A program made the position numbers and the translations under genes. A DNA stretch of 64,000 bases from Astropecten irregularis (lineage: Eukaryota > Echinodermata > Asteroidea > Paxillosida > Astropectinidae), in contig OZ020263.1 in NCBI GenBank assembly GCA_963971285.1, forward strand, positions 1 through 64,000. The letters are read 5' to 3'. The notes below the pieces were generated by a model. That model saw only the letters and a list, made by a program, of their open reading frames with translations, was not told where the DNA came from and ran no database searches. This document shows positions 1 through 64,000 of this stretch, in pieces. Position 1 is the first letter of the stretch, and every line of letters starts with the position of its first letter.

Positions 1-279
1 CAACAGCCTGTAATTGTTTTGTCCTACCATGTTAAATGTCAATTCACTAACTAGTTTAAAGCATTCCACACTACTTTAAATGGGCCTGTCATCAGACAGC
101 TGTATTAATGAATTCCATTTTGTTCACCGTATGCACAATATAAGAGTTGGCCTATATTGATGTATTTTGAAAATCATCAGAAACGCTGGAAACACAACCT
201 CGTAGTAAAGAAAACTGAAATATGTAATAACTCTTTTATTTTAAAACAAAAAATAAAGTATTTATTCGACAGAAATCAC

Positions 280-600
280 ATTGAAATTGTATAGACCTTT
301 CTTTTGCAACGTCACGATGTTCTTTTTTACCAACCAGTATAGGCAAAAGTATGGAAAGCCATCAGTGCAAAACCAAAACAGAATATCGAAACTTTGTATT
401 AAATAAAAAGGAAAATATTCAAAGCAGTGCTCAATTTGCAGAATTCAACAACGGGAACCATTTGTCTTAAAGAGAATTACCTTAAAAAAATTATTTAGAT
501 CAGAATTTATGTCAACAAAATTGAAGGTTTTTGTAACTTTTGCCGCCCTTGCCAAGCAGAGCGGCTTATTTATCAACAAAGGAAAGGTATATTATTGACA
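280..600 (-). pseudogene. Decayed relic of the 5' part of the small membrane-protein gene
   Basis: Read on the minus strand, this stretch aligns by eye with the 5' exon, intron and second exon start at about 5190-4970. Shared landmarks are a TTTGTTGATAAA-like exon segment, an intron stretch containing GAGCACT(G/T)TTCTGAATATTTT-like sequence, and a TTTTGCA(G/C)(C/T)GATGG start region. Here the donor GT and the acceptor AG are both lost, and the reading frame after the ATG stops within about 11 codons. I read it as an old duplicated and broken copy. The alignment is visual only. Confidence 0.42.
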
Positions 601-834
601 ACTCTAGTGTGACCCATTTCGCTTGATCGCATCACATAATATTTAAAAACGTTTTTATTATATTTAAAAAGTTTTATACTTGGATAATATATTATATTTA
701 AAGAGTTTTGTACTGTCATATACATTATTTGTATACAAAACGTGCTCAACTTTGAAGTGGGTGAATTTATGCATTTTGGTGTCCAGGGCCCAATTTCATC
801 GAGCTGCTCACGATAGTGCTTAAATAATAATAAG

Positions 835-904
835 AAATACAACTGCCACAAGTGTGGTGTTTTGAAAAGTGCATAATGTTGCTGTTTCCCATCTAACCCA
901 CCGA
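835..904 (+). repeat. Duplicated tail of the RING-like reading frame
   Basis: About 70 bp here repeat directly at about 2519-2590. The frame encodes the same last residues YNCHKCGVLKSA and then TAA, so it is a detached copy of the 3' end of the reading frame at 2323-2559. It abuts the left edge of the GTCGACC-rich inverted-repeat element. In unit C the copy has a Cys-to-Arg change in the CxxC motif (near 54430). Confidence 0.7.
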
Positions 905-2278
905 AGTGTCGACCGGTGAGATAGGTCGAGAAAGGTCGACCGGTAAGACAGGTCGACCGCTGAGATATATCGAAGCACGGCGTTCCCGTTTAGTTGGCTC
1001 ATGGAGGAAGGAAAACAGAGCTCAACGCGCGCTGAATAATGGTCCCGTACGCTGAGACAGGTCGACCGCTGTACGCATGCCGTGTATCGAAGCGATTCAC
1101 GGCGTTCCCGTTGGCTCAACGCGCGCTGAATAGGACGGTCCCGTCCGGTCAGACAGGTCGACCGATCGTGTGCTGCATACATGCCGTTAAATGAAGCGAT
1201 TCACGGCTTCCACGTGGGCTCATCACGCGCTGGATATAGTCCGAGAGCCAGCAGGTTTTAAAGATCAACTCCAACGATTTCAATTCGAGTGCAAAAGGTT
1301 TAAAGTCTGCCATGTAGGGCTTCCTTCATGCTTAGACAAGCACAAGAAGTGCCCCTTAAAGTCACCCAAAGATTCACTTTAATCATAATTCGGAGTGCAA
1401 GCATGAAACAAGTGTCAGAACATGGAGGTAGAAATCACCCTCCGTGGTCAGAATGATCCTTTCACTACCCTGAATCCAAAAAATACCTGTTAAGAAAATC
1501 TATTTATTTATCACACATTCGATTCACTTAAAATACTTATATCAGCAAACCTTACGCATACAAAAATTCATAAAATAATTCACAGAATAATTCACAATAC
1601 GAAGGCAAAGAACGACAATGTTCAATCTTTGAATCAAACAAATTAAAGGTAATAGCATAGTTTGGTTTTTGTCAAAGAAATGCAGATTCATGGGCAAAAA
1701 TATCAGGGAAGATGCAGCAACAGTCATCTGTGAAAATGTCAGTCCCATACGGTGCCCACTTTTTGAGAAAACAGTGAAAACGGACACAGTATTTCTTAAG
1801 TCTTTTCTCTTTTTTTTTTGATCTTTTAAAAGATCAAAAAGATTTTCGGTCGTTGATTTACTAATTTCTGGATAAAAACACAATTTCGGGCGGAAACATT
1901 TTAACTGTATGTTTCTACCACCAAAATCTTTATACCCTGTATAATTTATAGGTAAATATGTGAGAATATCTGTTTCGGTATGCTACCAAAGTATGATACT
2001 ACCTTTAATCAATTTCATTGACTGATGCTTTTTTCTTTTCTTTTTGAAGGCAAAGAAACGTAGGCCAATCCAAAAATAGCTTCCTCCGAACAAAAGTCAC
2101 GGCCCTTATATTCAGCGCGCGTTGAGCCCGTCGGGAACGCCGTGAATCGCTTCGATACACGGTATGTATACACCGGTCGACCTGTCTAAACGGTCGACCT
2201 GTCTCAACGGTCGACCTGTCCCAACGTTCGACCTGTCTCAAGTCGAGTTGTCCCACCGGTCGACTTGTCTGACATTCC
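903..2278. mobile_element. Inverted-repeat element with GGTCGACC minisatellite arms
   Basis: The left arm (about 903-1165) and right arm (about 2110-2278) are inverted copies. Each holds repeats of a 17-18 bp unit built on GACAGGTCGACCG, plus a shared segment containing CGTGTATCGAAGCGATTCAC and AACGCGCGCTGAATA (plus strand at 1080-1130, minus strand at 2165-2110). The core of roughly 0.9 kb has no convincing gene: the 63-residue frame at 1191-1382 and the frame at 1542-1883 lack recognisable features, and the latter is broken by a substitution in unit C. The structure resembles foldback or long-inverted-repeat transposons. I could not define a target-site duplication, so this could also be a local inverted duplication. 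Confidence 0.55.
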
Positions 2279-2322
2279 TCACAACTTGTCATTAATTCAG
2301 AATTGCCAATTTGGCTATCACC

Positions 2323-2559
2323 ATGCAGTCGAGCGGTGCCGTAGAGAAAGCTACACAGCCCATCTGTATAACTGGACATACATTAAGTAAGGAATTCAAC
2401 CAAATCTTATTCCAGATGAAGTGCAAGCACCTTGTGTGCATATTTTGTATGAGGCGGTACGTAATGCCTTTACTTCCGCATGTTCTGTACCCTGCCATGA
2501 TCCCTCGTCGTGGCGGGCCGTACAACTGTCACAAGTGTGGTGTTTTGAAAAGTGCATAA
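2323..2559 (+). CDS. Short RING-like Cys/His reading frame (possibly an exon or relic)
   Basis: A 78-residue frame starts at the ATG at 2323, the first in frame. Visible ligands are Cys15, Cys34-x-His36-x2-Cys39-x2-Cys42 and Cys69-x2-Cys72, the order of a C3HC4 RING finger. Gly18 stands where the second Cys of the first pair would be expected. The central CKHLVCIFCMRRY string resembles RING fingers of the RAG1/TRIM type. RING domains of these families usually bind zinc and act as E3 ubiquitin ligases or protein-interaction modules. There is no larger open frame around it, and an AG with weak pyrimidine context at 2299-2300 could be an acceptor, so it may be a single surviving exon. The frame is open in all three units, with only an E-to-D change in C. 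Function is not assigned. Confidence 0.4.
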   Translation: MQSSGAVEKATQPICITGHTLSKEFNQILFQMKCKHLVCIFCMRRYVMPLLPHVLYPAMIPRRGGPYNCHKCGVLKSA

Positions 2560-2936
2560 TGTTGCTGTTTCCCATCAAACCCACCGAAGTGTGGTGTTTT
2601 ACAAAGTATGATGGTTGTTTTGGTTTTCTAGTTCTAGAGTTCTTGTTTTTAAAATTTAAAAATTAATTCGCCGTGATTGGCACCAATCGACTGTAAATAT
2701 GGTGATCACAATTTTCTAAAGACAGGTTACAGATACATTGTGTTAATTGAATGCCCCCCCACCCATTAATAACATTAAGGAATTGCTAAAGTGCAAACAT
2801 CTGCTTAACTGGTCAGCAAGTTATTTTATTGACTTTTTCAATTAAAAAAACCCACAAAGATAGGGAGACGGCCAACATAGGGTTAGATAGCTCAGCTCTA
2901 AAAAATAGCTTCCCGTAGGCAAACAATCGGTCCTTA

Positions 2937-3590
2937 CAGTGCACTTGCATACTCCACAATACTAGGCGGTCTTCGCTTAAAAAGTTAGGACAGGAATACG
3001 GCATTTGCCCTGTAAGCAAAGGATGGTGATCGCAAGGGTAGAATTTGGCGGTTAACAGAACCATGTAATTGGGCCCAGAACAACTAGTCACTAGCCGTGT
3101 CAGCGTAGAATGCCAAGTAATAGTCGCACAAAGTATGCACGTGCACAAGCAAAAATTCCCTGCCAACCTGTAAATACGCTGTTGTAAGCACGGAATTCCC
3201 TAATCCTGTAAATGCTGAATCTTTGCTTACGGTAACCTGGTTATGAATTTGTACATCATTCTTGTACCTAAGTAGCCCCTCCTAACCTCTTATTCGGAGT
3301 AGTGAGAGCACTAGAACACCCATTAAAAAACATCACCCCTCAACATCAGGGTCCAACTTCATGGCTCTGCTTCCCTTGATTTAAAAAGCCTTCATGGCTC
3401 TGCTCATTTAAACAAAATTTTGCACTTACGTAAACTGTTTACACGTTAGCGGTTTTTTTGGCTTGTGCGCGTGCATACTCAACAATTGTGGGCAATCTTT
3501 GTTTACAAAGTTAGCGCAGAAATTTGGCATTTGCCCTGTAAGCAAAGAATGGTGATAGCAATAGCAGATTAAGGCGGGTAACAGAACCAT
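2937..3590. repeat. Two diverged copies of a ~128-bp dispersed repeat
   Basis: Positions about 2937-3064 and 3463-3590 align in direct orientation. They share GCATTTGCCCTGTAAGCAAA, GGTGAT(A/C)GCAA and a terminal AACAGAACCATG. Short frames read across both on the minus strand (sharing LLTGQMP) are by-products of the shared DNA. I do not recognise the element family. The sequence between the copies holds no gene I can support. Confidence 0.6.
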
Positions 3591-3614
3591 GAAAAAAAAA
3601 ACATTAATTCGATA

Positions 3615-4145
3615 CAAGATTTAAATTATTTCTCAGTGGTTGCTTAAAAATAAAACCAACAATTACTGACACACCCCACACCCAAATAAATTACTCCAGA
3701 TCTCAAACACCATGTTTAAGTATAAAACTCTTTAGATTAGGCAAAGCTCTTTCAATAGACCATGCGCCCCTTGTTTTAAAAAAATTGCCGAAGTCGTTTC
3801 TTACCTATCAGTATGCATGCTTCTTATTTTCAATAAAATGTGATTACGAAGTGACATCACAGGTCAAATCGTACAAAGACCTGCAACATCACTCCGAAAT
3901 AAAATTATTAGGCAAAACCCGGATGCGCACGCATACCGCAGGCCAGAGAGGCGATGTTTTTGTTTAGCCGTAACAACAAAGGGCACATTGTCTATACAGG
4001 TATAACATTACTTTTGAGAAAAAAAAACATATAAAAAAGGGCATTGATTTGTTGAAAGAATTTAAAAAGTTCTCAGCGATTGCTTACAATTAAAACCAAC
4101 AATTTCTGACCCACCCAACTTCCAAATAAATTACGACAAACATCA
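3615..4145. repeat. AT-rich spacer with two copies of a dispersed ~75-bp motif
   Basis: Segments at about 3621-3700 and 4060-4140 are related. Each has TTCTCAG(T/C)G(G/A)TTGCTTA, then AAAACCAACAATT(A/T)CTGAC, then a C-rich stretch and AAATAAATTAC. Weaker relatives occur at about 18975-19045, 19640-19710, 20190-20260 and 20820-20885. No gene is visible here; the 60-residue frame at 3785-3967 has no ATG-led or domain support. Confidence 0.5.
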
Positions 4146-4246
4146 TCCACTGAAATGGTCAGGTCTGAGAGAGGGCTGCAATACACAGTTTAAATTAACA
4201 AAGCAGCCACTGACATAAATTTTAAAAACTTAGTTAAAGAGCACCT

Positions 4247-4372
4247 TTAGATGTCCTCCGCAGAGCTAATTTTATTTTCGCTGATATCTACTTGGGTCAA
4301 GTGGGTGGGTTGTATTCTGCCATGTCCGCTGTCAGGCTGCCGGTACGGCCAAGTTCTTGCCAGATCAGATGC
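4247..4372 (-). other. Candidate 3' exon of the small membrane-protein gene
   Basis: On the minus strand a strong acceptor (CTGTCTTTTTTGCAG) precedes position 4372. From there a frame of 41 codons runs to a TAA at 4249-4247. The segment lies about 220 bp downstream of the 99-residue frame at 4597-4896 and is the same in all three units. No good donor links the two: the nearest options, GTGTAA and GTACGA near 4600, are weak. The exon assignment is therefore tentative. Confidence 0.3.
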
Positions 4373-4596
4373 CTGCAAAAAAGACAGTCAGAAAGAGTGA
4401 GACGAAAGGCGGAACTTATATATTGAAACGTCTAGGCCCTAGTAGTACACTGTAATGACCATTCGGTATGGCCATTCAAAAAACTAAAACTTTGTATGTC
4501 AGTTTTCACACTTGATAACTTGATTTTTTATGCATTTCAGATGTATAATCAGTGACACGCTTTACATAAAAAAAAAGAAAATAATCCATACCACCG

Positions 4597-4896
4597 TTAC
4601 ACAATACACTCGTACAGGTTGTCTTCTGCCAATCGGTTATGCAGTTGTTGTTGCAGTGGCCTAAACCTTCTTACTCTTCCATAAGGCCTAGGCCCACGAG
4701 GGATGGGTGGAGCCTGCTGCATGGTCCGTGCAAGTTGAACTAGAGGGCGATTCGCCAGTGAGGTGACGTTACGCTGAAGTAGGTTGATTCTTCTTATCAG
4801 TTTAACGTAGGAACAAAACACCATCATTAGGGCAGTTATTCCCACAACAGCAATACTTAGATGGATCCAGAACAGGATATGACACTCTCCTATCAT
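4597..4896 (-). CDS. Small single-pass membrane protein, unknown family
   Basis: A 99-residue frame starts at ATG 4896 and stops at 4597. Residues about 7-28 form one hydrophobic segment (ILFWIHLSIAVVGITALMMV), followed by a basic stretch KLIRRIN and a tail rich in Arg, Pro and Gln. That layout suggests a one-pass membrane protein with a basic cytosolic tail. The frame is intact in all three units. Its ATG overlaps the stop of an upstream 37-residue frame as ATGA (4896-4893). An upstream 5' exon and intron are plausible. I recognise no family; it could be a non-coding transcript or a retained fragment. No function is assigned. Confidence 0.4.
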   Translation of the reverse strand: MIGECHILFWIHLSIAVVGITALMMVFCSYVKLIRRINLLQRNVTSLANRPLVQLARTMQQAPPIPRGPRPYGRVRRFRPLQQQLHNRLAEDNLYECIV

Positions 4897-5225
4897 GGTT
4901 GTGGTTGCTTGCAAAAACAACAACGGACGCAGGCCAACTTTCGTAATGCCTTAGCAGCTACCGTTGTCACTGGCCCTTTTCTGGCCGACAAAAAGTGAAA
5001 ACCCATCGCTGCAAAACAAAAAGAAACATTAAGAAATGTTACAAAAATATTCAGAAAAGTGCTCAACATATTAAAAACGAAAAAAACAATAACTGCTAGC
5101 TTTGAAAAACATCTGGAAATTGTTGCTTTGTATCCAAAACTACCTTTAAAACCAGCACGGTTCGGTTTGTTTATCAACGATACTAGGAAGGACCGGCTGT
5201 GACAACGCACAAGACGTCCGGGGTA
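4893..5225 (-). other. Candidate 5' exon, intron and upstream 37-residue frame of the small membrane-protein gene
   Basis: On the minus strand a possible 5' exon (about 5225-5148) ends TTTTAAAG before GTAGTT. The intron ends with TTTTTGTTTTGCAG at 5009, and the next exon opens with CGATGG, giving an ATG at 5006. That frame encodes 37 residues starting MGFHFLSARKG and ends at 4893, overlapping the start of the 99-residue frame by the ATGA arrangement. The duplicated and decayed version at 280-600 has lost both splice sites, which supports reading this one as the functional ancestor. Confidence 0.38.
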
Positions 5226-5737
5226 TTACGGGTACCAGACTAAAGAGAGCTCAATAGAGGGCGCCTGTCTATTGCAATAAATCAACTCCCATGGCGACCA
5301 ACGCTAAATGATAAATATTCAAAATTACTTAAAAATATTTTTAAAGTCTCTCAGCCTCTTAAAAACCAACCAAACATATTTTCCGACAACTAAACGTCAG
5401 ATTTATATTTAATTTCTGGCAGGTCAGCCCTTTGGAATTTTTGCTAATTACCCCAGAAAAAAACACCCCCGAAAATGTGCTTTTTTCAAAAACCGACTTG
5501 CCGCCAGTTTTCATGAGGCACCCCTCCAATTCCCAAGCTTAATAGGACCAACATTAATGCCCAAATTTATCAAATCTCCTCAAAAGTTGAAACCCAGAAT
5601 GACCAGGTTGTGATGGATTGTGTGAATTACACAATCTATTAGTTGCATGACCCCCAAAACGTTAAAAATAAGTTGTTGGTTTACAGATATTATTATCATA
5701 AGTAGCTTGGCGCATGAACTTTTCTCGATTTAGGCTA
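5226..5737. other. Intergenic stretch, nothing recognised
   Basis: I see no gene, no long open frame and no clear repeat here. The likely promoter side of the small membrane-protein gene would lie at its left edge, but no TATA box or other core element stands out. Confidence 0.5.
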
Positions 5738-6830
5738 GTGCACCCCAATAGACGCTTGCATTTTGAATACACCAAAATGGACAAATTTTTTTATATTAAA
5801 AATAACAAGGACATCACTCGGTCACCCGATCCTGATACATTTCCGAGAGTGTGCGATGACGAATACTCATGCCAAATATGAAAGGGGTGGCACGTTCGGT
5901 TCCAAAGTGACGTGACTTTGTAAATTTTATAAAATGCCATTAAGTGTGTACAAACGTCACAGCTTCAGACCCCTTCAAACACAAAAAAATACGCAACTGC
6001 CAAATGATGGAACCTGTCAACCCAATTTTTTCAGCAATAGTCTTGACCGATGCAGGGAACGTTTGAAGAATTTATCCGATGTGGGCACCCTCCACTTCGG
6101 TAGTGACGAAGGAGAATCTACTCTACACTCTCCACCAATAGTCGCGTGCAGAGGAATACACCCAAATTTGACACATTTTTGTATACCAGAAAAACAACAA
6201 GGACATCACTCGGGCACCCGATCCCAATACATTTCCGAGAGTGTGCTATGACGAATAATCCTGCCAAATTTGAAAGGGGTGACACGTTCGGTTCCAAAGC
6301 GACGGGACTTTGTAAATTATATAAAATGCCATTAAGCGTGTACAAACTTCACAGCTTCAGACCCCTGCGAACACAAACAAATACGCAACTGCCAAATGAT
6401 GGAACCTGTCAACCCAATTTTTTCAGCAATAGTCTTGACCGATGCAGGGAACGTTTGAGGAATTTATCCGATGTGGGCACCCTCCACTTCGGTAGTGACG
6501 AAGGAGAATCTACTCTACACTCTCCACCAATAGACGCGTGCATGAGAATACACCCAAATTTGACACATTTTTGTATACCAGAAAAATAACAAGGACATCA
6601 CTCGGGCACCCGATCCCAATACATTTCCAAGAGTGTGCTATGACGAATAATCATGCCAAATTTGAAAGGGGTTACACGTTCGGTTCCAAAGCGACGGGAC
6701 TTTTTAAATTATATAAAATGCCATTAAGCGTGTACAAACTTCACAGCTTCAGACCCCTGCAAACCCCAACAAAATTCGCAACTGTCAAACGATGGCACCT
6801 GTCGACCCATCGGTCACTCTTAATATTACT
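5738..6830. repeat. 392-bp tandem repeat, about 2.8 units
   Basis: Three successive units begin near 5738, 6130 and 6524, each starting around CCAATAG(A/T)CGC. Shared blocks include AACAAGGACATCACTCGG, CCGATCC(T/C)(G/A)ATACATTTCC and GCCATTAAG(T/C)GTGTACAAAC. The first unit is the most diverged. The 105-150 residue frames read across it are repeat-derived; their frame is kept only because neighbouring units are nearly identical. The third unit runs into the satellite domain near 6830. Confidence 0.8.
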
Positions 6831-7236
6831 CTCACCTATCTTTCTCACCGCCCGACCGACTTGTTGGCACTGGCCCTGGACAAATCTTGACTCTGCCAGA
6901 CGAATCGCCGTTCTCGGAGAGGTGAGACTCACCCTGGCCTTGACAACCCACTGTCACTGTATCATCTCACTACTCTCAGTCTCACTCTAAGTCTAACTCT
7001 AACCTTGGCTTGTCCGTGGGTGGTCCTGGCCCAGACTTGACTATTGGAGTTGATACTCCAGAGGCGAGTTTCACCATGGAGGAAGGAAAAGACTCACCCT
7101 TCATGAGTTAAAAAAAGGAATTCTAACTCTCACTAGGGTAAAGGTGGGTATACCCGATCAGGGGGAGAACCTGATCAGCCGCGCCTAGTAGTAGTATAAG
7201 TATAACCATGCATGGAGCTATGCTATAACTATAACT

Positions 7237-7530
7237 CTGACCCCTAACCTTGACTTGTCTCACTTTTGTCTAACCCTACCAACTGAGGGCGCCCTTTATT
7301 AACTTCGAATGTTAATAACTCCTCAATCCATTGTCCGATTGACCTCTTTTTTCTTGAGTCGCCTCCTCTGGCCCACCCACTCCACCTGGAATTTTCTTGA
7401 CCCTGACCTTTGACCTTTGCTCCATTTTGATGAAAAATGTAGTTAATGTCTTGGCCTAACATCCCGGCCGTTTCGAGCTTCCATGCAAGCCAAAAATGAA
7501 TTCTAACCCTCACTCTAACTCAGTGGCCCT
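7237..7530. repeat. Spacer module, copy 1 (GAGGGCGCCCTTTATTAA family)
   Basis: A non-tandem module of about 300 bp occurs three times per unit, at 7237-7530, about 8310-8640 and about 18262-18560. Landmarks are CCAACTGAGGGCGCCC, TATAACTCC or TAATAACTCC, TCCGATTGACCTCT, GACC(T/C)ACCCAC and a TTTGACCTTT segment. A short 89-residue frame on the minus strand (7244-7513) has no domain support. Copies 1 and 2 lie close together and copy 3 follows the second satellite array. Confidence 0.65.
7404..7416. promoter_or_regulatory. DR1-type nuclear-receptor-like site
   Basis: TGACCTTTGACCT is a perfect direct repeat of the AGGTCA half-site with 1-bp spacing on the minus strand, the DR1 pattern bound by RXR, PPAR and HNF4-type receptors. 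It recurs in each copy of the module. It lies inside satellite-associated sequence, so use as a regulatory site is only a possibility. Confidence 0.3.
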
Positions 7531-7606
7531 GCACGAGCATTGACTCTGTGAGTTGAGATCGCCTAAACACTTTGAAAGAGAAAAAACGCTCTTACATCTC
7601 ACTACT

Positions 7607-8037
7607 CTCATCTATCACTCTCACTCTAACTCTAACCTTGAGACTCACCCTTGTCACTTTGAAAAAAAAAAAACCTCTCTATCATCTCACTCTCACTCTC
7701 ACCTATCACTCTCACTCTAACTCTAACCTTGGTCTAACTTTTGTCTAATCCTACCAACTGAGGGCGCCCTTTATTAACTTTGAATGTGAGGTGAGACTCA
7801 CCCTTGTCACTTTAAAAAAAAAAACCTCCCCATCATCTCACTCTCACCTATCACTCTCACTCTAACTCTAACCTTGACTTGTCCGTGGGTGACCCTGGCC
7901 CAGACTTGACTGTTGGAGTTGATACTGCAATCAGGGGAGAGGTGAGACTCACCCTTGTCACTTTGAAAAAAAAAACTCTCTATCATCTCACTCTCACTCT
8001 CACCTATCACTCTCACTCCAACTCTAACCTTGACTTG
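7607..8037. repeat. Partial and interrupted 155-bp satellite units
   Basis: Fragments of the 155-bp unit are seen here: the CTCACTCTCACCTATCACTC segment, the CTTGTCACTTTGAAAAAA segment and one nearly complete unit with GGAGTTGATACTGCAATCA (about 7874-8037). They are interrupted by a short piece of the GGGCGCCC spacer module. Open frames in both directions are repeat-derived. Confidence 0.75.
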
Positions 8038-8851
8038 TTTAAATCTAAACCTCAGTTTGACCTTTGATCCTTTAGAGCCATGGGGTCATGGGTGGGGGTC
8101 AACACCCTGTGGGGGGCGGGGTCACTTTTGGTTAAGTCCCGGTTATTAACTTGTGAGGGGTCAAAGGTCATGACCTCTCAAAGTTTCGTCCCATTGCTTT
8201 GTGCACAAACGTTTGACCCCGTAACCTTTGACCCCTAACTAGTTAAGGTCAGCTATTGCACGGGCAGATCCGGTTGGTCATGACCTTTCACCTGACCCAA
8301 GCTAACCTCTTAACTCCGACTTTTGTCTAACCCGACCAACTGAGGGCGCCCTTTATTAACTTTGAATGTTTATAACTCCGCCCCCCATTGTCCGATTGAC
8401 CTCTAGTCTCGGGAGTGACCTCCTCTGACCCACCCACTTCACCTTAATTTTTTTTGACCCTGAACTTTGACCTTTGAAAATTTTTTGATTTCGAAAAAAA
8501 TACGCAGTTGAAACCTAGGCCATACATCGCGGCCGTTTTGGGCATCCAAGCCAAATCTTTGTGACGTCATAATCACGTCACCCGGGGGCCTGGAGTCGTG
8601 ATTTTCGGCAGTCTGATTGTCCTTCTTTGGACCCATTTACAGATAGAAGATGGTCCGTTTGGGGGCGTTGCGGGTGATTTTAGAAAAATGTCACCTTGGC
8701 AAAATTGATGACGTTATGAACGACAAAAGGTCATGGGGTCAGGGATCTCAGAGGTTACTTGTTAAGAGTTTATAATTTGATTGACGTCTTAGGGACAGAG
8801 GTTAGAATGTAACCTATACTCTCACTCTAACCCTAACCCTAACCCTAACCC
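8038..8851. repeat. Unique spacer of the satellite domain with clustered TGACC half-sites and spacer-module copy 2
   Basis: This stretch holds the second spacer module (about 8310-8640) and an unusual density of TGACC/GGTCA half-sites. GGGTCAAAGGTCA (8158-8170) overlaps the palindrome AGGTCATGACCT (8165-8176), and TGAACTTTGACCT lies at 8461-8473. A GTGACGTCATAATCACGTCA segment contains a CRE-like TGACGTCA. A short telomere-like run (CTAACC)n at about 8826-8850 borders the next satellite array. The 65-residue minus-strand frame at 8439-8636 has no support as a gene. Confidence 0.6.
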
Positions 8852-9803
8852 TGCCCATCATCTCACTCTCACTCTCACCTATCACTCTCACTCTAACTCT
8901 AACCTTGACTTGTCCGTGGGTGACCCTGTCCCAGACTTGACTGTTGGAGTTGATACTGCAATCACAGGAGAGGTGAGACTCACCCTTGTCACTTTGAAAA
9001 AAAACCTCTCCATCATCTCACTCTCACTCTCACCTATCACTCTCACTCTAGCTATAACCTTGACTTGTCCGTGGGTGACCCTGGCCCAGACTTGACTGTT
9101 GGAGTTGATACTGCAATCACAGGAGAGGTGAGACTCACCCTTGTCACTTTGAAAAAACCCCTCTCCATCATCTCACTCTCACTCTCACCTATCACTCTCA
9201 CTCTAGCTATAACCTTGACTTGTCCGTGGGTGACCCTGGCCCAGACTTGACTGTTGGAGTTGATACTGCAATCACAGGAGAGGTGATACTCACCCTTGTC
9301 ACTTGGGAAAAAACACTCTATCATCTCACTCTCACTCTCACCTATCACTCTCACTCTAACTCTAACCTTGACTTGTCCGTGGGTGACCCTGGCCCAGACT
9401 TGACTGTTGGAGTTGATACTGCAATCACAGGAGAGGTGAGACTCACCCTTGTCACTTGGGAAAAAACACTCTATCATCTCACTATCACTCTCACCTATCA
9501 CTCTCACTCTAACTCTAACCTTGACTTGTCCGTGGGTGAGCCTGGCCCAGACTTGACTGTTGGAGTTGATACTGCAATCACAGGAGAGGTGAGACTCACC
9601 CTTGTCATTTTGAACAAAATACCAATCTATCATCTCACTCTCACTCTCACCTATCACTCTCACTCTAACTCTAACCTTGACTTGTCCGTGGGTGACCCTG
9701 GCCCAGACTTGACTGTTGGAGTTGATACTGCAATCACAGGAGAGGTGATACTCACCCTTGTCACCTTGGAAAAGAAAACACTCTATCATCTCACTCTCAC
9801 CTA
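8852..9803. repeat. 155-bp satellite array, about six units
   Basis: Units recur every 155 bp (for example the segment CTTGACTTGTCCGTGGGTGA at about 8905, 9060, 9215, 9370, 9525 and 9680). Each unit has a GGAGTTGATACTGCAATCA core, the near-palindrome GGTGAGACTCACC, an A-rich run and a pyrimidine-rich CTCACTCTCACCTATCACTC tail. Small variants (GAGCCTGG, TTTGAACAAAATACC, CTAGCTATAACC) distinguish units. Long open frames on both strands are by-products of tandem repetition. Confidence 0.9.
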
Positions 9804-10845
9804 AAAGAAAGTGAGAACAAGATGAGATGAAAGATTAGATCTCACTTTTATCTCATCTTTTGCTAATTTACAAAGGTAAGACAAAAGTGAGGAAAAGGTT
9901 AGATGAAAGATTAGATCTCACTTTTATCTCATCTTTTGCTAATTTACAAAGGTTAGACAAAAGTGAGAAAAGGGTTAGATGAAAGATTAGATCTCACTTT
10001 TATCTCATCTTTTTCTCACTTTTTGTCTCACCTTGAAGGTGAGACAAAAGGTGAGAAAAGGTTAGATGAAAGATTAGATCTCACTTTTATCTCATCTTTT
10101 TCTCACTTTTTGTCTCACCTTGAAGGTTAGATGAAAGTGAGAAAAGGTTAGATGAAAGGTGAGAAAAGGTTAGATGAAAGGTGAGAAAAGGTTAGAAAAA
10201 AGGTGAGATGTAACCTTTTTCTCACCTGGGGGGCGTGGCTTGGACGGTTAGATAACAGTGACATCTAACCTTTTTCTCACATTCAAAGGTTAGACAAAAG
10301 TGAGAAAAAGGTGAGATAAAAGTGAGATCTAATCTTTAACTATTTTTCAAAGGTGAGACAAAAGTGAGAAAAAGGTGAGATAAAAGTGAGTATAACCTCT
10401 GTCTACCCTTTAACTTTTTTCAAAGGTGAGACAAAAGTGAGAAAAAGGTGAGATAAAAGTGAGTATAACCTCTTTCTAATCTTCAAAGATGAGACAAAAG
10501 TGAGAAAAAGGTGAGATAAAAGTGAGAATTGGGTGAGAAAAAAGTGACATGTAACCTTTTTCTAACCTTTGGAAAGTGAGATAAAAGTGACATCTAACCT
10601 TGTTTCTAAACTTTAACTATCTTTAAATGGTGAGACAAAAGTGAGAAAAAGGTGAGATGAAAGTTAGATCTAACCTCTTGACTAATCTTTAACTCTTTTT
10701 CAAAGGTGAGAAAAAAGTGACAGTCTAACCTTTTTCTCACCCTGTTCTCACTTCGAGTCTCACTTTTTGTAAACTTAGGGTCGGAAAACCGGGCTAAAAA
10801 AGTTAGACAGAGTGAGAAAAAGGGGAGTAACTTTTGGGCCAACCC
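9804..10845. repeat. GTGAGA/TTAGAT simple-sequence block
   Basis: About 1 kb is built almost entirely from short related words: GTGAGA, AAAAGTGAGA, GGTTAGATGAAA, TCTCACTTTTATCTCATC. Both orientations of these words alternate, so the block is rich in imperfect inverted repeats that could fold. The words are one or two changes from TTAGGG. No gene is visible. The block ends at GGGCCAACCCATGCC, where the telomeric array begins. Confidence 0.75.
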
Positions 10846-10848
10846 ATG

Positions 10849-11167
10849 CCCCTAACCCTAACCCTAACCCTAACCCTAACCCTAACCCTAACCCTAACCC
10901 TAACCCTAACCCTAACCCTAACCCTAACCCTAACCCTAACCCTAACCCTAACCCTAACCCTAACCCTAACCCTAACCCTAACCCTAACCCTAACCCTAAC
11001 CCTAACCCTAACCCTAACCCTAACCCTAACCCTAACCCTAACCCTAACCCTAACCCCTAACCCTAACCCTAACCCTAACCCTAACCCTAACCCTAACCCT
11101 AACCCTAACCCTAACCCTAACCCTAACCCCTAACCCTAACCCTAACCCTAACCCTAACCCTAACCCT
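10849..11167. repeat. Interstitial telomeric array (CCCTAA)n, ~319 bp
   Basis: About 53 CCCTAA repeats are nearly perfect, with two single-C insertions (CCCCTAA at about 11055 and 11125). The C-rich strand is on plus, so the TTAGGG strand reads right to left. The array ends abruptly in the 392-bp repeat sequence at the duplication junction. Confidence 0.97.
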
Positions 11168-14100
11168 CCACTTCGGTAGTGACGAAGGAGAATCTACTCT
11201 ACACTCTCCACCAATAGACGCGTGCATGAGAATACACCCAAATTTGACACATTTTTGTATACCAGAAAAATAACAAGGACATCACTCGGGCACCCGATCC
11301 CAATACATTTCCAAGAGTGTGCTATGACGAATAATCATGCCAAATTTGAAAGGGGTTACACGTTCGGTTCCAAAGCGACGGGACTTTTTAAATTATATAA
11401 AATGCCATTAAGCGTGTACAAACTTCACAGCTTCAGACCCCTGCAAACCCCAACAAAATTCGCAACTGTCAAACGATGGCACCTGTCGACCCATCGGTCA
11501 CTCTTAATATTACTCTCACCTATCTTTCTCACCGCCCGACCGACTTGTTGGCACTGGCCCTGGACAAATCTTGACTCTGCCAGACGAATCGCCGTTCTCG
11601 GAGAGGTGAGACTCACCCTGGCCTTGACAACCCACTGTCACTGTATCATCTCACTACTCTCAGTCTCACTCTAAGTCTAACTCTAACCTTGGCTTGTCCG
11701 TGGGTGGTCCTGGCCCAGACTTGACTATTGGAGTTGATACTCCAGAGGCGAGTTTCACCATGGAGGAAGGAAAAGACTCACCCTTCATGAGTTAAAAAAA
11801 GGAATTCTAACTCTCACTAGGGTAAAGGTGGGTATACCCGATCAGGGGGAGAACCTGATCAGCCGCGCCTAGTAGTAGTATAAGTATAACCATGCATGGA
11901 GCTATGCTATAACTCTGACCCCTAACCTTGACTTGTCTCACTTTTGTCTAACCCTACCAACTGAGGGCGCCCTTTATTAACTTCGAATGTTAATAACTCC
12001 TCAATCCATTGTCCGATTGACCTCTTTTTTCTTGAGTCGCCTCCTCTGGCCCACCCACTCCACCTGGAATTTTCTTGACCCTGACCTTTGACCTTTGCTC
12101 CATTTTGATGAAAAATGTAGTTAATGTCTTGGCCTAACATCCCGGCCGTTTCGAGCTTCCATGCAAGCCAAAAATGAATTCTAACCCTCACTCTAACTCA
12201 GTGGCCCTGCACGAGCATTGACTCTGTGAGTTGAGATCGCCTAAACACTTTGAAAGAGAAAAAACGCTCTTACATCTCACTACTCTCATCTATCACTCTC
12301 ACTCTAACTCTAACCTTGAGACTCACCCTTGTCACTTTGAAAAAAAAAAAACCTCTCTATCATCTCACTCTCACTCTCACCTATCACTCTCACTCTAACT
12401 CTAACCTTGGTCTAACTTTTGTCTAATCCTACCAACTGAGGGCGCCCTTTATTAACTTTGAATGTGAGGTGAGACTCACCCTTGTCACTTTAAAAAAAAA
12501 AACCTCCCCATCATCTCACTCTCACCTATCACTCTCACTCTAACTCTAACCTTGACTTGTCCGTGGGTGACCCTGGCCCAGACTTGACTGTTGGAGTTGA
12601 TACTGCAATCAGGGGAGAGGTGAGACTCACCCTTGTCACTTTGAAAAAAAAAACTCTCTATCATCTCACTCTCACTCTCACCTATCACTCTCACTCCAAC
12701 TCTAACCTTGACTTGTTTAAATCTAAACCTCAGTTTGACCTTTGATCCTTTAGAGCCATGGGGTCATGGGTGGGGGTCAACACCCTGTGGGGGGCGGGGT
12801 CACTTTTGGTTAAGTCCCGGTTATTAACTTGTGAGGGGTCAAAGGTCATGACCTCTCAAAGTTTCGTCCCATTGCTTTGTGCACAAACGTTTGACCCCGT
12901 AACCTTTGACCCCTAACTAGTTAAGGTCAGCTATTGCACGGGCAGATCCGGTTGGTCATGACCTTTCACCTGACCCAAGCTAACCTCTTAACTCCGACTT
13001 TTGTCTAACCCGACCAACTGAGGGCGCCCTTTATTAACTTTGAATGTTTATAACTCCGCCCCCCATTGTCCGATTGACCTCTAGTCTCGGGAGTGACCTC
13101 CTCTGACCCACCCACTTCACCTTAATTTTTTTTGACCCTGAACTTTGACCTTTGAAAATTTTTTGATTTCGAAAAAAATACGCAGTTGAAACCTAGGCCA
13201 TACATCGCGGCCGTTTTGGGCATCCAAGCCAAATCTTTGTGACGTCATAATCACGTCACCCGGGGGCCTGGAGTCGTGATTTTCGGCAGTCTGATTGTCC
13301 TTCTTTGGACCCATTTACAGATAGAAGATGGTCCGTTTGGGGGCGTTGCGGGTGATTTTAGAAAAATGTCACCTTGGCAAAATTGATGACGTTATGAACG
13401 ACAAAAGGTCATGGGGTCAGGGATCTCAGAGGTTACTTGTTAAGAGTTTATAATTTGATTGACGTCTTAGGGACAGAGGTTAGAATGTAACCTATACTCT
13501 CACTCTAACCCTAACCCTAACCCTAACCCTGCCCATCATCTCACTCTCACTCTCACCTATCACTCTCACTCTAACTCTAACCTTGACTTGTCCGTGGGTG
13601 ACCCTGTCCCAGACTTGACTGTTGGAGTTGATACTGCAATCACAGGAGAGGTGAGACTCACCCTTGTCACTTTGAAAAAAAACCTCTCCATCATCTCACT
13701 CTCACTCTCACCTATCACTCTCACTCTAGCTATAACCTTGACTTGTCCGTGGGTGACCCTGGCCCAGACTTGACTGTTGGAGTTGATACTGCAATCACAG
13801 GAGAGGTGAGACTCACCCTTGTCACTTTGAAAAAACCCCTCTCCATCATCTCACTCTCACTCTCACCTATCACTCTCACTCTAGCTATAACCTTGACTTG
13901 TCCGTGGGTGACCCTGGCCCAGACTTGACTGTTGGAGTTGATACTGCAATCACAGGAGAGGTGATACTCACCCTTGTCACTTGGGAAAAAACACTCTATC
14001 ATCTCACTCTCACTCTCACCTATCACTCTCACTCTAACTCTAACCTTGACTTGTCCGTGGGTGACCCTGGCCCAGACTTGACTGTTGGAGTTGATACTGC

Positions 14101-15526
14101 AATCACAGGAGAGGTGAGACTCACCCTTGTCACTTGGGAAAAAACACTCTATCATCTCACTATCACTCTCACCTATCACTCTCACTCTAACTCTAACCTT
14201 GACTTGTCCGTGGGTGAGCCTGGCCCAGACTTGACTGTTGGAGTTGATACTGCAATCACAGGAGAGGTGAGACTCACCCTTGTCATTTTGAACAAAATAC
14301 CAATCTATCATCTCACTCTCACTCTCACCTATCACTCTCACTCTAACTCTAACCTTGACTTGTCCGTGGGTGACCCTGGCCCAGACTTGACTGTTGGAGT
14401 TGATACTGCAATCACAGGAGAGGTGATACTCACCCTTGTCACCTTGGAAAAGAAAACACTCTATCATCTCACTCTCACCTAAAAGAAAGTGAGAACAAGA
14501 TGAGATGAAAGATTAGATCTCACTTTTATCTCATCTTTTGCTAATTTACAAAGGTAAGACAAAAGTGAGGAAAAGGTTAGATGAAAGATTAGATCTCACT
14601 TTTATCTCATCTTTTGCTAATTTACAAAGGTTAGACAAAAGTGAGAAAAGGGTTAGATGAAAGATTAGATCTCACTTTTATCTCATCTTTTTCTCACTTT
14701 TTGTCTCACCTTGAAGGTGAGACAAAAGGTGAGAAAAGGTTAGATGAAAGATTAGATCTCACTTTTATCTCATCTTTTTCTCACTTTTTGTCTCACCTTG
14801 AAGGTTAGATGAAAGTGAGAAAAGGTTAGATGAAAGGTGAGAAAAGGTTAGATGAAAGGTGAGAAAAGGTTAGAAAAAAGGTGAGATGTAACCTTTTTCT
14901 CACCTGGGGGGCGTGGCTTGGACGGTTAGATAACAGTGACATCTAACCTTTTTCTCACATTCAAAGGTTAGACAAAAGTGAGAAAAAGGTGAGATAAAAG
15001 TGAGATCTAATCTTTAACTATTTTTCAAAGGTGAGACAAAAGTGAGAAAAAGGTGAGATAAAAGTGAGTATAACCTCTGTCTACCCTTTAACTTTTTTCA
15101 AAGGTGAGACAAAAGTGAGAAAAAGGTGAGATAAAAGTGAGTATAACCTCTTTCTAATCTTCAAAGATGAGACAAAAGTGAGAAAAAGGTGAGATAAAAG
15201 TGAGAATTGGGTGAGAAAAAAGTGACATGTAACCTTTTTCTAACCTTTGGAAAGTGAGATAAAAGTGACATCTAACCTTGTTTCTAAACTTTAACTATCT
15301 TTAAATGGTGAGACAAAAGTGAGAAAAAGGTGAGATGAAAGTTAGATCTAACCTCTTGACTAATCTTTAACTCTTTTTCAAAGGTGAGAAAAAAGTGACA
15401 GTCTAACCTTTTTCTCACCCTGTTCTCACTTCGAGTCTCACTTTTTGTAAACTTAGGGTCGGAAAACCGGGCTAAAAAAGTTAGACAGAGTGAGAAAAAG
15501 GGGAGTAACTTTTGGGCCAACCCATG
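11168..15526. repeat. 4.68-kb block, second copy
   Basis: Second copy of the block that starts at 6484, offset 4684 and then 4678 after the 6-bp deletion near 11910. It contains the partial 392-bp unit (11168-11515), the spacer modules, partial 155-bp units (12285-12715), a 155-bp satellite array (13530-14481) and the GTGAGA/TTAGAT block (14482-15523). It leads into the longest telomeric array of the window. Confidence 0.88.
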
Positions 15527-16610
15527 CCCCTAACCCTAACCCTAACCCTAACCCTAACCCTAACCCTAACCCCTAACCCTAACCCCTAACCCCTAACCCT
15601 AACCCTAACCCTAACCCTAACCCTAACCCTAACCCTAACCCTAACCCTAACCCTAACCCTAACCCTAACCCTAACCCTAACCCTAACCCTAACCCTAACC
15701 CTAACCCTAACCCTAACCCTAACCCTAACCCTAACCCTAACCCTAACCCTAACCCTAACCCTAACCCTAACCCTAACCCTAACCCTAACCCTAACCCTAA
15801 CCCTAACCCTAACCCTAACCCTAACCCTAACCCTAACCCTAACCCTAACCCTAACCCTAACCCTAACCCTAACCCTAACCCTAACCCTAACCCTAACCCT
15901 AACCCTAACCCTAACCCTAACCCTAACCCTAACCCTAACCCTAACCCTAACCCTAACCCTAACCCTAACCCTAACCCTAACCCTAACCCTAACCCTAACC
16001 CTAACCCTAACCCTAACCCTAACCCTAACCCTAACCCTAACCCTAACCCTAACCCTAACCCTAACCCTAACCCTAACCCTAACCCTAACCCTAACCCTAA
16101 CCCTAACCCTAACCCTAACCCTAACCCTAACCCTAACCCTAACCCTAACCCTAACCCTAACCCTAACCCTAACCCTAACCCTAACCCTAACCCTAACCCT
16201 AACCCTAACCCTAACCCTAACCCTAACCCTAACCCTAACCCTAACCCTAACCCTAACCCTAACCCTAACCCTAACCCTAACCCTAACCCTAACCCTAACC
16301 CTAACCCTAACCCTAACCCTAACCCTAACCCTAACCCTAACCCTAACCCTAACCCTAACCCTAACCCTAACCCTAACCCTAACCCTAACCCTAACCCTAA
16401 CCCTAACCCTAACCCTAACCCTAACCCTAACCCTAACCCTAACCCTAACCCTAACCCTAACCCTAACCCTAACCCTAACCCTAACCCTAACCCTAACCCT
16501 AACCCTAACCCTAACCCTAACCCTAACCCTAACCCTAACCCTAACCCTAACCCTAACCCTAACCCTAACCCTAACCCTAACCCTAACCCTAACCCTAACC
16601 CTAACCCTAA
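15527..16610. repeat. Interstitial telomeric array (CCCTAA)n, ~1084 bp
   Basis: This is the longest telomeric block of the window. It is uninterrupted except for several CCCCTAA units in its first 70 bp, and it passes directly into the 24-bp variant array. The matching block in unit B is about 301 bp long. Orientation is the same as the first array. Confidence 0.97.
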
Positions 16611-17426
16611 CCCCCACTCTCACTCTAACCCTAACCCCCACTCTCATTCTAACTCTAACCCCCACTCTCACTCTAACTCTAACCCCCACTCTCACTCTAA
16701 CTCTAACCCCCACTCTCACTCTAACCTTAACCCCCACTCTCACTCTAACTCTAACCCCCACTCTCACTCTAACTCTAACCCCCACTCTCATTCTAACTCT
16801 AACCCCCACTCTCACTCTAACCCTAACCCCCACTCTCATTCTAACTCTAACCCCCACTCTCACTCTAACTCTAACCCCCACTCTCACTCTAACTCTAACC
16901 CCCACTCTCATTCTAACTCTAACCCCCACTCTCACTCTAACCCTAACCCCCACTCTCATTCTAACTCTAACCCCCACTCTCACTCTAACTCTAACCCCCA
17001 CTCTCACTCTAACTCTAACCCCCACTCTCACTCTAACTCTAACCCCCACTCTCACTCTAACTCTAACCCCCAATCTCACTCTAACCCTAACCCCCACTCT
17101 CATTCTAACTCTAACCCCCACTCTCACTCTAACTCTAACCCCCACTCTCACTCTAACTCTAACCCCCACTCTCACTCTAACCCTAACCCCCACTCTCACT
17201 CTAACTCTAACCCCCACTCTCATTCTAACTCTAACCCCCACTCTCATTCTAACTCTAATCCCCACTCTCACTCTAACTCTAACCCCCACTCTCACTCTAA
17301 CTCTAACCCCCACTCTCACTCTAACTCTAACCCCCACTCTCACTCTAACTCTAACCCCCACTCTCACTCTAACTCTAACCCCCACTCTCACTCTAACTCT
17401 AACCCCCACTCTCACTCTAACTCTAA
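16611..17426. repeat. 24-bp telomere-variant array, 34 units
   Basis: The 24-bp unit begins CCCCCACTCTCACTCTAAC and ends with CTCTAA. About 34 units fill 816 bp. Units vary at few sites (ATTCT for ACTCT, CCCTAA for CTCTAA, one CTTTAA-like, one CAATCT, one TAATCC). The unit reads as four degenerate telomeric hexamers. Units A and B carry it with the same length and the same order of variants, unlike the adjacent perfect array, which differs greatly in length. Confidence 0.93.
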
Positions 17427-17510
17427 CCCTCACTCTAACCTTAACCCTCACTCTAACTCTAACCTTAACCCTCACTCTAACTCTAACCTTAACCCTCACT
17501 CTAACTCTAA
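17427..17510. repeat. Transition between telomere-variant array and 155-bp satellite
   Basis: Units of CCCTCACTCTAACTCTAAC with CTTAA endings repeat about three times and then merge into the CTAACTCTAACCTTGACTTG tail of the 155-bp unit. This places the satellite tail and the telomere variant in one continuous series. Confidence 0.7.
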
Positions 17511-18200
17511 CCTTGACTTGTCCGTGGGTGCCCATGGCCCAGACTTGACTGTTGGAGTTGATACTGCAATCACAGGAGAGGTGATACTCACCCTTGTCAC
17601 TTTGAAAAAAAAAACCTCTCTATCATCTCACTCTCACTCTCACCTATCACTCTCACTCTAACTCTAACCTTGACTTGTCCGTGGGTGACCCTGTCCCAGA
17701 CTTGACTGTTGGAGTTGATACTGCAATCACACTAGAGGTGAGACTCACCCTTGTCACTTTGAAAAAAAAACCTCCCCATGATCTCACTCTCACCCTCACC
17801 TATCACTCTAACTCTAACCTTGACTTGTCCGAGGGTGGCCCTGGCCCAGACTTGACTGTTGGAGTTGATACTGCAATCACAGGAGAGGTGAGACTCACCC
17901 TTGTTACTTTGAACAAAATACCACTCTATCATCTCACTCTCACTCTCACCTATCACTCTCACTCTAACTCTAACCTTGACTTGTCCGTGGGTGACCCTGG
18001 CCCAGACTTGACTGTTGGAGTTGATACTGCAATCACAGGAGAGGTGAGACTCACCCTTGTCACTTTGAAAAAAAAACTCTCTATCATCTCACTCTCACTC
18101 TCACCTATCACTCTCACTCTCACTCTAACCTTGACTTGTCCGTGGGTGACCCTGGCCCAGACTTGACTGTTCGAGTTGTTATTGCGATCCCCGGGGAGGT
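17511..18200. repeat. 155-bp satellite array, second block, about 4.5 units
   Basis: The same 155-bp family as at 8852-9803, with its own variants: CCCATGGCCCAG in the first unit, CACACTAGAGG in the second, GAGGGTGGCCC in the third, and a diverged last unit (TTCGAGTTGTTATTGCGATC). Frames on both strands are repeat-derived. Confidence 0.88.
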
Positions 18201-18819
18201 GAGTCTCACCCTTCATATAAGTTAGAAAAGAAAAACATCTAACTCTCACTCTATCTCTAACCTTGACTTGTCTCACTTTTGTCCAACCCAACCAACTGAG
18301 GGCGCCCTTTATTTAACGTTGAATGTTTATAACTCCGCCCCCATTGTCTGATTGACCTCTAATCTCGGGAGTGACCTCCTCTGACCCACCCACTCCACCT
18401 GAATTTCTTTTGAACCCTCAACTTTGACCTTTCACCTTTTTTATTTTGATAAAAAGACGTAGTTCAACCGTTTTGAGCTTCCGAGCCAAAACTTTGCGAC
18501 GTCATAACCGCGTCACCGGTGGGCCTTTAGCCATTATCTCCGGCAGTCTTATATAACTCTTTGACGTTTGACCTAAAAACTTTGATAGAAGTTAGCTGAA
18601 TAATTTTTCTTTCTTTATTGGAAATGTAAATGTCAAAGGCTATTTTGAAAACTGCGGGATTAACCGAAACCCTTACCCCTAACACCCAAACCCTAACACC
18701 CGACCCTCACCCCGACCCCCACAATACACCACACTGGATACAAAAATGCCATAATTTACCACACAGACGCAATGATTTCAGAACATCAAAACTTTAATGT
18801 ATTATAACACTTCAAAACT
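18201..18819. repeat. Spacer-module copy 3 and degenerate telomere-like tail
   Basis: About 18262-18560 is the third copy of the GAGGGCGCCC spacer module, including TTTGACCTTT and GCGACGTCATAACCGCGTCA. From about 18660 a degenerate telomere-like string follows (CCCTTACCCCTAACACCC, CCCTAACACCCGACCC). The remainder is AT-rich sequence without a recognisable gene. Confidence 0.6.
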
Positions 18820-20690
18820 CTTTAAATAAAATATACCTTGGCAAAACTTTTTGAATACAAGATTTAAAATAAAACAAATCGTTGAAACAGAAAATATAAA
18901 ATCAAACAGCTCAAAACCTTCAAACTCAAAATTTCAGAACTATCCAGGGCATTATTCTCATTATTTGTTAAACAGTTTCAAGTGATTGCTATGAAATACA
19001 ATCAACCATTACTTATCACCCACCCCGTCAGATAAAATTTACTCAAATCAAGCACTATCAATTCAAATGGTCATGTCTACGAGGGATACAATTTGCACTT
19101 GTTTCAATTTTGTATATACTTATATATCTTTTGTATGCTCTTTACTTTGTTAATTTACTTGTTTATAATAATGCCTAAAAGATATATTAATAATCATTTC
19201 CCTTTTACTTGCCTGCTTTCTTTTATCAAAAATAGATGTTCATCTCCATAAAACAATATCCATTACATCATAAAACAGTATAAAGGTCTTTAAATACAAA
19301 TATAAATACAAAACTCTTTGTAAATATAAATATAAATATAAATACAAAAGTCTTTTTAAATACAAGTTGAACAATTAAGAAATAATCACCCCAACACCTC
19401 ACATTTCAGACAAATTATACCAGTCAAATCAGGTAGCAAAATCACCATCTTCCACCCAAAAAACAAATCAAGTAAAATCACATGTGATTGTACAAAAATA
19501 TACTAAAGCATGGAACAAGATTTAAAATAAAACAAATCCTTGAAACAGAAATTATAAATCAAACACCTTTCAAACTCAAAATTTCAGAACTATCCAGGAC
19601 ATTATTCTCAGTGAAGTATTGGTTAAGATTTTGTGTTACAAGTGATTGCTATGAAATAATATCAACCATTAATTATCACCCACACCGTCAGATAAAATTT
19701 ACTCAAAACACAAGCACTATCAATTCAAATGGTCATGTCTACGAGGGATACAATTTGCACTTGTTTCAATTTTGTATATACTTATATATCTTTTGTATGC
19801 TCTTTACTTTGTTAATTTACTTGTTTATAATAATGCCTAAAAGATATATTTATAACCATTTTCCTTTTACTTGCCTGCTTTCTTTTATCAAAAATAGATG
19901 TTCATCTCCATAAAACAATATCCATTACATCATAAAACAGTATAAAGGTCTTTAAATACAAATATATAGTTTTGTATTGTATATGAATACAATACAAAAG
20001 TAAAAGACTTCTAGCAAGAAGTATTTTATTATTTGAGTGAGAAATTACCTCTTTCCAAAAAAAAACCTTACTTCACAGGGCGCTGTACAAAACTCTTTGA
20101 ATACAGAAAATTAACCGAACCCTTAAGTAGAAATTTTCAGAACTATCCAGGACATTATTCTCAGTGAAGTATTGGTTAAGATTTTGTGTTACAAGTGATT
20201 GCTATGAAATAATATCAACCATTACTTATCACCCACACCGTCAGATAAAATTTACTCAAAACACAAGCACTATCAATTGAAATGGTCATGTCTACGAGGG
20301 ATACAATTTGCACTTGTTTCAATTTTGTATATACTTATATATCTTTTGTATGCTCTTTACTTTGTTAATTTACTTGTTTATAATAATGCCTAAAAGATAT
20401 TTTAATAATCATTTCCCTTTTACTTGCCTGCTTTCTTTTATCAAAATAGATGTTCATCTCCATAAAACAATATCCATTACATCATAAAACAGTATAAAGG
20501 TCTTTAAATACAGATATATAGTTTTGTCTTGTATATGAATACAATTCAAAAGTAAAAGACTTCTAGCAAGAAGTTTTTTATTATTTGAGTGAGAAATTAC
20601 CTCTTTCCAAAAAAAAAACCTTACTTCACAGGGCGCTGTACAAAACTCTTTGAATACAGAAAATTAACCAAACTCTAAGTAAAAAATAAA
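18820..20690. repeat. AT-rich segment present in three diverged tandem copies
   Basis: Copies start near 18925, 19580 and 20130, at TTTCAGAACTATCCAGG. They share ATGGTCATGTCTACGAGGGA, TATCTTTTGTATGCTCTTTA and AATGCCTAAAAGATAT. Copies 2 and 3 also share the tail ending CAGGGCGCTGTACAAAACTC. Spacing is about 655 and 545 bp. The 141-residue plus-strand frame in copy 2 (19488-19913) is not open in the other copies, so I do not call it a gene. Confidence 0.8.
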
Positions 20691-20796
20691 TAATCAAACA
20701 CCTTACACTTACAAAAATATATTTAAAGGCACTGGACATGTTTGGTAATTGGTAATATTTTTCTGTTTAGATTTTAAATTATCCCTGGCACTATTT

Positions 20797-20802
20797 TTTA
20801 TT
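20797..20802 (-). terminator. Candidate poly(A) signal of the tyrosine recombinase gene
   Basis: AATAAA on the minus strand lies about 131 bp beyond the recombinase stop codon at 20933. It is the first canonical signal downstream of the stop that I found. AT-rich context makes chance occurrence possible. Confidence 0.45.
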
Positions 20803-20932
20803 TTAAATATGAGAAAAATATGTGATTGCACTGAAAATTATTTACTGATTACATACCCCCATCACAGATTAATCAAATCAACATGCTGTACTTCCTAATA
20901 CAGTATGCATCAAGAAAAGACTCGCTACCTCA

Positions 20933-23900
20933 CTACTTTTCATCTGATGGCTCCATTGCATTCTTGATACTTGCTGCCGTTTTCAAAACGGACACATTTG
21001 GCGACTCCATGTTGTAGTATTCTGTGGCAGTATGTTCTGTATGTCCGAGTGTCCTTGCGAGGCCCCTGCAACACAGAGACAGAAAGAGACAGAAATAGTC
21101 AGATGTATGTCAGGTCGCAATTTCTAACCACCTCACAGGGGAGCGACTAGTTGTCTTCAATGCCATCTGGATTCGGCTGCAGTTTTCAACACTGTCAGGT
21201 TGTAGTACATCAACTGCAAAAACTGTATGGCCAAGTGTATACTTACAAAACTCCTGCAACAAAGAGACAGAAAGAGACAGACAAAGACAGATCTAACCTC
21301 TCAGGTAAAAATCCTTGCTACACGTACCGTCTGTCGATATCCGGGTCTTTTGCCAGATATGTGACGACAGCTTTACGAAGAGCCGTAGCTCTCACTCCTG
21401 TGTAGCCAGACACTTTCTGAACAGCCTCAAGGCCCTTTGAGAAATTACTACTATCTATCGGACCTCCTTCGCTGTTGAAGAACAGATAGTCACCCTTGGG
21501 TTTGCAGGGCGCTTTGGGTCTAATCGACTCGATGAACTGCCGTATGATCTTCTTGCTGGTACCCTCCAAACAAACTCTGTTCAAGATAGCAACAGGTTAG
21601 AAACAATAAAATGAAAAGGGTAAGATTTTAAAGTTTGCAAGGTGCATTGATAAATGGGAATAAGTTTGGGGTAGCGCCAGTTTTGTGAGTTAGTGGGGTT
21701 CTGAAAAGAACAAAGGAAGCGCTACTTTTCAGACACTTTGCTCTCTACATCATCCAGGGAAAAAGCGATAAAAAGGGCATTGCCATCTGTCTTCTGTGAC
21801 ACATATTTTTGAAAAAAAATGCTGGATAGTAGAAATGACCTTAGCACTAGCCCGACGGTCATTGTCTAGTAAAAATAGCCGCGGGCTAGTAAAATGCACC
21901 ACTTAGCTAGCCCGGCGGACTAGTAAAAAAAATCGCCGCCACGCCTTAAAATCATGCCGCCACATTTACATTTTTTACTGTACAGTAAATAATAACAACA
22001 GAAATAATCTGGAAACAATGAGAATCACTTGATTTTCGATTCTAACTTCGAAACTTTCCGATGATTTCGCACGAACTGTCAAGTTTGCGACGCGAGGCAA
22101 CTCAAATTGACATACATTAAACGGATGTACTAAACCGAGCAGCGAGTCGACCGGCCTTGCATGCATGCAAACAAACACGTGCACTGCAAGAGACCTACTT
22201 TTGCTGCATACGTTCTGCACTGCAAGAGACCTACTTTTGCTGCATACGGTCTACGCACGTGGTAACAAATCTAGTTACGCGAAGTTTCGACGAAATTCTT
22301 CCAAAAATTCGGCATTTTGAATGAGCTTGCTTTATTCAAATTACATTTTCGATGATTTATCGTACATTCACATGAAATAAGAAGTCATTTTTGGAAATTA
22401 TGAGGAACAAATGCCTACAAAAAATTGAGTTTGCGATTGCAACTGTTAGCACTTATCTTGGTTTGCCACACCGGGATTTTACATTAACGTGATGTGCCGT
22501 TACGTGTGTGATGGCCGTGATGGGGCTAATGCTTCGTGCGGCCGGTCAACAGTCCGCTCGGTCATGCTACCAACGTTACGTACCTTGGTTAACTTGGGAA
22601 ACTTTTAATGTTCACCTGTTATTGAATGATTTTCGCTCTTAGCTAAGATTTACTTATAATTTGTCATCTGTCATCACGTTTGGAATGAATGTAATTTTCT
22701 TTTGATTTCTCTGCTAGCTAGGCCCATAAAATAATATTTTTTAATAGGGGACTCTAGTTGTATTGCAAGATTTAATGTGTTTATTCTCCAGTCAGTCTTT
22801 TATTAAAATAACCTTGTGGTAAATTCAATAAAGGGCTAGTAAAACTTGCTGCGGGCTAGTAAAAAACTCAATATATTAGCCTGGTGGGCTAGTTAAAAAA
22901 AACCTTAAGTGCGAGGCCTCATAATTGAGAGACTCACCTCAAGGAACCATGACTGCTTGAAGTCTTGTGGACCCGGTTCAAGAGGATCACTGGTTTGTCG
23001 TCATCCCAATTCCCATGTGAAGGGGTTAGGGCATCTTGAAGTTTGATGTTTGTCACACCACTTGGTCGAGAAACAATACCAATGAATGCATGTGCCAGGG
23101 CAAGCCTCATAGCTAGGAGGTACCGAGAACGGGGTAAACACTCGTCGCTGCTTTTGGCCTCATGAAGAACGTCATTAAAGATCTTCATGACTTGCTCCCC
23201 AACAAGAATCTTCTTGTATACCTTCTTTAGATCTAGTACAGGGCGATCTCTCTCCTCGTCTTTGGAGGCACGACTTTCACTTTTCTTCTTGTGCCCGAAC
23301 TCTGTTAAACGGCCCTTGATAAATGCGACATACTCATTAGACATCTTCACTGAATGCATTGTACTGGCATATCTTGCAGCCCGACTGAGGTAGTCCAGCT
23401 TGTTATACAACGATCCTGCACTACAGCCAATGGCCTGATACCGTGAGACCCATTTGTTGATCAGTTGCTGTTGTACCAGCAAATTCCATGGCACCTCTTC
23501 AGTGGTTGCTATGTTTTTACCTTCATTCCCGAAATAAAGATACTTACTCACCACCTGGACCACTTCTTTCGGATGATTGGATAATGGCAGGGCTCTCCCT
23601 GTGTCCCGAACATATTGCTCAAAATCTTTGAATAGTTCAGTTTGGTACGCCCCATTGAAACCGCCCAACTCTGCGGCGACTCGAGGCGTACTATGAGCGA
23701 TATCCTTGGCAGGGGAAACAAAGGACGTGCTTAGACTTGAAAAGGAACGCTGGTGGGTCATGCAAGTCGCACTGGCAGGTGAAGAAGAAAGATCCTTCTT
23801 CAATGCCTGGGAAGGCGGAGGCGATGCCTGGGAAGGCGGAGGCGATGCCCGGGAAGGCGGTGTCGAACCTGATGAGGGGGAAGGCAAAGGTGATCGCGAA

Positions 23901-26900
23901 GCCCTGGATGACAGAGGCGGTCTTGATGCCCGGTAAGACGGAGACGAAGGCGATGCCTGGGACTGTGTATTCGCTGCCTGGGAAGGTGTCGAACCTGATG
24001 AGGGGGAAGGCAAAGGCGATCGCGAAGCCCTGGATGACAGAGGCGGTCTTGATGCCCGGTAAGACGGAGGCGACGGCGATGCCTGGGACTGTGTATTCGC
24101 TGCCTGGGAAGGTGTCGAACCTGATGAGGGGAAAGGCAAAGGTGATTGCGAAGCCCTGGATGACAGAGGCGGTCTTGATGCCCGGTAAGACGGAGGCGAC
24201 GGCAATGCCTGGGACGCTGCCTGGGAAGGCGAACTCTTTGCCGGGGAAGGTGATACAGATGAATAAGTGCGTTCATGCACCCTAGCCATGTGATTGTAAA
24301 CATTTGCATATGTTTGCCCAGGCCGGCAGCCTAACGGACAACTCCTGCGGTTGCCGAGTGATGCAGCTCTCCTTAAGCGTACCTCCCTCAGTTTTGCTAA
24401 GACATCCTTCTGGACGTTGTCTTCCATCTGTTCGAATTTCTTCACCAACTCATCCCCTTCATCCAAGACAACAGACTCTTCGCCTGAAGAAACTTCTTCA
24501 CTACTACTGTCGGAGCTGGTGAACAGCGTAGGTGTAGTCCGACCTGCAGAGCAAAAAAATTATAACTTTTACTGGCAGAATTTCAATCAATAATGGCAAT
24601 TAAGTGAGAAGCGCCGGGCTCCAAATCAATCTGATGTAAAATTTTGAGCCCCCAAAATGCACATGGGTCAATAAAAATATTAAAGAAACAAGTGCAAGGC
24701 TGCAGGGAAGTATCTCATTCAGTGGCCGTCAAGCTGAACCCTATAAGACATGTACGTAAAAAAGTATAAACAGACGCACGGTGGTTTCTGTACTCCAGTA
24801 ATGGACGACCTAAAAACAAGATGGCGGCCCCCATTAACGTTATAAAATCACAGTCGATCTAATTTATTAAAGGTATTATGTTAGATGTACTTACTTAGTC
24901 CCAAATTATACTACAGATTTCTGATAGGCAGCCGAAAACTTGGACATTACGTAGGGGGGCACAATAAGGACCCCCCCCCCCCCCCCCCCCCGGTCCCCAG
25001 AAGTAAATAAAAATAAAAACGGTCCTGGTAGGGTTAACCTACTTTACCTTTCTCTTCTTGTTCTTTGTCTTCTTCTTCCTCTTCTTGTTCTTCTCCGTCG
25101 GAGTCTGACTGTGACGACTCTAAGTCTTGCTTCGAGGTAGGGTCTCTGCTTCGAGGTAGGGTCAGCTCTTCTTTGTCTTCTTCTTCCTCTTCTTGTTCTT
25201 CTCCATCGGAGTCTGACTGTGACGACTCTAAGTCGTGTATTGACGAGAAGCAAAATCTCCGTCTGCTTCGAGGTAGGGTCAACTCTTCTTTACCTTCCTG
25301 TTCTTGTTGTTTGTCTTCTTGTTGTTTTTCTCCGTCTGAGTCTGACTCCGAGTCTTGAATTGTCATGGATGAAGCATCTCCTGAATCTTCTGGATCCTCC
25401 TTTCCATCGGATTCATCATCCGATGAATAGTCCACCAGACTACCTCCAAGGCCAACTCCAAGACCCTGAACACTTTGACTGAAAGAATGGGTGAAATGAA
25501 AAATAAAAAAATAAAAATAAATACTTTGTCTATACCTAGGTCAAACAATGGCAAACACGGGATTAGACTTTTGAACCATGGTGACCATTATCATTTTAAT
25601 ATCTTTTTTAGGATTATTTTGAGACAGATAGGCCTACTATGAGCGTTTGGTAAACAAAAATGCCCCACATTAAAAGTGTTGGTGAACCCATTTGGTGAGA
25701 TTGTTTGGTCGACGTACCTTTGATCTTCTTGACCGGAAACTCGTACTCGTAGTTTTTTGGATTGAGTCAACACAAACTCCTCCTGCCAAAAAACAAACAC
25801 AGGATTTAAGTCATCAATTTGCTTTTTGAACTGCTTCTGTGAAACAACACGAAATATTATAATTGTTTGGAATGTTTGGGGGATTAAGTCGGAGCTGTAC
25901 AGGGTTTTCATAAAGGGTTGTCCCAAAGAGTTGATAAGGGTTGTCAAGGTTGTCACAAAGAGTTGATAAAGGGTTGTCATTTTATTGTGGCTGATCATAT
26001 AATATATACAGCCTGCTAACCAATATCTGCCTAAGCATTTATTTACACACAAGGCTGTACATGTGCCTACTCAGAAACTTATTGTTTATTAACACATCTG
26101 GAAATATTTCAATGGCAACAAATGCATGAAGAAATCACTCACAGAAACACTTTGTATACTTTGGTACTTTGGTAGTTTTCCATAATTGAACAATTGAACA
26201 AAAAAAGTTACTTCTTGGAAAATAAAAAATACTGAACATAGGCCTAACGTTAAATCAAATTTGACAAAAGTACCATGTCTGAAATTGAAAGAATGTTGTC
26301 ATTGTTGACTAAGCTTCAAAATGATACATAACTTGTTGAAAAAAATGAGCCTGAGTTGAATAATAAATTTGCGCTGTAATTTTAGAAAGCAAGCACCCGA
26401 GGGGCAGTTGTACGGTGAGGCTTACATTTACATGTAGGGCCTACCACTACCAGTACCAGTATAAAACACAGTTACACTTACTTACAGACTTTAGTCAACA
26501 ATAAAAAAATTTTCTTCGACAATTGTTCTCTGCCTAAACGGCAAGAAATCACATCAAAATAGCTTTTTAGTAGCAACCTTTGGAGAGAAAATCTCGGAAG
26601 TGTTGCTGTGGACGCAATGCGATTTTTTCGCTGGAAATGTACACTTCAAAAAATGCAGTTTTTCAGGCCAATAATACTAACCAAATTAGGCCTAGGCCCC
26701 TATGTACACGAAACGTTCCAAAATATGGCTGACTGAGCGTGAATGAAGCAAAGGATTGTGGGATACATTTCTGGTCTAAAAATAGTCGAAAGGGGGATTT
26801 CCCCCGTGACGCACTATGGGCTAAGAAACAAACGAAATGTTATGTCTGACCGATCAATGCTGTTTTTCTGACCTTTTATTCTAAAAAAGTGTTTGTGAAA

Positions 26901-26987
26901 CTTCGAATTGAAAGGCATTATGTTCTTACATACCTCCTCAGAATTAGGCCTAGTTGTTCTCTTTGACTTTTGCGTTTCCATGTCCAT
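20933..26987 (-). CDS. Six-exon tyrosine recombinase (Crypton-like), unit A copy
   Basis: Exons on the minus strand: 26987-26934, 25782-25718, 25478-25048, 24543-22938, 21576-21328 and 21065-20933, together 845 codons plus stop. All introns are GT-AG (donors GTATGT, GTACGT, GTAAAG, GTGAGT, GTACGT) and the phases agree at every junction, which strongly supports the model. The protein has a short basic start, an acidic Ser/Asp/Glu repeat region (about 50-183), a C2H2-like finger (Cys252, Cys256, His268, His273), Pro/Ser repeats (about 280-440), a helical core-binding region, then the catalytic domain: Arg676 (SRPSGV), Lys710 (VHKTSSSHG), Arg786 (TALRKAV), His810 and nucleophile Tyr819 (LGHTEHTATEYYN). 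Thr783 stands where the HxxR box usually has His. Such enzymes cut and rejoin DNA through a 3'-phosphotyrosine. No reverse transcriptase is nearby, so Crypton or a domesticated derivative is likelier than DIRS. The start is the first ATG of exon 1; a further 5' non-coding exon is possible. Confidence 0.85.
21150..21253 (-). pseudogene. Relic duplicate of the recombinase last exon, inside intron 5
   Basis: Between exons 5 and 6, a second acceptor (TCTTTGTTGCAG, preceded by the same GTCTCTTTCTGTCTC-type tract) leads into sequence aligning with exon 6: ACACTTGGCCATACAG against ACACTCGGACATACAG, GTACTACAACCTG against ATACTACAACATG, and GTGTTGAAAACTGCAGC against GTTTTGAAAACGGCAGC. In one frame it reads TLGHT, in another MYYN, so a frameshift separates His from Tyr. 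Joined to exon 5 in phase it gives an unrelated 31-residue tail and a stop. It looks like a tandem exon duplication that decayed. Confidence 0.65.
21828..22910. mobile_element. ~1.1-kb insertion in recombinase intron 4, edged by GGGCTAGTAAAA repeats
   Basis: Both edges carry several copies of a GCGGGCTAGTAAAA motif (left about 21870-21930, right about 22830-22900) in direct orientation. The interior has CpG-containing sequence unlike the surrounding intron, including a 33-bp direct duplication (about 22178-22250, ACTGCAAGAGACCTACTTTT). I find no coding frame of note; the 81-residue frame at 21975-22220 has no domain. I read it as a non-autonomous element of unknown class. Exact ends and target duplication are unresolved. 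Confidence 0.45.
23800..24240 (-). repeat. Coding minisatellite in recombinase exon 4 (Pro/Ser repeats)
   Basis: About three and a half units of roughly 120 bp encode repeats of PPLSSRASRSPLPSPSSGS and SYRASR with a TPSQAANTQSQAS linker, plus shorter SQASPPP units. Unit length is a multiple of 3, so copy-number change would not shift the frame. Open frames on the opposite strand (23737-24285) and in another minus frame (23800-24309) arise from this periodicity. Units A and B carry the same copy number. Confidence 0.85.
24971..24991. repeat. Poly-C run, 21 bp, in recombinase intron 3
   Basis: An uninterrupted run of 21 C, the same length in unit B (from about 48906). Mononucleotide runs of this size usually mutate fast and are error-prone in sequencing, so equal length in two units suggests a very recent common origin. 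Confidence 0.9.
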
Positions 26988-27141
26988 GATGACAAGCTGG
27001 ACAGTGAAACTTGGAAGGAATAAATGCCAACGCCGTTTCTCACCTCTCTTCCTTCCTCGGGCATGTCAGGCCATGCTGCATCTGCGCGCTTCACTAGTTG
27101 GAACCAGTTCCTATTGGTACTGGTCCGTGTGACGCCAGATG

Positions 27142-27242
27142 TTAGTCTGGTTACCTACCCAAAGATTCCCTGACGACTCTTATTAAAAATCTATATTTGA
27201 CAGACAATAGTCGGGCGCTTTTTGGGTCCGGGAACCAGACTA
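27142..27242. mobile_element. hAT-like miniature transposon (101 bp) with 8-bp target duplication
   Basis: The ends are inverted: TTAGTCTGGTTACC on the left and GGAACCAGACTA on the right, with CCAAAG/CTTTTTGG inside. They are flanked by the 8-bp direct repeat GCCAGATG (27234 side: 27134-27141 left, 27243-27250 right). An 8-bp duplication is the hallmark of hAT elements. It has no coding capacity. It lies upstream of the recombinase first exon. Confidence 0.7.
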
Positions 27243-27250
27243 GCCAGATG

Positions 27251-28238
27251 TGTAACCAAAGTTGTAACCGCGTCCCCAGGGTGTTTCGAGCAGTACGAGA
27301 TGGTTGGAAATAAAGTAAACCATGGGGACGAGGTTGCCAAAGTTGTAGTCTTAGCCAAGGACGTCAGTGATCGATAGTGGATAGTGTAATATAATGCTCT
27401 CGTGAACTACATTTTAGTCCGTGGGCCGAGGCCTTTTTTTCGCTCAACACGCGGTCGGGTCTTCGGAATCTTTTCTAATATATCACATTCGATAGATAAA
27501 AAATAACAAATGCATAAAATGGTTGTTCCCACGCTGGGAAATTGCTCCCAACTTCAAAAAGAATAATTGTTAAAGACCGAAATAAAATCGAAAATGATAG
27601 CAGTGAGAGAGACTAGGAAAATACCCAATAGGAAGCGTTGTTTAAGCCGTTGCGGCAGAAGCAGCCAATCAAGCTCCACGTTACATGAACGCAGAAGTAA
27701 ACAACATGATGTCGTCTGCTACGAGTCGATGTCAGACACCGACTGCGTTGAAAATTCCCTAGAAAGACATATTTAGTACTTTATGCACTTTCAAACTGAT
27801 GGAAGCTTAAGTGCAGCAGGGTTTACTGACATCTGGAAGACCGTTCTCGACAGGCCAGTATGTCCAGATCACCCGAAATCGCAATTTCCAAGGCCAGTTC
27901 ATCACTGAACATTGCACCGTGTGACCGTCGAGACAGGGACGTGCTTATGTCATGTTTAGGGTCCTATTCTAGTCTTTGAAATTGAAGTGGCTTAAATTAG
28001 AGTTCAACCTATTAAATAATGATCATAAAATGATGTAGGAGTGAGTGTACATGCATCATTTCATGATCATCGGGAGTGGTGTACAACTGCTCGCAACGCA
28101 TGCCTACTGAAGAACTAGGTGCACTGTGGATGAACATGTACAGTAATTAAAGATGTGCATCATCCCCTTTATTTTGGGTACTCATTTAGGGTGGCATTAC
28201 TAATTGAATTAATGAACAATTTTTTTCCAAATCTGTAG
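27251..28238. other. Intergenic region between divergent genes
   Basis: This lies between the recombinase start (minus strand) and the candidate plus-strand gene. It contains relatively CpG-rich sequence and a CCAAT motif (27665-27669) near ATG codons at about 27685-27710, but no promoter can be fixed. A short frame (27567-27776) is extended in unit B, where a 3-bp deletion removes an in-frame stop; I see no domain in it. Possible first exons of the plus-strand gene should be sought here. Confidence 0.35.
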
Positions 28239-28979
28239 TGCTGGAGTGGGTCAGCCGGGAGCCTCGAGAGTTTCAGCAACAGTAGGCTGTGGAGTGTGGA
28301 CGTTAGTGAATGGCTGCTGGATCTCCCAATCCCAAAGAATGCTGGTTATCATCGGTAAGATAATAATAGGATGGGCTCTATTGGGAGACTTTTGAGAACC
28401 GGTCTTCAAGTCAACAACGCACGGGCACACACAAACAGCGCAGGCGCAAAACAACGCACGCATGCTCACAATTGCGTGCGCGTGCGCTGTTGACTTGAAG
28501 ACCGGTTCTCAAAAGTCTCCCATTACTACACACTCATGTCATGCAATTATTGAATTGTTTAATTAATCATGTAACTGTCAAGTGATTTATATCGGCGAAG
28601 AATTTTAGTCGTTACTCATGCTGTATAGTGTCAGTACATGTCCATGTGATTGAAAACGGATTGAATCTAGGGTTTGTAATTAATAGGAATAAAGCATGGC
28701 AGCATTTGGAACTACTGTATAGCACAAGTTGCACAACCAAGCGTTGACCTGCAAATTGAAAAGATGTATTACTTTAGCAAATACATGTACAAGTTCATGC
28801 ATCTGATTACATTTTACTCTGTTCGTGGAACAAAGGATTATTTTTTTCTCTTGATCCTTTCTTGTGTTTTAGAACCTGAAGCAGCCCCGGAGATACTTCC
28901 ACCAGTTCCACCCCTGGAAAAACTAGGAGACTCTGCTCTGATACACAGAGGACTTATGTGCCTGCTGCACAATCAGTGA
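28239..28979 (+). CDS. Partial plus-strand gene: last two exons, product unknown
   Basis: Exon 28239-28354 has a good acceptor (TTTTTTTCCAAATCTGTAG) and donor (ATCG before GTAAGA). The next exon 28873-28979 follows TTTCTTGTGTTTTAG and runs to a TGA. In the phase that joins them (one base left over, two supplied) the tail reads EPEAAPEILPPVPPLEKLG and continues to a stop, 34 residues after the joint codon. The first exon is open in that phase and also in a second one that reads SVDVSEWLLDLPIPK, so the true frame upstream is unsure. No upstream exon or start is identified. The intron contains a foldback miniature transposon. I recognise no family. Confidence 0.35.
28383..28521. mobile_element. 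Foldback miniature transposon, 139 bp
   Basis: A perfect 34-bp terminal inverted repeat starts GGGAGACTTTTGAGAACC and continues imperfectly for another dozen bases around a GCAC-rich centre. It is flanked by ATT on both sides (28380-28382 and 28522-28524), consistent with a 3-bp target duplication. It has no coding capacity. Perfect ends suggest recent insertion before the macro-unit was copied, as unit B has the same element. Confidence 0.75.
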
Positions 28980-29042
28980 ATGTTCTGCCCAGATATACTC
29001 TGCATGAAAGAAGGTGCAGAGCAACAAGGAAGAGAAGACCTG

Positions 29043-29189
29043 GGGCCGATTTCACTAACGCTTTGCGATCATCGTAAAGCCCAAATCCATCACATAACCG
29101 AAAATTGATCGCTACTCTTTGTAGGAATTTTCTGTTTAGCGATGTATTTGGGCATAGCGATGATCGCAAAGTGTTAGTGAAATCGGCCC
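29043..29189. mobile_element. Miniature transposon with GGGCCGATTTCAC ends, 147 bp
   Basis: Long inverted ends (GGGCCGATTTCACTAACGC on the left; on the right the reverse complement with one mismatch, then GCGATCATCG inside). They are flanked by CTG on both sides (29040-29042 and 29190-29192). GGGCC ends with a 3-bp duplication resemble PIF/Harbinger non-autonomous elements, although these usually duplicate TWA. Confidence 0.6.
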
Positions 29190-29675
29190 CTGAACCTCTG
29201 GTCACAACGTGCACCACCATCAATGCACAAATATTACAAGGATAATATCAATAACTTTTTACTATGTACATGATAATTGAAAAACCCTGTCTCAGATTTG
29301 CAACTCTAGTATAGTCTTGATCGAAGTACTTCTGTAACAGTGTTGTTATAGACCCAAACATTAATTTCTTGATGGTTATCTAAAAGTTGGCGCGCTCAAC
29401 AGCCTGTAATTGTTTTGTCCTACCATGTTAAATGTCAATTCACTAACTAGTTTAAAGCATTCCACACTACTTTAAATGGGCCTGTCATCAGACAGCTGTA
29501 TTAATGAATTCCATTTTGTTCACCGTATGCACAATATAAGAGTTGGCCTATATTGATGTATTTTGAAAATCATCAGAAACGCTGGAAACACAACCTCGTA
29601 GTAAAGAAAACTGAAATATGTAATAACTCTTTTATTTTAAAACAAAAAATAAAGTATTTATTCGACAGAAATCAC

Positions 29676-29996
29676 ATTGAAATTGTATAGACCTTTCTTT
29701 TGCAACGTCACGATGTTCTTTTTTACCAACCAGTATAGGCAAAAGTATGGAAAGCCATCAGTGCAAAACCAAAACAGAATATCGAAACTTTGTATTAAAT
29801 AAAAAGGAAAATATTCAAAGCAGTGCTCAATTTGCAGAATTCAACAACGGGAACCATTTGTCTTAAAGAGAATTACCTTAAAAAAATTATTTAGATCAGA
29901 ATTTATGTCAACAAAATTGAAGGTTTTTGTAACTTTTGCCGCCCTTGCCAAGCAGAGCGGCTTATTTATCAACAAAGGAAAGGTATATTATTGACA
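29676..29996 (-). pseudogene. Decayed relic of the small membrane-protein gene, unit B
   Basis: Identical in my reading to the relic at 280-600, with the same lost splice sites and early stop. Confidence 0.4.
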
Positions 29997-30298
29997 ACTC
30001 TAGTGTGACCCATTTCGCTTGATCGCATCACATAATATTTAAAAACGTTTTTATTATATTTAAAAAGTTTTATACTTGGATAATATATTATATTTAAAGA
30101 GTTTTGTACTGTCATATACATTATTTGTATACAAAACGTGCTCAACTTTGAAGTGGGTGAATTTATGCATTTTGGTGTCCAGGGCCCAATTTCATCGAGC
30201 TGCTCACGATAGTGCTTAAATAATAATAAGAAATACAACTGCCACAAGTGTGGTGTTTTGAAAAGTGCATAATGTTGCTGTTTCCCATCTAACCCACC

Positions 30299-31674
30299 GA
30301 AGTGTCGACCGGTGAGATAGGTCGAGAAAGGTCGACCGGTAAGACAGGTCGACCGCTGAGATATATCGAAGCACGGCGTTCCCGTTTAGTTGGCTCATGG
30401 AGGAAGGAAAACAGAGCTCAACGCGCGCTGAATAATGGTCCCGTACGCTGAGACAGGTCGACCGCTGTACGCATGCCGTGTATCGAAGCGATTCACGGCG
30501 TTCCCGTTGGCTCAACGCGCGCTGAATAGGACGGTCCCGTCCGGTCAGACAGGTCGACCGATCGTGTGCTGCATACATGCCGTTAAATGAAGCGATTCAC
30601 GGCTTCCACGTGGGCTCATCACGCGCTGGATATAGTCCGAGAGCCAGCAGGTTTTAAAGATCAACTCCAACGATTTCAATTCGAGTGCAAAAGGTTTAAA
30701 GTCTGCCATGTAGGGCTTCCTTCATGCTTAGACAAGCACAAGAAGTGCCCCTTAAAGTCACCCAAAGATTCACTTTAATCATAATTCGGAGTGCAAGCAT
30801 GAAACAAGTGTCAGAACATGGAGGTAGAAATCACCCTCCGTGGTCAGAATGATCCTTTCACTACCCTGAATCCAAAAAATACCTGTTAAGAAAATCTATT
30901 TATTTATCACACATTCGATTCACTTAAAATACTTATATCAGCAAACCTTACGCATACAAAAATTCATAAAATAATTCACAGAATAATTCACAATACGAAG
31001 GCAAAGAACGACAATGTTCAATCTTTGAATCAAACAAATTAAAGGTAATAGCATAGTTTGGTTTTTGTCAAAGAAATGCAGATTCATGGGCAAAAATATC
31101 AGGGAAGATGCAGCAACAGTCATCTGTGAAAATGTCAGTCCCATACGGTGCCCACTTTTTGAGAAAACAGTGAAAACGGACACAGTATTTCTTAAGTCTT
31201 TTCTCTTTTTTTTTTGATCTTTTAAAAGATCAAAAAGATTTTCGGTCGTTGATTTACTAATTTCTGGATAAAAACACAATTTCGGGCGGAAACATTTTAA
31301 CTGTATGTTTCTACCACCAAAATCTTTATACCCTGTATAATTTATAGGTAAATATGTGAGAATATCTGTTTCGGTATGCTACCAAAGTATGATACTACCT
31401 TTAATCAATTTCATTGACTGATGCTTTTTTCTTTTCTTTTTGAAGGCAAAGAAACGTAGGCCAATCCAAAAATAGCTTCCTCCGAACAAAAGTCACGGCC
31501 CTTATATTCAGCGCGCGTTGAGCCCGTCGGGAACGCCGTGAATCGCTTCGATACACGGTATGTATACACCGGTCGACCTGTCTAAACGGTCGACCTGTCT
31601 CAACGGTCGACCTGTCCCAACGTTCGACCTGTCTCAAGTCGAGTTGTCCCACCGGTCGACTTGTCTGACATTCC
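30299..31674. mobile_element. GGTCGACC inverted-repeat element, unit B
   Basis: The same arms and core as at 903-2278. I see no difference from unit A. Confidence 0.55.
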
Positions 31675-31718
31675 TCACAACTTGTCATTAATTCAGAATT
31701 GCCAATTTGGCTATCACC

Positions 31719-31955
31719 ATGCAGTCGAGCGGTGCCGTAGAGAAAGCTACACAGCCCATCTGTATAACTGGACATACATTAAGTAAGGAATTCAACCAAA
31801 TCTTATTCCAGATGAAGTGCAAGCACCTTGTGTGCATATTTTGTATGAGGCGGTACGTAATGCCTTTACTTCCGCATGTTCTGTACCCTGCCATGATCCC
31901 TCGTCGTGGCGGGCCGTACAACTGTCACAAGTGTGGTGTTTTGAAAAGTGCATAA
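31719..31955 (+). CDS. RING-like reading frame, unit B
   Basis: 78 residues, same protein as at 2323-2559 with the same Cys/His pattern and the same missing second Cys. Confidence 0.4.
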   Translation: MQSSGAVEKATQPICITGHTLSKEFNQILFQMKCKHLVCIFCMRRYVMPLLPHVLYPAMIPRRGGPYNCHKCGVLKSA

Positions 31956-33642
31956 TGTTGCTGTTTCCCATCAAACCCACCGAAGTGTGGTGTTTTACAA
32001 AGTATGATGGTTGTTTTGGTTTTCTAGTTCTAGAGTTCTTGTTTTTAAAATTTAAAAATTAATTCGCCGTGATTGGCACCAATCGACTGTAAATATGGTG
32101 ATCACAATTTTCTAAAGACAGGTTACAGATACATTGTGTTAATTGAATGCCCCCCCACCCATTAATAACATTAAGGAATTGCTAAAGTGCAAACATCTGC
32201 TTAACTGGTCAGCAAGTTATTTTATTGACTTTTTCAATTAAAAAAACCCACAAAGATAGGGAGACGGCCAACATAGGGTTAGATAGCTCAGCTCTAAAAA
32301 ATAGCTTCCCGTAGGCAAACAATCGGTCCTTACAGTGCACTTGCATACTCCACAATACTAGGCGGTCTTCGCTTAAAAAGTTAGGACAGGAATACGGCAT
32401 TTGCCCTGTAAGCAAAGGATGGTGATCGCAAGGGTAGAATTTGGCGGTTAACAGAACCATGTAATTGGGCCCAGAACAACTAGTCACTAGCCGTGTCAGC
32501 GTAGAATGCCAAGTAATAGTCGCACAAAGTATGCACGTGCACAAGCAAAAATTCCCTGCCAACCTGTAAATACGCTGTTGTAAGCACGGAATTCCCTAAT
32601 CCTGTAAATGCTGAATCTTTGCTTACGGTAACCTGGTTATGAATTTGTACATCATTCTTGTACCTAAGTAGCCCCTCCTAACCTCTTATTCGGAGTAGTG
32701 AGAGCACTAGAACACCCATTAAAAAACATCACCCCTCAACATCAGGGTCCAACTTCATGGCTCTGCTTCCCTTGATTTAAAAAGCCTTCATGGCTCTGCT
32801 CATTTAAACAAAATTTTGCACTTACGTAAACTGTTTACACGTTAGCGGTTTTTTTGGCTTGTGCGCGTGCATACTCAACAATTGTGGGCAATCTTTGTTT
32901 ACAAAGTTAGCGCAGAAATTTGGCATTTGCCCTGTAAGCAAAGAATGGTGATAGCAATAGCAGATTAAGGCGGGTAACAGAACCATGAAAAAAAAAACAT
33001 TAATTCGATACAAGATTTAAATTATTTCTCAGTGGTTGCTTAAAAATAAAACCAACAATTACTGACACACCCCACACCCAAATAAATTACTCCAGATCTC
33101 AAACACCATGTTTAAGTATAAAACTCTTTAGATTAGGCAAAGCTCTTTCAATAGACCATGCGCCCCTTGTTTTAAAAAAATTGCCGAAGTCGTTTCTTAC
33201 CTATCAGTATGCATGCTTCTTATTTTCAATAAAATGTGATTACGAAGTGACATCACAGGTCAAATCGTACAAAGACCTGCAACATCACTCCGAAATAAAA
33301 TTATTAGGCAAAACCCGGATGCGCACGCATACCGCAGGCCAGAGAGGCGATGTTTTTGTTTAGCCGTAACAACAAAGGGCACATTGTCTATACAGGTATA
33401 ACATTACTTTTGAGAAAAAAAAACATATAAAAAAGGGCATTGATTTGTTGAAAGAATTTAAAAAGTTCTCAGCGATTGCTTACAATTAAAACCAACAATT
33501 TCTGACCCACCCAACTTCCAAATAAATTACGACAAACATCATCCACTGAAATGGTCAGGTCTGAGAGAGGGCTGCAATACACAGTTTAAATTAACAAAGC
33601 AGCCACTGACATAAATTTTAAAAACTTAGTTAAAGAGCACCT

Positions 33643-33768
33643 TTAGATGTCCTCCGCAGAGCTAATTTTATTTTCGCTGATATCTACTTGGGTCAAGTGG
33701 GTGGGTTGTATTCTGCCATGTCCGCTGTCAGGCTGCCGGTACGGCCAAGTTCTTGCCAGATCAGATGC
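33643..33768 (-). other. Candidate 3' exon of the small membrane-protein gene, unit B
   Basis: Same sequence as 4247-4372: an acceptor followed by a 41-codon open frame. The link to the membrane frame is equally tentative. Confidence 0.3.
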
Positions 33769-33992
33769 CTGCAAAAAAGACAGTCAGAAAGAGTGAGACG
33801 AAAGGCGGAACTTATATATTGAAACGTCTAGGCCCTAGTAGTACACTGTAATGACCATTCGGTATGGCCATTCAAAAAACTAAAACTTTGTATGTCAGTT
33901 TTCACACTTGATAACTTGATTTTTTATGCATTTCAGATGTATAATCAGTGACACGCTTTACATAAAAAAAAAGAAAATAATCCATACCACCG

Positions 33993-34292
33993 TTACACAA
34001 TACACTCGTACAGGTTGTCTTCTGCCAATCGGTTATGCAGTTGTTGTTGCAGTGGCCTAAACCTTCTTACTCTTCCATAAGGCCTAGGCCCACGAGGGAT
34101 GGGTGGAGCCTGCTGCATGGTCCGTGCAAGTTGAACTAGAGGGCGATTCGCCAGTGAGGTGACGTTACGCTGAAGTAGGTTGATTCTTCTTATCAGTTTA
34201 ACGTAGGAACAAAACACCATCATTAGGGCAGTTATTCCCACAACAGCAATACTTAGATGGATCCAGAACAGGATATGACACTCTCCTATCAT
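33993..34292 (-). CDS. Small single-pass membrane protein, unit B
   Basis: 99 residues, identical to the unit A frame at 4597-4896. The upstream 37-residue frame and candidate 5' exon are present at 34289-34621. Confidence 0.4.
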   Translation of the reverse strand: MIGECHILFWIHLSIAVVGITALMMVFCSYVKLIRRINLLQRNVTSLANRPLVQLARTMQQAPPIPRGPRPYGRVRRFRPLQQQLHNRLAEDNLYECIV

Positions 34293-35133
34293 GGTTGTGG
34301 TTGCTTGCAAAAACAACAACGGACGCAGGCCAACTTTCGTAATGCCTTAGCAGCTACCGTTGTCACTGGCCCTTTTCTGGCCGACAAAAAGTGAAAACCC
34401 ATCGCTGCAAAACAAAAAGAAACATTAAGAAATGTTACAAAAATATTCAGAAAAGTGCTCAACATATTAAAAACGAAAAAAACAATAACTGCTAGCTTTG
34501 AAAAACATCTGGAAATTGTTGCTTTGTATCCAAAACTACCTTTAAAACCAGCACGGTTCGGTTTGTTTATCAACGATACTAGGAAGGACCGGCTGTGACA
34601 ACGCACAAGACGTCCGGGGTATTACGGGTACCAGACTAAAGAGAGCTCAATAGAGGGCGCCTGTCTATTGCAATAAATCAACTCCCATGGCGACCAACGC
34701 TAAATGATAAATATTCAAAATTACTTAAAAATATTTTTAAAGTCTCTCAGCCTCTTAAAAACCAACCAAACATATTTTCCGACAACTAAACGTCAGATTT
34801 ATATTTAATTTCTGGCAGGTCAGCCCTTTGGAATTTTTGCTAATTACCCCAGAAAAAAACACCCCCGAAAATGTGCTTTTTTCAAAAACCGACTTGCCGC
34901 CAGTTTTCATGAGGCACCCCTCCAATTCCCAAGCTTAATAGGACCAACATTAATGCCCAAATTTATCAAATCTCCTCAAAAGTTGAAACCCAGAATGACC
35001 AGGTTGTGATGGATTGTGTGAATTACACAATCTATTAGTTGCATGACCCCCAAAACGTTAAAAATAAGTTGTTGGTTTACAGATATTATTATCATAAGTA
35101 GCTTGGCGCATGAACTTTTCTCGATTTAGGCTA

Positions 35134-36226
35134 GTGCACCCCAATAGACGCTTGCATTTTGAATACACCAAAATGGACAAATTTTTTTATATTAAAAATA
35201 ACAAGGACATCACTCGGTCACCCGATCCTGATACATTTCCGAGAGTGTGCGATGACGAATACTCATGCCAAATATGAAAGGGGTGGCACGTTCGGTTCCA
35301 AAGTGACGTGACTTTGTAAATTTTATAAAATGCCATTAAGTGTGTACAAACGTCACAGCTTCAGACCCCTTCAAACACAAAAAAATACGCAACTGCCAAA
35401 TGATGGAACCTGTCAACCCAATTTTTTCAGCAATAGTCTTGACCGATGCAGGGAACGTTTGAAGAATTTATCCGATGTGGGCACCCTCCACTTCGGTAGT
35501 GACGAAGGAGAATCTACTCTACACTCTCCACCAATAGTCGCGTGCAGAGGAATACACCCAAATTTGACACATTTTTGTATACCAGAAAAACAACAAGGAC
35601 ATCACTCGGGCACCCGATCCCAATACATTTCCGAGAGTGTGCTATGACGAATAATCCTGCCAAATTTGAAAGGGGTGACACGTTCGGTTCCAAAGCGACG
35701 GGACTTTGTAAATTATATAAAATGCCATTAAGCGTGTACAAACTTCACAGCTTCAGACCCCTGCGAACACAAACAAATACGCAACTGCCAAATGATGGAA
35801 CCTGTCAACCCAATTTTTTCAGCAATAGTCTTGACCGATGCAGGGAACGTTTGAGGAATTTATCCGATGTGGGCACCCTCCACTTCGGTAGTGACGAAGG
35901 AGAATCTACTCTACACTCTCCACCAATAGACGCGTGCATGAGAATACACCCAAATTTGACACATTTTTGTATACCAGAAAAATAACAAGGACATCACTCG
36001 GGCACCCGATCCCAATACATTTCCAAGAGTGTGCTATGACGAATAATCATGCCAAATTTGAAAGGGGTTACACGTTCGGTTCCAAAGCGACGGGACTTTT
36101 TAAATTATATAAAATGCCATTAAGCGTGTACAAACTTCACAGCTTCAGACCCCTGCAAACCCCAACAAAATTCGCAACTGTCAAACGATGGCACCTGTCG
36201 ACCCATCGGTCACTCTTAATATTACT
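35134..36226. repeat. 392-bp tandem repeat, unit B
   Basis: Same three units as at 5738-6830, without visible difference. Confidence 0.8.
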
Positions 36227-37002
36227 CTCACCTATCTTTCTCACCGCCCGACCGACTTGTTGGCACTGGCCCTGGACAAATCTTGACTCTGCCAGACGAA
36301 TCGCCGTTCTCGGAGAGGTGAGACTCACCCTGGCCTTGACAACCCACTGTCACTGTATCATCTCACTACTCTCAGTCTCACTCTAAGTCTAACTCTAACC
36401 TTGGCTTGTCCGTGGGTGGTCCTGGCCCAGACTTGACTATTGGAGTTGATACTCCAGAGGCGAGTTTCACCATGGAGGAAGGAAAAGACTCACCCTTCAT
36501 GAGTTAAAAAAAGGAATTCTAACTCTCACTAGGGTAAAGGTGGGTATACCCGATCAGGGGGAGAACCTGATCAGCCGCGCCTAGTAGTAGTATAAGTATA
36601 ACCATGCATGGAGCTATGCTATAACTATAACTCTGACCCCTAACCTTGACTTGTCTCACTTTTGTCTAACCCTACCAACTGAGGGCGCCCTTTATTAACT
36701 TCGAATGTTAATAACTCCTCAATCCATTGTCCGATTGACCTCTTTTTTCTTGAGTCGCCTCCTCTGGCCCACCCACTCCACCTGGAATTTTCTTGACCCT
36801 GACCTTTGACCTTTGCTCCATTTTGATGAAAAATGTAGTTAATGTCTTGGCCTAACATCCCGGCCGTTTCGAGCTTCCATGCAAGCCAAAAATGAATTCT
36901 AACCCTCACTCTAACTCAGTGGCCCTGCACGAGCATTGACTCTGTGAGTTGAGATCGCCTAAACACTTTGAAAGAGAAAAAACGCTCTTACATCTCACTA
37001 CT

Positions 37003-37433
37003 CTCATCTATCACTCTCACTCTAACTCTAACCTTGAGACTCACCCTTGTCACTTTGAAAAAAAAAAAACCTCTCTATCATCTCACTCTCACTCTCACCT
37101 ATCACTCTCACTCTAACTCTAACCTTGGTCTAACTTTTGTCTAATCCTACCAACTGAGGGCGCCCTTTATTAACTTTGAATGTGAGGTGAGACTCACCCT
37201 TGTCACTTTAAAAAAAAAAACCTCCCCATCATCTCACTCTCACCTATCACTCTCACTCTAACTCTAACCTTGACTTGTCCGTGGGTGACCCTGGCCCAGA
37301 CTTGACTGTTGGAGTTGATACTGCAATCAGGGGAGAGGTGAGACTCACCCTTGTCACTTTGAAAAAAAAAACTCTCTATCATCTCACTCTCACTCTCACC
37401 TATCACTCTCACTCCAACTCTAACCTTGACTTG
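37003..37433. repeat. Partial 155-bp satellite units, unit B
   Basis: Counterpart of 7607-8037, followed at 37434-38247 by the spacer with clustered TGACC half-sites. Confidence 0.75.
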
Positions 37434-38247
37434 TTTAAATCTAAACCTCAGTTTGACCTTTGATCCTTTAGAGCCATGGGGTCATGGGTGGGGGTCAACA
37501 CCCTGTGGGGGGCGGGGTCACTTTTGGTTAAGTCCCGGTTATTAACTTGTGAGGGGTCAAAGGTCATGACCTCTCAAAGTTTCGTCCCATTGCTTTGTGC
37601 ACAAACGTTTGACCCCGTAACCTTTGACCCCTAACTAGTTAAGGTCAGCTATTGCACGGGCAGATCCGGTTGGTCATGACCTTTCACCTGACCCAAGCTA
37701 ACCTCTTAACTCCGACTTTTGTCTAACCCGACCAACTGAGGGCGCCCTTTATTAACTTTGAATGTTTATAACTCCGCCCCCCATTGTCCGATTGACCTCT
37801 AGTCTCGGGAGTGACCTCCTCTGACCCACCCACTTCACCTTAATTTTTTTTGACCCTGAACTTTGACCTTTGAAAATTTTTTGATTTCGAAAAAAATACG
37901 CAGTTGAAACCTAGGCCATACATCGCGGCCGTTTTGGGCATCCAAGCCAAATCTTTGTGACGTCATAATCACGTCACCCGGGGGCCTGGAGTCGTGATTT
38001 TCGGCAGTCTGATTGTCCTTCTTTGGACCCATTTACAGATAGAAGATGGTCCGTTTGGGGGCGTTGCGGGTGATTTTAGAAAAATGTCACCTTGGCAAAA
38101 TTGATGACGTTATGAACGACAAAAGGTCATGGGGTCAGGGATCTCAGAGGTTACTTGTTAAGAGTTTATAATTTGATTGACGTCTTAGGGACAGAGGTTA
38201 GAATGTAACCTATACTCTCACTCTAACCCTAACCCTAACCCTAACCC

Positions 38248-39199
38248 TGCCCATCATCTCACTCTCACTCTCACCTATCACTCTCACTCTAACTCTAACC
38301 TTGACTTGTCCGTGGGTGACCCTGTCCCAGACTTGACTGTTGGAGTTGATACTGCAATCACAGGAGAGGTGAGACTCACCCTTGTCACTTTGAAAAAAAA
38401 CCTCTCCATCATCTCACTCTCACTCTCACCTATCACTCTCACTCTAGCTATAACCTTGACTTGTCCGTGGGTGACCCTGGCCCAGACTTGACTGTTGGAG
38501 TTGATACTGCAATCACAGGAGAGGTGAGACTCACCCTTGTCACTTTGAAAAAACCCCTCTCCATCATCTCACTCTCACTCTCACCTATCACTCTCACTCT
38601 AGCTATAACCTTGACTTGTCCGTGGGTGACCCTGGCCCAGACTTGACTGTTGGAGTTGATACTGCAATCACAGGAGAGGTGATACTCACCCTTGTCACTT
38701 GGGAAAAAACACTCTATCATCTCACTCTCACTCTCACCTATCACTCTCACTCTAACTCTAACCTTGACTTGTCCGTGGGTGACCCTGGCCCAGACTTGAC
38801 TGTTGGAGTTGATACTGCAATCACAGGAGAGGTGAGACTCACCCTTGTCACTTGGGAAAAAACACTCTATCATCTCACTATCACTCTCACCTATCACTCT
38901 CACTCTAACTCTAACCTTGACTTGTCCGTGGGTGAGCCTGGCCCAGACTTGACTGTTGGAGTTGATACTGCAATCACAGGAGAGGTGAGACTCACCCTTG
39001 TCATTTTGAACAAAATACCAATCTATCATCTCACTCTCACTCTCACCTATCACTCTCACTCTAACTCTAACCTTGACTTGTCCGTGGGTGACCCTGGCCC
39101 AGACTTGACTGTTGGAGTTGATACTGCAATCACAGGAGAGGTGATACTCACCCTTGTCACCTTGGAAAAGAAAACACTCTATCATCTCACTCTCACCTA
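38248..39199. repeat. 155-bp satellite array, unit B
   Basis: Counterpart of 8852-9803 with the same order of unit variants, which indicates recent copying rather than independent expansion. Confidence 0.9.
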
Positions 39200-40241
39200 A
39201 AAGAAAGTGAGAACAAGATGAGATGAAAGATTAGATCTCACTTTTATCTCATCTTTTGCTAATTTACAAAGGTAAGACAAAAGTGAGGAAAAGGTTAGAT
39301 GAAAGATTAGATCTCACTTTTATCTCATCTTTTGCTAATTTACAAAGGTTAGACAAAAGTGAGAAAAGGGTTAGATGAAAGATTAGATCTCACTTTTATC
39401 TCATCTTTTTCTCACTTTTTGTCTCACCTTGAAGGTGAGACAAAAGGTGAGAAAAGGTTAGATGAAAGATTAGATCTCACTTTTATCTCATCTTTTTCTC
39501 ACTTTTTGTCTCACCTTGAAGGTTAGATGAAAGTGAGAAAAGGTTAGATGAAAGGTGAGAAAAGGTTAGATGAAAGGTGAGAAAAGGTTAGAAAAAAGGT
39601 GAGATGTAACCTTTTTCTCACCTGGGGGGCGTGGCTTGGACGGTTAGATAACAGTGACATCTAACCTTTTTCTCACATTCAAAGGTTAGACAAAAGTGAG
39701 AAAAAGGTGAGATAAAAGTGAGATCTAATCTTTAACTATTTTTCAAAGGTGAGACAAAAGTGAGAAAAAGGTGAGATAAAAGTGAGTATAACCTCTGTCT
39801 ACCCTTTAACTTTTTTCAAAGGTGAGACAAAAGTGAGAAAAAGGTGAGATAAAAGTGAGTATAACCTCTTTCTAATCTTCAAAGATGAGACAAAAGTGAG
39901 AAAAAGGTGAGATAAAAGTGAGAATTGGGTGAGAAAAAAGTGACATGTAACCTTTTTCTAACCTTTGGAAAGTGAGATAAAAGTGACATCTAACCTTGTT
40001 TCTAAACTTTAACTATCTTTAAATGGTGAGACAAAAGTGAGAAAAAGGTGAGATGAAAGTTAGATCTAACCTCTTGACTAATCTTTAACTCTTTTTCAAA
40101 GGTGAGAAAAAAGTGACAGTCTAACCTTTTTCTCACCCTGTTCTCACTTCGAGTCTCACTTTTTGTAAACTTAGGGTCGGAAAACCGGGCTAAAAAAGTT
40201 AGACAGAGTGAGAAAAAGGGGAGTAACTTTTGGGCCAACCC
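39200..40241. repeat. GTGAGA/TTAGAT simple-sequence block, unit B
   Basis: Counterpart of 9804-10845, ending at the same GGGCCAACCCATGCC border. Confidence 0.75.
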
Positions 40242-40244
40242 ATG

Positions 40245-40545
40245 CCCCTAACCCTAACCCTAACCCTAACCCTAACCCTAACCCTAACCCTAACCCTAAC
40301 CCTAACCCTAACCCTAACCCTAACCCTAACCCTAACCCTAACCCTAACCCTAACCCTAACCCTAACCCTAACCCTAACCCTAACCCTAACCCTAACCCTA
40401 ACCCTAACCCTAACCCTAACCCTAACCCTAACCCTAACCCTAACCCTAACCCTAACCCTAACCCTAACCCTAACCCTAACCCTAACCCTAACCCTAACCC
40501 TAACCCTAACCCTAACCCTAACCCTAACCCTAACCCTAACCCTAA
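40245..40545. repeat. Interstitial telomeric array (CCCTAA)n, ~301 bp, unit B
   Basis: About 50 CCCTAA repeats without the CCCCTAA variants seen at the start of the longer unit A array. It passes straight into the 24-bp variant array. Confidence 0.97.
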
Positions 40546-41361
40546 CCCCCACTCTCACTCTAACCCTAACCCCCACTCTCATTCTAACTCTAACCCCCAC
40601 TCTCACTCTAACTCTAACCCCCACTCTCACTCTAACTCTAACCCCCACTCTCACTCTAACCTTAACCCCCACTCTCACTCTAACTCTAACCCCCACTCTC
40701 ACTCTAACTCTAACCCCCACTCTCATTCTAACTCTAACCCCCACTCTCACTCTAACCCTAACCCCCACTCTCATTCTAACTCTAACCCCCACTCTCACTC
40801 TAACTCTAACCCCCACTCTCACTCTAACTCTAACCCCCACTCTCATTCTAACTCTAACCCCCACTCTCACTCTAACCCTAACCCCCACTCTCATTCTAAC
40901 TCTAACCCCCACTCTCACTCTAACTCTAACCCCCACTCTCACTCTAACTCTAACCCCCACTCTCACTCTAACTCTAACCCCCACTCTCACTCTAACTCTA
41001 ACCCCCAATCTCACTCTAACCCTAACCCCCACTCTCATTCTAACTCTAACCCCCACTCTCACTCTAACTCTAACCCCCACTCTCACTCTAACTCTAACCC
41101 CCACTCTCACTCTAACCCTAACCCCCACTCTCACTCTAACTCTAACCCCCACTCTCATTCTAACTCTAACCCCCACTCTCATTCTAACTCTAATCCCCAC
41201 TCTCACTCTAACTCTAACCCCCACTCTCACTCTAACTCTAACCCCCACTCTCACTCTAACTCTAACCCCCACTCTCACTCTAACTCTAACCCCCACTCTC
41301 ACTCTAACTCTAACCCCCACTCTCACTCTAACTCTAACCCCCACTCTCACTCTAACTCTAA
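40546..41361. repeat. 24-bp telomere-variant array, 34 units, unit B
   Basis: Same length and same sequence of variant units as 16611-17426. This contrasts with the perfect array beside it, which changed length by a factor of more than three. Confidence 0.93.
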
Positions 41362-41445
41362 CCCTCACTCTAACCTTAACCCTCACTCTAACTCTAACCT
41401 TAACCCTCACTCTAACTCTAACCTTAACCCTCACTCTAACTCTAA

Positions 41446-42135
41446 CCTTGACTTGTCCGTGGGTGCCCATGGCCCAGACTTGACTGTTGGAGTTGATACT
41501 GCAATCACAGGAGAGGTGATACTCACCCTTGTCACTTTGAAAAAAAAAACCTCTCTATCATCTCACTCTCACTCTCACCTATCACTCTCACTCTAACTCT
41601 AACCTTGACTTGTCCGTGGGTGACCCTGTCCCAGACTTGACTGTTGGAGTTGATACTGCAATCACACTAGAGGTGAGACTCACCCTTGTCACTTTGAAAA
41701 AAAAACCTCCCCATGATCTCACTCTCACCCTCACCTATCACTCTAACTCTAACCTTGACTTGTCCGAGGGTGGCCCTGGCCCAGACTTGACTGTTGGAGT
41801 TGATACTGCAATCACAGGAGAGGTGAGACTCACCCTTGTTACTTTGAACAAAATACCACTCTATCATCTCACTCTCACTCTCACCTATCACTCTCACTCT
41901 AACTCTAACCTTGACTTGTCCGTGGGTGACCCTGGCCCAGACTTGACTGTTGGAGTTGATACTGCAATCACAGGAGAGGTGAGACTCACCCTTGTCACTT
42001 TGAAAAAAAAACTCTCTATCATCTCACTCTCACTCTCACCTATCACTCTCACTCTCACTCTAACCTTGACTTGTCCGTGGGTGACCCTGGCCCAGACTTG
42101 ACTGTTCGAGTTGTTATTGCGATCCCCGGGGAGGT
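41446..42135. repeat. 155-bp satellite array, second block, unit B
   Basis: Counterpart of 17511-18200, followed by spacer-module copy 3 at about 42197-42495. Confidence 0.88.
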
Positions 42136-42754
42136 GAGTCTCACCCTTCATATAAGTTAGAAAAGAAAAACATCTAACTCTCACTCTATCTCTAACCTTG
42201 ACTTGTCTCACTTTTGTCCAACCCAACCAACTGAGGGCGCCCTTTATTTAACGTTGAATGTTTATAACTCCGCCCCCATTGTCTGATTGACCTCTAATCT
42301 CGGGAGTGACCTCCTCTGACCCACCCACTCCACCTGAATTTCTTTTGAACCCTCAACTTTGACCTTTCACCTTTTTTATTTTGATAAAAAGACGTAGTTC
42401 AACCGTTTTGAGCTTCCGAGCCAAAACTTTGCGACGTCATAACCGCGTCACCGGTGGGCCTTTAGCCATTATCTCCGGCAGTCTTATATAACTCTTTGAC
42501 GTTTGACCTAAAAACTTTGATAGAAGTTAGCTGAATAATTTTTCTTTCTTTATTGGAAATGTAAATGTCAAAGGCTATTTTGAAAACTGCGGGATTAACC
42601 GAAACCCTTACCCCTAACACCCAAACCCTAACACCCGACCCTCACCCCGACCCCCACAATACACCACACTGGATACAAAAATGCCATAATTTACCACACA
42701 GACGCAATGATTTCAGAACATCAAAACTTTAATGTATTATAACACTTCAAAACT

Positions 42755-44625
42755 CTTTAAATAAAATATACCTTGGCAAAACTTTTTGAATACAAGATTT
42801 AAAATAAAACAAATCGTTGAAACAGAAAATATAAAATCAAACAGCTCAAAACCTTCAAACTCAAAATTTCAGAACTATCCAGGGCATTATTCTCATTATT
42901 TGTTAAACAGTTTCAAGTGATTGCTATGAAATACAATCAACCATTACTTATCACCCACCCCGTCAGATAAAATTTACTCAAATCAAGCACTATCAATTCA
43001 AATGGTCATGTCTACGAGGGATACAATTTGCACTTGTTTCAATTTTGTATATACTTATATATCTTTTGTATGCTCTTTACTTTGTTAATTTACTTGTTTA
43101 TAATAATGCCTAAAAGATATATTAATAATCATTTCCCTTTTACTTGCCTGCTTTCTTTTATCAAAAATAGATGTTCATCTCCATAAAACAATATCCATTA
43201 CATCATAAAACAGTATAAAGGTCTTTAAATACAAATATAAATACAAAACTCTTTGTAAATATAAATATAAATATAAATACAAAAGTCTTTTTAAATACAA
43301 GTTGAACAATTAAGAAATAATCACCCCAACACCTCACATTTCAGACAAATTATACCAGTCAAATCAGGTAGCAAAATCACCATCTTCCACCCAAAAAACA
43401 AATCAAGTAAAATCACATGTGATTGTACAAAAATATACTAAAGCATGGAACAAGATTTAAAATAAAACAAATCCTTGAAACAGAAATTATAAATCAAACA
43501 CCTTTCAAACTCAAAATTTCAGAACTATCCAGGACATTATTCTCAGTGAAGTATTGGTTAAGATTTTGTGTTACAAGTGATTGCTATGAAATAATATCAA
43601 CCATTAATTATCACCCACACCGTCAGATAAAATTTACTCAAAACACAAGCACTATCAATTCAAATGGTCATGTCTACGAGGGATACAATTTGCACTTGTT
43701 TCAATTTTGTATATACTTATATATCTTTTGTATGCTCTTTACTTTGTTAATTTACTTGTTTATAATAATGCCTAAAAGATATATTTATAACCATTTTCCT
43801 TTTACTTGCCTGCTTTCTTTTATCAAAAATAGATGTTCATCTCCATAAAACAATATCCATTACATCATAAAACAGTATAAAGGTCTTTAAATACAAATAT
43901 ATAGTTTTGTATTGTATATGAATACAATACAAAAGTAAAAGACTTCTAGCAAGAAGTATTTTATTATTTGAGTGAGAAATTACCTCTTTCCAAAAAAAAA
44001 CCTTACTTCACAGGGCGCTGTACAAAACTCTTTGAATACAGAAAATTAACCGAACCCTTAAGTAGAAATTTTCAGAACTATCCAGGACATTATTCTCAGT
44101 GAAGTATTGGTTAAGATTTTGTGTTACAAGTGATTGCTATGAAATAATATCAACCATTACTTATCACCCACACCGTCAGATAAAATTTACTCAAAACACA
44201 AGCACTATCAATTGAAATGGTCATGTCTACGAGGGATACAATTTGCACTTGTTTCAATTTTGTATATACTTATATATCTTTTGTATGCTCTTTACTTTGT
44301 TAATTTACTTGTTTATAATAATGCCTAAAAGATATTTTAATAATCATTTCCCTTTTACTTGCCTGCTTTCTTTTATCAAAATAGATGTTCATCTCCATAA
44401 AACAATATCCATTACATCATAAAACAGTATAAAGGTCTTTAAATACAGATATATAGTTTTGTCTTGTATATGAATACAATTCAAAAGTAAAAGACTTCTA
44501 GCAAGAAGTTTTTTATTATTTGAGTGAGAAATTACCTCTTTCCAAAAAAAAAACCTTACTTCACAGGGCGCTGTACAAAACTCTTTGAATACAGAAAATT
44601 AACCAAACTCTAAGTAAAAAATAAA
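42755..44625. repeat. AT-rich triplicated segment, unit B
   Basis: Counterpart of 18820-20690 with the same three diverged copies. A poly(A) signal AATAAA for the recombinase gene lies just beyond it, at 44737-44732 on the minus strand. Confidence 0.8.
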
Positions 44626-44867
44626 TAATCAAACACCTTACACTTACAAAAATATATTTAAAGGCACTGGACATGTTTGGTAATTGGTAATATTTTTCTG
44701 TTTAGATTTTAAATTATCCCTGGCACTATTTTTTATTTTAAATATGAGAAAAATATGTGATTGCACTGAAAATTATTTACTGATTACATACCCCCATCAC
44801 AGATTAATCAAATCAACATGCTGTACTTCCTAATACAGTATGCATCAAGAAAAGACTCGCTACCTCA

Positions 44868-47800
44868 CTACTTTTCATCTGATGGCTCCATTGCATTCTT
44901 GATACTTGCTGCCGTTTTCAAAACGGACACATTTGGCGACTCCATGTTGTAGTATTCTGTGGCAGTATGTTCTGTATGTCCGAGTGTCCTTGCGAGGCCC
45001 CTGCAACACAGAGACAGAAAGAGACAGAAATAGTCAGATGTATGTCAGGTCGCAATTTCTAACCACCTCACAGGGGAGCGACTAGTTGTCTTCAATGCCA
45101 TCTGGATTCGGCTGCAGTTTTCAACACTGTCAGGTTGTAGTACATCAACTGCAAAAACTGTATGGCCAAGTGTATACTTACAAAACTCCTGCAACAAAGA
45201 GACAGAAAGAGACAGACAAAGACAGATCTAACCTCTCAGGTAAAAATCCTTGCTACACGTACCGTCTGTCGATATCCGGGTCTTTTGCCAGATATGTGAC
45301 GACAGCTTTACGAAGAGCCGTAGCTCTCACTCCTGTGTAGCCAGACACTTTCTGAACAGCCTCAAGGCCCTTTGAGAAATTACTACTATCTATCGGACCT
45401 CCTTCGCTGTTGAAGAACAGATAGTCACCCTTGGGTTTGCAGGGCGCTTTGGGTCTAATCGACTCGATGAACTGCCGTATGATCTTCTTGCTGGTACCCT
45501 CCAAACAAACTCTGTTCAAGATAGCAACAGGTTAGAAACAATAAAATGAAAAGGGTAAGATTTTAAAGTTTGCAAGGTGCATTGATAAATGGGAATAAGT
45601 TTGGGGTAGCGCCAGTTTTGTGAGTTAGTGGGGTTCTGAAAAGAACAAAGGAAGCGCTACTTTTCAGACACTTTGCTCTCTACATCATCCAGGGAAAAAG
45701 CGATAAAAAGGGCATTGCCATCTGTCTTCTGTGACACATATTTTTGAAAAAAAATGCTGGATAGTAGAAATGACCTTAGCACTAGCCCGACGGTCATTGT
45801 CTAGTAAAAATAGCCGCGGGCTAGTAAAATGCACCACTTAGCTAGCCCGGCGGACTAGTAAAAAAAATCGCCGCCACGCCTTAAAATCATGCCGCCACAT
45901 TTACATTTTTTACTGTACAGTAAATAATAACAACAGAAATAATCTGGAAACAATGAGAATCACTTGATTTTCGATTCTAACTTCGAAACTTTCCGATGAT
46001 TTCGCACGAACTGTCAAGTTTGCGACGCGAGGCAACTCAAATTGACATACATTAAACGGATGTACTAAACCGAGCAGCGAGTCGACCGGCCTTGCATGCA
46101 TGCAAACAAACACGTGCACTGCAAGAGACCTACTTTTGCTGCATACGTTCTGCACTGCAAGAGACCTACTTTTGCTGCATACGGTCTACGCACGTGGTAA
46201 CAAATCTAGTTACGCGAAGTTTCGACGAAATTCTTCCAAAAATTCGGCATTTTGAATGAGCTTGCTTTATTCAAATTACATTTTCGATGATTTATCGTAC
46301 ATTCACATGAAATAAGAAGTCATTTTTGGAAATTATGAGGAACAAATGCCTACAAAAAATTGAGTTTGCGATTGCAACTGTTAGCACTTATCTTGGTTTG
46401 CCACACCGGGATTTTACATTAACGTGATGTGCCGTTACGTGTGTGATGGCCGTGATGGGGCTAATGCTTCGTGCGGCCGGTCAACAGTCCGCTCGGTCAT
46501 GCTACCAACGTTACGTACCTTGGTTAACTTGGGAAACTTTTAATGTTCACCTGTTATTGAATGATTTTCGCTCTTAGCTAAGATTTACTTATAATTTGTC
46601 ATCTGTCATCACGTTTGGAATGAATGTAATTTTCTTTTGATTTCTCTGCTAGCTAGGCCCATAAAATAATATTTTTTAATAGGGGACTCTAGTTGTATTG
46701 CAAGATTTAATGTGTTTATTCTCCAGTCAGTCTTTTATTAAAATAACCTTGTGGTAAATTCAATAAAGGGCTAGTAAAACTTGCTGCGGGCTAGTAAAAA
46801 ACTCAATATATTAGCCTGGTGGGCTAGTTAAAAAAAACCTTAAGTGCGAGGCCTCATAATTGAGAGACTCACCTCAAGGAACCATGACTGCTTGAAGTCT
46901 TGTGGACCCGGTTCAAGAGGATCACTGGTTTGTCGTCATCCCAATTCCCATGTGAAGGGGTTAGGGCATCTTGAAGTTTGATGTTTGTCACACCACTTGG
47001 TCGAGAAACAATACCAATGAATGCATGTGCCAGGGCAAGCCTCATAGCTAGGAGGTACCGAGAACGGGGTAAACACTCGTCGCTGCTTTTGGCCTCATGA
47101 AGAACGTCATTAAAGATCTTCATGACTTGCTCCCCAACAAGAATCTTCTTGTATACCTTCTTTAGATCTAGTACAGGGCGATCTCTCTCCTCGTCTTTGG
47201 AGGCACGACTTTCACTTTTCTTCTTGTGCCCGAACTCTGTTAAACGGCCCTTGATAAATGCGACATACTCATTAGACATCTTCACTGAATGCATTGTACT
47301 GGCATATCTTGCAGCCCGACTGAGGTAGTCCAGCTTGTTATACAACGATCCTGCACTACAGCCAATGGCCTGATACCGTGAGACCCATTTGTTGATCAGT
47401 TGCTGTTGTACCAGCAAATTCCATGGCACCTCTTCAGTGGTTGCTATGTTTTTACCTTCATTCCCGAAATAAAGATACTTACTCACCACCTGGACCACTT
47501 CTTTCGGATGATTGGATAATGGCAGGGCTCTCCCTGTGTCCCGAACATATTGCTCAAAATCTTTGAATAGTTCAGTTTGGTACGCCCCATTGAAACCGCC
47601 CAACTCTGCGGCGACTCGAGGCGTACTATGAGCGATATCCTTGGCAGGGGAAACAAAGGACGTGCTTAGACTTGAAAAGGAACGCTGGTGGGTCATGCAA
47701 GTCGCACTGGCAGGTGAAGAAGAAAGATCCTTCTTCAATGCCTGGGAAGGCGGAGGCGATGCCTGGGAAGGCGGAGGCGATGCCCGGGAAGGCGGTGTCG

Positions 47801-50800
47801 AACCTGATGAGGGGGAAGGCAAAGGTGATCGCGAAGCCCTGGATGACAGAGGCGGTCTTGATGCCCGGTAAGACGGAGACGAAGGCGATGCCTGGGACTG
47901 TGTATTCGCTGCCTGGGAAGGTGTCGAACCTGATGAGGGGGAAGGCAAAGGCGATCGCGAAGCCCTGGATGACAGAGGCGGTCTTGATGCCCGGTAAGAC
48001 GGAGGCGACGGCGATGCCTGGGACTGTGTATTCGCTGCCTGGGAAGGTGTCGAACCTGATGAGGGGAAAGGCAAAGGTGATTGCGAAGCCCTGGATGACA
48101 GAGGCGGTCTTGATGCCCGGTAAGACGGAGGCGACGGCAATGCCTGGGACGCTGCCTGGGAAGGCGAACTCTTTGCCGGGGAAGGTGATACAGATGAATA
48201 AGTGCGTTCATGCACCCTAGCCATGTGATTGTAAACATTTGCATATGTTTGCCCAGGCCGGCAGCCTAACGGACAACTCCTGCGGTTGCCGAGTGATGCA
48301 GCTCTCCTTAAGCGTACCTCCCTCAGTTTTGCTAAGACATCCTTCTGGACGTTGTCTTCCATCTGTTCGAATTTCTTCACCAACTCATCCCCTTCATCCA
48401 AGACAACAGACTCTTCGCCTGAAGAAACTTCTTCACTACTACTGTCGGAGCTGGTGAACAGCGTAGGTGTAGTCCGACCTGCAGAGCAAAAAAATTATAA
48501 CTTTTACTGGCAGAATTTCAATCAATAATGGCAATTAAGTGAGAAGCGCCGGGCTCCAAATCAATCTGATGTAAAATTTTGAGCCCCCAAAATGCACATG
48601 GGTCAATAAAAATATTAAAGAAACAAGTGCAAGGCTGCAGGGAAGTATCTCATTCAGTGGCCGTCAAGCTGAACCCTATAAGACATGTACGTAAAAAAGT
48701 ATAAACAGACGCACGGTGGTTTCTGTACTCCAGTAATGGACGACCTAAAAACAAGATGGCGGCCCCCATTAACGTTATAAAATCACAGTCGATCTAATTT
48801 ATTAAAGGTATTATGTTAGATGTACTTACTTAGTCCCAAATTATACTACAGATTTCTGATAGGCAGCCGAAAACTTGGACATTACGTAGGGGGGCACAAT
48901 AAGGACCCCCCCCCCCCCCCCCCCCCGGTCCCCAGAAGTAAATAAAAATAAAAACGGTCCTGGTAGGGTTAACCTACTTTACCTTTCTCTTCTTGTTCTT
49001 TGTCTTCTTCTTCCTCTTCTTGTTCTTCTCCGTCGGAGTCTGACTGTGACGACTCTAAGTCTTGCTTCGAGGTAGGGTCTCTGCTTCGAGGTAGGGTCAG
49101 CTCTTCTTTGTCTTCTTCTTCCTCTTCTTGTTCTTCTCCATCGGAGTCTGACTGTGACGACTCTAAGTCGTGTATTGACGAGAAGCAAAATCTCCGTCTG
49201 CTTCGAGGTAGGGTCAACTCTTCTTTACCTTCCTGTTCTTGTTGTTTGTCTTCTTGTTGTTTTTCTCCGTCTGAGTCTGACTCCGAGTCTTGAATTGTCA
49301 TGGATGAAGCATCTCCTGAATCTTCTGGATCCTCCTTTCCATCGGATTCATCATCCGATGAATAGTCCACCAGACTACCTCCAAGGCCAACTCCAAGACC
49401 CTGAACACTTTGACTTTGACTGAAAGAATGGGTGAAATGAAAAATAAAAAAATAAAAATAAATACTTTGTCTATACCTAGGTCAAACAATGGCAAACACG
49501 GGATTAGACTTTTGAACCATGGTGACCATTATCATTTTAATATCTTTTTTAGGATTATTTTGAGACAGATAGGCCTACTATGAGCGTTTGGTAAACAAAA
49601 ATGCCCCACATTAAAAGTGTTGGTGAACCCATTTGGTGAGATTTTTTGGTCGACGTACCTTTGATCTTCTTGACCGGAAACTCGTACTCGTAGTTTTTTG
49701 GATTGAGTCAACACAAACTCCTCCTGCCAAAAAACAAACACAGGATTTAAGTCATCAATTTGCTTTTTGAACTGCTTCTGTGAAACAACACGAAATATTA
49801 TAATTGTTTGGAATGTTTGGGGGATTAAGTCGGAGCTGTACAGGGTTTTCATAAAGGGTTGTCCCAAAGAGTTGATAAGGGTTGTCAAGGTTGTCACAAA
49901 GAGTTGATAAAGGGTTGTCATTTTATTGTGGCTGATCATATAATATATACAGCCTGCTAACCAATATCTGCCTAAGCATTTATTTACACACAAGGCTGTA
50001 CATGTGCCTACTCAGAAACTTATTGTTTATTAACACATCTGGAAATATTTCAATGGCAACAAATGCATGAAGAAATCACTCACAGAAACACTTTGTATAC
50101 TTTGGTACTTTGGTAGTTTTCCATAATTGAACAATTGAACAAAAAAAGTTACTTCTTGGAAAATAAAAAATACTGAACATAGGCCTAACGTTAAATCAAA
50201 TTTGACAAAAGTACCATGTCTGAAATTGAAAGAATGTTGTCATTGTTGACTAAGCTTCAAAATGATACATAACTTGTTGAAAAAAATGAGCCTGAGTTGA
50301 ATAATAAATTTGCGCTGTAATTTTAGAAAGCAAGCACCCGAGGGGCAGTTGTACGGTGAGGCTTACATTTACATGTAGGGCCTACCACTACCAGTACCAG
50401 TATAAAACACAGTTACACTTACTTACAGACTTTAGTCAACAATAAAAAAATTTTCTTCGACAATTGTTCTCTGCCTAAACGGCAAGAAATCACATCAAAA
50501 TAGCTTTTTAGTAGCAACCTTTGGAGAGAAAATCTCGGAAGTGTTGCTGTGGACGCAATGCGATTTTTTCGCTGGAAATGTACACTTCAAAAAATGCAGT
50601 TTTTCAGGCCAATAATAAACCAAATTAGGCCTAGGCCCCTATGTACACGAAACGTTCCAAAATATGGCTGACTGAGCGTGAATGAAGCAAAGGATTGTGG
50701 GATACATTTCTGGTCTAAAAATAGTCGAAAGGGGGATTTCCCCCGTGACGCACTATGGGCTAAGAAACAAACGAAATGTTATGTCTGACCGATCAATGCT

Positions 50801-50926
50801 GTTTTTCTGACCTTTTATTCTAAAAAAGTGTTTGTGAAACTTCGAATTGAAAGGCATTATGTTCTTACATACCTCCTCAGAATTAGGCCTAGTTGTTCTC
50901 TTTGACTTTTGCGTTTCCATGTCCAT
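44868..50926 (-). CDS. Six-exon tyrosine recombinase (Crypton-like), unit B copy
   Basis: Exons on the minus strand: 50926-50873, 49723-49659, 49419-48983, 48478-46873, 45511-45263 and 45000-44868. The protein is 847 residues, two longer than in unit A, because exon 3 begins with an extra TCAAAG (residues QS repeated). All splice sites, the finger, the Pro/Ser repeats and the catalytic residues (Arg, Lys, Arg, His and Tyr, and the Thr in place of His in the HxxR box) are unchanged. The intron 4 insertion is at about 45763-46845. A substitution in intron 2 and a 2-bp deletion in intron 1 do not touch splice sites. Two intact copies within 24 kb mean either recent duplication or selection on the frame. 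Confidence 0.84.
45085..45188 (-). pseudogene. Relic duplicate of the recombinase last exon, unit B
   Basis: Same decayed exon copy as at 21150-21253, inside intron 5. Confidence 0.62.
45763..46845. mobile_element. Intron 4 insertion with GGGCTAGTAAAA repeats, unit B
   Basis: Counterpart of 21828-22910 with identical edges and the same internal 33-bp duplication. Confidence 0.45.
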
Positions 50927-51080
50927 GATGACAAGCTGGACAGTGAAACTTGGAAGGAATAAATGCCAACGCCGTTTCTCACCTCTCTTCCTTCCTCAGG
51001 CATGTCAGGCCATGCTGCATCTGCGCGCTTCACTAGTTGGAACCAGTTCCTATTGGTACTGGTCCGTGTAACGCCAGATG

Positions 51081-51181
51081 TTAGTCTGGTTACCTACCCA
51101 AAGATTCCCTGACGACTCTTATTAAAAATCTATATTTGACAGACAATAGTCGGGCGTTTTTTGGGTCCGGGAACCAGACTA
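51081..51181. mobile_element. hAT-like miniature transposon, unit B
   Basis: Counterpart of 27142-27242 with both 8-bp GCCAGATG duplications intact (51073-51080 and 51182-51189). One substitution lies inside. Confidence 0.7.
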
Positions 51182-51292
51182 GCCAGATGTGTAACCAAAG
51201 TTGTAACCGCGTCCCCAGGGTGTTTCGAGCAGTACGAGATGGTTGGAAATAAAGTAAACCATGGGGACGAGGTTGCCAAAGTTGTAGTCTTA

Positions 51293-51533
51293 GGCCCTTT
51301 TCCAAACCTCGGCTCCGGCTCCGGCTCAGGCTCCGGCGCTGTCATCCATATGCTGAAAATGTAGGTTGTGGCTTTTCATTGAAGCTGAATCTCTGTTTTC
51401 TTGTTGAAAATAGAGTATCTACTTCCAAACCGTAACCAAAAGCCTCTATTTTGATACCTGTTATTCAAAAATGGAGTCACGAAATGGAGCCGAAGCCGGA
51501 GCCTGAGCCGGAGCCGAGGTTTGGAAAAGGCCC
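51293..51533. mobile_element. PIF/Harbinger-like miniature transposon present only in unit B (241 bp)
   Basis: Unit A has an uninterrupted GTCTTAGCC at 27348-27356. Unit B has GTCTTA, 241 bp, then TTAGCC, so the TTA is duplicated (51290-51292 and 51534-51536). The ends are inverted: GGCCCTTTTCCAAACCTCGG on the left and the reverse complement of GGGCCTTTTCCAAACCTCGG on the right, followed by GGCTCCGG-rich subterminal repeats. GGGCC-type ends with a TTA duplication are characteristic of PIF/Harbinger elements. It has no coding capacity and depends on a transposase elsewhere. The empty site in unit A proves insertion rather than deletion. Confidence 0.85.
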
Positions 51534-52418
51534 TTAGCCAAGGACGTCAGTGATCGATAGTGGATAGTGTAATATAATGCTCTCGTGAACTACATTTTAG
51601 TCCGTGGGCCGAGGCCTTTTTTTCGCTCAACACGCGGTCGGGTCTTCGGAATCTTTTCTAATATATCACATTCGATAGATAAAAAATAACAAATGCATAA
51701 AATGCTTCTTCCCACGCTGGGAAATTGCTCCCAACTTCAAAAAGAATTGTTAAAGACCGAAATAAAATCGAAAATGATAGCAGTGAGAGAGACTAGGAAA
51801 ATACCCAATAGGAAGCGTTGTTTAAGCCGTTGCGGCAGAAGCAGCCAATCAAGCTCCACGTTACATGAACGCAGAAGTAAACAACATGATGTCGTCTGCT
51901 ACGAGTCGATGTCAGACACCGACTGCGTTGAAAATTCCCTAGAAAGACATATTTAGTACTTTATGCACTTTCAAACTGATGGAAGCTTAAGTGCAGCAGG
52001 GTTTACTGACATCTGGAAGACCGTTCTCGACAGGCCAGTATGTCCAGATCACCCGAAATCGCAATTTCCAAGGCCAGTTCATCACTGAACATTGCACCGT
52101 GTGACCGTCGAGACAGGGACGTGCTTATGTCATGTTTAGGGTCCTATTCTAGTCTTTGAAATTGAAGTGGCTTAAATTAGAGTTCAACCTATTAAATAAT
52201 GATCATAAAATGATGTAGGAGTGAGTGTACATGCATCATTTCATGATCATCGGGAGTGGTGTACAACTGCTCGCAACGCATGCCTACTGAAGAACTAGGT
52301 GCACTGTGGATGAACATGTACAGTAATTAAAGATGTGCATCATCCCCTTTATTTTGGGTACTCATTTAGGGTGGCATTACTAATTGAATTAATGAACAAT
52401 TTTTTTCCAAATCTGTAG

Positions 52419-53159
52419 TGCTGGAGTGGGTCAGCCGGGAGCCTCGAGAGCTTCAGCAACAGTAGGCTGTGGAGTGTGGACGTTAGTGAATGGCTGCTGG
52501 ATCTCCCAATCCCAAAGAATGCTGGTTATCATCGGTAAGATAATAATAGGATGGGCTCTATTGGGAGACTTTTGAGAACCGGTCTTCAAGTCAACAACGC
52601 ACGGGCACACACAAACAGCGCAGGCGCAAAACAACGCACGCATGCTCACAATTGCGTGCGCGTGCGCTGTTGACTTGAAGACCGGTTCTCAAAAGTCTCC
52701 CATTACTACACACTCATGTCATGCAATTATTGAATTGTTTAATTAATCATGTAACTGTCAAGTGATTTATATCGGCGAAGAATTTTAGTCGTTACTCATG
52801 CTGTATAGTGTCAGTACATGTCCATGTGATTGAAAACGGATTGAATCTAGGGTTTGTAATTAATAGGAATAAAGCATGGCAGCATTTGGAACTACTGTAT
52901 AGCACAAGTTGCACAACCAAGCGTTGACCTGCAAATTGAAAAGATGTATTACTTTAGCAAATACATGTACAAGTTCATGCATCTGATTACATTTTACTCT
53001 GTTCGTGGAACAAAGGATTATTTTTTTCTCTTGATCCTTTCTTGTGTTTTAGAACCTGAAGCAGCCCAGGAGATACTTCCACCAGTTCCACCCCTGGAAA
53101 AACTAGGAGACTCTGCTCTGATACACAGAGGACTTATGTGCCTGCTGCACAATCAGTGA
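52419..53159 (+). CDS. Partial plus-strand gene, last two exons, unit B
   Basis: Counterpart of 28239-28979, with exons 52419-52534 and 53053-53159. Two substitutions fall in exons: GTT to GCT in the joining frame of the first exon (Val to Ala; silent in the alternative frame) and CCG to CAG in the second (Pro to Gln). Splice sites are intact. Confidence 0.35.
52563..52701. mobile_element. Foldback miniature transposon, unit B
   Basis: Counterpart of 28383-28521 with the same perfect inverted ends and ATT flanks. Confidence 0.75.
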
Positions 53160-53222
53160 ATGTTCTGCCCAGATATACTCTGCATGAAAGAAGGTGCAGA
53201 GCAACAAGGAAGAGAAGACCTG

Positions 53223-53370
53223 GGTAAAGATTTCACTAACGCTTTGCGATCATCGTAAAGCCCAAATCCATCACATAACCGAAAATTGATCGCTACTCTT
53301 TGTAGGAATTTTCTGTTTAGCGATGTATTTGGGCATAGCGATGATCGCAAAGTGTTAGTGAAATCGGCCC
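53223..53370. mobile_element. GGGCCGATTTCAC miniature transposon, left end altered, unit B
   Basis: Counterpart of 29043-29189. The left terminus reads GGGTAAAGATTTCAC instead of GGGCCGATTTCAC, breaking the inverted match, while the right terminus is unchanged. Confidence 0.55.
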
Positions 53371-53856
53371 CTGAACCTCTGGTCACAACGTGCACCACCA
53401 TCAATGCACAAATATTACAAGGATAATATCAATAACTTTTTACTATGTACATGATAATTGAAAAACCCTGTCTCAGATTTGCAACTCTAGTATAGTCTTG
53501 ATCGAAGTACTTCTGTAACAGTGTTGTTATAGACCCAAACATTAATTTCTTGATGGTTATCTAAAAGTTGGCGCGCTCAACAGCCTGTAATTGTTTTGTC
53601 CTACCATGTTAAATGTCAATTCACTAACTAGTTTAAAGCATTCCACACTACTTTAAATGGGCCTGTCATCAGACAGCTGTATTAATGAATTCCATTTTGT
53701 TCACCGTATGCACAATATAAGAGTTGGCCTATATTGATGTATTTTGAAAATCATCAGAAACGCTGGAAACACAACCTCGTAGTAAAGAAAACTGAAATAT
53801 GTAATAACTCTTTTATTTTAAAACAAAAAATAAAGTATTTATTCGACAGAAATCAC

Positions 53857-54177
53857 ATTGAAATTGTATAGACCTTTCTTTTGCAACGTCATGATGTTCT
53901 TTTTTACCAACCAGTATAGGCAAAAGTATGGAAAGCCATCAGTGCAAAACCAAAACAGAATATCGAAACTTTGTATTAAATAAAAAGGAAAATATTCAAA
54001 GCAGTGCTCAATTTGCAGAATTCAACAACGGGAACCATTTGTCTTAAAGAGAATTACCTTAAAAAAATTATTTAGATCAGAATTTATGTCAACAAAATTG
54101 AAGGTTTTTGTAACTTTTGCCGCCCTTGCCAAGCAGAGCGGCTTATTTATCAACAAAGGAAAGGTATATTATTGACA
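53857..54177 (-). pseudogene. Decayed relic of the small membrane-protein gene, unit C
   Basis: Counterpart of 280-600 with one substitution near 53890. Confidence 0.4.
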
Positions 54178-54479
54178 ACTCTAGTGTGACCCATTTCGCT
54201 TGATCGCATCACATAATATTTAAAAACGTTTTTATTATATTTAAAAAGTTTTATACTTGGATAATATATTATATTTAAAGAGTTTTGTACTGTCATATAC
54301 ATTATTTGTATACAAAACGTGCTCAACTTTGAAGTGGGTGAATTTATGCATTTTGGTGTCCAGGGCCCAATTTCATCGAGCTGCTCACGATAGTGCTTAA
54401 ATAATAATAAGAAATACAACTGCCACAAGCGTGGTGTTTTGAAAAGTGCATAATGTTGCTGTTTCCCATCTAACCCACC

Positions 54480-55855
54480 GAAGTGTCGACCGGTGAGATA
54501 GGTCGAGAAAGGTCGACCGGTAAGACAGGTCGACCGCTGAGATATATCGAAGCACGGCGTTCCCGTTTAGTTGGCTCATGGAGGAAGGAAAACAGAGCTC
54601 AACGCGCGCTGAATAATGGTCCCGTACGCTGAGACAGGTCGACCGCTGTACGCATGCCGTGTATCGAAGCGATTCACGGCGTTCCCGTTGGCTCAACGCG
54701 CGCTGAATAGGATGGTCCCGTCCGGTCAGACAGGTCGACCGATCGTGTGCTGCATACATGCCGTTAAATGAAGCGATTCACGGCTTCCACGTGGGCTCAT
54801 CACGCGCTGGATATAGTCCGAGAGCCAGCAGGTTTTAAAGATCAACTCCAACGATTTCAATTCGAGTGCAAAAGGTTTAAAGTCTGCCATGTAGGGCTTC
54901 CTTCATGCTTAGACAAGCACAAGAAGTGCCCCTTAAAGTCACCCAAAGATTCACTTTAATCATAATTCGGAGTGCAAGCATGAAACAAGTGTCAGAACAT
55001 GGAGGTAGAAATCACCCTCCGTGGTCAGAATGATCCTTTCACTACCCTGAATCCAAAAAATACCTGTTAAGAAAATCTATTTATTTATCACACATTCGAT
55101 TCACTTAAAATACTTATATCAGCAAACCTTACGCATACAAAAATTCATAAAATAATTCACAGAATAATTCACAATACGAAGGCAAAGAACGACAATGTTC
55201 AATCTTTGAATCAAACAAATTAAAGGTAATAGCATAGTTTGGTTTTTGTCAAAGAAATGCAGATTCATGGGCAAAAATATCAGGGAAGATGCAGCAACAG
55301 TCATCTGTGAAAATGTCAGTCCCATACGGTGCCCACTTTTTGAGAAAACAGTGAAAACGGACACAGTATTTCTTAAGTCTTTTCTCTTTTATTTTTGATC
55401 TTTTAAAAGATCAAAAAGATTTTCGGTCGTTGATTTACTAATTTCTGGATAAAAACACAATTTCGGGCGGAAACATTTTAACTGTATGTTTCTACCACCA
55501 AGATCTTTATACCCTGTATAATTTATAGGTAAATATGTGAGAATATCTGTTTCGGTATGCTACCAAAGTATGATACTACCTTTAATCAATTTCATTGACT
55601 GATGCTTTTTTCTTTTCTTTTTGAAGGCAAAGAAACGTAGGCCAATCCAAAAATAGCTTCCTCCGAACAAAAGTCACGGCCCTTATATTCAGCGCGCGTT
55701 GAGCCCGTCGGGAACGCCGTGAATCGCTTCGATACACGGTATGTATACACCGGTCGACCTGTCTAAACGGTCGACCTGTCTCAACGGTCGACCTGTCCCA
55801 ACGTTCGACCTGTCTCAAGTCGAGTTGTCCCACCGGTCGACTTGTCTGACATTCC
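54480..55855. mobile_element. GGTCGACC inverted-repeat element, unit C
   Basis: Counterpart of 903-2278 with scattered substitutions (for example near 54713, 55391 and 55502). The change near 55391 introduces a stop in the longest core frame, which argues against that frame being a gene. Confidence 0.55.
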
Positions 55856-55899
55856 TCACAACTTGTCATTAATTCAGAATTGCCAATTTGGCTATCACC

Positions 55900-56136
55900 A
55901 TGCAGTCGAGCGGTGCCGTAGAAAAAGCTACACAGCCCATCTGTATAACTGGACATACATTAAGTAAGGACTTCAACCAAATCTTATTCCAGATGAAGTG
56001 CAAGCACCTTGTGTGCATATTTTGTATGAGGCGGTACGTAATGCCTTTACTTCCGCATGTTCTGTACCCTGCCATGATCCCTCGTCGTGGCGGGCCGTAC
56101 AACTGCCACAAGTGTGGTGTTTTGAAAAGTGCATAA
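55900..56136 (+). CDS. RING-like reading frame, unit C
   Basis: 78 residues, as in units A and B except Glu24 to Asp. All Cys and His ligands visible in A are kept. Confidence 0.4.
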   Translation: MQSSGAVEKATQPICITGHTLSKDFNQILFQMKCKHLVCIFCMRRYVMPLLPHVLYPAMIPRRGGPYNCHKCGVLKSA

Positions 56137-57822
56137 TGTTGCTGTTCCCATCAAACCCACCGAAGTGTGGTGTTTTACAAAGTATGATGGTTGTTTTGGT
56201 TTTCTAGTTCTAGAGTTCTTGTTTTTAAAATTTAAAAATTAATTCGCCGTGATTGGCACCAATCGACTGTAAATATGGTGATCACAATTTTCTAAAGACA
56301 GGTTACAGATACATTGTGTTAATTGAATGCCCCCCCACCCATTAATAACATTAAGGAATTGCTAAAGTGCAAACATTTGCTTAACTGGTCAGCAAGTTAT
56401 TTTATTGACTTTTTCAATTCAAAAAACCCACAAAGATAGGGAGACGGCCAACATAGGGTTAGATAGCTCAGCTCTAAAAAATAGCTTCCCGTAGGCAAAC
56501 AATCGGTCCTTACAGTGCACTTGCATACTCCACAATACTAGGCGGTCTTCGCTTAAAAAGTTAGGACAGGAATACGGCATTTGCCCTGTAAGCAAAGGAT
56601 GGTGATCGCAAGGGTAGAATTTGGCGGTTAACAGAACCATGTAATTGGGCCCAGAACAACTAGTCACTAGCCGTGTCAGCGTAGAATGCCAAGTAATAGT
56701 CGCACAAAGTATGCACGTGCACAAGCAAAAATTCCCTGCCAACCTGTAAATACGCTGTTGTAAGCACGGAATTCCCTAATCCTGTAAATGCTGAATCTTT
56801 GCTTACGGTAACCTGGTTATGAATTTGTACATCATTCTTGTACCTAAGTAGCCCCTCCTAACCTCTTATTCGGAGTAGTGAGAGCACTAGAACACCCATT
56901 AAAAAACATCACCCCTCAACATCAGGGTCCAACTTCATGGCTCTGCTTCCCTTGATTTAAAAAGCCTTCATGGCTCTGCTCATTTAAACAAAATTTTGCA
57001 CTTACGTAAACTGTTTACACGTTAGCGGTTTTTTTTGCTTGTGCGCGTGCATACTCAACAATTGTGGGCAATCTTTGTTTACAAAGTTAGCGCAGAAATT
57101 TGGCATTTGCCCTGTAAGCAAAGAATGGTGATAGCAATAGCAGATTAAGGCGGGTAACAGAACCATGAAAAAAAAAACATTAATTCGATACAAGATTTAA
57201 ATTATTTCTCAGTGGTTGCTTAAAAATAAAACCAACAATTACTGACACACCCCACACCCAAATAAATTACTCCAGATCTCAAACACCATGTTTAAGTATA
57301 AAACTCTTTAGATTAGGCAAAGCTCTTTCAATAGACCATGCGCCCCTTGTTTTAAAAAAATTGCCGAAGTCGTTTCTTACCTATCAGTATGCATGCTTCT
57401 TATTTTCAATAAAATGTGATTACGAAGTGACATCACAGGTCAAATCGTACAAAGACCTGCAACATCACTCCGAAATAAAATTATTAGGCAAAACCCGGAT
57501 GCGCACGCATACCGCAGGCCAGAGAGGCGATGTTTTTGTTTAGCCGTAACAACAAAGGGCACATTGTCTATACAGGTATAACATTACTTTTGAGAAAAAA
57601 AAACATATAAAAAAGGGCATTGATTTGTTGAAAGAATTTAAAAAGTTCTCAGCGATTGCTTACAATTAAAACCAACAATTTCTGACCCACCCAACTTCCA
57701 AATAAATTACGACAAACATCATCCACTGAAATGGTCAGGTCTGAGAGAGGGCTGCAATACACAGTTTAAATTAACAAAGCAGCCACTGACATAAATTTTA
57801 AAAACTTAGTTAAAGAGCACCT

Positions 57823-57948
57823 TTAGATGTCCTCCGCAGAGCTAATTTTATTTTCGCTGATATCTACTTGGGTCAAGTGGGTGGGTTGTATTCTGCCATG
57901 TCCGCTGTCAGGCTGCCGGTACGGCCAAGTTCTTGCCAGATCAGATGC
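57823..57948 (-). other. Candidate 3' exon of the small membrane-protein gene, unit C
   Basis: Same acceptor and 41-codon frame as at 4247-4372. Confidence 0.28.
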
Positions 57949-58172
57949 CTGCAAAAAAGACAGTCAGAAAGAGTGAGACGAAAGGCGGAACTTATATATT
58001 GAAACGTCTAGGCCCTAGTAGTACACTGTAATGACCATTCGGTATGGCCATTCAAAAAACTAAAACTTTGTATGTCAGTTTTCACACTTGATAACTTGAT
58101 TTTTTATGCATTTCAGATGTATAATCAGTGACACGCTTTACATTAAAAAAAAGAAAATAATCCATACCACCG

Positions 58173-58472
58173 TTACACAATACACTCGTACAGGTTGTCT
58201 TCTGCCAATCGGTTATGCAGTTGTTGTTGCAGTGGCCTAAACCTTCTTACTCTTCCATAAGGCCTAGGCCCACGAGGGATGGGTGGAGCCTGCTGCATGG
58301 TCCGAGCAAGTTGAACTAGAGGGCGATTCGCCAGTGAGGTGACGTTACGCTGAAGTAGGTTGATTCTTCTTATCAGTTTAACGTAGGAACAAAACACCAT
58401 CATTAGGGCAGTTATTCCCACAACAGCAATACTTAGATGGATCCAGAACAGGATATGACACTCTCCTATCAT
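58173..58472 (-). CDS. Small single-pass membrane protein, unit C
   Basis: 99 residues, same protein as in units A and B; a substitution near 58306 is silent. Upstream exon features lie at 58469-58801. Confidence 0.4.
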   Translation of the reverse strand: MIGECHILFWIHLSIAVVGITALMMVFCSYVKLIRRINLLQRNVTSLANRPLVQLARTMQQAPPIPRGPRPYGRVRRFRPLQQQLHNRLAEDNLYECIV

Positions 58473-59313
58473 GGTTGTGGTTGCTTGCAAAAACAACAAC
58501 GGACGCAGGCCAACTTTCGTAATGCCTTAGCAGCTACCGTTGTCACTGGCCCTTTTCTGGCCGACAAAAAGTGAAAACCCATCGCTGCAAAACAAAAAGA
58601 AACATTAAGAAATGTTACAAAAATATTCAGAAAAGTGCTCAACATATTAAAAACGAAAAAAACAATAACTGCTAGCTTTGAAAAACATCTGGAAATTGTT
58701 GCTTTGTATCCAAAACTACCTTTAAAACCAGCACGGTTCGGTTTGTTTATCAACGATACTAGGAAGGACCGGCTGTGACAACGCACAAGACGTCCGGGGT
58801 ATTACGGGTACCAGACTAAAGAGAGCTCAATAGAGGGCGCCTGTCTATTGCAATAAATCAACTCCCATGGCGACCAACGCTAAATGATAAATATTCAAAA
58901 TTACTTAAAAATATTTTTAAAGTCTCTCAGCCTCTTAAAAACCAACCAAACATATTTTCCGACAACTAAACGTCAGATTTATATTTAATTTCTGGCAGGT
59001 CAGCCCTTTGGAATTTTTGCTAATTACCCCAGAAAAAAACACCCCCGAAAATGTGCTTTTTTCACAAACCGACTTGCCGCCAGTTTTCATGAGGCACCCC
59101 TCCAATTCCCAAGCTTAATAGGACCAACATTAATGCCCAAATTTATCAAATCTCCTCAAAAGTTGAAACCCAGAATGACCAGGTTGTGATGGATTGTGTG
59201 AATTACACAATCTATTAGTTTCATGACCCCCAAAACGTTAAAAATAAGTTGTTGGTTTACAGATATTATTATCATAAGTAGCTTGGCGCATGAACTTTTC
59301 TCGATTTAGGCTA

Positions 59314-60406
59314 GTGCACCCCAATAGACGCTTGCATTTTGAATACACCAAAATGGACAAATTTTTTTATATTAAAAATAACAAGGACATCACTCGGTCA
59401 CCCGATCCTGATACATTTCCGAGAGTGTGCGATGACGAATACTCATGCCAAATATGAAAGGGGTGGCACGTTCGGTTCCAAAGTGACGTGACTTTGTAAA
59501 TTTTATAAAATGCCATTAAGTGTGTACAAACGTCACAGCTTCAGACCCCTTCAAACACAAAAAAATACGCAACTGCCAAATGATGGAACCTGTCAACCCA
59601 ATTTTTTCAGCAATAGTCTTGACCGATGCAGGGAACGTTTGAAGAATTTATCCGATGTGGGCACCCTCCACTTCGGTAGTGAGGAAGGAGAATCTACTCT
59701 ACACTCTCCACCAATAGTCGCGTGCAGAGGAATACACCCAAATTTGACACATTTTTGTATACCAGAAAAATAACAAGGACATCACTCGGGCACCCGATCC
59801 CAATACATTTCCGAGAGTGTGCTATGACGAATAATCATGCCAAATTTGAAAGGGGTGACACGTTCGGTTCCAAAGCGACGGGACTTTGTAAATTATATAA
59901 AATGCCATTAAGCGTGTACAAACTTCACAGCTTCAGACCCCTGCGAACACAAACAAATACGCAACTGCCAAATGATGGAACCTGTCAACCCAATTTTTTC
60001 AGCAATAGTCTTGACCAATGCAGGGAACGTTTGAGGAATTTATCCGATGTGGGCACCCTCCACTTCGGTAGTGACGAAGGAGAATCTACTCTACACTCTC
60101 CACCAATAGACGCGTGCATGAGAATACACCCAAATTTGACACATTTTTGTATACCAGAAAAATAACAAGGACATCACTCGGGCACCAGATCCCAATACAT
60201 TTCCAAGAGTGTGCTATGACGAATAATCATGCCAAATTTGAAAGGGGTTACACGTTCGGTTCCAAAGCGACGAGACTTTTTAAATTATATAAAATGCCAT
60301 TAAGCGTGTACAAACTTCACAGCTTCAGACCCCTGCAAACCCCAACAAAATTCGCAACTGCCAAACGATGGCACCTGTCGACCCATCGGTCACTCTTATT
60401 ACTCTC
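59314..60406. repeat. 392-bp tandem repeat, unit C
   Basis: Counterpart of 5738-6830 with several substitutions (for example GAGGAAGG for GACGAAGG near 59683). Confidence 0.8.
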
Positions 60407-61179
60407 ACCTATCTCTCTCACCGCCCGACCGACTTGTTGGCACTGGCCCTGGACAAATCTTGACTCTGCCAGACGAATCGCCGTTCTCGGAGAGGTGAGA
60501 CTCACCCTGGCCTTGACAACCCACTGTCACTGTATCATCTCACTACTCTCAGTCTCACTCTAACTCTAACCTTGGCTTGTCCGTGGGTGGTCCTGGCCCA
60601 GACTTGACTATTGGAGTTGATACTCCAGAGGCGAGTTTCACCATGGAGGAAGGAAAAGACTCACCCTTCATGAGTTAAAAAAAGGAATTCTAACTCTCAC
60701 TAGGGTATAGGGTAAAGGTGGGTATACCCGATCAGGGGGAGAACTAGAACCTGATCAGCCGCGCCTATAAGTATAACCATGCATGGAGCTAGCTATGCTA
60801 TAGCTATAACTCTGACCCCTAACCTTGACTTGTCTCACTTTTGTCTAACCCTACCAACTGAGGGCGCCCTTTATTAACTTCGAATGTTAATAACTCCTCA
60901 ATCCATTGTCCGATTGACCTCTTTTTTCTTGAGTCGCCTCCTCTGGCCCACCCACTCCACCTGGAATTTTCTTGACCCTGACCTTTGACCTTTGCTCCAT
61001 TTTGATGAAAAAATGTAGTTAATGTCTTGGCCTAACATCCCGGCCGTTTCGAGCTTCCATGCAAGCCAAAAATGAATTCTAACCCTCACTCTAACTCAGT
61101 GGCCCTGCACGAGCATTGACTCTGTGAGTTGAGATCGCCTAAACACTTTGAAAGAGAAAAAACGCTCTTACATCTCACT
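60407..61179. repeat. Satellite-domain spacer and spacer-module copy 1, unit C
   Basis: Counterpart of about 6830-7606, with more small indels than between A and B (near 60560, 60707, 60745, 60770 and 60790). The GAGGGCGCCC module and the DR1-like TGACCTTTGACCT are conserved. Confidence 0.65.
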
Positions 61180-61620
61180 ACTCTCATCTATCACTCTCAC
61201 TCTATCTCTAACCTTGAGACTCACCCTTGTCACTTTGAAAAAAAAAACCTCTCTATCATCTCACTCTCACTCTCACCTATCACTCTCACTCTAACTCTAA
61301 CCTTGACTTGTCTAACTTTTGTCTAATCCTACCAACTGAGGGCGCCCTTTATTAACTTTGAATGTGAGGTGAGACTCACCCTTGTCACTTTAAAAAAAAA
61401 AACCTCCCCATCATCTCACTCTCACTCTCACCTATCACTCTCACTCTAACTCTAACCTTGACTTGTCCGTGGGTGACCCTGGCCCAAACTTGACTGTTGG
61501 AGTTGATACTGCAATCAGGGGAGAGGTGAGACTCACCCTTGTCACTTTGAAAAAAAAACTCTCTATCATCTCACTCTCACTCTCACCTATCACTCTCACT
61601 CCAACTCTAACCTTGACTTG
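61180..61620. repeat. Partial 155-bp satellite units, unit C
   Basis: Counterpart of 7607-8037 with several indels, followed by the TGACC-rich spacer at 61621-62429. Confidence 0.75.
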
Positions 61621-62429
61621 TTTAAATCTAAACCTCAGTTTGACCTTTGATCCTTAGGAGCCATGGGGTCATGGGTGGGGGTCAACACCCTGTGGGGGGC
61701 GGGGTCACTTTTGGTTAAGTCCCGGTTATTAACTTGTGAGGGGTCAAAGGTCATGACCTCTCAAAGTTTCGTCCCATTGCTTTGTGCACAAACGTTTGAC
61801 CCCGTAACCTTTGACCCCTAACTAGTTAAGGTCAGCTATTGCACGGGCAGATCCGGTTGGTCATGACCTTTCACCTGACCCAAGCTAACCTCTTAACTCC
61901 GACTTTTGTCTAACCCGACCAACTGAGGGCGCCCTTTATTAACTTTGAATGTTTATAACTCCGCCCCCCATTGTCCGATTGACCTCTAGTCTCGGGAGTG
62001 ACCTCCTCTGACCCACCCACTCCACCTTAATTTTTTTTGACCCTGAACTTTGACCTTTGAAAATTTTTTGATTTCGAAAAAAATACGCAGTTGAAACCTA
62101 GGCCATACATCGCGGCCGTTTTGGGCATCCAAGCCAAATCTTTGTGACGTCATAATCACGTCACCCGGGGGCCTGGAGTCGTGATTTTCGGCAGTCTGAT
62201 TGTCCTTCTTTGGACCCATTTACAGATAGAAGATGGTCCGTTTGGGGGCGTTGCGGGTGATTTTAGAAAAATGTCACCTTGGCAAAATTGATGACGTCAT
62301 GAACGACAAAAGGTCATGGGGTCAGGGATCTCAGAGGTTACTTGTTAAGAGTTTATAATTTGATTGACGTCTTAGGGACAGAGGTTAGAATGTAACCTAT
62401 ACTCTCACTCTAACCCTAACCCAAACCCT

Positions 62430-64000
62430 AACCCTGCCCATATCATCTCACTCTCACTCTCACCTATCACTCTCACTCTAACCCTAACCTTGACTTGTCC
62501 GTGGGTGACCCTGGCCCAGACTTGACTGTTGGAGTTGATACTGCAATCACAGGAGAGGTGAGACTCACCCTTGTTACTTTGAACAAAATACCACTCTATC
62601 ATCTCACTCTCACTCTCACCTATCACTCTCACTCTAACTCTAACTCTAACCTTGACTTGTCCGTGGGTGACCCTGTCCCAGACTTGACTGTTGGAGTTGA
62701 TACTGCAATCACAGGCGAGGTGAGACTCACCCTTGTTACTTTGAACAAAATACCACTATATCATCTCACTCTCACTCTCACCTATCACTCTCACTCTAAC
62801 TCTAACCTTGACTTGTCCGTGGGTGACCCTGGCCCAGACTTGACTGTTGGAGTTGATACTGCAATCACAGGAGAGGTGAGACTCACCCTTGTCACTTTGA
62901 ACAAAATACCAATCTATCATCTCACTCTCACTCTCACCTATCACTCTCACTCTAACTCTAACCTTGACTTGTCCGTGGGTGACCCTGGCCCAGACTTGAC
63001 TGTTGGAGTTGATACTGCAATCACAGGAGAGGTGAGACTCACCCTTGTCACTTTGAAAAAAAAAACCCTCTCTATCATCTCACTCTCACCTATCACTCTC
63101 ACTCTAACTCTAACCTTGACTTGTCCGTGGGTGACCCTGTCCCAGACTTGACTGTTGGAGTTGATACTGCAATCACAGGAGAGGTGAGACTCACCCTTGT
63201 CACTTTGAAAAAACCCCTCTCCATCATCTCACTCTCACTCTCACCTATCACTCTCACTCTAGCTCTAACCTTGACTTGTCCGTGGGTGACCCTGGCCCAG
63301 ACTTGACTGTTGGAGTTGATACTGCAATCACAGGAGAGGTGAGACTCACCCTTGTCACTTTGAAAAAACCCCTCTCCATCATCTCACTCTCACTCTCACC
63401 TATCACTCTCACTCTAACTCTTACCTTGACTTGTCCGTGGGTGACCCTGTCCCAGACTTGACTGTTGGAGTTGATACTGCAATCACAGGAGAGGTGAGAC
63501 TCACCCTTGTCACTTTGAACAAAATACCACTCTATCATCTCACTCTCACTCTCACCTATCACTCTCACTCTAACTCTAACCTTGACTTGTCCGTGGGTGA
63601 CCCTGTCCCAGACTTGACTGTTGGAGTTGATACTGCAATCACAGGCGAGGTGAGACTCACCCTTGTTACTTTGAACAAAATACCACTCTATCATCTAACT
63701 CTCACTCTCACCTATCACTCTCACTCTAACTCTAACCTTGACTTGTCCGTGGGTGACCCTGGCCCAGACTTGACTGTTGGAGTTGATACTGCAATCACAG
63801 GAGAGGTGAGACTCACCCTTGTCACTTTGAAAAAAAAAACCCTCTCTATCATCTCACTCTCACCTATCACTCTCACTCTAACTCTAACCTTGACTTGTCC
63901 GTGGGTGACCCTGGCCCAGACTTGACTGTTGGAGTTGATACTGCAATCACAGGAGAGGTGAGACTCACCCTTGTCACTTTGAAAAAAACCTGCCCATCAT
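62430..64000. repeat. 155-bp satellite array, unit C, at least ten units, cut by window end
   Basis: Units recur every ~155 bp from about 62490 to the window end. This array is already longer than its counterparts in A and B (about six units) and has a different order of variants (TTTGAACAAAATACC types are more frequent, GACCCTGTCCCAG types interspersed). It has therefore been reshuffled or expanded independently. Confidence 0.9.

Follow-up and report, generated by a model that had tools for sequence, protein, structure and literature searches.

Arrays of subtelomeric units with telomeric spacers are known in yeast and, among animals, in the mouse (mTALT) and in a worm (TALT). The yeast Y' element is a subtelomeric, ORF-bearing unit that occurs in tandem, often with interstitial telomeric tracts of varied length, and is amplified by recombination (PMC13177704). 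Copies of mouse mTALT are described as arranged head to tail in a single orientation, flanked by telomeric repeats and varying naturally in copy number among strains (PMC7889907). Telomeric repeats are also linked to tyrosine recombinases (YRs) in majaniviruses, whose telomere-associated YRs typically have a C2H2 zinc-binding domain and insert into telomeric (TAACC)n repeats, with some ONT reads running from one genome end through a telomeric tract into the other end (PMC10871703). For Crypton transposons, three YRs are reported to show similarity to DUF3504 (PMC3212892).

The locus described here lies in Astropecten irregularis, at the start of a 14.3-Mb contig (C28) of an assembly of 475.7 Mb in 168 contigs. 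Self-comparison and tandem-repeat analysis showed the window (the whole stretch of 64,000 nucleotides that was analysed) to be a head-to-tail array with long CCCTAA tracts, and a second such array was found at the start of contig C8 (38.2 Mb). As in Y' and TALT arrays, the units follow one another head to tail, with telomeric tracts between them and in one orientation; yeast Y' and mouse mTALT are the precedents. The likeness to Saccharomyces Y', as amplified in Type I survivors, consists in tandem ORF-bearing units with telomeric tracts between them; however, Y' measures 5.2–6.7 kb and encodes a helicase, whereas the Astropecten unit measures 24 kb, encodes a tyrosine recombinase and belongs to an animal-type genome. 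Mouse mTALT and TALT of C. elegans share with it the animal subtelomeric unit, the telomeric flanks and the head-to-tail order, but here two contigs of a genome assembly hold the array, each full unit having an intact protein-coding gene. Endogenous nimaviruses (majaniviruses and others) are alike, by description, in a YR linked to telomeric repeats and in possible concatemers, although complete majanivirus genomes are given as 278–401 kb (PMC10871703) against the 24 kb of the present unit. We consider it probable that this is a subtelomeric unit of the yeast Y'/mouse mTALT kind that carries an intact YR and has spread by recombination through telomere repeats.

Table 1. Features of the array in the window (coordinates in the window unless a contig is named)
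Feature	Position	Strand	Basis or remark
Distal unit cut by contig start (unit position 12786 onward)	1..10849	+	99.98% identical
Telomeric tract, 52 CCCTAA	10850..11163	+	tandem-repeat analysis
Shortened unit, from unit position about 19,268	11164..15527	+	joined to telomeric repeats at ACCCT
Telomeric tract, 181 CCCTAA, variant repeats on right	15528..16634	+	
Repeat unit, 23,937 bp	16612..40548	+	letter-identical to C8:7986-31922 and C8:32089-56025
155-bp minisatellite	17471..18213 (unit left side); 38253-39196 (right side)	+	tandem-repeat analysis
YR gene copy 1, exon 1 (ATG)	26934..26987	-	GT-AG exon join
YR gene copy 1, exon 2	25718..25782	-	GT-AG exon join
YR gene copy 1, exon 3 (acidic region)	25048..25478	-	GT-AG exon join
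YR gene copy 1, exon 4 (C2H2-like pattern, Pro/Ser repeats, R676, K710)	22938..24543	-	exon join and residue positions
YR gene copy 1, exon 5 (R786)	21328..21576	-	exon join and residue positions
YR gene copy 1, exon 6 (H810, Y819, stop TAG)	20933..21065	-	exon join and residue positions
Possible second coding segment (by eye one membrane helix)	33993..34346	-	largely kept in two C11 copies
Constant right end of unit at telomeric tract	40228..40254; also 10832, 15510	+	exact pattern search
Telomeric tract, 51 CCCTAA, into same variant repeats as 15528..16634 tract	40246..40569	+	
Next unit, extends beyond window end	40547..64000	+	99.9% identical as far as 51293; 51533-63393 98.7%; then partly expanded minisatellite
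YR gene copy 2, 847 aa	44868..50926	-	exons 50926-50873, 49723-49659, 49419-48983, 48478-46873, 45511-45263, 45000-44868

The partial unit at C8:1-7705 is also letter-identical to the C28 unit, to which C28 1-11154 and 11163-15833 are 99.98% and 99.8% identical respectively, and one unit copy has an insertion of about 240 bp. When the unit body (window 30900-36300) was used as query, five full-length copies of this body, all in the C8 and C28 arrays, were present among at least 100 matches listed (best 40 of 8727 candidates); the others listed were partial unit copies, a dispersed repeat (mostly query 1-774) and a 540-bp piece that contig C11 has in two places. The 155-bp minisatellite gave 127 genome matches, located on C8, on C28 and around one C11 place, and we rejected it as a general subtelomeric satellite because its matches are confined in this way; by its distribution it looks private to the unit. 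A degraded stretch of the minisatellite was seen at C11:21.318 Mb. As to coding content apart from the YR gene, the possible second coding segment had no Pfam match and has an early stop in one of its two C11 copies, one of 10 open frames compared with Pfam had two weak matches (E 0.27, 0.74) and the others none, Rfam yielded no match at gathering score, and no tRNA genes were found.

Both arrays form the starts of multi-megabase contigs and are oriented, by strand, as a left end would be. The contig starts fall inside the unit (at unit position 12786 in C28 and 16233 in C8), no bare terminus being reached, an observation that counts against the reading as a Y'-like subtelomeric unit. Unit copy number and contig assignment are given as assembled, and may be wrong, identical 24-kb copies being hard to order. 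That contigs start within the array and that three 23,937-bp copies are exactly identical would also suit an assembly artefact, in which the assembler multiplied one or two real units through telomeric repeats. We hold this to be improbable: the nine tract lengths, the two truncation points, the insertion of about 240 bp in one copy, the copy that is 1.3% diverged and the non-unit DNA that differs at the inner edges would together call for many distinct junctions. The identity of the three units across C8 and C28 is itself an observation in favour of spread by recombination.

The first-pass annotation, made from the sequence of this DNA, had described a complete YR gene of six exons and five introns, consistent in phase and encoding 845 residues, and the gene model was borne out, with six minus-strand exons of copy 1 joining across five GT-AG introns in consistent phase into an 845-aa protein that ends at a TAG stop. 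The open frame with exon 4 is 541 aa long, against 204 aa for the longest seen when 200 random sequences of 8 kb with a similar dinucleotide composition were scanned, and is thus far beyond chance length. The copy 2 protein differs from that of copy 1 solely by a 2-residue in-frame insertion; this second gene and the tandem telomeric array around both copies were absent from the first-pass annotation. Tyrosine recombinases have an R, K, R, H/W, Y catalytic set in expected order and spacing. The Arg, Lys, Arg, His, Tyr set and the 9-residue spacing from His to Tyr that had been read in the protein are both present (R676, K710, R786, H810 and Y819, in this order, with H810 to Y819 spaced by 9 residues), and Thr783 (T-A-L-R) replaces the first-box His of HxxR. 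The acidic N-terminus and Pro/Ser repeats, likewise claimed, are directly visible, and the C2H2-like finger corresponds to a C-x3-C-x11-H-x4-H pattern at residues 252-273, called by spacing alone and with no zinc-finger match in Pfam.

Profile searches, which had been proposed as a check, gave Phage_integrase as the sole Pfam-A match of the joined protein (1.4e-5; 25.4 bits, under the curated cut-off of 27.1), and the C-terminal 372 aa scored 27.6 bits, just above that cut-off. The NCBIfam recombinase models XerA and PRK00283 also matched (E 1.4e-4 and 4.3e-4), at 21.5 and 19.6 bits, far under their own cut-offs, as did two PHROG integrases over the same region, all these matches falling between 1e-4 and 8e-4. 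Judged by these profiles and by its ordered catalytic residues, the protein is a member of the tyrosine recombinase superfamily. Structure prediction for the exon-4 part alone, with no alignment, had a mean pLDDT of 34.9, too low to use, and a solved-structure search with the 372-aa part returned four weak matches, one of them an integrase (3nkh, E 0.78). A phage or viral origin was rejected, since no relative was detected by tblastn among 50,697 phage records and neither of the two pattern matches from an IMG/VR scan codes for a relative of the YR.

Crypton identity proved unsupported, as DUF3504, which we take to be present in the Pfam-A set searched, was unmatched at E up to 5 and Phage_integrase was matched instead. 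The gene shares with CryptonA the character of an animal tyrosine recombinase but differs from it in this respect and in being a five-intron gene in a 24-kb telomere-flanked unit. All four complete copies lie in one 24-kb context, with fragments alone elsewhere, and no shorter transposon around the gene could be delimited. Hence, while the complete multi-exon tyrosine recombinase gene stands, a live Crypton-type transposase and a domesticated gene were not upheld as the sole alternatives: DUF3504 is not matched, the four copies share their surroundings, and it is the 24-kb unit, with telomeric tracts between copies on two contigs, that has multiplied.

A search of the genome with the YR protein produced 19 matches. 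Each of the four genes on C8 and C28 accounts for three of them, one for each of its last three exons (12 in all). Five more are fragments on C11 (one weak, E 0.46), while C30 contributes a single fragment (53% over 70 aa) and C1 an open frame of 671 aa (E 0.25); no complete YR gene outside the C8 and C28 arrays was found among the 19. Two of the C11 fragments are decayed DNA copies, because they retain part of exon 5, intron 5 and exon 6, the last with deletions of 8 and 39 bases. In two other C11 relics, unit position 17802 is joined to 4017 and the possible second coding segment is partially kept. Seven stretches of C11, C30 and C1 were checked for CCCTAACCC and its complement, and neither was seen; the unit relics on C11, lacking telomeric tracts in the stretches examined, count against recombination through telomere repeats, which by itself leaves them unexplained. 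Decayed relatives on C11 and C30, together with a multi-exon structure, retained R, K, R, H and Y residues and near-identical intact copies, would accord with a domesticated host gene that serves a cellular YR role and had its chromosome-end neighbourhood duplicated. This seems very improbable to us given that no complete gene lies beyond the arrays among the 19 matches; the copies, moreover, are too alike for selection to be measured.

The C1 frame (C1:12834259-12836271) represents a family with at least 68 matches on many contigs (best 66 of 154 candidates scored). It resembles the array YR in an acidic N-terminus, C2H2-like fingers (by eye) and a YR-like C-terminus, with T-x-L-R for H-x-x-R and 25% identity over about 250 residues; no Pfam YR match was obtained at E up to 5. 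Unlike the array gene, it is a single exon with one open frame, spread over many contigs and outside the 24-kb unit. YR-type genes are therefore common in the genome, which makes a chance-passenger YR in the unit plausible. A YR array on contig C3 was set aside as a second telomeric case, as that contig is 537 kb long and no CCCTAA or TTAGGG was present in 6 kb.

Telomeric tracts of at least five CCCTAA numbered nine in the 184 kb examined (C28, 104 kb; C8, 80 kb), all in one orientation, and TTAGGG-orientation tracts of at least five repeats were absent from the same 184 kb. Their lengths (314, 1107, 324 and 840 bp in C28; 606, 492, 639, 904 and 214 bp in C8) are all different, spanning 214–1107 bp. 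An identical unit right end precedes every one: the exact 27-base junction pattern has nine places in the genome, all forward and all on C8 or C28, against zero for the backward control. To the right of the tracts there follows a full unit (by way of variant telomeric repeats and the 155-bp minisatellite), a shortened unit or the innermost non-unit DNA, and the last differs between the innermost tracts of C8 (near 67221) and C28 (near 65976). On its left side the unit lacks a fixed end, telomeric repeats grading into variant repeats.

Shortened units have two distinct truncation points, at about 19,268 (C28:11163) and about 20,312 (C8:56366 and 62163), and in each case the tract starts at a place where the intact unit has CCCT, which is what healing of a broken end by telomerase would be expected to leave. 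Such truncations abutting telomeric repeats differ from the Y' case, none of this kind having been found among 15 short Y' elements (PMC13177704). C8 has two tandem copies of its shortened unit, each followed or preceded by a tract of its own; between them, identity is 97.5% in the first 2.8 kb and 100% in the last 1.9 kb. Since this tandem doubling involves a unit without a YR gene, the copied piece need not carry one, although a YR supplied by a full unit could work in trans on the shortened one.

A further explanation treats the unit as a mobile element: its YR, by means of the zinc finger, would recognise telomeric repeats, and a circle bearing a CCCTAA tract would recombine into telomeres to give concatemers with telomeric DNA between the units. 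Full units do hold an intact YR with a C2H2-like pattern, one and the same right junction stands beside two different non-unit sequences, the 17802-4017 order of the C11 relics could be obtained from a circle or tandem by deletion, and the majaniviral telomere-associated YRs offer a precedent (PMC10871703). A left end that is not fixed speaks against such an element, as does duplication of the shortened unit that lacks the YR gene, even with trans action conceivable, and, with many other YR genes in the genome, the one in the unit may be there by chance. We rate this as unlikely. A non-viral animal element whose zinc-finger YR recognises TTAGGG repeats, so that chromosome ends gain entire 24-kb units, is, in our estimate, rather unlikely.

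For a Y'/mTALT-like unit spread by recombination through telomere repeats, the following course is the most likely. Each full unit starts with telomeric repeats passing into variant repeats and a minisatellite of its own, resembling a real chromosome end, and its right side is the fixed sequence fused to the telomeric tract of the next inward unit. A short or broken chromosome end would invade the telomeric tract next to a unit, whether on its own chromosome or on a different one, and copy the adjoining unit outward, thereby gaining a single unit together with a tract whose length is new. The right junction would be constant because invasion occurs in the tract adjoining it; that a constant junction is also predicted by site-specific insertion counts against the reading. 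Some ends would break within a unit and be healed by telomerase before further rounds; recombination through the tracts would therefore yield varied tract lengths as well as shortened, re-duplicated units. The intact YR gene travels with each full unit seen, with or without a part in the process. On structural grounds, break-induced replication appears the most likely route of spread; telomerase healing, a position at true chromosome ends and a role for the YR are what we infer. Recombination and a telomere-directed YR may also both act together.

In the open-licence literature (titles and abstract starts of the best-ranked matches) we recognised no prior report of such an array or of a cellular telomere-directed YR. 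A letter-identical array on two contigs with healed-looking truncations would make germline telomere recombination in an animal directly testable, and the intact YR in each full unit offers a specific non-viral candidate for a recombinase directed at telomeres. Should this YR indeed recognise TTAGGG repeats, a site-specific recombinase would help to build telomeric arrays alongside telomerase.

Another tyrosine recombinase gene lies in tandem array near the start of contig C3 (537 kb). Among the matches listed, the array comprises at least 23 on the minus strand, spaced mostly by 3.55 or 4.93 kb, and one more similar match on the plus strand, at 113,264. Two neighbouring copies are 99.8% alike across 2.45 kb, and each of the minus-strand matches contains stops in the frame read, which are perhaps introns. 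No telomeric repeats occur in the 6 kb of the array that was read (L054). On C1, a 671-aa open frame (within L043) with an acidic N-terminus carries two C2H2-like fingers, recognized by eye, and a recombinase-like C-terminus; it is one member of a large family, whose many long open frames are spread over many contigs.

Coordinates of the features described (window positions unless a contig is named)
Feature	Coordinates	Length
Degraded second copy of exon 6, intron 5 of recombinase gene copy 1	21140-21270	
Foldback upstream of exon 1 of gene copy 1	28378-28530	
Part of a dispersed repeat	30900-31680	
Insertion, inverted ends GGCCCTTTTCC...GGAAAAGGCCC	51294-51532	~240 bp
Locus L043, holding the open frame	C1:12832822-12836514	671 aa (open frame)
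Array matches	C3:38,997-149,770	
Array segment L054	C3:91500-97500	6 kb

Within the window, translation of the degraded exon 6 copy gives a stretch like ...YYNLTVLKTAA. The foldback is, by eye, a near-perfect inverted repeat, and the dispersed-repeat stretch, with matches on many contigs, contains internal 17-bp repeats. The insertion is missing in the other copies compared and resembles a small DNA transposon of the non-autonomous type.

Interior relics of the 23,937-bp unit were also present on C11, at 19.49 and 21.32 Mb (L041, L042 and L053). Their pieces are joined in an order unlike that of the unit, suggesting that they arose by deletion, from a tandem or a circular form, or were rearranged later.
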